NCBI GenBank assembly: GCA_049969715.1
Contig: JBMFOH010000020.1
Span: 1 to 37,866, forward strand
Direction of reading: 5' to 3'
DNA length: 37,866 nt
Source of the DNA: JBMFOH01 sp049969715 [NCBI: bacterium]
GTDB lineage: Bacteria; DUMJ01
Part shown: positions 1-37,866 of the stretch, piece by piece
How the letters are laid out: every line of letters starts with the position of its first letter
Position numbering within the stretch: position 1 is the stretch's first letter
Translations under genes and position numbers: made by a program
The notes under the pieces: model-generated
Databases searched by the model: none
Seen by the model: the letters and a program-made list of their open reading frames with translations, nothing else
What the model was told of the DNA's origin: nothing

Positions 1-77
1 TATCTAGCATATGGGTCAGCTGCATCACGTAGACCATCACCCAGGAAGTTAAACGCTAAGACTGTTATTATTACAAA
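1..77 (-). repeat. 77-bp terminal inverted repeat, left copy
   Basis: These 77 bases are the exact reverse complement of the last 77 bases of the window (37790-37866). Identity stops abruptly at base 78. The segment codes the conserved tail of the left OppC-like permease, including the L-R-D-A-A-D-P-Y-A-R stretch, in the same codon phase as the right copy. Identity covers silent codon positions although the two genes diverge just inside the repeat. The length equals a common assembler k-mer (77), so the contig probably ends where two paralogous loci share sequence. Confidence 0.97.
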
Positions 78-1130
78 AAGAGAAGGTAGTAATTTCCATG
101 GGTAAAGAGCTACTGCAGCTATATCCTGCGCATCTTGTAATAATACACCCCAACTGACTGCTGGAGGCTGCATTCCTAACCCTAAAAAGCTTAGAGCAGT
201 TTCACCTAAAATCATACTAGGAATAGATAGCGTGATTGATACTATCAAATGGCTAGTAAAAGAGGGTAATAGATGTCGTGTTATAATTCTCCATTCACTA
301 GCACCAGCTAATCTGGCAGCTAATGCAAAGTCTTCTTCTCTTAAACTTAATAGCTTTCCTCTTACTACACGTGCTAGCCCACACCAACCTACTATAGATA
401 GAATTATAGTGATGGCAAAATAAGTCTTTATTACTGACCAGTCTTTTGGTAAGGCTGCCGATAATCCTAACCAAAGAGGGATTGTAGGTATAGAACTAAG
501 AAACTCTATAAGTCTTTGGATATAGATATCTACTGTCCCTCCAAAATATCCAGAAATTCCGCCTATGATTACACCAAGGATAAAACTTAGAAATACTCCT
601 ATTAATCCTATAGAGAGAGAAATACGAGCTCCATAAAAGGTTCTAGTAAAAAGACATCTACCCATATTATCTGCGCCAAACAGAAAGATAGGAGTCCCTT
701 CCACACCAAGTAGATGTTTATCAGTAGGGAATATTCCTAAAAGTTTATATGGTTCTCCCTTAACAAAAAAGTGGATATAGTATTTCTGCGTTTTATCTTC
801 TGTGAATTCATACTGAAATGTCTTCATATTCAATTCTCTTTTTAATCCATAAATAAATGGCATTTGTAGCTTTCCATTGTCTACGATATGAATCTTTACA
901 GGAGGTGCATTCTGATAACCTTCAAATCTAGTAACTGGGGTGTAAGGAGAAAGGAATTCGCAAAATATAGCAATAATATATAATAAAAATAAAATAACCC
1001 CTCCAAAGATGGCAAGTTTGTGTCTTCTAAACTTCCACCATATTAATTGCCATTGAGAAGCATAATATATCTTTTCTTCTTTGTATAGTTCTTCTTCAAT
1101 GTTATCAAAGATGTCTTTTGAATCTTTCAT
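1..1130 (-). CDS. Oligopeptide/oligosaccharide ABC transporter permease, DppC/OppC type (3' end missing)
   Basis: Inner-membrane subunit of a family-5 importer, read by hand because the stop lies outside the window (376 codons seen). It starts at ATG 1130, overlapping the upstream permease stop by 4 bases (ATGA). TM1 is near residues 38-58. A periplasmic insertion of roughly 90 residues follows, then the usual LGTD..GRD site, here F-G-A-D-N-M-G-R-C with Cys replacing the last Asp. The EAA-loop equivalent reads A-A-R-L-A-G-A-S-E-W, followed by S-F-L-G-L-G and the terminal G-D-G-L-R-D-A-A-D-P. The right-end gene at 36740 is a close paralogue. Order is binding protein, OppB-like, OppC-like; ATPases may lie beyond the left edge. 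The substrate is inferred from neighbours (lyase, oxidoreductases) and could be an oligosaccharide rather than a peptide. Confidence 0.93.
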   Translation of the reverse strand, partial: MKDSKDIFDNIEEELYKEEKIYYASQWQLIWWKFRRHKLAIFGGVILFLLYIIAIFCEFLSPYTPVTRFEGYQNAPPVKIHIVDNGKLQMPFIYGLKRELNMKTFQYEFTEDKTQKYYIHFFVKGEPYKLLGIFPTDKHLLGVEGTPIFLFGADNMGRCLFTRTFYGARISLSIGLIGVFLSFILGVIIGGISGYFGGTVDIYIQRLIEFLSSIPTIPLWLGLSAALPKDWSVIKTYFAITIILSIVGWCGLARVVRGKLLSLREEDFALAARLAGASEWRIITRHLLPSFTSHLIVSITLSIPSMILGETALSFLGLGMQPPAVSWGVLLQDAQDIAAVALYPWKLLPSLFVIITVLAFNFLGDGLRDAADPYAR

Positions 1131-2122
1131 TCTCCTAACCCTCCATATCTTATCCTAGGATCTGCCCAGGCAAGTAGGATATCAGATATCAACATACCAA
1201 CAACAGTTAATATACTCAAAATTAAGGTAATACTTCCTGCTAAATACATATCTTGTGACATTACTGCTCTTAGTAGTACAGGACCAACTGTCTGAATGTT
1301 TAAGACGATAGAGACCAATGTTTCTCCGGAGATTATACCAGGTAACATCCATCCAATAGTACTTATTAGAGGATTTATTGCTATCCTCACAGGATATTTA
1401 AATATAAGTTTCCTCTCAGGTAAGCCTTTGGCACGAGCAGTAATAACATACTGTTTTCTTAACTCATCAAGTAGATTACCCCTCATAGTACGGATAAGTC
1501 CAGCAGTTCCAGACATTCCAATTAATATTACTGGAAACCATACATGCTTGAGAAGGTCAATGAACTTAGCAAAACTCCAACCAGCTGTAGCAAATTGAGG
1601 GGAGAAAAGCCCTGTCATACTGAAGCCAAATTTGACAAACAGAAACCACATAAGAATGAGAGCTAATAAGAAACCAGGCATAGAGAGTCCTATATATCCT
1701 AAAAAGGTGAATATATAGTCAAAAAGAGAATACTGTCTAATTGCCGAATATATTCCGATAGGAATTGCAATTACCCAAGCAAAGATAGTAGTTAATAGCG
1801 AAATAATAACAGTCATTGGAACACGCTCTGCTAAGATCTCATTTACCGGACGATTCCATTGGAAAGACCTACCCAGGTCACCTTTCATAAAATTTTTAAT
1901 CCAGATGAAATACTGCATATATAGAGGCTTATCTAGACCATAGAGTTCCCTAAGACGAACGACTTCATCTTCATTAAGTTGAATTCCAGATAATCTTAGA
2001 TTGTTTATATATGTGGTTAAATAGTCACCTGGTGGAAGTTGAATAATGATAAAAGAAACAATTGAAAGGATAAGCAATAAGGGAATCGCGATAGCTATCC
2101 GATAGATAATATAATTTAACAT
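1127..2122 (-). CDS. Oligopeptide/oligosaccharide ABC transporter permease, DppB/OppB type
   Basis: A 331-residue inner-membrane permease partnering the OppC-like protein. The N-terminal membrane helix is followed by the family signature S-F-I-I-I-Q-L-P-P-G-D-Y and later Y-G-L-D-K-P-L-Y-M-Q-Y and G-D-L-G-R-S-F. The cytoplasmic coupling loop reads R-Q..V-I-T-A-R-A-K-G-L-P-E-R, and the C-terminus ends with the typical A-D-P-R-I-R-Y. AGGAGG lies 8 bases before the ATG. The gene sits 80 bp downstream of the binding-protein gene, across a strong stem-loop, and overlaps the next permease by 4 bp. The paralogue at 35744 is clearly homologous. Length is normal for the family. Confidence 0.95.
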   Translation of the reverse strand: MLNYIIYRIAIAIPLLLILSIVSFIIIQLPPGDYLTTYINNLRLSGIQLNEDEVVRLRELYGLDKPLYMQYFIWIKNFMKGDLGRSFQWNRPVNEILAERVPMTVIISLLTTIFAWVIAIPIGIYSAIRQYSLFDYIFTFLGYIGLSMPGFLLALILMWFLFVKFGFSMTGLFSPQFATAGWSFAKFIDLLKHVWFPVILIGMSGTAGLIRTMRGNLLDELRKQYVITARAKGLPERKLIFKYPVRIAINPLISTIGWMLPGIISGETLVSIVLNIQTVGPVLLRAVMSQDMYLAGSITLILSILTVVGMLISDILLAWADPRIRYGGLGE

Positions 2123-2156
2123 CTACTAATCCTCCTGTCACATAGGCTTAATGAGA

Positions 2157-2194
2157 TTTAGGGGCTATTGGTTTCACTCCCAATAGCCCCTAAA
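2157..2194 (-). promoter_or_regulatory. Intra-operon stem-loop after the binding-protein gene
   Basis: A perfect 15-bp inverted repeat (2157-2171 pairing with 2180-2194, 8-base loop) lies between the binding-protein stop and the OppB-like start. On the transcribed strand it is not followed by a T run. It is better explained as a partial attenuator or a 3' stabiliser that raises binding-protein mRNA over permease mRNA than as a full terminator. A similar hairpin sits at the same place in the sugar operon at 27556-27589. Confidence 0.8.
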
Positions 2195-2201
2195 TAGTTT
2201 C

Positions 2202-4085
2202 TTACTTTTCGTAGAAGAACTGTTCCGCACTAAAATTAGCAGCAATAGCAAATCCAGAACGAGGAACATTACCCATTCTAGCAGAAACTATCATAGGATA
2301 TTTTACCTTCTCTACAATAGTAATAAGCGGTAAATATTGTTTATGCCAAGCAAGTCCTTCTCTCCAGAGTTTATTATACTCATCAGAACCAGTGACACTT
2401 TCCCATCTCTTCTTATCTAATTCCCAAGCCTTCTTAGCCCAAGCTGGTGGTTCTTCACCTTCTTTGCCAGCTGTATCGTACCATCTACTCCATTCTGGAG
2501 CAAGGAAAGTACCAGATGTCCAACCATTGTTCCAACCTTGGTCATGACACCACATTATTGAAGCTTGGAGCTCATTCGCAGCCCAACGCTGTCCTCTCAA
2601 TTGAGGATCGATCCTCTTTAGAGTAGCTTTAATACCTACCTTCTTGAGGTGCTCTACAAGAAGTTCTCCCACAGGCATAAGGTCAGGAGCTTCTGCTCCA
2701 CATTCGATTAGAATAGTAAATGGCTTACCATCTGGTCTAAGACGGAATCCATCTGCATCTTTCTTGGAAAGTCCAACTTGGTCTAAGAGTTTATTAGCTT
2801 CAGCAACATTATATTCACTTGGAACTGTCTCAGGTAGAGAAGCAAATCCATAGTAGACACTGTCTATTATCTCTTTGCGGTTTATAGCCATGCTTATTGC
2901 TCTTCTAAACCTTACATCTCCAACGATCTTACGCCAAACTGGATCATTATAAGTAAAGTTAAGGAAGAACGCGCTAGAATCTACATGCATATCTAAGAGA
3001 ACTACTTTAAACCCAGCCTTTTCTTCATTCTGTTTATAGAGAGGAAGCTTCACTAGAGCAGTACTTTCACGGAGGAAGTCTACATCTCCAGTTAATACCT
3101 TCATATTAGCCATTTCTACGTCTTGAACCTGAGTTGAGACGATTCTATCTATATAAGGAAGTTGATTTCCTGCAGTATCTACCTTGAAGTAGTATGGGTT
3201 TCTGTCCCATTCATATACTCCACCAGATGCCTTTACTAATATCCATGGAGTAAGGACAGGAAATCCAATACTCTTAGCCTGTGTCTGTTCCCAATTGGTA
3301 AAGTCTTTTAGATTGAATAATTGCCACCATTCATCTTTTAGTCCTTCCTTCTCTAGTAAAGGCTTTAATTTTTCCATAGGGGTATACTTAATATGGAATT
3401 GCTTTAAGTAGTGAGCTGGCTTTAATAGATCAGTGTATCCAACCCAACTTTCAATAGTAAGGTTTCTCAAGAATCCACCATAGGGCTTAGGAAAGGTAAC
3501 TTTGAAGGTATACTCATCGAGTATATCCAATTTCATCGGTTCTCCGTCCATACTATTGCCAACTCTGAATTTTGCAGGGAATACAGGTGTAAGTTTTTCG
3601 TTTAGAAGGACATCTTCATATGTAAACCTTATATCTTCTGTAGTTACCGGATACCCATCAGACCACTTTAATCCCTTTCTTAGTTTAAACGTAAAGATTC
3701 TATTATCTTTAACATCGAAACTCTCAAGTATGTTACCTCTAATACCTTGAGTCCCTATACCAGGTGCACTAAGTAAGGGTTCATTATTCATTACAAATAC
3801 ATCTGGCGCCCAGTCTGCAACACTATGAACTGTTCTTATTGTTCCACCATACTTCCCTACCTTCCAATCAGGAAGGTCTTTTCTGGGTATTAAAACTCCA
3901 GGACCAACCACAAATGGATTCTCAGGTAATCTCTTTTCTACCGGCGGAAGTTTTCCTTGTTTTACTAGCTCAGCAAGCATCGGAGCTTCATTGTACTTCT
4001 TCTGAGCAAAAGAGATAGAACCAAAGCCTACAAAAATGCTAAACACCAAACTCAACACAACCAATCCTACTAGACACTTCTTCAT
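2202..4085 (-). CDS. Extracellular solute-binding protein, family 5 (oligopeptide type)
   Basis: Binds substrate outside the membrane for the permeases at 1-2122. I chose ATG 4085 (627 aa) because AGGAGG lies 11 bases upstream. An upstream in-frame TTG (4094) is too close to the site. Residues 1 to about 28 form a signal peptide ending F-A-Q with no lipobox cysteine, so the protein is probably free in the periplasm. The mature start (residues about 30-60, with K-L-P-P-V-E-K-R-L-P-E-N-P) is typical of long family-5 proteins found in polysaccharide loci. The body has the SBP_bac_5 features K-L-R-K-G-L-K-W-S-D-G-Y-P and F-R-R-A-I-S-M-A-I-N-R. The leader is long (about 150 nt) and the promoter carries the dyad shared with the 5700 operon. 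The ligand is not known; uronate oligosaccharides are an inference. Confidence 0.93.
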   Translation of the reverse strand: MKKCLVGLVVLSLVFSIFVGFGSISFAQKKYNEAPMLAELVKQGKLPPVEKRLPENPFVVGPGVLIPRKDLPDWKVGKYGGTIRTVHSVADWAPDVFVMNNEPLLSAPGIGTQGIRGNILESFDVKDNRIFTFKLRKGLKWSDGYPVTTEDIRFTYEDVLLNEKLTPVFPAKFRVGNSMDGEPMKLDILDEYTFKVTFPKPYGGFLRNLTIESWVGYTDLLKPAHYLKQFHIKYTPMEKLKPLLEKEGLKDEWWQLFNLKDFTNWEQTQAKSIGFPVLTPWILVKASGGVYEWDRNPYYFKVDTAGNQLPYIDRIVSTQVQDVEMANMKVLTGDVDFLRESTALVKLPLYKQNEEKAGFKVVLLDMHVDSSAFFLNFTYNDPVWRKIVGDVRFRRAISMAINRKEIIDSVYYGFASLPETVPSEYNVAEANKLLDQVGLSKKDADGFRLRPDGKPFTILIECGAEAPDLMPVGELLVEHLKKVGIKATLKRIDPQLRGQRWAANELQASIMWCHDQGWNNGWTSGTFLAPEWSRWYDTAGKEGEEPPAWAKKAWELDKKRWESVTGSDEYNKLWREGLAWHKQYLPLITIVEKVKYPMIVSARMGNVPRSGFAIAANFSAEQFFYEK

Positions 4086-4243
4086 AACTTTCAAATCCTC
4101 CTTTTTTGTTTTTTTCTTCTAAAACCTCCCCTGTATTTCAGGGTAAACTAAACTGGGATGGTTCTAATAAATTAACCTTCTCTATTTCTAAATTCTTTTA
4201 AATTCTAGTTTCTATCACCACCCTTCTAAATTTTAGTAAGGAT

Positions 4244-4291
4244 ACTATATCACTATCTATATTAAAGTGTCAACTACTGAACGAATGTTCA
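4244..4291 (-). promoter_or_regulatory. Promoter and dyad operator of the family-5 transporter operon
   Basis: On the minus strand the order is dyad TGAACATTCGTTCA (4278-4291, arms TGAAC/GTTCA), 4 bp, TTGACA (4268-4273), 18 bp, then TATAGT (4244-4249) preceded by TG. A nearly identical dyad sits 4 bp upstream of the -35 box of the 5700 operon. Placement upstream of -35 suits an activator. Transcription would start near 4237 and run through an A-rich leader. Confidence 0.75.
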
Positions 4292-4329
4292 AGATTATAG
4301 AAAGAAAAGGTCACAATACTAGCGTTTAT

Positions 4330-5559
4330 TTAGAGTCTATGGAATAATAAGGTGGCAAACTGCATCGTATAACTCTCAAAAGGATATTTGCCATAGATCC
4401 TATCCCCTATGATACTTTTCACCTGTTGATTTAATTCTGAATCATCAGGATACCAATTTAGAGGTATCTCAAAGACCCAAGCCCAGTCTGAAGAAGAGCC
4501 TGGATATTTAATCTCTTTTGACAGGATGATGAGTTTATATCTAGAATGCCAATTGAAGGGATTAAGGAGAAAGTCTTTAAAATTCTTACAAGCCATTCTA
4601 ATATTTCCTCCCAATATAGAATGTGTCTCTTGTAGTATGGAAACACCGTGATTTTCTGCTATCCATATCCCCTGGACCAAGGCTTCTAGATTCATAAGAG
4701 TATAAGAACTAGCTCTATCTCTTCTTATGAGTTCAAGTGGCATAGACCCATCCCATGCGATTTGAATCCTTAGGGCATGTCTAAGGGTATTTAACCCTTC
4801 ACTAAACACGTTCACATCACCTAAAACTCTCCCTGCATTAAGAAGGAACAGTGCCTTCCAACTTAGATGGTTGTTTGGCAATAGTGGCTTATATTTACAG
4901 ATATAATCTACGAAAGGCTTAAGCCAAATTCTAAATCTCGTTTTATCTTCATTAGAGATAACTCCTAACCCCTGTAGAATATCAAAAGCCATTATGAATT
5001 TTGGAAAATGATATGAGATTACAATAGGGGTGTCTCCCTCTTTAGTGCTACTGAGTGTAATTATATCCCAGAGGCTTCCTCCATCTTCTGGCTTAGTACA
5101 ATTTTCTATCCATGCATGTAGAATTTCAAGGCTCTTATCCGCATAAGCCTTTTTCTCTGAAAAGGCATAGGCAAGGGCTAATGTATAGGCAGAGAGGGCG
5201 TCTGTTCCTATCTGTCTAGAAAACATCCGCTGTATTTCTCTCTTACTAGAATAGTAAGGAGGAATTTTTATTACCCCGTGAATAGGGTTAGGATTTGAAT
5301 AAAGTAACTGGTCTGCCTCTCTAATAAGGTCATTGTAAGCAGCAAGAGCAATCTGATTACGTGTAGAGATTGCTGATTTTACCTCTACTATACGCCTTTT
5401 AGTAAGGAGAAGATTAGGCCCTGGAGATTCAATAAATGTCGATACAGAAGAAAGTGGGATCCAGCTATTGTTAGCCTTAGAGGATACAGCTAGGAATAGG
5501 AAGGATATTATTAGAGTTACTATAGAAAAATTATTAAGCGTTTTTATACCCTTCATCAT
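4330..5559 (-). CDS. PL5-like alginate (mannuronate) lyase, secreted
   Basis: Predicted to cleave uronate polymers such as poly-mannuronate by beta-elimination in the periplasm or outside the cell. It is 409 aa with an N-terminal hydrophobic segment (residues about 12-28) acting as signal peptide. The rest is helical, as in the (alpha/alpha) toroid of the alginate_lyase family. The catalytic set of the PL5 enzyme A1-III (Asn191-His192, Arg239, Tyr246) lines up with N230-H231, R279 and Y286, with nearly the same spacings. The D-G-S-M-P-L-E-L segment before the Arg is also typical. The gene lies between the transporter and the divergent oxidoreductase operon. It has no Shine-Dalgarno site; a TATAAT lies 9 bases before the ATG, suggesting a near-leaderless mRNA. 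ATG 5556 is an alternative start. The exact polymer is not shown by the sequence. Confidence 0.8.
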   Translation of the reverse strand: MMKGIKTLNNFSIVTLIISFLFLAVSSKANNSWIPLSSVSTFIESPGPNLLLTKRRIVEVKSAISTRNQIALAAYNDLIREADQLLYSNPNPIHGVIKIPPYYSSKREIQRMFSRQIGTDALSAYTLALAYAFSEKKAYADKSLEILHAWIENCTKPEDGGSLWDIITLSSTKEGDTPIVISYHFPKFIMAFDILQGLGVISNEDKTRFRIWLKPFVDYICKYKPLLPNNHLSWKALFLLNAGRVLGDVNVFSEGLNTLRHALRIQIAWDGSMPLELIRRDRASSYTLMNLEALVQGIWIAENHGVSILQETHSILGGNIRMACKNFKDFLLNPFNWHSRYKLIILSKEIKYPGSSSDWAWVFEIPLNWYPDDSELNQQVKSIIGDRIYGKYPFESYTMQFATLLFHRL

Positions 5560-5568
5560 CTTGATAAG

Positions 5569-5574
5569 ATTATA
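5569..5574 (-). promoter_or_regulatory. -10 box just upstream of the lyase start (near-leaderless)
   Basis: TATAAT on the minus strand ends 9 bases before ATG 5559, which would put the transcript start within a few bases of the start codon. No clear -35 box is seen 16-18 bp upstream. Confidence 0.45.
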
Positions 5575-5621
5575 TAATAGAATCTTTATGAATAAAAGAG
5601 ATGTCTTCTTTTTGATATTAG

Positions 5622-5668
5622 TGAACAGATGTTCTTATATTGAATTTTTTTAAGATGTAGACTATAAT
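5622..5668 (+). promoter_or_regulatory. Promoter and dyad operator of the 5700-9936 operon
   Basis: The order is dyad TGAACAGATGTTCT (5622-5635), 4 bp, TTGAAT (5640-5645), 17 bp, then TATAAT (5663-5668). The dyad core GAAC-N4-GTTC and its 4-bp distance to -35 match the site at 4278-4291. It could also serve the divergent lyase gene. Confidence 0.75.
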
Positions 5669-5699
5669 CTCTAGAAAATAATATGAAGGGAGGTTTCAA

Positions 5700-6698
5700 A
5701 TGACTTTAAAGATTGGGATAGTAGGAATGGGAAACATAGGGAATATCCATGCAGGGGTTTATATGGAGAATCCCAAAACAGAGATTGTAGCCGTCTGCGA
5801 TATAATAAAGGAGAAGGCAGATAGAGCTGCAGAGAAATATGGTGCAAGAGCTTTTTATAGTGTAAAAGAAATGGTTTCTAGTGGTATTCATCTTGATGCC
5901 TGTAGTATGACAACTGCTGGAAAAGAAAATGGTGGGGACCATTTTCTTCCAACGATGGAACTTTTAGAGGCTGGGATACCAGTCCTTGGAGAGAAACCTA
6001 TTTCCAACGATATAGAATGTGCAAAGAAGATGGTAGCTTTAGCAAAGGCAAAACAGATTCCTTATGGGATTAACCTTAACCATCGATTTACTCCAGCAGC
6101 CCGTAGGGCAAAAAAGTGGATAGAAGAGGGACGACTTGGTGAGATCAATATGATAAATATGCGTATGTGGATTAATAATCCTAATGAGTCTTCTCCTTGG
6201 TTTCATCTAAGGGCACTTCATCCTCATTCTTTTGATGTAATGAGATATTTCTGTGGAGATGTAAGAAGGGTAGTAGCATTTATGAAAAAGGGAGAGGGAA
6301 GAACAATATGGTCTAATACTCAAGTACTTCTAGAATTCAAAAATGGTGTAATAGGAACACTTACAGGAAGCTATGATGCTGGTGGAAGCTATGGTTTAGA
6401 AAGGTGTGAGGTTGTTGGTTCAAAAGGTCGCTTTGTTTTAGAAGATGCCTGTGAACATTTACATTTCTATAATAGATTTAGTATAGAGACAGAGACCTAT
6501 AGTTATCTTGGCGGTATGCGCTCCTTTAGTGAAACATTTAAGGATCGAATTGGTGTATGGATAGACCAGATAGAATCAGGGGCAAGATACAATGAGATAG
6601 ACGGTTCAGGTGAGGATGGCTTAAAAGCTCAACTTATAATAGAGGCAGCTATAAAGTCTTGGGAAACTAATAGCATTGTAGAAGTAGAGGAGGTCTGA
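5700..6698 (+). CDS. Gfo/Idh/MocA family NAD(P)-dependent oxidoreductase
   Basis: Cytoplasmic oxidoreductase, probably acting on a sugar, uronate or inositol-like compound. The N-terminal Rossmann fold has the dinucleotide loop G-M-G-N-I-G-N-I-H (residues about 9-17). The family E-K-P motif is in G-E-K-P-I-S-N-D. The active-site region contains N-L-N-H-R-F-T-P-A and, further on, H-P-H-S-F-D-V-M. Length 332 aa is normal. GGGAGG precedes the ATG by 7 bases. It is the first gene of a four-gene operon and overlaps the next gene by one base. The last gene of the operon (8932) is a clear paralogue, so the two may catalyse successive oxidation and reduction steps. The substrate is unknown. Confidence 0.92.
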   Translation: MTLKIGIVGMGNIGNIHAGVYMENPKTEIVAVCDIIKEKADRAAEKYGARAFYSVKEMVSSGIHLDACSMTTAGKENGGDHFLPTMELLEAGIPVLGEKPISNDIECAKKMVALAKAKQIPYGINLNHRFTPAARRAKKWIEEGRLGEINMINMRMWINNPNESSPWFHLRALHPHSFDVMRYFCGDVRRVVAFMKKGEGRTIWSNTQVLLEFKNGVIGTLTGSYDAGGSYGLERCEVVGSKGRFVLEDACEHLHFYNRFSIETETYSYLGGMRSFSETFKDRIGVWIDQIESGARYNEIDGSGEDGLKAQLIIEAAIKSWETNSIVEVEEV

Positions 6699-7498
6699 TG
6701 ATAGAATTAGGTGTAAATTCTGTCTTATTTGGTGGTTTTGATTTTGCTACCGCATGTAAATATATAAAACTAGCAGGTTATGACGGGGTAGAGATATCTG
6801 CAATAAAAGGAATGTGTGAACATCTAGAATTAGATAGATGGAAGGAACAGGCGTCTACGCTTAAGCGGATAGTCGAAGATAATGGGTTAAAATTCTTGTC
6901 TATGGAGGTAGCATCGCTAGATGAAGATAGACTAACAAAAGCTTTTGAAGCTGGGGTAGAATTAGGAATACCAGTAATAAATGTAGGTCCTGGTGGAAAG
7001 TCCAATGTACCAGAAGATCTAGAGAATTCTATAAATCAATTGAAGAAGATGTCGGAAAAGGCAGAAAAATATGGGGTAACTCTTTGCGTTAAAGCACACG
7101 TAGGATGTGCTATATATAATACCCCTACTACCTTAGAAGCTATGTCAAGGATAGAATCTCCTGCCTTTGGTATAGATATGGACCCAAGCCACATATATCG
7201 TGCAGGAGAGCTTCCTGAAGAGGCACTACCGAAGGTAATTTCTAGAGTAAAACATATACATATTCGTGACTGTAAAGGTCGTAATACTGGTCCAGGAGCA
7301 CCTATGATGCAGGCTTGTGGTCGAGGAGATATAAATCTAATGGGCTACTGTAAGGCTATGGTAGAAGGTGGATACTCTGGACCTGTAGTGCTAGAAATTA
7401 TAGGGGCATTACAACTTCCACTCCCAGAGGTTGTAGCTATAGCCTCAGAAAGTTATGGCTATCTTAATGCCTGTCTAAAATATCTTGGTGCTAGATAG
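6698..7498 (+). CDS. Sugar phosphate isomerase/epimerase (AP_endonuc_2 TIM barrel)
   Basis: A 266-aa xylose-isomerase-like TIM-barrel protein of the IolE/IolI/DTE type, expected to epimerise, isomerise or dehydrate keto-sugars with a divalent metal. Likely metal and active-site segments are C-V-K-A-H-V-G, G-I-D-M-D-P-S-H, H-I-H-I-R-D-C-K-G and the terminal V-V-L-E-I Glu. The start overlaps the previous stop (TGATG), with AGGAGG just upstream. Pairing with Gfo/Idh/MocA genes is a familiar arrangement in inositol and rare-sugar catabolism, where the oxidoreductase makes the keto substrate. The specific sugar cannot be read from the sequence. Confidence 0.9.
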   Translation: MIELGVNSVLFGGFDFATACKYIKLAGYDGVEISAIKGMCEHLELDRWKEQASTLKRIVEDNGLKFLSMEVASLDEDRLTKAFEAGVELGIPVINVGPGGKSNVPEDLENSINQLKKMSEKAEKYGVTLCVKAHVGCAIYNTPTTLEAMSRIESPAFGIDMDPSHIYRAGELPEEALPKVISRVKHIHIRDCKGRNTGPGAPMMQACGRGDINLMGYCKAMVEGGYSGPVVLEIIGALQLPLPEVVAIASESYGYLNACLKYLGAR

Positions 7499-7514
7499 GT
7501 TAAGGAGGAACCTT

Positions 7515-8912
7515 ATGAAGAAGCCAAATCTAATTCTAATTGGTATAGATAGTCTAAGGGCAGACCATATGAGCTTATATGGATACAATAGACTTACTAC
7601 ACCCCATATTGATAGATTCTCAGAAGATGGATGTGTATTTATGAATACCTTTAGTACTCATATACCGACAACTTCAGGTTATTCAAATATGCTTACTGGT
7701 TTGGATGCATTTGGAACAAATGTAGTAGCTCTTAGACATAAAGGAGACCTTGCCGAAGGGGTAGCAACTCTTCCTGAAGTTCTAGCTAAAGATGGTTATA
7801 ATACAACTTGTGTTGGGTTTAAAGGCAATCCTGCTTCTAGGGGATTTCAAAACTATCTTGAATATGCAGGTTGGGGTTCTTATGCAGAGGGAAGAAGCCC
7901 AAAGGCAGAGAATCTCAATGCTGTAGCAATACCAGAGCTCAAACGTCTAGCAAAAGAGGATAAACCATTCTTTCTATTTTTAAGACATATGGACCCTCAT
8001 GCCCCATACCTACCTCCAAGTCCATTTGAAAGGATGTTCTATGATGGAGATGAATATGACCCTAATAACAAATCTTTAGAGCCTGTGTATGCATTTAAGC
8101 CATTCCGTGATTTCTTTCTTACCTGGTTTCCACCTGGATGTACAGATAAAGACTATATAATAGCCCAGTATGATGGTGCTATAGCCTATATGGATGCCTG
8201 TATAAGGAATATATTCACTACTATTGAATCTCTCGGGATAGAAGAAGATACTCTTGTAGTAATAACAGCCGATCATGGAGAAACCCTCTATGACCACGAT
8301 TGTTATTTCGATCACCATGGTCTTTATGATTGCACATTGAGGGTTCCCCTTGTATTTAAATTTCCAGGAAGGGTTCCACCCAAAAAGAGATTCAATGATT
8401 ATGTGCAGCTTAAAGACATTATGCCAACCGTCCTAGATCTTATGGGGATTGAAACAAATATCAGATTCGATGGTAGAAGCCTTGTCCCTCTTATGAAAGG
8501 GAAGAGCATTGAGGCTGAACCAGAATTTTATATAACAGAATGTACATGGATGCGTAAGCATGGATGGCGTACTCCTGAATGGAAACTTATCCATGCCCTT
8601 GAACCTGACTTTCACTTTAAACCAGAGATAGAGCTCTATAATCTAATTAAAGATCCTGAAGAGAACCACAATCTTGCTGAGGAAGAACCAGAGGTTGTTA
8701 AATTCTTAGAAAATAGAATGCATGCACATATAAAGAAAAGAGAAGAGGAAACAGGTAGGACAAACCCTATGTATACAAATCTAGACTGGCATGGATTTGA
8801 GGGTAAGGGCCCATTCAAGTCTTCTCAAGAGGCGTATGATACCCTATATATAGGTTCTCCTGAAGCGGCAAAGAAGATACAGGCGTTACTGGCAGAGAGA
8901 AATAAGAAATAG
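7515..8912 (+). CDS. Sulfatase-like hydrolase, alkaline phosphatase superfamily (Thr at nucleophile position)
   Basis: 465 aa from ATG 7515, chosen because AAGGAGG lies at 7502-7508; an upstream in-frame GTG at 7485 has no such site. Metal ligands of the sulfatase fold are present: D12 in G-I-D-S-L-R-A-D-H, D253-H254 in T-A-D-H-G-E, and H-x-H-G after it. Where sulfatases have C/S-x-P-x-R before L-T-G, this protein has T52-T-S-G-Y56, so formylglycine cannot form. A Thr nucleophile is known in phospho-transferring relatives (EptA, LtaS, NPP). It may therefore be a phosphodiesterase or phosphomonoesterase rather than a sulfatase. No signal peptide is seen, so it acts in the cytoplasm. It is the third gene of the operon and related to the protein at 9951. 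Confidence 0.88.
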   Translation: MKKPNLILIGIDSLRADHMSLYGYNRLTTPHIDRFSEDGCVFMNTFSTHIPTTSGYSNMLTGLDAFGTNVVALRHKGDLAEGVATLPEVLAKDGYNTTCVGFKGNPASRGFQNYLEYAGWGSYAEGRSPKAENLNAVAIPELKRLAKEDKPFFLFLRHMDPHAPYLPPSPFERMFYDGDEYDPNNKSLEPVYAFKPFRDFFLTWFPPGCTDKDYIIAQYDGAIAYMDACIRNIFTTIESLGIEEDTLVVITADHGETLYDHDCYFDHHGLYDCTLRVPLVFKFPGRVPPKKRFNDYVQLKDIMPTVLDLMGIETNIRFDGRSLVPLMKGKSIEAEPEFYITECTWMRKHGWRTPEWKLIHALEPDFHFKPEIELYNLIKDPEENHNLAEEEPEVVKFLENRMHAHIKKREEETGRTNPMYTNLDWHGFEGKGPFKSSQEAYDTLYIGSPEAAKKIQALLAERNKK

Positions 8913-8931
8913 GATTTATGGAGGAAATGTT

Positions 8932-9936
8932 ATGTTAAGGGTATGTGTGATAGGACTTGGTCCAATAGGAAACTTGCATGCTGATATCTATAAGGAAGAT
9001 ACATTAGCTGAGCTTGTTGGGGTCTGTGATATTATACCTGAAAGAGCAGAGAAAACTGGTAAAAGATTAGGAGTGCCTTGGTATACAGATGTTCAAAAGA
9101 TGATCTCAGAGCTTTCACCTGATCTTTGTAGTGTCGCTACAGGCGGCTATGAGTATAGTAGTGACCATTTTGAACCAACAATACAGGCATTAGAGGCAGG
9201 TTGCCATGTCTTATGTGAGAAGCCAATATGTAATGATATAGAGAAAGCTAAAAAGATGGTCGAACTAGCGAGAGAGAAAAATCTCTGTTTTGGGATTAAT
9301 CTAAACCATAGATTTACCCCAGCATTTAGAGTTGCCAAAAGGTGGTTTGATGAAGGTAAGATAGGAGACCTACTCTTTATAAATATGTCTCTATGGATAG
9401 GTAAACCACACGACTTTGAATCTCCGTATTATCATTTAAAAGCCTTAAATCCTCACTCTGTAAATATAATGCAACAATTTGGCGGACCAGTAGATAAAGT
9501 TCAGTGCTTTGCAATGAAAGCGCCAGGAAGAACTATTTGGTCTACTGCATCTATAAATATGAAATTTAAGAGTGGCGCAGTAGGGCATCTCACTAGTAGT
9601 TATGATATAGAACGGGGTCATCCTATGGAAAGGTGCGAGGTAGCAGGAATAAAGGGACGCCTTGTAATAGAGGATATGTGGAAGGAAGCAACTCTCTATC
9701 CTGCAGGTAATCTAGAGAAAACAGTTTATACAAACCCAATCTTTGGTGGCTTTAGAGACTTTAATGATACATTTAGAGATAGAATACATAGTTTTGTAAA
9801 ACAGATAGTAGATGGGGCAAAGCCTGAAGAGATAGATGGTTCAGGGGTAGAAGGACTAGAGGCTCAAAGAGTTATAGAAGCAGCTATTAGGTCTCTAGAT
9901 ACAGGTAAGGTTATAAGTGTAGATGATATAAGGTAG
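8932..9936 (+). CDS. Gfo/Idh/MocA family oxidoreductase, paralogue of the 5700 gene
   Basis: 334 aa with Rossmann loop G-L-G-P-I-G-N-L-H near residue 9 and the E-K-P motif in C-E-K-P-I-C-N-D. It shares I-N-L-N-H-R-F-T-P-A and R-T-I-W-S with the first gene of the operon; by eye about half the residues match. The active-site stretch differs: N-P-H-S-V-N-I-M instead of H-P-H-S-F-D-V-M. GGAGG lies 7 bases before the ATG. It is the last gene of the operon; its stop lies inside the hairpin shared with the convergent gene. It probably handles a related substrate or the reverse step of the same pathway. Confidence 0.92.
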   Translation: MLRVCVIGLGPIGNLHADIYKEDTLAELVGVCDIIPERAEKTGKRLGVPWYTDVQKMISELSPDLCSVATGGYEYSSDHFEPTIQALEAGCHVLCEKPICNDIEKAKKMVELAREKNLCFGINLNHRFTPAFRVAKRWFDEGKIGDLLFINMSLWIGKPHDFESPYYHLKALNPHSVNIMQQFGGPVDKVQCFAMKAPGRTIWSTASINMKFKSGAVGHLTSSYDIERGHPMERCEVAGIKGRLVIEDMWKEATLYPAGNLEKTVYTNPIFGGFRDFNDTFRDRIHSFVKQIVDGAKPEEIDGSGVEGLEAQRVIEAAIRSLDTGKVISVDDIR

Positions 9937-9952
9937 GGTAAACCCCTACCTT
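9930..9952. terminator. Bidirectional hairpin between convergent operons
   Basis: AAGGTAGGG (9930-9938) pairs with CCCTACCTT (9944-9952) around a 5-base loop. The stops of both converging genes lie in the stem. The following bases are AT-rich, but there is no clean T run, so termination strength is uncertain. Confidence 0.6.
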
Positions 9953-11297
9953 ATATAAATCTTTGTCTTTCTACCCATTCATCCCAGGTTAGGTGCATCT
10001 CTTTAAGGGTATTTTCTACCCATCTCCTAGTTGGAAGTCCTCTAGATGCCTGAATCATTATAGGGTTAGGTTTACTTCCTAACTTATCATCGATCCATCT
10101 AGTTAATTTAAGTTCTAGTTCATCTACAATATCTTTTTCTTTATCATATAAATTATTTTCTTCTCTAGGGTCATATTTAAGATTAAACAGTTCTTTAGGA
10201 GGTTTTTCATATAGACCTTGATCTATTGTCTTTATAAACTTCCACTCCTTTGTCCTAATAGATATACTAGCTCTCCATGTGCATTCTGTAGATACAACCT
10301 CTGTATAAAGTTCCTTACACTCCCCTTTTATTAAAGGTAGAAGAGACTTCCCTTCTAATCTTATATTTTTCTTGATATTAAGTAGATCTAAGATGGTAGG
10401 TGCTATATCTATATGTTGAACCAAGGCTTCAATTCTTCTATTAGTAAATCTGTCTCCAAGCTTCATTATAAGAGGAATATGAATAGTAGGTTCATATAAC
10501 CCTTGATGGTCAAAGAAAAAGTTATGTTCAGTCATATTCTCCCCGTGATCTGCGGTTATTATAATTATGGTGTCTTCTTCTATCCCTAGAGTTCTAAGAT
10601 ACTCTAGTAGTTCTCCTATTGAGTCATCTAAATACTTTATCTCTCCATCATATTGGGCTATTATATAATCTGCATCTGTTGGATTCCCTAACAGGTCATA
10701 GTGCCACTTTTTAAAGAAAGGATAAGGTATCTGTCTTTTAGCTTCATCCATACTCTTATTATTTGGATCAAATGGGTCTTCACCTTTATAAAAGATACCC
10801 TTATATCCTTCTGGGGGAAGATATGGAGAATGAGGGTCCCAATAATGTAAGAATAAAAAGAAATCTTCTCTGTAATGTTCTTTAAGCCACCTTATGGCTT
10901 CATAAGTTATCTCTTCTGCTCTGATAGAGTGAGTAAATTTCGTCTTAGGGTTTATATAGTATTCATAACCTTTTGCAAACCAAGGTTTTATATTAAATAG
11001 GTTATCGACTGCTGCGGTTCTATAGTCATTATCTCTAAGTATCTCTGGCAATAGAGGGATACTAGAGTCAAGAACTTCATCTGAACCATGTGACACTACC
11101 TTATGGGTAATACTATGCAACCCAGTAAATATGGTAGTATGGGCTGGAGTAGTAGGAATTCCATCTGCAATGGCATTATAGAATATGACTCCTTTTTCTG
11201 CTAGCTTATCTATATTAGGGCTTGTATTGAACTTATACCCGTAGCAGCTTAAATGATCCGCCCTTAGGGTGTCTATAATTATGAATAAGACCTTCAT
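9951..11297 (-). CDS. Sulfatase-like hydrolase, alkaline phosphatase superfamily (T-T-P-A-H motif)
   Basis: 448 aa, cytoplasmic (no signal peptide). Metal-site residues are D9 in I-I-D-T-L-R-A-D-H, D250-H251 in T-A-D-H-G-E and H264. The nucleophile segment reads T49-T-P-A-H53 before I-F-T-G: the Pro of the C-x-P-x-R sulfatase motif is kept, but Cys/Ser is Thr and Arg is His. It is a paralogue of the protein at 7515, sharing D-P-H-x-P-Y-L-P-P, D-P-N-N-K-S and Y-I-I-A-Q-Y-D. AAGGAGAG precedes the ATG. It is the last gene of the sugar ABC operon (gap 16 bp to the permease), suggesting it removes a sulfate or phosphate group from an imported sugar. Confidence 0.87.
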   Translation of the reverse strand: MKVLFIIIDTLRADHLSCYGYKFNTSPNIDKLAEKGVIFYNAIADGIPTTPAHTTIFTGLHSITHKVVSHGSDEVLDSSIPLLPEILRDNDYRTAAVDNLFNIKPWFAKGYEYYINPKTKFTHSIRAEEITYEAIRWLKEHYREDFFLFLHYWDPHSPYLPPEGYKGIFYKGEDPFDPNNKSMDEAKRQIPYPFFKKWHYDLLGNPTDADYIIAQYDGEIKYLDDSIGELLEYLRTLGIEEDTIIIITADHGENMTEHNFFFDHQGLYEPTIHIPLIMKLGDRFTNRRIEALVQHIDIAPTILDLLNIKKNIRLEGKSLLPLIKGECKELYTEVVSTECTWRASISIRTKEWKFIKTIDQGLYEKPPKELFNLKYDPREENNLYDKEKDIVDELELKLTRWIDDKLGSKPNPIMIQASRGLPTRRWVENTLKEMHLTWDEWVERQRFI

Positions 11298-11313
11298 AAC
11301 TTCTCTCCTTTCA

Positions 11314-12150
11314 TTAAGCCTTTAAAGCACCACTCGTTATCCCTGCTATGTAATACTTCATAGTAAGGAGGAATAATATTACTATCGGTAAGGCAGCTAT
11401 CGTATATCCAGCAAAGAGGGGACCCCATGCTGCACTTCCTGCATATCTACTTTGAAATACAACCAACCCTACTGTTATAGGAAATAGCTCTGCCCTGGTT
11501 ACTGTGACAAGTGGCCAGATGTACTCATTCCATGTATTGAGAAAATTCATAAGAGACACTGTAAATAGGATAGATTTAGATAAGGGTAATGCTATTTTTA
11601 AGAAACATTGACTCTCAGAGGCTCCATCAATCTTGGCTGCCTCGAATAATTCCCTAGGAAGGGAGGAGAAAAAACTCCGTAATATGAATACAGGCATTAC
11701 TTGGCCCCCTGATATGTATGGGAGTATAAGTGCCCAATAGGTGTTTAGCAATTTTAAATCCCTAACAACTAGAAAACGAGGTACAAGGGTAAGTATCCCA
11801 GGAATCATAAGTAAGGATAAGAGTAATATAAAGATACCTTCCTTACCTGGAAAGGTAAACCTGGCAAAAACATAGGCATCTATCGAGGATAGAACTAGAA
11901 CTCCTAACATGGTTACTACACTCACTAATATCGTATTTAATAGAAATGGGGAGACCTCCTTCCATGCATCAGTATAGTTTCTATATTCTAGAGAGGATGG
12001 GAGACCAAAGAAATTATGAAAGACCTCTTCTGTAGTCTTGAAAGATGATATAACCATAAATATAAATGGATAGAGACTTATAAAGATAAGAAAAATTATT
12101 ACTATATGGAATGGTAGATCATGCCCTATCTGTCTATATCTCTTGCTCAT
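11314..12150 (-). CDS. Carbohydrate ABC transporter permease, MalG type
   Basis: 278-aa inner-membrane permease of a CUT1-type importer with about six hydrophobic segments. The EAA loop is visible as E-A-A-K-I-D-G-A-S, followed by I-A-L-P-L-S-K. Another MalG-like feature is F-L-N-T-W-N-E-Y-I-W-P. Its ATG overlaps the TAA of the MalF-type gene by one base, so translation is likely coupled. No ATPase gene is in the operon, so an MsmK-like ATPase elsewhere probably serves it. Confidence 0.94.
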   Translation of the reverse strand: MSKRYRQIGHDLPFHIVIIFLIFISLYPFIFMVISSFKTTEEVFHNFFGLPSSLEYRNYTDAWKEVSPFLLNTILVSVVTMLGVLVLSSIDAYVFARFTFPGKEGIFILLLSLLMIPGILTLVPRFLVVRDLKLLNTYWALILPYISGGQVMPVFILRSFFSSLPRELFEAAKIDGASESQCFLKIALPLSKSILFTVSLMNFLNTWNEYIWPLVTVTRAELFPITVGLVVFQSRYAGSAAWGPLFAGYTIAALPIVILFLLTMKYYIAGITSGALKA

Positions 12151-13046
12151 TAGTTCCCTTCTGATGTTTTGACATATTTTAAATTTATATATGTAAGTAT
12201 AAGGAGGATAAAGAAGAGTACTACTCCTATACTACAGGCGTAGCCCATCTTATTAAAGTAGAAGGCATTATTGTATAGGTATAATCCGGGAACCATAGTG
12301 CTATTTCCTGGACCGCCATTAGTAAGTACCATTATCCCTGCATAACCTTGTAAAGCATTTATAATACTTAATATAAGAACCAATTTAATCTGGCCAGCTA
12401 TCAATGGTATATCTATAAATCTTATCCTTTTCAAACCTGTAACACCATCGATCTTAGCTGCATCGAATATATCTGAAGAGATATTCTGAAGCCCTGCTAG
12501 GAAGATCAAAAACCATAGGCTAGAAATCCAAGGGAACCCAAGGAATAATATTGCATAGAGAGCAGTAGAGAAATCACCAAGCCAAGCTCTACATAGATTG
12601 GGTACACCTATAATCTTTAGAAATTGGTTTAGAAGTCCATATTGAGGATTATAGACAAACTTCCACACTAAAAGGTTTACCATAGAGGGTACAACCATAG
12701 GAATGACGAATAAAGCCCTATAAACATAAGCCGATCTTACATCGAAAATATTAAATACTAGTTCTGCTCCTAATAGAGGGAGAGTAATAGCTATCAGTAC
12801 TCTAAAGATAGTAAGGATAGTTATATTCTTTGCTGAGACAGACATTACAGGGTCTTTAAAGAGTAATTGAATGAAATTTTCCAGTCCTGCATATCTAGGT
12901 AATGTAAATCCATCCCAATCAAAAAAGGAATGATACACAGCAGAGATTGCTGGATAGTATTCAAAGATGAAGAGTAAAATAAAAGTAGGCAGAAGCAATA
13001 AATAGCAATTTCTCTTTTTGAATATCTCTTTAAAAAGGTCTATCAT
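12150..13046 (-). CDS. Carbohydrate ABC transporter permease, MalF type
   Basis: 298-aa partner permease. The N-terminal segment Y-Y-P-A-I-S-A-V-Y-H-S-F-F-D-W is typical of LacF/UgpA-like proteins. The coupling loop reads D-A-A-K-I-D-G-V-T, followed by I-D-I-P-L-I, and L-T-N-G-G-P-G-N-S-T is the usual MalF-family stretch before the last helices. It begins 20 bp after the binding-protein stop with an AAGGA site. Confidence 0.94.
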   Translation of the reverse strand: MIDLFKEIFKKRNCYLLLLPTFILLFIFEYYPAISAVYHSFFDWDGFTLPRYAGLENFIQLLFKDPVMSVSAKNITILTIFRVLIAITLPLLGAELVFNIFDVRSAYVYRALFVIPMVVPSMVNLLVWKFVYNPQYGLLNQFLKIIGVPNLCRAWLGDFSTALYAILFLGFPWISSLWFLIFLAGLQNISSDIFDAAKIDGVTGLKRIRFIDIPLIAGQIKLVLILSIINALQGYAGIMVLTNGGPGNSTMVPGLYLYNNAFYFNKMGYACSIGVVLFFILLILTYINLKYVKTSEGN

Positions 13047-13065
13047 TTATCCTTATTTAGAGCTT

Positions 13066-14526
13066 TTATTTCTTTATTCCCCACTCTGGATGGGCATCTA
13101 TAAGTGCATTTGCTGCCTTTTCCATTTCCCCCTGAATCTGTTCTCCTGCCTGTTGTAGTGTTATTTTATCTGCTAGATATTCTTGAAGTATCTGATAGAA
13201 TGATTCGGCGTATTCTCTGGTTAGACCTCTATAAAAAGATTCTACCCTAAATACACCCTTTTCTAGAGATTTGACAAATGGTTCTAGCCTTTTGTCTAAG
13301 CCTTTCCTTGCTTTTAGTGCTGGGGCAGCTGCACCTAAATCATTTGCCATAGGAATGAAGTTTTGTGGAGCTGTTATAAACATCAACCAATCTACAGTGT
13401 CATTAAGTAACCCTCTGTCCTTAGTAGTAGATGGAATTATCCATGCCCCTGCTCCAGTTACTCCTCCTACCGCTGCTGCAGAGATACCAGTGGCATATTT
13501 AGAACTCTCTTTGGTAATCCTAGGAAAATAAAATAAGCCATACTGGAATTTCCTTAAAGGATCTACTTCTACAGGCTTTATCTGTGCTGCACTCTCATAC
13601 ATCATAGCAGCCTGTCCATTTATAAAAAGCATATAAGCTCCTTGGGAATCTACCCCCAAGTATCCATCCTCCCAGTATTTAGACCACTCCTTGAAAAGCC
13701 TTAACTGTTCCTGCCATTGTGGATCTCTAGCACTGTATACTCCTCTCTTTATTGCCTGAACCAGTTCTTTTTGACTTATAGCAGAAGCCTCTATTGCTGT
13801 TCTTTTTACCTGACCCTTAACTCCTTTGATCTCTGCCATCTTAGAATCAAGTATCATATCTTGGATAGTCCTAAGACTCCAATTAGCTCTCATCTTTTCT
13901 CCTGCCATAGGAAATGCAAATGGTATATAACCTGCCTGTTTTATCTTGGCTTGAATATCTATAAACTCCTTCCAAGTGTTAGGGACCCTTATCTCCAACT
14001 TCTTGAAAATATCCTTATTATAAAATATTGCTGTCCCTGTGATACCTGTTGGAAGTACATATTGACTTTTCCCATCCGGAGCCTTCCCTGTAGCTATTGC
14101 TATTTCTAGAAATATATCCTTCCAATGCTGATTTCCCTTTACATATGGATCGGGCTTTTCTAGAAATGGGGCTAGGTCTACATACCATCCTTTATATGCA
14201 TTCCTATTAACTTCAGAAAACAGTTGTTCTGATATCTCAGGGGCTGTTCCTCCTGTTAATTGGGTGGTTAACCATACATCCGCATCCATACCTTCTGGAG
14301 GTCTTACAAATTGGATATCTACATCAGGATGCAATATCTCATATTCCTTCTCTAGCTTCCACAGATAGGTAGGGGGATCCCATCTATCTGTACTAAGTCT
14401 TTCTCTTGGATAATACTCCCTAGCATCCATTCTTATTATCTTTTTTTGAGCAAGACCAATAGACGAGGCGCTAGCTATCAATAGTACCAAAAATACTATA
14501 GAGATAATTCTTATACCTTTATTCAT
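13066..14526 (-). CDS. Carbohydrate ABC transporter solute-binding protein, family 1
   Basis: I chose ATG 14526 (486 aa); seven upstream codons from a TTG contain the GGAGGAGG ribosome site itself and are unlikely to be translated. The signal peptide is about 27 residues and ends G-L-A-Q with no lipobox Cys. The mature protein has SBP_bac_1 features such as T-A-I-F-Y-N-K-D-I-F-K-K and F-I-N-G-Q-A-A-M-M-Y-E-S. It heads the operon with two permeases and a sulfatase-like gene, driven by a near-consensus promoter. The ligand is unknown; a sulfated or phosphorylated sugar is an inference from the last gene. Confidence 0.93.
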   Translation of the reverse strand: MNKGIRIISIVFLVLLIASASSIGLAQKKIIRMDAREYYPRERLSTDRWDPPTYLWKLEKEYEILHPDVDIQFVRPPEGMDADVWLTTQLTGGTAPEISEQLFSEVNRNAYKGWYVDLAPFLEKPDPYVKGNQHWKDIFLEIAIATGKAPDGKSQYVLPTGITGTAIFYNKDIFKKLEIRVPNTWKEFIDIQAKIKQAGYIPFAFPMAGEKMRANWSLRTIQDMILDSKMAEIKGVKGQVKRTAIEASAISQKELVQAIKRGVYSARDPQWQEQLRLFKEWSKYWEDGYLGVDSQGAYMLFINGQAAMMYESAAQIKPVEVDPLRKFQYGLFYFPRITKESSKYATGISAAAVGGVTGAGAWIIPSTTKDRGLLNDTVDWLMFITAPQNFIPMANDLGAAAPALKARKGLDKRLEPFVKSLEKGVFRVESFYRGLTREYAESFYQILQEYLADKITLQQAGEQIQGEMEKAANALIDAHPEWGIKK

Positions 14527-14567
14527 TATTAATTCCTCCTCCATCAATAAAATTATCTTACAGAGAT

Positions 14568-14595
14568 ATTATATAGGGGGAGATAGAAATGTCAA
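14568..14595 (-). promoter_or_regulatory. Sigma-70-type promoter of the 14526-9951 sugar operon
   Basis: TTGACA (14590-14595) and TATAAT (14568-14573) on the minus strand are separated by 16 bp. Both boxes match consensus. It is arranged back to back with the nrdJ promoter. Confidence 0.75.
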
Positions 14596-14616
14596 GCTTA
14601 TAAATCTATCCTGTTG

Positions 14617-14622
14617 TATAAT
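14617..14622 (+). promoter_or_regulatory. -10 box of nrdJ
   Basis: TATAAT lies 35 bases before the nrdJ ATG. No good -35 is visible, and I see no cobalamin riboswitch in the short leader. Confidence 0.5.
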
Positions 14623-14657
14623 ATAGATATGATTCTAGCTATTAAGTGGAGGATAAA

Positions 14658-16835
14658 ATGGAGTTAGATAGACTTTCTCAAGAGGTGTGGGAAAGAAAGT
14701 ATAAGTGGAAAGACGAAAAGAGTATAGATGATAATCTAAAACGAGTAGCTACTGCTGCAAGTAAGGTAGAAGAGACGGATGAAAGACGAAGATTTTGGGA
14801 AGAGCAGTTCTATGACCTTATGAAGGATACTAAATTTTTGCCTGGTGGGCGTATCTTAGCTGGTATGGGGACTACAATGCAGCAGACCCTTTTTAACTGT
14901 TTTACTCTCCCTGTTATAGAGGATTCTATAGAAGGAATCTTTGAGGCAGTGAAATTAAATGCTATTATCCATTCATTTGGAGGAGGAACAGGAGCAAACT
15001 TTTCTACGTTAAGACCTGAAGGCTCAGAGGTAAGGACAAAAGGTGGAATAGCCAGTGGACCTGTCTCTTTTATGACCGTATTCGATGCAGAAACTAAAAC
15101 TATTACTACTGGCAATGCTCGTAAGGGAGCAAATATGGGGCTTTTAAATGTAGACCATCCAGATATAGAAAAGTTCGTAACTGCCAAGCATACTCCTGGT
15201 GTTCTTACTCAATTCAATATAAGTGTAGCAGTGACCGATGAATTTATAGAGGCAGTAATGAATGATAAAGACTGGGAACTTAAGTTTGCTGGAAAGGTAT
15301 ATAAGGTGGTAAAGGCAAGAGACCTATGGAATCTTATTGTAAAGAGTGCCTATGACTATGCTGAACCTGGTGTAATCAATCTTTCAACTATAAATAGATT
15401 GAATAACTTATACTATATGGAAAATATCCAGGCAACAAATCCCTGTGGTGAGCAACCTCTTCCTCCTGCTGGATGCTGCCTTCTGGGAAGCTTTAATCTT
15501 ACCCAATTTGTCCTAGACCCATTTACAGAGAATGCAAGGTTCGATCTAGAGAAATTAAAAAGATATGTTCCTATTGCAGTAAGGCTTCTTGATAATGTGA
15601 TAGAGATAAGTAAATATCCGACCCCTTTATATGAAGAGGAAGAAAAGAGTAAGAGACGTATGGGAATAGGAATTATGGGATTGGGGTCCGCATTAGCTAT
15701 GCTTGGGGTAAGATATTCTACTCCAGAAGGAAGAACCCAGGCTGAACTTGTTGTAAAGACTATAAGGGATTCTGCCTATACTGCCTCTAGTATATTAGCT
15801 AAAGAGAGAGGTGTATTTAAGTATTTTGATAGGGAAAAGTATCTTCAGGGAGAGTTTGTAAGGCGTCTTCCAGAAGAGGTAAGGGAGCTTATTAGAGAAA
15901 ATGGTATCCACAATTCACATCTTATAAGTATAGCTCCTACCGGTACACTCTCGGTAGTTTCTAACAATGTATCAAGTGGAATAGAACCTATATTTAGCTT
16001 ATCATACAAAAGAAGGGTAAAGGTATCATCTGATTCTATTAAAGGAGATATCTTCGAGGAATATGAAGTAATGGATTATGCCTATAGACTTTTTAAGGAA
16101 TATAAGAGAGATAGGCCTATTCCCTCGTATTTTGAGACCGCATATGATATTCCCCCTGAGGCTCATCTAGAGATGCTCAAAACGGTAAGTTATTATGTAG
16201 ATTCTAGTGTATCTAAGACGATAAATGTGCCCAGGGATTATCCTATAGATTCATTCTTTGATCTCTTTCTAGATGCCCTTAGATCAGGGGTAAAGGGTTT
16301 GACTGTTTATAGAGAGGGTTCTAGAGAAGGAATCCTTATAAGGGAGACAGAAGAGAAGTTACCTAAAAGAGGAAAACCAGAAAGACCTCATAAGCTTAAG
16401 GGAATTACTTATAAGATAAAGACTCCAAGGGCTTCGTATTATATCACACTCAATGAGATAGAGGAATCCGGTAAGAGGAGACCATTTGAGATATTTATAA
16501 ATACCAAGGATGCCTCCAGCATCCCCTGGATTACTGCCCTTGCTAGACTTATGAGCGCAGTATTTGTAAGGGAGGAGGACCCCTCTTTTCTTATAGACCA
16601 ACTTAGGAGTATCGTAGATCCAAATGGTGGCTACTGGAGGGATGGAAAGCGAATACCATCTGTCCTCTCAGATATAGCGAATGTATTAGAGGAATATCTA
16701 GTGGACCTTGGCAAGATAGAGAAGAGAGAGACTAATCCTCAGCTTCTTATCTGTCCAGAATGCGGACAGAGAACGTATCTTCTAGAGGAAAGCTGTGGTA
16801 GATGTCTTTCCTGTGGCTACTCACAGTGTAGCTAG
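14658..16835 (+). CDS. nrdJ: Adenosylcobalamin-dependent (class II) ribonucleoside-diphosphate reductase
   Basis: Reduces ribonucleotides to deoxyribonucleotides using a B12-derived radical. ATG 14658 is preferred (725 aa); an in-frame GTG at 14646 overlaps the GTGGAGG ribosome site. C81 in F-N-C-F-T-L-P is the first redox cysteine. The N261-P-C263-G-E265 motif holds the radical cysteine and catalytic Asn and Glu. The I-A-P-T-G-T-L-S loop near residue 425 binds phosphate. The C-terminus has a zinc ribbon, C699-P-E-C and C713-G-R-C, then C719 and C724, which may re-reduce the active site. Length and motifs fit the NrdJ group with a C-terminal ribbon. Its stop abuts the stop of the convergent kinase gene with no gap. 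Confidence 0.97.
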   Translation: MELDRLSQEVWERKYKWKDEKSIDDNLKRVATAASKVEETDERRRFWEEQFYDLMKDTKFLPGGRILAGMGTTMQQTLFNCFTLPVIEDSIEGIFEAVKLNAIIHSFGGGTGANFSTLRPEGSEVRTKGGIASGPVSFMTVFDAETKTITTGNARKGANMGLLNVDHPDIEKFVTAKHTPGVLTQFNISVAVTDEFIEAVMNDKDWELKFAGKVYKVVKARDLWNLIVKSAYDYAEPGVINLSTINRLNNLYYMENIQATNPCGEQPLPPAGCCLLGSFNLTQFVLDPFTENARFDLEKLKRYVPIAVRLLDNVIEISKYPTPLYEEEEKSKRRMGIGIMGLGSALAMLGVRYSTPEGRTQAELVVKTIRDSAYTASSILAKERGVFKYFDREKYLQGEFVRRLPEEVRELIRENGIHNSHLISIAPTGTLSVVSNNVSSGIEPIFSLSYKRRVKVSSDSIKGDIFEEYEVMDYAYRLFKEYKRDRPIPSYFETAYDIPPEAHLEMLKTVSYYVDSSVSKTINVPRDYPIDSFFDLFLDALRSGVKGLTVYREGSREGILIRETEEKLPKRGKPERPHKLKGITYKIKTPRASYYITLNEIEESGKRRPFEIFINTKDASSIPWITALARLMSAVFVREEDPSFLIDQLRSIVDPNGGYWRDGKRIPSVLSDIANVLEEYLVDLGKIEKRETNPQLLICPECGQRTYLLEESCGRCLSCGYSQCS

Positions 16836-17318
16836 CTAAAGTTTATATCCGAATCGTCGTAGGAGAGATTTTCTCTCTTCTATATCTTTTTCTGTTTCTA
16901 TACCTAAGGGGGATGCTCCATCAATTACTCCAAGGATGCCTTTTCCTTGCTCTGTTTTTGCCACTATAACTTCTACAGGATTGGCTGTGGCGCAGTAGAT
17001 GTTACATACTTCTTGGACCTCCTTTATTGATCTTAAGATATTTATTGGAAAGGCATCCTTTATAAAGATGATGAAAGAGTGCCCTGCTCCTATCTTAAAA
17101 GCATTCGTCTTTGCTAAATCTGTAAGCTCCGGGTCGTTTCCTGCAAATCTTACCAATCTAGGTCCTGAAGATTCACAGAAGGCAAGTCCAAACTTTATAC
17201 CAGGAACAGAACCTACTATTGCTTCATAGATATCTTCTACAGTCTTTATAAAATGAGACTGCCCAAGGATAAAGTTGTAACTATTAGGATTTTCTATCTT
17301 TATAATTTCAAGTTCCAT
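16836..17318 (-). CDS. Adenosine-specific kinase family protein (PF04008-like)
   Basis: A 160-aa protein matching the small adenosine-specific kinase family seen in archaea and thermophilic bacteria. Recognisable segments are N-F-I-L-G-Q-S-H-F-I-K-T-V-E-D, F-G-L-A-F-C-E-S-S-G, C-A-T-A-N-P-V-E-V and I-L-G-V-I-D-G. ATG 17318 follows GGAGGTG, so the upstream GTG at 17324 is not used. The family assignment is from remembered motifs; activity on adenosine is family knowledge, not shown here. It has its own extended -10 promoter and a stop adjacent to that of nrdJ. Confidence 0.88.
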   Translation of the reverse strand: MELEIIKIENPNSYNFILGQSHFIKTVEDIYEAIVGSVPGIKFGLAFCESSGPRLVRFAGNDPELTDLAKTNAFKIGAGHSFIIFIKDAFPINILRSIKEVQEVCNIYCATANPVEVIVAKTEQGKGILGVIDGASPLGIETEKDIEERKSLLRRFGYKL

Positions 17319-17343
17319 ACACACCTCCGAGCTTTTTAATTAG

Positions 17344-17352
17344 ATTATACCA
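17344..17352 (-). promoter_or_regulatory. Extended -10 promoter of the kinase gene
   Basis: TGGTATAAT on the minus strand lies about 25 bases before ATG 17318. The -35 region overlaps the end of the MFS gene and is weak. Confidence 0.5.
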
Positions 17353-17361
17353 TAAATATGG

Positions 17362-18489
17362 TTACTCAATTTGGATCTTTATTTTAGTAGATGCCAACAT
17401 AGAGATACCTACTATTACTGTGCCCAACAGAAACATCGTTTGATAGTTAAATCTTTCCCAGAGCATTCCTCCGACGATAGGTATCGCTACTGCAGCTATG
17501 TGGTTTACAGTTGTACCCATAGAAATATTTGGAGAGAGGTCTTCAGGTTGAGATATCTTAGCTATATAGGTAGTTAATGCTATACTGAAGTTGAAGAGAA
17601 GATTGTCTAGACAATAGAGGACAGAAAGAACTGTTACAGAACGAGCAAGTACGTATCCTATGAATATAAACAATACTCCTAGGTAGCTTAAAACTAGAAT
17701 ATGTCTTTCTCCGAATCTATCTATAAGTTTTCCTGCATTTGGAGCCATTATCATATTTACTATACTGTTTACTATAAGAAGAAGAGCGACGTATTGAACT
17801 TGAACCTTGTATATCTTTGTTAAGACAAATAATGCAAAGGTTGCAAAGATCTGCCTACGAGAGCCGTCTAAAAAGTTTAATATATAATAAAGTGTATATT
17901 TCTTCTTAAAAACTAGGGGCGGAGGGTCTATACTGGTTCTTGAGGTATAAGGGACCTTCAATATAAGGATCGAGCTTATCAAGGGAAATAGCCCTGCTAA
18001 GAGATAGTAGCTCCTATAAGGTATCTTATTACCCAATATGAGTACTATACCCATAGAGGTAAGGCTAGCAAACGAAGATGCAGATGTTATACTTCCTAGA
18101 CTCTTTCCCCTTTCATTATCCGATACTAGACCTAATGTGAATATAGGATTTAATGTCATCCAGCAGTGTAAGCCTAAGCTCCAGGTTATGCCGGCTGAGA
18201 TAAGACCACTTAAATCTGTTACTCTTGAGTATAGACTGAAACCTATCCCTACAAGAATAAATGATAGGAATGCTAGGTGTTGCTTCTTTAAAGAAATTAA
18301 GATGGCGGTAATGAATGCTATAAGAAGCCCAGGAGTCTCTCTGAAAGCTTCTAATATACCCAATTGACTGGGCTCAAGTTTTAATTCCTGAGATACGAAG
18401 TTGTTAAATATAGAACTATTTAATCCTACGCTTAGATTTAGGAAGAAAACGGTAAGGATAAGAAAGAGAAAGCCAAGATTCCTTCTCAT
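17362..18489 (-). CDS. MFS transporter
   Basis: 375-aa protein, nearly all hydrophobic, with about 11-12 membrane segments. It has an MFS-like cytoplasmic loop between the two halves and N-A-G-K-L-I-D-R-F-G-E-R-H, a clear variant of the MFS motif A (G-x-L-x-D-R-x-G-R), in the second half. The start ATG overlaps the EamA gene stop (ATGA), so both are co-transcribed. No substrate can be assigned; neighbours are housekeeping genes. Confidence 0.88.
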   Translation of the reverse strand: MRRNLGFLFLILTVFFLNLSVGLNSSIFNNFVSQELKLEPSQLGILEAFRETPGLLIAFITAILISLKKQHLAFLSFILVGIGFSLYSRVTDLSGLISAGITWSLGLHCWMTLNPIFTLGLVSDNERGKSLGSITSASSFASLTSMGIVLILGNKIPYRSYYLLAGLFPLISSILILKVPYTSRTSIDPPPLVFKKKYTLYYILNFLDGSRRQIFATFALFVLTKIYKVQVQYVALLLIVNSIVNMIMAPNAGKLIDRFGERHILVLSYLGVLFIFIGYVLARSVTVLSVLYCLDNLLFNFSIALTTYIAKISQPEDLSPNISMGTTVNHIAAVAIPIVGGMLWERFNYQTMFLLGTVIVGISMLASTKIKIQIE

Positions 18490-19343
18490 CGCATTCCCCT
18501 TTCTGGTATTTGTGTTAGGATCATTCCTACTAGAATAAGTCCTGCTCCGATAAAACCAGTAACTCTTAATATCTCACCTAATATTAAATATCCAAATATT
18601 CCACCAAATACTGGTTCAGTAGCAAATATGAGGGCTACAGTAGTAGGATTTATCTCCTTTTGAGCAAGGGCCTGGATATAAAAGGCTAAGGCAGTGGCGA
18701 ATATAGCAGTTATTAAGATTGCCCATATTGCAGTGGAAGAAAGATGGATATCTATATTTTCTTTAAATATAAATGTAGAAAGCCAACTTAATATTGTCAC
18801 AATCATTACTTGGGTGGTAGCAATTACTCCAGAATTGCCATCAGGAGCTATAATTCCTATGGTAATTATCTGAAATGCGAAGCACAGTGCGCAAAATAAA
18901 GTGAGGAGGTCTCCGTAGTTAATAGCTATACTCTGTATTCCAGTGAGGAGCCATAACCCTACTGTCGAGGATAATGCTCCTAAAGAGGAGAAAAAGGGGA
19001 GTTTTCTCTTCATAAAGAGAACCTCTAATAATGGCACGATGACTACACTTAATCCTGTAATGAATGCAGCATTGGAGGCAGTGGTATATTTGAGTCCTAC
19101 TGTCTGTAGGGCATAACCTAGGAATAAAAATATCCCCCCTAAAAGGTAAGAAAAAGGAATAGGATGTTCCTTAAAACTTCTTCTAAATATAAAAAACATA
19201 AAGATACTTGCTATAGTAAATCTAATAGCAAGAAAATAAAATGGGGCTACACTTTTTAACGCCTCTTTTATTAAGGCAAATGTAGCTCCCCAGATAATAG
19301 TAACAAATAGTAATGCACCAAAGAGAAGATACCTATGTTTCAT
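18486..19343 (-). CDS. EamA/DMT-superfamily transporter
   Basis: 285-aa membrane protein with ten predicted helices in two EamA repeats. The opening F-V-T-I-I-W-G-A-T-F-A-L-I-K-E-A is characteristic, as is A-T-E-P-V-F-G-G-I-F-G-Y in the second repeat. It is expected to export metabolites or amino acids. No Shine-Dalgarno site is seen; a TATAAT lies 5 bases before the ATG, suggesting a leaderless mRNA. Translationally coupled to the MFS gene. Confidence 0.9.
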   Translation of the reverse strand: MKHRYLLFGALLFVTIIWGATFALIKEALKSVAPFYFLAIRFTIASIFMFFIFRRSFKEHPIPFSYLLGGIFLFLGYALQTVGLKYTTASNAAFITGLSVVIVPLLEVLFMKRKLPFFSSLGALSSTVGLWLLTGIQSIAINYGDLLTLFCALCFAFQIITIGIIAPDGNSGVIATTQVMIVTILSWLSTFIFKENIDIHLSSTAIWAILITAIFATALAFYIQALAQKEINPTTVALIFATEPVFGGIFGYLILGEILRVTGFIGAGLILVGMILTQIPERGMR

Positions 19344-19348
19344 ATTTT

Positions 19349-19354
19349 ATTATA
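19349..19354 (-). promoter_or_regulatory. -10 box abutting the EamA start
   Basis: TATAAT on the minus strand lies 5 bases before ATG 19343, and no ribosome site is present. No good -35 is visible, so support is moderate. Confidence 0.35.
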
Positions 19355-19381
19355 ATACCATAGAATGCAAGCCTAAAATAA

Positions 19382-19418
19382 AAGGACGCCTTTAAACTCA
19401 ATGATAAAAGGCGTCCTT
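19382..19418 (-). terminator. Intrinsic terminator of the GuaB3-like gene
   Basis: A 12-bp stem (19382-19393 with 19407-19418) with a 13-base loop is followed on the minus strand by TTTTATTTT. It lies about 30 bp after the stop at 19449. Confidence 0.85.
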
Positions 19419-19448
19419 ATCTATAGACCTTTTCTTTATCTTATCAAT

Positions 19449-20609
19449 CTATTTGCCCATTCCTACCCTTTGTGCTTGTTGTAGGACTTTCCCTTCAGTC
19501 TTTATCGATGGAGCAACTACTAATTCTACCTGATGCATCTCTTTTATGTTTATAGCTCCACAGACCCCCAGAGAGTTTTTAAGCGCTCCAACTAGATTTT
19601 GGGTTCCGTCATCCCTCTTTGCGGGTCCCAAAAGGATCTCCTTTAGTGTTCCAGTTGTTCCGGTATAGACCCGTGTGCCCCTTGGAAGTGCAGAATGACT
19701 CATTGCCATACCCCAATGGTACCCCTTTCCAAAAGCCTCTTCGGCTCTTGCTAATGCTTGTCCAAGCATTACTCCGTCCGCTCCACAGGCTATAGCCTTG
19801 GCTATATCTCCACCAGTATTCATACCTCCATCAGCAATTACTGCTACATATCTGCCAGTTTTATGATAGAATACATCTCTTGCGTATGCTACGTCAGCTA
19901 TAGCAGTTACTTGAGGTACCCCTATACCTAATACCTGTCTAGTAGTGCAGGCACCTCCAGGTCCTACCCCTACAAGTATTCCAGCTATACCTGTAGCAAA
20001 GAGCTCCATAGCTACATTATAACTCACTACATTTCCTACTATCACAGGGATGGAAATGCTCTTAGTGAATTTCTCTAGGCTTAATGGCGTATAACTTTTT
20101 GCCCGATGTCTCTCTGTAATCACTGTAGATTGTACTACAAATATATCCACTCCTGCCTCTACTGCTATCTTGGCCATTCTCTCTGCTTCTTGGGGAATAG
20201 AGGAACAGGCAGCAATAACACCTTTTTCTTTTATCTCTTTAATTCTCTTATAAACCAATTCTTCTTTTATTGGTTCCCTGTATATAACTTGCATTACCTC
20301 TGTGGCTTTCTCTTGTGGAGCAGAGATAATCCTTTCCAAAACCTCCTTGGGATTATCATACCTGGTCTGAATCCCTTGTAGGTTTAAGACAGCTAACCCA
20401 CCTAGCTTTCCCATTATTCCAGCAAAATAAGGGTCTACTATCCCATCCATAGCAGCCCCTAGTATCGGAATATCAAATCCGAGCTCCCCTATATTTAAAG
20501 AGACATCAACAAGCTCTGGGTCTACAGTAATATCTCCTGGAACTATCGATATCTCTTCGAATCCATATGACCTTCTAGCCCATCTTCCTTTACCAATATC
20601 AATCTCCAT
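19449..20609 (-). CDS. guaB3: GuaB3-family IMP dehydrogenase-related protein
   Basis: 386-aa TIM-barrel protein of the IMPDH/GMP reductase superfamily acting in purine interconversion. The catalytic loop is G-V-G-P-G-G-A-C221-T-T-R-Q with the nucleophilic Cys, and the phosphate-binding stretch reads A-D-G-G-M-N-T-G-G-D. There are no CBS domains. The N-terminus G-K-G-R-W-A-R-R-S-Y-G and the length are typical of the GuaB3 subgroup, best known from actinobacteria and cyanobacteria. Activity may be GMP reductase-like rather than IMPDH. Expressed alone from a promoter divergent to cysK, with its own terminator. Confidence 0.9.
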   Translation of the reverse strand: MEIDIGKGRWARRSYGFEEISIVPGDITVDPELVDVSLNIGELGFDIPILGAAMDGIVDPYFAGIMGKLGGLAVLNLQGIQTRYDNPKEVLERIISAPQEKATEVMQVIYREPIKEELVYKRIKEIKEKGVIAACSSIPQEAERMAKIAVEAGVDIFVVQSTVITERHRAKSYTPLSLEKFTKSISIPVIVGNVVSYNVAMELFATGIAGILVGVGPGGACTTRQVLGIGVPQVTAIADVAYARDVFYHKTGRYVAVIADGGMNTGGDIAKAIACGADGVMLGQALARAEEAFGKGYHWGMAMSHSALPRGTRVYTGTTGTLKEILLGPAKRDDGTQNLVGALKNSLGVCGAINIKEMHQVELVVAPSIKTEGKVLQQAQRVGMGK

Positions 20610-20650
20610 CTAAATTTTACACCTCCAAAAGAATCTTTTAAGTTTTTAAT

Positions 20651-20678
20651 ATTCTATCACTTTACTGGTGAAAATCAA
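20651..20678 (-). promoter_or_regulatory. Promoter of the GuaB3-like gene
   Basis: TTGATT (20673-20678) and TAGAAT (20651-20656) on the minus strand have a 16-bp spacer, divergent from the cysK promoter. Confidence 0.55.
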
Positions 20679-20688
20679 CATTTGCATA

Positions 20689-20717
20689 TTTACGAATCTA
20701 TACTAATATGATATAAT
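20689..20717 (+). promoter_or_regulatory. Extended -10 promoter of cysK
   Basis: TGATATAAT (20709-20717) with a weak -35 TTTACG (20689-20694) at 17 bp. The AGGAGGAGG ribosome site follows about 16 bases later. Confidence 0.6.
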
Positions 20718-20744
20718 TTCTCAAAATTAGATAGGAGGAGGTAT

Positions 20745-21671
20745 ATGAAAAGAATCGCTAAAGATCTCATTGAACTGGTAGGAAATACTCCTTTGGTAAA
20801 GCTTAATCGAATAGTAGGAGATACAGAGGCTACTGTAGTAGCTAAATTAGAGTTCTACAATCCAGGAGGAAGTGTAAAGGATAGGATAGGGGTAAGTATG
20901 ATAGAATCTGCAGAAAGGGAAGGAAAGATAAATAAGAATACTATTATTCTTGAACCAACAAGTGGAAATACTGGGATAGCCCTTGCCTGGGTGTGTGCAG
21001 TTAAAGGGTACAGATGTGTTTTAGTAATGCCAGAAACAATGAGTATAGAGAGGAGGAAATTGCTTAAGGCATTGGGGGCAGAATTAATCCTCACCCCTGG
21101 AGAGAAAGGGATGAAAGGAGCGATTGAGGAGGTAGAAAAACTAGCGAGAATAAATCCAAATTATTTTATCCCATATCAATTTAGAAATCCAGCCAATCCA
21201 GAGATACATAGAAGAACTACAGCGGAAGAGATCTGGAAGGATACTGAGGGAGAGGTAGATATACTAGTTAGTGGGGTAGGGACAGGTGGAACATTGACAG
21301 GGGTGGCAGAAGTGATAAAAGCAAAAAAGCCGTCATTTAAAGCTATAGCAGTAGAACCTGCCGATTCGCCAGTTCTCTCTGGTGGAAAGGCCGGCCCCCA
21401 TAAGATACAAGGTATAGGGGCAGGATTTGTCCCTGAGGTATTAAATCGAGATATCATAGACGAGATAATAACAGTAACCAATAAAGATGCTATAGAGACT
21501 TCTAGGAGATTAGCTAAGGAGGAAGGGCTTATAGTTGGAATATCAAGCGGTGCTGCAGCTTATGCAGCTATCCAAGTAGCCAGAAGAGAAGAAAACACAG
21601 GCAAGTTAATAGTAGTAATTCTCCCAGATACAGGAGAGAGATATCTCTCTTCAGGAATTTATGATGATTGA
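20745..21671 (+). CDS. cysK: Cysteine synthase A (O-acetylserine sulfhydrylase)
   Basis: PLP enzyme joining sulfide and O-acetylserine to give cysteine. 308 aa, normal for the family. The PLP lysine is K45 in G-G-S-V-K-D-R. The substrate loop is T72-S-G-N-T-G, the phosphate loop is [10 protein letters not shown], and S-S-G-A-A lies near the C-terminus. The start has a strong AGGAGGAGG site. Its last 13 bases overlap the end of the convergent metW. Together with metY it gives the cell two sulfide-fixing enzymes. Confidence 0.97.
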
Positions 21672-22243
21672 GATATAACGTAGAGGCCTGAAGTGGCAAA
21701 AAAATTAGGGCATAGGTGTATAACCCTATCTCCAGCAAGGTAAAAGGTCTTTTCTATCTTTATTCCTTTAATCTTACAGTAATCTTCAAAATCCTTTATA
21801 CTTAACGGATGCACATCAGGGGTCTTATGCCAGTTATAATTAAAGGTCCCAATAGATGGGATCCTTCCTCTACAGAGGATATAATACCTTATCTTCCAAT
21901 AACCAAAGTTAGGAAAACTCACTACAACAAATCTTGCAACTCTTAACGAATGAGTAATTACAAATTCTGGATTTCTCACCTCTTGCATAGTTTGGCTTAT
22001 AATAATATAGTCATAGCATTTATCAGGATATTCAGGTAGGATCTCTTCCATATCACCCTGATAGACAGAGATCCCTTTAGATATACTCTCTGAGACCCTT
22101 TTCCCATCTATTTCTATCCCTTTCCCCTTTACTGATTTTTTCTCCCTAAGTAGAACAAGGAGGTCTCCATTACCACAACCTAGGTCTAAGACCCTAGATC
22201 TCTCAGGAATAAGTTCTAAGATAAGCTCATAGTCTCTTCTCAT
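21659..22243 (-). CDS. metW: MetW-like methyltransferase-fold protein
   Basis: 194-aa protein with a class I SAM-fold motif, [11 protein letters not shown] (residues about 18-28), and the MetW signatures Q-T-M-Q-E-V-R-N-P and S-F-P-N-F-G-Y-W. Its initiation region overlaps the metX end by 17 bases. MetW accompanies MetX in many bacteria and is needed for full homoserine acyltransferase activity. The 3' end overlaps cysK in the opposite direction. Confidence 0.93.
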
Positions 22244-23372
22244 TGATCTCCTCGTATGTAAACTTTAGAAAACTACTTATGATCTTAGTCTGTTCTTCTG
22301 CCTCAAGGAGAAAAGCATCATGCCCGTATGTTGATTCTATCTCTCTATATGTAACGTCTATTCCATTTGCCTCTAAAGCTCTTACTAGTTCCTTTGACTG
22401 AGAGGGTGGATAGAGCCAATCAGAGGAGAAGGAGATTACAAGGAATTTTATATGAGTAGAATTACTAAATGCTTCAAATAGAGAGCCAAATCCATTTGCC
22501 AGATCGAAGTAATCTATAGCTTTGGTAATATATAGATAGCTATTTGCATCAAATCTCTGTGTAAATGAAAGGCCCTGGTAGTGTAAGTAGCTTTCTACTT
22601 CAAAATCTATAGAGAAGTCATAACCATATTTTTCCTTTTCTCTAAGTCTTCTACCAAATTTCTGTTCCATTGACATCTCGCTTAAATAGGTGATATGTCC
22701 TACCATACGAGCAATAGCTAGTCCAGTATTAGGTGGAGTTTTATCATAGTAATCTCCTTTATTCCAATTTGGGTCACTCATAATAGCCTGGCGTCCTACC
22801 TCATTAAAGGCTATCTGCATAGCTTTATTTCTACTAGCTGTAGCTATAGGGATTGCTGATCTTATCCTCTCAGGATAACTTACTGCCCATTGAAGCACTT
22901 GCATCCCCCCCATAGAACCACCTGCTACAGAGAGTAATTTTTCTATACCTAGATAATCTATCAAATATCTCTGGGCATTTACCATATCTTTTATAGTGAT
23001 TACAGGGAAGTTTAATCCATAAGGTCTTCCTGTGACAGGATCTATAGAAGATGGTCCAGTTGACCCTTTACATCCACCAATTACATTAGAGCATATAACA
23101 AAATATTTGTTGGTATCAAACGCCTTTCCTGGGCCAACCATATTGTCCCACCATCCAGGTTTTCTATCACCTCTATGGTATCCTGCCACATGGGCATCAC
23201 CAGAAAGGGCATGCAGTATCAATATGGCATTTGATTTATCTTTATTTAATTCTCCATAGGTCTCGTATGCAAGGGTAATAGGGCCTAATTTTTCTCCGTT
23301 CTCTAGCTCTAATTCATCGGGAGGAGAGGCAAAGGTGTAGTAATTGGTCTCTACATATAGGTTCTCTTCCAT
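22227..23372 (-). CDS. metX: Homoserine O-acetyltransferase
   Basis: Acylates homoserine, the first dedicated step to methionine. 381-aa alpha/beta hydrolase fold with S153 nucleophile in G-G-S-M-G-G, the [11 protein letters not shown] oxyanion region, and Asp and His in S-S-D-W-L-Y-P and Y-G-H-D-A-F. The ATG directly follows the metY stop codon (TAGATG) without a clear ribosome site, so its translation probably depends on metY. Acetyl versus succinyl specificity cannot be told by eye. Confidence 0.95.
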
Positions 23373-24653
23373 CTATGTCTTACTTAATGCCTGGTCTATA
23401 TCATTGAGTATATCATCAATAGTCTCTAATCCAATGGAAAGCCTTATAAAGTCTGGAGTAACCCCTGCTGCAAGTTGCTCTTCAGGAGTTAGTTGAGCGT
23501 GGGTAGTACTAGCTGGATGTATCACTAATGATTTGGCATCTCCAATATTTGCTAGGTGAGAGATCAACTTTACACTGTTTACAAATGTCTTCCCTGCAGA
23601 AAGTCCACCCTTAACACCAAAACCTATTATAGCCCCAAATAAGTTTCTAACAAAATATTTTTTAGCAAGGTGGTAGTATGGACTATCTGGAAGTCCCGGA
23701 TAATTTACCCAAGATACCTTAGGGTGATTTTTAAGAAATTCAGCAACTTTTAAAGCATTTTGGCTGTGTCTTTCCATCCTCAAGGGTAGAGTTTCTATTC
23801 CCTGTAGGAAGAGGAAAGCATTAAAAGGACTCATACAGGGACCTAGATCTCTCAATAACTGTAGTCTTGCCTTGGCTATATAGGCAGAATTTCCAAATTT
23901 CTCTATGTATTTAAGCCCATGATAAGATGGGTCAGGTTCTGTTAGTTCTGGAAATTTACCGTTATCCCAGTTGAACCTTCCACTATCTACTATAACCCCA
24001 CCTATAGATGTCCCATGTCCTCCAATAAACTTTGTAGCTGAATGTATTACTATATCAGCACCATGATCTATAGGCCTTACTAGATAAGGAGAAGGAATGG
24101 TATTATCTATGATCAATGGGATGCTAGCTGAATGAGCAATATTAGCAACAGCCTCTATATCTAGGGTGTCAAGTTTAGGATTACCTAGGGTTTCTGCATA
24201 GATAGCTCTTGTTTTATGAGTAATGGCCCTCCTAAAATTCTCTGGATCAGTTGGATCTACAAAGTTTACCTTTATTCCTAACTTACCAAGAGTACTAGCA
24301 AAAAGTGTATGTGTTCCCCCATAGAGACTAAAGCTAGAGACAATTTCATCTCCTGCCTTGGTGATATTTAATATGGCTATAAGTTCGGCAGATTGTCCAG
24401 AAGAAGTTGCAAGTGCACCTACCCCTCCTTCAAGTAGGGCCACTCTCTTTTCAAAGACTGCTACCGTAGGATTCATTATCCTAGAATAAATATTCCCCTC
24501 TTCTTCTACAGCAAAAAGTCTAGCTGCATGGTCAGTATCTTTGAAAAGATACGAGGTAGTCTGATATATAGGCACTACTCTAGATAGAGTAAATGGATCT
24601 ACATCTTGTCCCCCATGTAAAGCCAATGTCTCAAATCCCCAATCTTCTTTCAT
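23373..24653 (-). CDS. metY: O-acetylhomoserine sulfhydrylase (aminocarboxypropyltransferase)
   Basis: Cys/Met-metabolism PLP enzyme converting O-acetylhomoserine and sulfide to homocysteine. ATG 24653 (426 aa) follows AAGGAGG; the upstream 17 in-frame codons overlap the promoter. The PLP lysine is K208 in [11 protein letters not shown], with D183-N-T before it. The N-terminus [12 protein letters not shown] is diagnostic of the MetY branch. First gene of metY-metX-metW. No SAM riboswitch fits in the leader of about 20 nt. Confidence 0.96.
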
Positions 24654-24675
24654 ATAAGCCTCCTTTTCGAAAGGA

Positions 24676-24704
24676 ATTTTATCAATTCTAATCAGTATTG
24701 TCAA
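24676..24704 (-). promoter_or_regulatory. Promoter of the metYXW operon
   Basis: TTGACA (24699-24704), 17 bp, TAAAAT (24676-24681) on the minus strand. It sits in the short gap after the URO-D-like gene and supports the downstream ATG start of metY. Confidence 0.7.
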
Positions 24705-24712
24705 GAAGAATT

Positions 24713-25819
24713 TTAGTTAGCGCTATCCCATTCTTTTTGAGCTTTTTTAATAAACCTAAAGGCGTCGTCTTTACTCATCACTGGGAAAAGAAGATATAAA
24801 CCCCTAGACCCATATCGTCTTACAAGTTTTTCTCCCTTTTCTATCCATTCTTCGCTTCCACCATCTTCAATACTAATCCATAGTGACTTTCCTGATGAGT
24901 TTATCTTATCATATATAGGATACCATTCTTCGCTTCCACCATCCGGTTTACCAGCTCCAGGTGTCCATTGGATGGCATTGATCTTCTTTATCTCAAGGAT
25001 AGCATCAAGATGTTTTATAGCATCAGGACCGTCAAGGTGATAGAGAGAGTAGTCCAGTCTACTACACTGAGTTTGCAGTGATGGAATAAAAAACTCTCGA
25101 AATTGTTTAGGAGACATAACCGCAGAAAAATCACACTGTACCTTTGCAGTTCTTCCAGGACTCCAAATAGAAAATACTGTATAACTGCTGCCTCCATCTT
25201 TTTCCTTTACTATATCATATATTGGGTCATAGTATTTAAAATATAAGTCATCCAATTGGTGTATATATTCTTTAACTACTTCAGGACTGTCAATGAGGTC
25301 ATAAATAAGCTGTTGTGCCCCACGCATCGCAGCAAGAATATCTATACTCTCTATAATATCTGGTATACTGACGAGGACATCATCGTTTACCAATTCTTTA
25401 GCCATACATATTAGTTCAAGATGAAGTTGCCACCAGTGATTATTTTCATTGAACCTTAATGGACCATAACCTGAAAGGTCACCATTAATACAAGGGTTAT
25501 ACCATACTGTATCCCAAGAGAAAACAGGTTCTGAACCTAGATAGGTGGCCATTGAGCCTGGTCCTATATTTATATCTAGATAGGGAAATGCCTCCGCTAA
25601 GAAGAGATGTGTTCGGCAGAAATTATAAAGTTCCTTCACTCTTCTTTTTACATCTAGATGATAAGCCTGAGGGGTGTTTGGAGGTAGGACCGGTTCTAAT
25701 GGTTCTATCGGTTCTTCTAATTTTGCTATGATTCTCATCATAGGTCTATCTAAATTTGAGTGGTTCCACCACCTTTTAAATCGTTCTTTGGTTTCTTCCC
25801 AGTTATTCTTATATTTCAT
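24713..25819 (-). CDS. URO-D-fold protein of unknown substrate in a sugar ABC operon
   Basis: 368 aa from ATG 25819 (AGGTG site upstream; the in-frame GTG at 25828 lies in it). It resembles the uroporphyrinogen decarboxylase/MtaA methyltransferase superfamily by its overall pattern, with [13 protein letters not shown] near residue 260 and I-Q-W-T-P-G-A-G after it. In MtaA-type enzymes the equivalent segment carries the Zn-binding H-x-C-G; here it is H261-L-D263-G. The haem pathway role is unlikely given the context. The gene ends the operon of binding protein and two permeases under a YesMN-type system, so a role in handling an imported sugar or methylated compound is inferred. A 21-bp exact repeat (24845-24865, 24923-24943) codes D-G-G-S-E-E-W twice. 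Confidence 0.8.
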
Positions 25820-25832
25820 TATGGTCACCTCT

Positions 25833-26660
25833 TCATTTTTTTACAGCCCCTGCTATTATTCCAGAGACTATATACCTCTGGCCAAGCAAATATATAATGA
25901 ACACAGGTAGACAGGTTAATACTATATCTGCAAATACTAGATTCCATTCCTGTTCATACTGTCCAAAGAAGTTATATACTGCAAGTGTCATAGGCCATAG
26001 GCTGGCTCTATTTAATACGTATAATGGCGCCATAAAGTCATTCCAGATGCCCATAAAAGTTAAAACTGCTACTGTCACTAAGACTGGCTTTAAAAGGGGG
26101 AATATCACTTTGAAAAATAACTGCCATGAGTTAGCACCATCAATTACTGCTGCTTCATCTAATTCTCTCGGGATAGTTCCTACAAATCCATATACAATAA
26201 ATACCCCAAAAGAAACATTTGTAGCAACATATAGGAGAATTATTCCAAGCCGTGTATTAATAAGATGAAAAATCTGCATTACCTTTATAAGTGCAATAAA
26301 ATTACTAGGTAGCATAATTCCAAGAACAATGAAAAGATATAAAATCAGATTAATCTTAGTCTTATTTCTTGCTAAAACAAATGCTGCCATTGAATTTATA
26401 ATCACAGAAAGTGAGGTAGCTGTAACTGAGTATAAAAGACTATTGAGAAAAGAGGTCCCAAGTTTTCCTCTTTCAGAAGCAACTCTATAATTCTCCCATT
26501 GAAAATGAGATGGTAGAGAAAGGTCCATAAGGTCTGCCTCTGCTTTTGTCTTAAGGGAATTATTCACTATTACTAAAAAGGGTATAATAATAATCAAACT
26601 TAAGCTATAGGCAATAAAGTATTTAATAAATATCTTTAACTCTCTCTTAGTGTTAATCAT
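25833..26660 (-). CDS. Carbohydrate ABC transporter permease, MalG type
   Basis: 275-aa CUT1-type permease. The EAA loop reads D-E-A-A-V-I-D-G-A-N-S, and F-M-G-I-W-N-D-F-M-A-P-L matches the MalG pattern. The start ATG overlaps the previous stop (ATGA), with AGGAGG 11 bases upstream. No ATPase in the operon. Confidence 0.94.
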   Translation of the reverse strand: MINTKRELKIFIKYFIAYSLSLIIIIPFLVIVNNSLKTKAEADLMDLSLPSHFQWENYRVASERGKLGTSFLNSLLYSVTATSLSVIINSMAAFVLARNKTKINLILYLFIVLGIMLPSNFIALIKVMQIFHLINTRLGIILLYVATNVSFGVFIVYGFVGTIPRELDEAAVIDGANSWQLFFKVIFPLLKPVLVTVAVLTFMGIWNDFMAPLYVLNRASLWPMTLAVYNFFGQYEQEWNLVFADIVLTCLPVFIIYLLGQRYIVSGIIAGAVKK

Positions 26661-27532
26661 AGTTCAACTTCCCTCCTATTCATCGCCCCGACAGTAAAGA
26701 TACTTATAATCCCCATAAATACAAAGAGAATTGTAGAAAGAGCAGTTCCAACTCCGTATGTTCCAAGGGCAAATTCTCTAAAGATAGCAGTATTAATAAC
26801 CTCGGTCATTCGCCCAGGGCCACCATTAGTCAATACAAATATGATATCGAAGACCCTTAACCCATAGGTAATTCCGAAGATTAGATTTATAGTGATTGCA
26901 GGCTTAATCATAGGAAGTGTGATATGTATTAATTTTTGAAAGAAACCTGCCCCGTCAATCTCTGCTGCTTCATAGTAATATTTAGGGATAGATTGTAATC
27001 CAGCGATAAAGATAGTCATAACATAACCTATTCCCCTCCAGGCATCTACTGCATAGATGGAAGGCCATACCCATTTGGGGTCTATAAGCCATCCTTTAGC
27101 CATAAATCCTAGTCCTATCATCTCTAATATCTTATTTACAAATCCGGTGGTAGGATGAAGCATTGACCTAAAGATTAGTCCAATAACAAGATAGGATAAT
27201 ATTGCAGGAAAGAAGAGTATAGCTCTATAGATATTTTCTCCCTTGAGATTTTCAGTCAATAGTAATGCTAAAAATAATGCTGGTATAATCTTTACTATAT
27301 TTGATATGACAGTAAATTTAAGAGTATTGTATATATAATTTGAATAAGTACCCTCAGAACTGAATATAGTCTTATAATTTTCAATGCCAATAAAGTTTAT
27401 CTTATCAGTATACCGATTCCAATCGGTAAAAGAGTAATATATGCCCATAAAACTGGGGACAACAAATAGTATTATGTATAGAATTAACGGTATTAAGATA
27501 AAATACTGGGGATATATCTTATTCTGATTCAC
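26657..27532 (-). CDS. Carbohydrate ABC transporter permease, MalF type
   Basis: 291-aa permease starting at GTG 27532, 9 bases after TAGGAGG. The N-terminus has the G-I-Y-Y-S-F-T-D-W-N pattern, the loop is E-A-A-E-I-D-G-A-G, and V-L-T-N-G-G-P-G-R-M is near the end. It follows the binding-protein gene across a strong stem-loop. Partner of the MalG-type permease at 25833. Confidence 0.94.
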   Translation of the reverse strand: MNQNKIYPQYFILIPLILYIILFVVPSFMGIYYSFTDWNRYTDKINFIGIENYKTIFSSEGTYSNYIYNTLKFTVISNIVKIIPALFLALLLTENLKGENIYRAILFFPAILSYLVIGLIFRSMLHPTTGFVNKILEMIGLGFMAKGWLIDPKWVWPSIYAVDAWRGIGYVMTIFIAGLQSIPKYYYEAAEIDGAGFFQKLIHITLPMIKPAITINLIFGITYGLRVFDIIFVLTNGGPGRMTEVINTAIFREFALGTYGVGTALSTILFVFMGIISIFTVGAMNRREVEL

Positions 27533-27555
27533 TGGTTTAGACCTCCTAGAGAAGT

Positions 27556-27589
27556 TTTAGCCCACTGCATCTTATGGCAGTGGGCTAAA
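27556..27589 (-). promoter_or_regulatory. Intra-operon stem-loop after the sugar binding-protein gene
   Basis: A 13-bp perfect stem (27556-27568 with 27577-27589, 8-base loop) lies between binding-protein stop and permease start. No T run follows on the minus strand. Like the hairpin at 2157-2194, it probably tunes the ratio of binding protein to permease. Confidence 0.8.
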
Positions 27590-27603
27590 GTAAATTAGTT
27601 ATT

Positions 27604-28908
27604 CTATTTCCACGCCGGATCAGACTGAGCTTTAGCCATCTTCTCTCTTCTTTCATCTATATTCTTTAATATCTGCTCAGGAGTGATGGCACCAATATAC
27701 AGTGCCTCAATGTCCTTTCCTACTTCCATCCATTGCTCATTAAAATATTTTACTCCACTTTGAAGGATAAGCTTATATTTGCTATGAGGGATCTTTCTCA
27801 TCAGTTCTTTTTCCATAGGAAGCCATCTCTGTTTTATATCTACCGTGACATCAATATTTGTCCACTCAGGAGTATTGTCAAGCTTATATTGAAGATTATC
27901 CTTTCTGGTAAGGAACTCAAAGTACTGTTTAACTTCATTGATATGTTTCCCCATTTTATATGCAAATCGAGCTGGACCGTTAGGATTAAAAGGATATGTC
28001 TGGTTATCAGCGTATGGTATCAGAAATAGACCGAATTCATCCTTACACTCTGGATGAGCCTGTCTGATCTGCGTTTCTAACCCAGGATTTCCAAGGGTCA
28101 TTGCAACCTTCCTTGTCCCAAGTAGTTCAACAGCCTTGGTTCCATCGTTAGCTAGGAAATCCTTCCCATAAAAACCAAGGTCAGCCGTTTCTTTCATCTG
28201 CTTCAGGACTAAAGCCATTGTAGATATATCTACAAATTTTATCTGGTTATTATTAAGTTTATCATATAAGCCAGGATATAATTCTTGATATCGTCCACCA
28301 ATCTGTGCAAAGGGTAAGACCTGATGCCAACCTTGTGAAGTAAACTCATAAATAGGAGTGATACCAGCATTCAAGATGGTAGTACATATCTTCTTAAAAT
28401 CCTTGTAAGTGGTCGGTGGTTTTAGAAATCCTAATTTTCTAAAGAGGGTCTTATTGTAAAAGAACGTAAACTCTGGAGAGTTAGGCCACAACGTCAAACC
28501 ATAGACCTTACCCTTATAAGAAACTGACGGTATCCTCTGAGGGTTCATAACCTTAACCCATTTTTCATTTGTAAAATCCACACAATTTTTCTCAGGATCG
28601 AGTTCAGTTTTGATAGCAAATGGATTTGTCTGACTCCAGAATATATCAGGAGCTTCTCCAGCATTTAACTTAGCCTTCAATAGATCATGATACTGAGCTG
28701 CCGGCACAATCTGTCTATCAATTTTTATACCGGTTTCCTCTGTAAATTTTTTGGCTAATGCCTCATCTGCATCATTAGTCCAACCCTGAGATATTATTTC
28801 AGTAAGCACCACATCCTTCTTGGTTTGAGCAATAGCTACACCTAAACCTATCTCAAACACTGAGATCAACATAGAGATTATCAATATAACACTAAACAAT
28901 CTTCTCAC
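27604..28908 (-). CDS. Carbohydrate ABC transporter solute-binding protein, family 1
   Basis: 434 aa from GTG 28908, with AAGGAGG 10-11 bases upstream. The signal peptide ends V-A-I-A-Q near residue 28, with no lipobox. The mature part has the SBP_bac_1 pattern: K-F-T-E-E-T-G-I-K-I-D, L-K-A-K-L-N-A-G-E-A-P-D-I-F and F-F-Y-N-K-T-L-F. First gene of the transporter set, 100 bp after the response-regulator stop. The -10 box (28948-28953) has a poor -35, which suits activation by the adjacent AraC-type regulator. Ligand unknown. Confidence 0.93.
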   Translation of the reverse strand: MRRLFSVILIISMLISVFEIGLGVAIAQTKKDVVLTEIISQGWTNDADEALAKKFTEETGIKIDRQIVPAAQYHDLLKAKLNAGEAPDIFWSQTNPFAIKTELDPEKNCVDFTNEKWVKVMNPQRIPSVSYKGKVYGLTLWPNSPEFTFFYNKTLFRKLGFLKPPTTYKDFKKICTTILNAGITPIYEFTSQGWHQVLPFAQIGGRYQELYPGLYDKLNNNQIKFVDISTMALVLKQMKETADLGFYGKDFLANDGTKAVELLGTRKVAMTLGNPGLETQIRQAHPECKDEFGLFLIPYADNQTYPFNPNGPARFAYKMGKHINEVKQYFEFLTRKDNLQYKLDNTPEWTNIDVTVDIKQRWLPMEKELMRKIPHSKYKLILQSGVKYFNEQWMEVGKDIEALYIGAITPEQILKNIDERREKMAKAQSDPAWK

Positions 28909-28947
28909 TACTTAAGCACCTCCTTGATTTTATATTTCTTTTAAAGA

Positions 28948-28953
28948 ATTATA
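28948..28953 (-). promoter_or_regulatory. -10 box of the binding-protein gene, weak -35
   Basis: TATAAT on the minus strand about 40 bases before GTG 28908. The hexamer 17 bp upstream reads ATACTT, far from consensus, so an activator is likely needed. Confidence 0.5.
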
Positions 28954-29008
28954 GAACTATTTATATCAAGAAGTATATGGATAGTCCTGACTATATTTTG
29001 GACTTTTT

Positions 29009-29773
29009 TTACAAAATTTCTTCCCTGTATTCAATAGGAGTTTTGCCAGTAATCCTTTTGAATAATCTACTAAAATAGCTCTGGTCAGGATAGCCGATAG
29101 CTTCACTAATCTGCTTTATGGAAAGTTCTTTATAATTCTTAAGAAGATACTTTGCCCTATTGATTCTCAGGTCTATTAGATATCTTGAAGGATTTATCCC
29201 TATATACTGGGTAAAGACCCTACTGAGATAACTACTACTATAATGGAAACTTTCAGCAATAAAGTTAAAGTTGATCTCCTCTGTATAATGTTCCTTAATA
29301 TATTCTCTTATAATATAAACGATATCCTTAGGATTTTGTAGGTCCTCACTAGCTGAAAACTTCTCTCTAATTATCTTTCTTTCTGTATCGATTGAAATTT
29401 TTAGTCCATTCAGAGTCTTTATCAATTCTTCCATTTCAATTGGTTTGAGAAGGTAATTTTTTACATTGTAGAGAATGGCTTTCTGAGCATACTCAAACTC
29501 AGCATATCCGCTAATTATTACGGTCTTTATGTATGGGTAATTAAAATATAGATTCTCTAATAATTCAAGGCCATCCATTATAGGCATCTTTATATCGGTA
29601 AACACTACATCAGGGCCAAGCTCATCAACTAATGATAATGCCTGCTTTCCATTTTGGGCCTTTCCTATTACTTTGAACCCCATATTAGCTTGATGAATCT
29701 TCTTAATAATATTGTTTAAAATCCTTTCTTCATCCTCAACCACAATAACTTTATAAGTGTCCTCCACAGACAT
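29009..29773 (-). CDS. Response regulator, receiver plus AraC-type HTH (YesN-like)
   Basis: 254-aa cytoplasmic activator. The receiver domain covers residues about 8-125, with acidic pocket E13-D14-E15, phosphoacceptor D60 in F-T-D-I-K-M-P and K110 in L-L-K-P. The two-helix-turn-helix AraC domain covers about 150-250, with S-S-Y-L-S-R-V-F and Q-S-Y-F-S-R-L-F-K-R-I-T-G-K-T-P. The ATG has an AGGAGA site. It follows the kinase gene by 25 bp, forming a two-component system expected to switch on the transporter genes just downstream. Confidence 0.95.
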   Translation of the reverse strand: MSVEDTYKVIVVEDEERILNNIIKKIHQANMGFKVIGKAQNGKQALSLVDELGPDVVFTDIKMPIMDGLELLENLYFNYPYIKTVIISGYAEFEYAQKAILYNVKNYLLKPIEMEELIKTLNGLKISIDTERKIIREKFSASEDLQNPKDIVYIIREYIKEHYTEEINFNFIAESFHYSSSYLSRVFTQYIGINPSRYLIDLRINRAKYLLKNYKELSIKQISEAIGYPDQSYFSRLFKRITGKTPIEYREEIL

Positions 29774-29798
29774 TTCTCCTAGTATTAATCTATTAGTA

Positions 29799-31637
29799 TT
29801 AATCTATAGTAATACTACCACCTATTGATACTGTAGCTCCACCATTCTTGTTATTTTCTATCTTGAAGATAGCTTTCTCATGATAACTCAGGTATAAACG
29901 GGCAAAAACGTTCAAAAGCCCCATACTTTTGGTATCTGGTAAGATGTCTATATGCCTTATCATCTCTATCTCCCTCTTTAAGAATTCAATCTTCTCTTCA
30001 CTAAACCCAGGACCATTATCTCTAACCGTAATCTGCCAGGCTTCATCAATAATATTTCCATTAACCTCTATAAACCATGGAGGTTCAATATTAGTTCCGT
30101 ATCTTACCGCATTTTCTATCAATGGTTGGATTAACAGTTTAGGGATCTTCACTTCCTTTATCTTACCATCAATATTTATGGAATATCTGAGGTTTTTACC
30201 ATATCGTAATTTAATTACTTCTAGATATCGTTTGATATAATCTATCTCTGTTTCTATCTTAACTAAGGATGTAGAATCTGAAGAGATATAATAAAGCATA
30301 GAAGAGATGTTTCTGCACATAGTAATAATTGGCTCAGTAGTACCTTCTTCTGCCATAATGCTGATATTAGTTAGAGAATTACGTAAAAAGTGGGGATTTA
30401 TCTGAGACTGAAGGGCTAACATCTTAGCTTCTATCTCTCTCTGTTTAGCTATAACAAGGTCGTCTACTGCTTTTTTTAATTCCCTACTCATCCTGTAAAA
30501 TGACTGATTTAGTTCCTCTAATTCATTGATGTTGCTATTCAATCCTTGTAGACTTTCTTCTCCAAGTGTTTCTAAATTAGTTTTCTTTATTATATAATGC
30601 ATTCTCTTTATTGGCTCTGTAAATCTTTTAGCTATTAAAAAGGAAAAAACTAAAGAAAGTCCTAAGAGAGCAATAGTTATAAGTAGAATAAGTCTAGTAA
30701 ACTGTGATACTGGCAACATAATCCTCGTGGCAGGTTGAGCAATAATAACAGACCATCCTGTATATCTAGAGTGAGTATAGGCAACAATCTCTTTTTCTTT
30801 TTTTCTTGGATTTTCTATAGAGAGAAAACCTGAATAATCTGTGCCTGGGGTCCATTTTATATTTTGAAAATAGAATCTATACATTTTTGGATTTGATATG
30901 ACTGGATAAACTAAATATCCTTCATCATTAAATACATAAATTCTTATATCCTCTGAGTCAGGCTTAATGATATCCTCTATGCCTGAAAAGATTAGATTGT
31001 AATCTTGAGCCACTTCAACGATTCCCATCCTCTCCCTAAAGTTATTAAAATAAACCCTATAGAGAGAAACGAAATACTTATTCTTATAAGCATCTCCAAC
31101 AAAGAATGCACTATTATATGGTACTGAAATATACTTCTTTCCATCTAACTCTAAAACCCTTTTAAACCAAGAAAGATTAATTAATCTAACTGTTATACTG
31201 CTATTTAAAAAGCCTGCTCCTACCATCTTGCCATCAAAGCTATATAGATTAATCTGTTGGACTGGGAGTGAAGGACCACTTATAGCTATAAGGATATCCA
31301 TAAGGGTCTTAGACTCCATATATTTTAAAGTAGGGTCATACAATTCAGTAAGATACCTCTCAAAATGGTCCCTAACCAGATTTGAATAGACTATATTAAG
31401 AGATACAGTATCTATCTTTCGTATCTCTAGGTCTAGTTGTTTTGAGATGGAATTTGAAAGTCTTTGGATAGCATCTACTGCCCTTTGTGTTAGGATATGA
31501 GAGGTATAAAAATAGAAGAAGACCATAAATGATATTATAACTAATACAATTAGGGTAGAGTAAGAAGCAAAAAGTATATTCTGTATAGTATTCTTTTTGA
31601 ACCTGTCTAGTTTCCCTTTTAATCTTTCTATTATCAA
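29799..31637 (-). CDS. Sensor histidine kinase, YesM type
   Basis: 612-aa membrane kinase starting at TTG 31637 with GGAGG 8 bases upstream. TM1 is about residues 27-46, followed by a large extracytoplasmic sensor domain (about 50-310, Cache-like), TM2 about 315-336 and a HAMP-like linker. The His_kinase domain has Q-I-N-P-H416-F-L-R-N-S (usual family form I-N-P-H-F-L-Y-N-T). The ATPase domain has N509 in P-L-I-E-N-A-V, D-N-G-P-G-F at 540-545 and S-M-G-L-L-N-V at 571. It likely senses an extracellular sugar and phosphorylates the YesN-like regulator at 29009. Confidence 0.94.
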   Translation of the reverse strand: MIIERLKGKLDRFKKNTIQNILFASYSTLIVLVIISFMVFFYFYTSHILTQRAVDAIQRLSNSISKQLDLEIRKIDTVSLNIVYSNLVRDHFERYLTELYDPTLKYMESKTLMDILIAISGPSLPVQQINLYSFDGKMVGAGFLNSSITVRLINLSWFKRVLELDGKKYISVPYNSAFFVGDAYKNKYFVSLYRVYFNNFRERMGIVEVAQDYNLIFSGIEDIIKPDSEDIRIYVFNDEGYLVYPVISNPKMYRFYFQNIKWTPGTDYSGFLSIENPRKKEKEIVAYTHSRYTGWSVIIAQPATRIMLPVSQFTRLILLITIALLGLSLVFSFLIAKRFTEPIKRMHYIIKKTNLETLGEESLQGLNSNINELEELNQSFYRMSRELKKAVDDLVIAKQREIEAKMLALQSQINPHFLRNSLTNISIMAEEGTTEPIITMCRNISSMLYYISSDSTSLVKIETEIDYIKRYLEVIKLRYGKNLRYSINIDGKIKEVKIPKLLIQPLIENAVRYGTNIEPPWFIEVNGNIIDEAWQITVRDNGPGFSEEKIEFLKREIEMIRHIDILPDTKSMGLLNVFARLYLSYHEKAIFKIENNKNGGATVSIGGSITID

Positions 31638-31729
31638 GATTCAATCCTCCATCTTTTCATTACCTCTTTATTAAATTATAGTCAAATTATGGTAAAATTA
31701 AAGTAAATTTAACTAAGAGGAGGATATTT
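31638..31729. promoter_or_regulatory. Divergent promoter region
   Basis: This 92-bp gap serves the kinase (minus, TATAAT at 31675-31680) and the oxidoreductase (plus, TAAAAT at 31693-31698, AGAGGAGG ribosome site after it). Both -35 regions are poor. The region is very AT-rich, and I see no dyad of the TGAAC type. Confidence 0.5.
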
Positions 31730-32737
31730 ATGATTCGTGTAGGAATTATTGGAATGGGAATCAGAGGGAGGCTCTATGGGAGAACAGTATTGCAAAATCC
31801 GGATGCAGAGCTGGTAGGATTTGCAGAGATAAATCCAAAAACTCTTAAGGAAGCAGAAGAATTTTTTGGAATAAAAGGAGTATCTGATTATAAGGAACTA
31901 TTAGATAAAGAACTAGATGCAGTGATAGTAGCTACACCTGATTTTGCACACACACAGCCGGCATTAGAAGCTATAAAGAGAGGATATCATATAATGATAG
32001 AAAAACCTATTGCAATGAGTGTAAAAGAGGCTGAAGCTATTGTAGAAGAAGCGGCAAAAAAGGGAATAAAGGGACAGGTAGCTTTTGAGAATAGATGGAA
32101 TTCTCCATTTATAATGGCTAAAGAGTCTATAAAGAGTGGAGAATTTGGAGATATATATGCAATGAGAGTAACATTAAATGATACTATATATGTGCCTACC
32201 AGGATGTTAAGTTGGGCAGAGAAGTCTTCTCCTGGATGGTTTCTTATGAGCCACTGTATAGATATGGCACTTTGGCTTGTAGGTAAGAAGGTAAAAAGTA
32301 CTAATGCTATTGGAATCAAAAGGGTTTTAAAGGAGAAAGGGATTGATACCTATGATGCAATAGATGCAAGTGTAAGGTTTGAAGATGGCAGTATTGCTCA
32401 TTTCTTTTCTTCTTGGATACTCCCTGAGAGTATGCCCTATATTGCTCAGTTTAAATTTGAACTCTATGGAGAGAAGGGATACTCTAATATAGACTTTTCC
32501 AATTCCGTTATTACAAATGCAAGTGAGAAGTACTATTTTGCAGGACTTCCTAGTCTTTGGGCGGATATTCATAATCGTATTACTGGGGCACCTGTATGGA
32601 TGTTGGATTCATTTATAGATTCTATAAAGAATAATAAGCCTGTCATAGCCTCTTTAGAGGAAGGATTAGAGGTGACAAAGATACTCTCTAGTATACACAG
32701 ATCTATAGATGAAGGGAAAGAAATAGAAATAAGATAG
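31730..32737 (+). CDS. Gfo/Idh/MocA family oxidoreductase
   Basis: 335 aa with Rossmann loop G-M-G-I-R-G-R-L-Y near residue 9 and the I-E-K-P-I-A-M-S motif. A-F-E-N-R-W-N-S and S-H-C-I-D-M-A-L-W lie in the substrate domain. It is only distantly like the pair at 5700 and 8932. It forms a two-gene operon with the cyclase-family gene 15 bp downstream, divergent from the YesMN-controlled transporter. A role in catabolising the imported sugar is inferred; the substrate is unknown. Confidence 0.92.
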   Translation: MIRVGIIGMGIRGRLYGRTVLQNPDAELVGFAEINPKTLKEAEEFFGIKGVSDYKELLDKELDAVIVATPDFAHTQPALEAIKRGYHIMIEKPIAMSVKEAEAIVEEAAKKGIKGQVAFENRWNSPFIMAKESIKSGEFGDIYAMRVTLNDTIYVPTRMLSWAEKSSPGWFLMSHCIDMALWLVGKKVKSTNAIGIKRVLKEKGIDTYDAIDASVRFEDGSIAHFFSSWILPESMPYIAQFKFELYGEKGYSNIDFSNSVITNASEKYYFAGLPSLWADIHNRITGAPVWMLDSFIDSIKNNKPVIASLEEGLEVTKILSSIHRSIDEGKEIEIR

Positions 32738-32752
32738 AAAAGGAGACATCTT

Positions 32753-33388
32753 ATGGGGTGGATAGATATAACAGGAACTATCAGAGAAGGGATGTGGCAT
32801 TATAAAGACCTACCTGAGGTTAAGATAAGAAAGGTAACAAGCATAGAGAATGAAGGATATGATGAGTATGAATTCTTACTAACATCTCTTACATCTACTT
32901 ATCTTGAGACAGAGGCACATCTAATCCATATGAGAAGGAGTATAGATGAGCTATTACCTGAAGACTTTATAAAAGATGCAGTTATAATAAAACTTAGACC
33001 TAAATTTCCTTTAGAGCATATAGAGAAAGAAGAGCTCATACCTTATGAAAATAAGGTTAAGGCCGGCGATGCATTGATAATTTCTACAGGTTGGGAGGAT
33101 TACTGGAATAACGATATCTTTATTAGGCAGAGCCCTCATTTTACAATGGAAGCAATGGAATGGATTGTAGAAAGAAGAGTATCTATCTTGGGTGGAGATA
33201 TACCATGCTTTGATCACCCTGGTAAAGAGTTAGGGGTGAATAAATTACTCTTTGATTCAGGGGCTTTAATACTAGCTCCACTTGTGAATCTAAAGGGAAT
33301 ACAGGTAGAGAGGGCAAGACTCTACGCCTTTCCATTAAAGATAAAAGGAGTATGTGCAACCCCCTGTAGGGCTATATTAGAGGTATAA
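32753..33388 (+). CDS. Cyclase-family (KynB-like) hydrolase with altered metal motif
   Basis: 211 aa, length typical of the PF04199 cyclase/formamidase family. It has the family pattern of T-G-W-E-D-Y-W, G-G-D-I-P-C-F-D-H-P and A-F-P-L-K-I-K-G-V with C-R-A-I-L-E-V at the end. The metal-binding H-x-G-T-H-x-D-x-P-x-H reads L-T-S-T-Y-L-E-T-E-A-H, so two His are lost and Asp is Glu. The later His before L-L is Asn (G-V-N-K-L-L). Either a divergent metal site or a lost activity. AAGGAGA lies 7 bases before the ATG. Confidence 0.82.
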   Translation: MGWIDITGTIREGMWHYKDLPEVKIRKVTSIENEGYDEYEFLLTSLTSTYLETEAHLIHMRRSIDELLPEDFIKDAVIIKLRPKFPLEHIEKEELIPYENKVKAGDALIISTGWEDYWNNDIFIRQSPHFTMEAMEWIVERRVSILGGDIPCFDHPGKELGVNKLLFDSGALILAPLVNLKGIQVERARLYAFPLKIKGVCATPCRAILEV

Positions 33389-33439
33389 AGAGAAAGAGCT
33401 GGAATCAGGGGATTTAAGTAGAAGCCTTTTGATAATTTA

Positions 33440-33448
33440 TGATATAAT
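33440..33448 (+). promoter_or_regulatory. Extended -10 promoter-like site cut off from its gene
   Basis: TGATATAAT 17 bp before the left end of the IS remnant, with no gene directly after it. It may once have driven the glycosidase now found beyond the IS. Confidence 0.4.
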
Positions 33449-33475
33449 ATTTTAGTAAGATTTTCTGATCTGTAA

Positions 33476-33721
33476 TCATTTTGCCCACCCCCTTTCCAAA
33501 GACCGTTTGAAACATTCTAATACGATGGGTAATCCTAGATAACTTAATTCCTGCTCCGCAGAAACTACATACTTTAAATACTCCTTACGCCTTTCTACAA
33601 ATACTTTCCCTAAAAATAAGCCTAGTATCACTGAAAACATCAATACTATTAAATATCTCTGTATCAACTCCTCTTCATATTGCTCTTTATAATAGACTGC
33701 ATTTAAATCTAGTAGGTTCAA
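33476..33721 (-). pseudogene. C-terminal transposase fragment
   Basis: Open frame of 81 codons from a TTG. It has a hydrophobic V-L-M-F-S-V-I-L-G-L-F-L-G-K stretch and basic residues after it, like the helical C-terminus of IS4-type transposases. The stop codon lies inside the left terminal repeat, as is usual for compact IS elements. It is separated from the N-terminal fragment by a stop and frame change, and the middle catalytic Asp and Glu region appears deleted. Confidence 0.55.
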
Positions 33722-33764
33722 TTATCTAACTTCCCAAGCTTTATCTCTTTCCCGTTGGTAAGTC

Positions 33765-34214
33765 TTATCCCCATATCTCCTTTTTGAATGGAAGAATAGT
33801 TAAAATCTCTTCTATACACTTAAACATGAATTCATTTCTAGATTTATACCTCATAGAGTCTATATCTTTTTGTCTAAGGACTTTAGCATAGAATGGGATA
33901 GACCTACCTTTAAAAGGAAAAGATGCAAAGAATATTTTAACATCGTATCCATTAAGAGAGGTAAAATCTATAATTACATGAGTTGTTTTGACCTTCTGTA
34001 GAATAAAGTTAACGAAGGCTTTATAACATCTTAAATCTCTCCATACCCTATTAACTTTAGACTGTTTTAGTCCATCTGTAGGTAGATAAAGAGCTATCTG
34101 TCTCATGAATAGGCTCTTAGCTTTCAAGATAGCATATGCAATCAATGTAATGTTCTGGGCAGCCTTTTTATTTAGGGAGTATTGTAGTAAAATATTTGCT
34201 ATCAAATGTAGCAT
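33765..34214 (-). pseudogene. N-terminal transposase fragment (IS4-like DDE)
   Basis: 149 codons with an AGGAGGTGA site before the ATG. The stretch V-I-I-D-F-T-S-L-N-G and later F-K-G-R-S-I-P-F-Y-A-K resembles the first catalytic Asp region of IS4-type transposases (I-D-x-T and G-R-x-I-P-L). The frame stops after the N-E-F-M-F-K-C-I-E-E-I-L helix, before the second catalytic Asp. A full-length enzyme of this type has 350-450 residues, so this copy is inactive. Confidence 0.65.
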
Positions 34215-34298
34215 TTAAGTCACCTCCTGGAAGTTTTTTATAAAATTATACTACAAGCTTCCAGGGGGTAAAATTTTGATTACAGATCAGGTCCTGCT

Positions 34299-35648
34299 AT
34301 GATTAGTGGTATCACTTGGAATACTATCTACAGAGACAAATATCCTCATATATGTTCTCCAGTAAGTAGGGAATGGTGTATAAATTGGGGAGGTTATGTG
34401 CTTTTTGACTGGGACACATTCTTTAGTGCCCTTATGATTTCATCTGAAAATAAAGATTTAGCTTATAGTAATATAAAAGCGATTCTTTCAGAGATAACAG
34501 ATAGAGGATTTATTCCCAATTTTGGTTCAAGCTCCGGTAAGTCTGAAGATAGGTCTCAGCCACCTGTAGGTAGTTATTGTATACTAAAGGTCTACCTACA
34601 ACACAGAGATTTAAGATTATTAGAAGAGACATATGAACTACTTAAATTATGGCACAAGTGGTGGTTTACCGCTAGAGATGGAAATAAGAATGGACTTTTA
34701 GAATGGGGTTCTGATCCTATTGGACTTGAAAAATGGCACTATCACGACTTACAGGCGGCAAAGTTTGAATCAGGATTAGACAACAGTCCTATGTATGATG
34801 ATGTCGTGTTTAATACTACCACTAATACTATGGAGCTAGATGATGTTGGCTTAAATTCTCTTTATGCGTTAGATTGTTGGGCTCTGTCTGAGATTGCTAG
34901 AGAGCTAGGGAGATACGAAGATGAGATAGAATTTATGGAAGAGTATCTTCAAATGAGAGGACGTATAAACTCAATGCTATGGAATAAAGATTTAGGAATA
35001 TACACAAATAGGTACTGGGATAGGAGATTTTCTGATAGAGTATCTCCTACATGCTTCTATCCATTATTAGCAGGGATACCTACTAAAGAGATGGCAGAAT
35101 ATATGATAAAAAAATATCTGCTGAATGAGAATAAATTCTGGGGAGAATATATAATTCCAACTACACCTAAAGATGATCCGGCTTTTCGAGATAATAATTA
35201 TTGGCGAGGCAGGATATGGGCACCTATGAACTTCCTTGTTTATGAAGGGCTAAAAAGATATAGATTTGATAATGTTGCTTATGAATTTGCAATGAGATCT
35301 ATAAATCTTTTCTTAAAAGAATGGCGAGAAGAAGGTCATATCCATGAGAACTATAATGCTATAACTGGGGATGGAGATGATGTAAAAAATTCTGACCCCC
35401 TTTATACGTGGGGAGGGCTCTTAGGATATATAGGATTAGAAGAGATTGTAATGGTAGAGCCTTGGAATAATGGCCTAAGAATAGGAAGTTCCTATATAAA
35501 GAATGCCAATATAAAAAAATATAGAGCTTTAGGAAGTATTTGGGATATAGATACTTCTAATGGAAAAACTACCATAATTAGAGATGGTAAAGTGATAGCA
35601 GAGAACATAGAAGGAGAAGTTCTTAGGGAGGTGTTCTTTTTCAAATAG
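34299..35648 (+). CDS. GH63/trehalase-like glycosidase, probably 5'-truncated
   Basis: 449 codons encoding an (alpha/alpha)6-barrel glycosidase resembling the MGH1/GH63 group. Seen are W-N-T-I-Y near residue 7, V-S-R-E-W-C-I-N-W-G-G-Y, F-D-W-D-T-F-F, F-E-S-G-L-D161-N-S-P (likely general acid), W-R-G-R-I-W-A-P-M-N and H-E350-N-Y-N (likely base). Related proteins usually have an extra N-terminal beta domain before W-N-T-I-Y. Here the frame opens only 8 bases after the IS right end, with no proper ribosome site, and in-frame codons run back into the IS repeat to a stop. The catalytic domain looks intact, so activity is possible if it is expressed. Substrate unknown; alpha-glycosides such as glucosyl- or mannosylglycerate are options. 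Confidence 0.8.
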   Translation: MISGITWNTIYRDKYPHICSPVSREWCINWGGYVLFDWDTFFSALMISSENKDLAYSNIKAILSEITDRGFIPNFGSSSGKSEDRSQPPVGSYCILKVYLQHRDLRLLEETYELLKLWHKWWFTARDGNKNGLLEWGSDPIGLEKWHYHDLQAAKFESGLDNSPMYDDVVFNTTTNTMELDDVGLNSLYALDCWALSEIARELGRYEDEIEFMEEYLQMRGRINSMLWNKDLGIYTNRYWDRRFSDRVSPTCFYPLLAGIPTKEMAEYMIKKYLLNENKFWGEYIIPTTPKDDPAFRDNNYWRGRIWAPMNFLVYEGLKRYRFDNVAYEFAMRSINLFLKEWREEGHIHENYNAITGDGDDVKNSDPLYTWGGLLGYIGLEEIVMVEPWNNGLRIGSSYIKNANIKKYRALGSIWDIDTSNGKTTIIRDGKVIAENIEGEVLREVFFFK

Positions 35649-35674
35649 TGATTACAGGAAGTGGCATAATTCAA

Positions 35675-35723
35675 TTGACAGACCATTATTCTATATGGTA
35701 TATTTTAATTGCAAACGATTCAT
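35675..35723 (+). promoter_or_regulatory. Promoter with LacI/cre-like operator before the right permease operon
   Basis: TTGACA (35675-35680), 18 bp, TATATT (35699-35704). TGCAAACGATTCAT (35710-35723) lies at the expected transcript start and matches 8 of 10 fixed positions of the LacI-family pattern TGNAANCGNTTNCA. This placement would allow repression. Confidence 0.55.
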
Positions 35724-35743
35724 ATTGATGGAGGAGGAGAGAG

Positions 35744-36727
35744 ATGTTTGGGTACGTGCTTAGACGTATACTTTATATGATACCAACATTAGTGTTGATA
35801 TCAGTAGTGTCTTTTATCATTATTCAATTACCTCCTGGTGATTTCCTTACTTCCTATATTGCCCAATTGAGCCAGACAGGAGAGACAGTAGATGAAGCTA
35901 CTGTAGCAGCATTGAAACACCGTTATGGCCTGGACCAGCCATACTACGTTCAGTTCTTTATGTGGGTGTGGGGAATGTTACATGGGGATTTTGGACAGTC
36001 ATTTGAATGGAATAGGCCTGTAAGCCAGTTAATATGGGAAAGATTGGGACTTACAGTAGCGGTATCAACGTTCACTTTAATCCTTACCTGGATACTATCC
36101 TTTCCTATAGGGATGTACTCAGCCACTCACCAATATTCTATTGGAGATTATACCTTTACCTTCCTAGGATACATAGGACTAGCAACTCCTAATTTTATGA
36201 TAGCCCTTATTCTTATGTGGATAGCCTATTCTGTATTTGGGGCAAGTGTAGGAGGTTTATTTTCACCTCAATACGTAGAAGCACCTTGGAGCTGGGCAAA
36301 GTTTGTAGATATGTTAGGACACCTATGGATTCCAGCTATAGTTATAGGGATGGGGGGAACTGCAGGACTTATAAGAACCCTTAGGGCAAATCTATTAGAT
36401 GAGCTCCATAAGCCATATGTAATAACTGCCAGGGCTAAAGGTGTTCCGGAGAGAAGATTACTATGGAGATATCCATTGAGGGTGGCTATAATTCCCTTTA
36501 TAAGTACTGTTGGGTGGACTCTTCCAGGAATCATTTCAGGAGAGACTATAGTAGCTGTAGTATTAAGTCTTCCTACAACAGGTCCTTTATTATTAAGGGC
36601 TCTCCAAAGTCAGGATATGTATCTAGCTGGTAGTTTCATTATGCTCTTAAGTTTTCTCACAGTTCTAGGCACACTTATATCAGATATACTTCTTGGATGG
36701 GTGGACCCAAGGATAAGGTATGAATAA
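35744..36727 (+). CDS. Oligopeptide/oligosaccharide ABC transporter permease, DppB/OppB type
   Basis: 327 aa, paralogue of the protein at 1127. It keeps S-F-I-I-I-Q-L-P-P-G-D-F, Y-G-L-D-Q-P-Y-Y-V-Q-F, G-D-F-G-Q-S-F-E-W-N-R-P-V, the V-I-T-A-R-A-K-G-V-P-E-R loop and D-P-R-I-R-Y. GGAGGAGG precedes the ATG. There is no binding-protein gene upstream; it may lie beyond the window or be shared with the left system. Confidence 0.95.
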   Translation: MFGYVLRRILYMIPTLVLISVVSFIIIQLPPGDFLTSYIAQLSQTGETVDEATVAALKHRYGLDQPYYVQFFMWVWGMLHGDFGQSFEWNRPVSQLIWERLGLTVAVSTFTLILTWILSFPIGMYSATHQYSIGDYTFTFLGYIGLATPNFMIALILMWIAYSVFGASVGGLFSPQYVEAPWSWAKFVDMLGHLWIPAIVIGMGGTAGLIRTLRANLLDELHKPYVITARAKGVPERRLLWRYPLRVAIIPFISTVGWTLPGIISGETIVAVVLSLPTTGPLLLRALQSQDMYLAGSFIMLLSFLTVLGTLISDILLGWVDPRIRYE

Positions 36728-36739
36728 GGAGGGAGAATA

Positions 36740-37866
36740 ATGGCAGATGAAGAACTAGTAGAGCAAGAAAAACTAGAGACTACTGTAGAAGAGAGAGTAT
36801 ATCTTGCTTCCCAATGGCAGTTAATATGGTGGAGGTTTAGAAGGCATAAGTTGGCAATAATAAGTGGCGTTATTCTAATAATAATATATCTTCTAGCTAT
36901 ATTCTGTGAATTTATATCCCCATATGATCCGAATAAGTATGATATAAGATATACTTATGCTCCCCCTCAGATAATCCATATATTTCGAGATGGTAAACTA
37001 GTAAGACCGTTTGTATATGGTTATAAGATAGAATTAGATCAGCAGACATTAAGAAGGGTGTATAGACCAGATCCAAGCCAGATATACCAGGTAGATTTTT
37101 TTGGAAGAGGAGACCCGTATAAATTCTGGGGCAGATGGGAAAGCGATATTCATCTTATAGGGGTAAAAGAAGGAACGATATTTTTGCTTGGAACAGATAG
37201 AATGGGAAGAGATATGTTTTCAAGGATCCTATATGGGGCAAGGATCTCGACTTCGATTGGACTTATAGGTGTATTCTTAAGTTTCGTGTTGGGACTTATT
37301 ATTGGAGGTTTTTCTGGGTATTATGGAGGACTGTTCGATAATTTTGTACAGAGGGCTATAGAGTTTATTAGAAGTATCCCAACAATACCGTTGTGGATGG
37401 CATTATCAGCTGCATTACCACCTCACTGGCCTCCAATAAGGGTTTACTTTGGCATAACAATAATACTATCTCTTATCGGATGGACTGGATTGGCTAGGGT
37501 GGTTAGGAGTAGATTCTTATCTCTAAGGGAAGAAGACTTTGTTATGGCAGCTAGATTAGTTGGGGCTAGTGAATGGAGGATTATTATGAGACATATGGTC
37601 CCTTCATTTATGAGTTATATAATAGCAAATATAACGCTTTCTATCCCTGGTATGATCTTAGGTGAAACCTCTTTAAGCTTTTTAGGTCTAGGTTTAAGAC
37701 CACCTACAATAAGCTGGGGTGTATTACTTCAGGAAGCACAGAATGTTAGAACTGTCGCTCTTTCTCCTTGGTTGCTTCTTCCGGGGGTCTTTGTAATAAT
37801 AACAGTCTTAGCGTTTAACTTCCTGGGTGATGGTCTACGTGATGCAGCTGACCCATATGCTAGATA
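36740..37866 (+). CDS. Oligopeptide/oligosaccharide ABC transporter permease, DppC/OppC type (3' end missing)
   Basis: 375 full codons read by hand; no stop before the window edge. GGAGGG site upstream of ATG 36740, 12 bp after the OppB-like stop. TM1 is near residues 40-60, then a roughly 90-residue periplasmic insertion, then the intact L-G-T-D-R-M-G-R-D motif near residue 150 (the left paralogue has G-R-C). The coupling loop is A-A-R-L-V-G-A-S-E-W. Its last 77 bases are identical to the left paralogue even at silent sites, although the sequence just inside differs. Confidence 0.93.
   Translation, partial: MADEELVEQEKLETTVEERVYLASQWQLIWWRFRRHKLAIISGVILIIIYLLAIFCEFISPYDPNKYDIRYTYAPPQIIHIFRDGKLVRPFVYGYKIELDQQTLRRVYRPDPSQIYQVDFFGRGDPYKFWGRWESDIHLIGVKEGTIFLLGTDRMGRDMFSRILYGARISTSIGLIGVFLSFVLGLIIGGFSGYYGGLFDNFVQRAIEFIRSIPTIPLWMALSAALPPHWPPIRVYFGITIILSLIGWTGLARVVRSRFLSLREEDFVMAARLVGASEWRIIMRHMVPSFMSYIIANITLSIPGMILGETSLSFLGLGLRPPTISWGVLLQEAQNVRTVALSPWLLLPGVFVIITVLAFNFLGDGLRDAADPYAR
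37790..37866 (+). repeat. 77-bp terminal inverted repeat, right copy
   Basis: Exact reverse complement of bases 1-77. It codes the C-terminal F-V-I-I-T-V-L to D-P-Y-A-R segment of the right OppC-like permease. Confidence 0.97.

What the first reader, a model, noticed from the sequence alone, without database searches (positions are those of the whole stretch)
4244..5668. Same 14-bp dyad 4 bp upstream of -35 at two promoters: a local regulon
TGAACGAATGTTCA (4278-4291) precedes the transporter operon promoter and TGAACAGATGTTCT (5622-5635) precedes the Gfo/Idh operon promoter. Both are GAAC-N4-GTTC and both lie exactly 4 bp from the -35 box, on the side where an activator would touch RNA polymerase. 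They flank the alginate-lyase gene and join transporter, lyase and catabolic operon in one inferred regulon. The core also equals the Gram-positive LexA/DinR box (GAAC-RNRY-GTTC), so either an SOS link or an unrelated sugar regulator with a look-alike site is possible. No regulator gene for it is in the window.
Basis: partly seen in the sequence, partly recalled or inferred. Interest (0 to 1): 0.75.

Follow-up and report, generated by a model that had tools for sequence, protein, structure and literature searches.

The report
Paired sugar-regulator (SorC-type) binding sites
Two matching mirror-image DNA sites in front of a sugar-uptake operon and a sugar-breakdown operon are most likely docking sites for one known type of sugar-sensing gene switch (SorC/DeoR), not for the DNA-damage switch LexA that they resemble.

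Summary
TGAACGAATGTTCA (4278-4291) and TGAACAGATGTTCT (5622-5635) are the only exact GAAC-N4-GTTC dyads in the window, each 4 bp upstream of a -35 box. Site 1 recurs with the same geometry in all three related draft genomes reached, in a promoter pointing away from nrdJ. The orthologous transporter gene is on the same contig in one (G002), linked by a 141-bp contig-end overlap in another (G001), and unlinked in the third (G003). The bare core is not enriched in relatives, so the regulon is small. A stricter palindrome, fitted to sites already seen, hits six loci in the three genomes and nothing else: a SorC/DeoR-subfamily regulator gene (3 of 3), a pgi-malK gap (2) and another family-5 binding-protein gene (1). 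The regulator's dyad TGAACAAAATTTCA equals the core of the Bacillus subtilis DeoR operator (PMC11229326), and by my numbering the two base-contacting arginines are conserved. No LexA-type DNA-binding domain was found (two genomes searched), and no LexA above cut-off (three). Best reading: operators of a distantly encoded, autoregulated SorC/DeoR sugar regulator, probably a repressor. In G001 site 2's operon follows a promoter with a variant dyad at the same spacing. Control of the lyase gene is unproven.

The parts
4278..4291 (-). Dyad 1, TGAACATTCGTTCA on the - strand: proposed SorC/DeoR operator of the family-5 ABC transporter operon
   Evidence: same dyad core and geometry in G001, G002, G003
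4244..4273 (-). Promoter of the transporter operon: TTGACA (4273-4268), 18 bp, TATAGT (4249-4244)
   Evidence: TTGACA invariant in 4 of 4 aligned promoters
2202..4085 (-). Family-5 solute-binding protein gene (SBP_bac_5), first gene of the transporter operon; ATG at 4085 after AAGGAGG (ORF listed from TTG at 4094)
   Evidence: 88-89% identical orthologues in G001-G003
1127..2122 (-). OppB-like permease of the same operon
   Evidence: matches below the curated cut-offs
3..1130 (-). Second permease reading frame of the same operon, running to the window's end; named from its sequence and position
   Evidence: ORF; the name is inference
5622..5635 (+). Dyad 2, TGAACAGATGTTCT: proposed operator of the Gfo/Idh-sulfatase operon
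   Evidence: in G001 the orthologous operon, headed there by a binding-protein gene, has CTGAAAAATTTTTCAG at the same spacing
5640..5668 (+). Promoter of the Gfo/Idh operon: TTGAAT, 17 bp, TATAAT
5700..9936 (+). Catabolic operon: Gfo/Idh oxidoreductase (5700-6698), sugar isomerase-like TIM barrel (6698-7498), sulfatase (7485-8912), second Gfo/Idh (8932-9936)
   Evidence: same gene order in G001:C17, 80-90% identical
4330..5559 (-). Alginate_lyase-family (PF05426) gene between the two dyads; divergent from site 2; regulation by it not shown
   Evidence: homologues 66-68% identical sit in other contexts without an exact dyad in L001 and L002
14646..16835 (+). NrdJ ribonucleotide reductase: in the relatives the gene on the other side of dyad 1; in the window about 10 kb away and without a dyad upstream

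Best explanation
The two dyads are operators of one SorC-family, DeoR-subfamily sugar regulator (in the sense of Bacillus subtilis DeoR) encoded elsewhere in the genome. A dimer of its N-terminal helix-turn-helix domains reads the two half-sites TGAA(C/A), 4 bp upstream of the -35 box. Most likely it represses the transporter operon and the Gfo/Idh-sulfatase operon, and lets go when its C-terminal domain binds a sugar phosphate made from the imported sugar. It also controls its own gene. Shown here: the sites, their geometry, conservation of the site 1 promoter, a matching site before the regulator gene in three relatives, and identity of that site with the core of the crystallised B. subtilis DeoR operator. 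Inferred: binding, repression rather than activation, the effector, and presence of the regulator in the window's own organism.
For: Each of 3 related genomes has exactly one zero-mismatch match to GAACN4GTTC-N5-TTGAM: G002:C23, between transporter gene and nrdJ on one contig; G001:C53 and G003:C57, beside nrdJ at a contig end. In G001 the last 141 bp of C53 equal the first 141 bp of the transporter contig C35 in the right orientation, and the leader keeps 22 bases identical to G002's, so the promoter probably leads to the transporter across a short insertion; in G003 the transporter contig starts inside the gene. In the 4-way alignment 13 of the 14 TTGAACATTTGTTC columns and all of TTGACA are invariant, while the bases between them vary. 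TGAACANNNKTTCA occurs at 6 loci in the 3 genomes (8 strand-wise matches; reversed pattern 1): SorC gene 3, pgi-malK gap 2, another SBP_bac_5 gene 1; the third genome's gap keeps the core with one outer mismatch. The regulator has PF04198 at E 2.5e-73 or better; G001 and G002 have one such gene each, G003 two. Its best solved relative is B. subtilis DeoR (8r7y, E 2.6e-46), ISRPTISRM against ISRPTVSRL. The crystal operator is ATTGAACAAAATTTCAAT, with R34 and R39 contacting bases (PMC11229326). The window's Gfo operon orthologue in G001 follows a binding-protein gene whose promoter carries a perfect TGAAAAATTTTTCA at the same spacing, i.e. the other half-site of the DeoR operator. Two SorC relatives at 39% identity (G165, G018) have TGAACATTTGTGCA just upstream.
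Against: The window's own genome is not held, so its regulator was not seen. Bare-core counts are below the reversed control; TGAAN6TTCAN4TTGACA with up to 2 mismatches totals 20, 14 and 10 against controls 22, 19 and 23. The pattern TGAACANNNKTTCA was written after its six loci had been seen, so it shows the lack of other loci, not independent discovery, and it misses the relatives' transporter sites, which end in T. Only in G002 are site 1 and the transporter gene on one contig. Site 2 has no relative with the same letters; G001's version is the A/A variant. The downstream half-operator of B. subtilis DeoR was not seen in these promoters (by eye). Of 19 SorC-gene upstream stretches only 5 reach 9 of 10 matches. 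No binding data exist.
Confidence: 0.77

Rival explanations
1. The same SorC/DeoR protein acts as an activator: a dyad centred about 46 bp upstream of the start, just behind the -35, is where an activator could touch RNA polymerase.
For: The distance from dyad to -35 is the same (4 bp from the 14-mer) in the four site 1 promoters, in window site 2, in G001's Gfo-operon promoter and in the regulator's own promoter; -35 and -10 boxes are left free.
Against: SorC proteins are described as often repressing carbohydrate genes, and B. subtilis DeoR represses from an operator at -60 to -21 whose palindrome is at the upstream end (PMC11229326, introduction). In the pgi-malK gap the dyad would overlap the -35 region of a possible promoter (by eye). 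The site 1 promoters have near-consensus boxes.
Confidence: 0.2
2. The dyads are LexA/DinR (Cheo) boxes and the operons belong to the SOS response.
For: Both cores fit the inner positions of the Gram-positive LexA consensus CGAACRNRYGTTYC (PMC2248561).
Against: LexA's DNA-binding domain PF01726 was not found in G001 or G002 (G003 not searched with it; the search rings in 10 of 14 control genomes). TIGR00498 is above cut-off in 0 of 3 genomes, with one below-cut-off S24 match in G002 on a protein whose N-terminus looks, by eye, like a phage-type repressor (it rings in 9 of 14 controls, above cut-off in 6). Yet the site is present in all three. Of the 6 strict loci none is at a repair gene. The outer C of the LexA box is T here. 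The genomes are drafts, so absence is not absolute.
Confidence: 0.03
3. A different local regulator with a look-alike palindrome (for example TetR, IclR or a DeoR-proper family protein) binds the sites, and the SorC gene's dyad is coincidental.
For: A motif alone does not identify a family. G002 has a DeoR-proper (PF08220) gene near its lyase gene. Other regulator families were not searched genome-wide.
Against: The strict dyad occurs at 6 loci only, 3 of them before the SorC gene in three genomes, with the same spacing and the exact 14-mer of the known DeoR operator.
Confidence: 0.13
4. Site 2 is a chance dyad; only site 1 is functional.
For: No relative with the identical site 2; 17 recurrent dyads of this half-length arise in the window's intergenic DNA.
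Against: Exact core and same spacing to a promoter; expected number of exact cores in the 13 intergenic stretches is 0.014; the orthologous operon in G001 is preceded by a perfect variant dyad at that spacing.
Confidence: 0.13

Closest known systems
Bacillus subtilis DeoR and the dra-nupC-pdp operator (SorC/DeoR subfamily)
   Same: Identical 14-mer TGAACAAAATTTCA in that operator and before the relatives' regulator gene; palindrome upstream of the -35; PF04198 effector domain; both arginines reported to contact bases conserved by my numbering.
   Different: Targets are family-5 transporter and Gfo/Idh-sulfatase operons; palindrome 4 bp rather than about 8 bp from the -35 (the 8 is my count, taking TTTACA as -35); no downstream direct repeat seen; V where DeoR has the lysine that, as I recall, binds deoxyribose-5-phosphate, so probably another effector.
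LexA/DinR (Cheo) box of Gram-positive bacteria
   Same: Core GAAC-N4-GTTC with RNRY inside.
   Different: No LexA-type DNA-binding domain found in the two relatives searched for it; the strict loci are not repair genes; outer base differs.
LsrR and SorC regulators of enterobacteria
   Same: Same protein family (4go1, 2w48); control of sugar-type transport operons (recalled).
   Different: Their operator letters were not compared here.

Membership tests
SorC/DeoR-subfamily regulon | Regulator with C-terminal PF04198 sugar-binding domain | tested here: met
   E 2.2e-73, 1.4e-75, 2.5e-73 in 3 of 3 relatives; not observable in the window's own genome
SorC/DeoR-subfamily regulon | Short homeodomain-like HTH at the N-terminus (DeoR type, not the winged CggR type) | tested here: met
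   Alignment to 8r7y from residue 10 on, ISRPTISRM against ISRPTVSRL; the match to B. subtilis CggR starts only at residue 67
SorC/DeoR-subfamily regulon | Operator palindrome of the DeoR type | tested here: met
   TGAACAAAATTTCA before the regulator gene in 3 of 3 genomes equals the crystal operator core; the window sites are the C/C version of the same half-site
SorC/DeoR-subfamily regulon | Second, downstream half-operator for a tetramer | tested here: inconclusive
   No clear second half-site by eye in the promoters read; the downstream DeoR half-operator is itself degenerate
SorC/DeoR-subfamily regulon | Binding, and release by a phosphorylated sugar | not testable with these tools
   needs purified protein
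LexA/SOS regulon | LexA gene in the genome | tested here: not met
   PF01726 0 of 2 genomes; TIGR00498 above cut-off 0 of 3, one below-cut-off S24 match; drafts of unknown completeness
LexA/SOS regulon | Box before DNA-repair genes | tested here: inconclusive
   0 of the 6 strict dyad loci; of the 35 bare-core sites, I looked at the surroundings of ten; repair-gene promoters were not scanned

The most novel reading that the evidence does not exclude
A single SorC/DeoR-type regulator serves an uncultured lineage as coordinator of sulfated or uronic polysaccharide use. It controls several family-5 transporters, a malK-type ATPase and Gfo/Idh-sulfatase operons through three combinations of two half-sites (C/C, C/A, A/A), and it acts from just behind the -35 as an activator or dual regulator rather than a simple repressor. 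Promoters carrying its dyad would have been reused when a 10-kb catabolic block came to lie between the transporter and nrdJ.
Probability: 0.2. Interest if true: 0.5.

Novelty: new member of a known kind. Interest (0 to 1): 0.4.

Why it matters
It also warns that a GAAC-N4-GTTC dyad, easily read as a LexA box, can be a SorC/DeoR operator, so SOS regulons inferred from the box alone in genomes without lexA may be wrong. Finally, an operator core is identical between B. subtilis and this lineage although the regulators have different targets and probably different ligands.

Tried and rejected
SOS/LexA: rejected. The bare core as a genome-wide regulon marker: rejected, counts below the reversed-pattern control. 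Dyad 1 as primarily an nrdJ element: considered, because in the relatives it lies on the nrdJ side of the transporter promoter; rejected because in the window nrdJ has no dyad upstream while the transporter keeps it at the same spacing. Palindromes before family-5 binding-protein genes: 31 upstream stretches went into (27 transporter loci, the two window promoters, L023 and L059); the script found a promoter candidate in 19. At the expected offset, 5 of 7 pairs or better were printed for 6: L028, L037, L023, both window sites, and L054, which is not of the TGAA type. L059 was too short for the script and was read directly. The G003:C76 transporter site: at E 1e-100 G001 has no match to that gene, and the G002 match is 52% identical with no dyad upstream, so it stays a single-genome observation. 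Rfam: no match in the window at gathering thresholds. The second SorC gene of G003 has a different recognition segment and no dyad. Papers on novelty: in the listings (12 of 54 shown; 10 of 14 shown) I saw no SorC regulon with alginate lyase or sulfatase; from these listings I read only one passage of PMC8579813. This covers the held library only. PMC11229326: outline with abstract, introduction, one methods section, one results section, first part of the discussion, and passages. PMC2248561: two passages.

Full report
Observation. They are the only exact GAAC-N4-GTTC in the window. Each 14-mer is followed after 4 bp by a -35 box: TTGACA-18-TATAGT for the transporter on the - strand, and TTGAAT-17-TATAAT for the Gfo/Idh operon on the + strand. 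Shuffles of the 13 intergenic stretches give 0.014 such cores on average and two or more in 0.0002 of 20,000 trials. The motif was picked after the fact, and 17 recurrent dyads of that half-length exist in the same DNA, all others with at most one G/C per half. In-window statistics alone would not settle it.

Relatives. No genome is held for the window. The lyase protein led to two draft genomes, G001 and G002, and the binding protein to a third, G003. Their transporter orthologues are 88-89% identical, so I treat them as the same genus by inference. In G002 the transporter and nrdJ are divergent neighbours on one contig with the dyad between them. In the window a block of about 10 kb (lyase, Gfo/Idh operon, second sulfatase, an SBP_bac_8 transporter) lies between the dyad and nrdJ. 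The dyad with N5-TTGAM has exactly one zero-mismatch match in each of the three genomes, each time in the same promoter upstream of nrdJ and pointing away from it. The alignment of the four promoters shows TTGAACATTTGTTC with one variable column (C in the window) and TTGACA fully conserved, while the five bases between dyad and -35 vary.

Linkage. In G001 the dyad lies at the end of C53, and the 302 bp directly before the transporter gene on C35 do not contain it. However, the last 141 bp of C53 equal the first 141 bp of C35 in the matching orientation, and the C35 leader keeps 22 identical bases (73% over 117) of G002's leader. The simplest reading is that the promoter drives the transporter across a short inserted element; a repeat shared by other contigs is not excluded. 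In G003 the dyad is 25 bp from the end of C57 and the transporter contig begins inside the gene, so linkage there is inferred from homology alone.

Site 2. In G001:C17 the orthologues of the whole Gfo/Idh, isomerase, sulfatase, Gfo/Idh operon (80-90% identical, same order) are headed by another family-5 binding-protein gene, 68% identical to the window's. That gene's promoter has the perfect palindrome CTGAAAAATTTTTCAG, again 4 bp (from TGAAAAATTTTTCA) before TTGACA. It is the only zero-mismatch hit to TGAA-N6-TTCA-N4-TTGACA in the three genomes. G002 and G003 have no match to the operon's first gene at E 1e-30. Site 2 thus has a positional counterpart in one relative, with A in place of C in the half-site.

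Which regulator. In the same search, TGAACAAAATTTCA followed after 4 bp by TTGAAA appeared in all three genomes directly before one gene. It encodes a 318-residue protein with the PF04198 sugar-binding domain, the SorC family. G001 and G002 have one such gene each, G003 two. Its best match among solved structures is B. subtilis DeoR bound to DNA (8r7y, E 2.6e-46), then SorC and LsrR. In PMC11229326 the crystallised operator is ATTGAACAAAATTTCAAT. Its inner 14 bases are identical to the dyad before the relatives' gene. The paper names R34 and R39 as contacting bases; allowing five extra residues in the crystallised chain (my inference) they align with the two arginines of ISRPTISRM. The DeoR operator contains one TGAAC half and one TGAAA half. 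The sites found here are C/C (transporter, malK, both window sites), C/A (regulator gene, G003:C76) and A/A (G001 Gfo operon), so one protein can account for all.

Specificity. TGAACANNNKTTCA has 8 strand-wise matches at 6 loci in the three genomes, against 1 for the reversed pattern: the SorC gene in 3 of 3, the gap between a bifunctional-type sugar isomerase gene (bact-PGI_C) and a malK-like ATPase gene in 2 of 3 (the third keeps the core), and one more family-5 binding-protein gene in G003. I wrote this pattern to cover sites already seen, so it is not an independent discovery; what it adds is that nothing else in about 6.6 Mb matches. It misses the relatives' transporter sites, which end in T and were found. 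None of the six is a repair gene. By contrast, the bare core is below its control (15 and 20 against 24 and 27). Dyad-plus-TTGAM with up to two mismatches is below control on both strands in all three genomes. TGAA-N6-TTCA-N4-TTGACA with up to two mismatches totals 20, 14 and 10 against 22, 19 and 23. Among its 8 hits with at most one mismatch, 7 lie before a family-5 binding-protein promoter or the SorC gene and 1 lies inside a reading frame. The regulon is small. Of 192 relatives, 11 have SorC proteins at E 1e-25 or better, the three of this genus among them. Of 19 SorC genes whose upstream DNA I scored, 5 reach 9 of 10 matches (uncorrected shuffle frequencies 0.007-0.01): the three of this genus plus G165 and G018, which look alike and may count as one more lineage. 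The other 14 reach 8 or fewer.

LexA. The core fits the Gram-positive LexA consensus (PMC2248561). PF01726 was not found in G001 or G002. TIGR00498 is above cut-off in 0 of 3 genomes, with one below-cut-off match in G002 to a protein whose N-terminus looks like a phage-type repressor. These are drafts, but a site kept in three genomes with no LexA found is unlikely to be a LexA box.

Mechanism. Shown: sites, spacing, conservation, a candidate regulator with the same kind of site before its own gene. Inferred: a dimer of DNA-binding domains sits on the dyad; repression by crowding RNA polymerase at the -35, possibly with the second dimer of a tetramer reaching over the promoter; release by a sugar phosphate. 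DeoR's deoxyribose-phosphate lysine (position 141, recalled) is V in this protein, which suggests another ligand. In the pgi-malK gap the dyad would overlap the -35 region of a possible promoter (by eye), which favours repression. The fixed distance to the -35 leaves activation open.

What is not shown. The regulator was not seen in the window's own organism. The lyase gene is divergent from site 2, and its homologues in L001 and L002 have no exact dyad nearby (L001 has a one-mismatch GAACTTCAGTTA at 8760 before the esterase-lyase pair), so joining it to the regulon is a guess. The substrate is uncertain; sulfatases, Gfo/Idh enzymes and a lyase point to a sulfated or uronic polysaccharide.

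Verdict. A well-supported local regulon of a known regulator kind in an unstudied lineage: real, ordinary in mechanism, useful as a correction of the LexA reading.

Noticed in passing
window 4292-14585 (approximate) against L019: About 10 kb (lyase, Gfo/Idh-sulfatase operon, second sulfatase, SBP_bac_8 transporter) lies between transporter and nrdJ in the window but not in G002, with one edge close to dyad 1; gain in the window or loss in relatives not decided.
   Followed up: partly
L019:4576-7869: The nrdJ gene of G002 carries an intein with a LAGLIDADG domain; the window's and G001's nrdJ show none.
   Followed up: no
G001-G003: 21 scored family-5 binding-protein matches at E 1e-60 or better in each genome of 2.1-2.4 Mb (the same number in all three suggests a scoring limit), an unusually large set of such transporters.
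   Followed up: no
L023:4975-5211 and L029 (last 302 bases): A short repeat-like insertion between promoter and transporter gene in G001, shared by the ends of contigs C53 and C35 (141 identical bp); it may be a mobile-element remnant.
   Followed up: partly
L105, L103, L107 upstream of the SorC gene; window about 5560-5580: The -10 boxes of the SorC gene and of the lyase gene lie only about 8-15 bp before the start codon (by eye), suggesting leaderless mRNAs.
   Followed up: no
L033:1430-1460: A different dyad, TTTGATAT-N5-ATATCAAA, precedes a G001 binding-protein gene 80% identical to the window's and followed by a sulfatase gene; perhaps another regulator's site.
   Followed up: no
L022:4572-4585, L020:5256-5269, L139:1501-1514: The dyad core in the pgi-malK gap is conserved in three genomes, and in G001 and G003 overlaps the TGA stop codon of the upstream gene.
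   Followed up: partly
window 29009-31637: An AraC-type response regulator and a histidine kinase beside a sugar-type transporter: a second, separate regulation system in the window.
   Followed up: no
G003:C22 (L133): A second SorC gene directly before another family-5 binding-protein gene, with a different recognition segment and no TGAAC dyad.
   Followed up: partly
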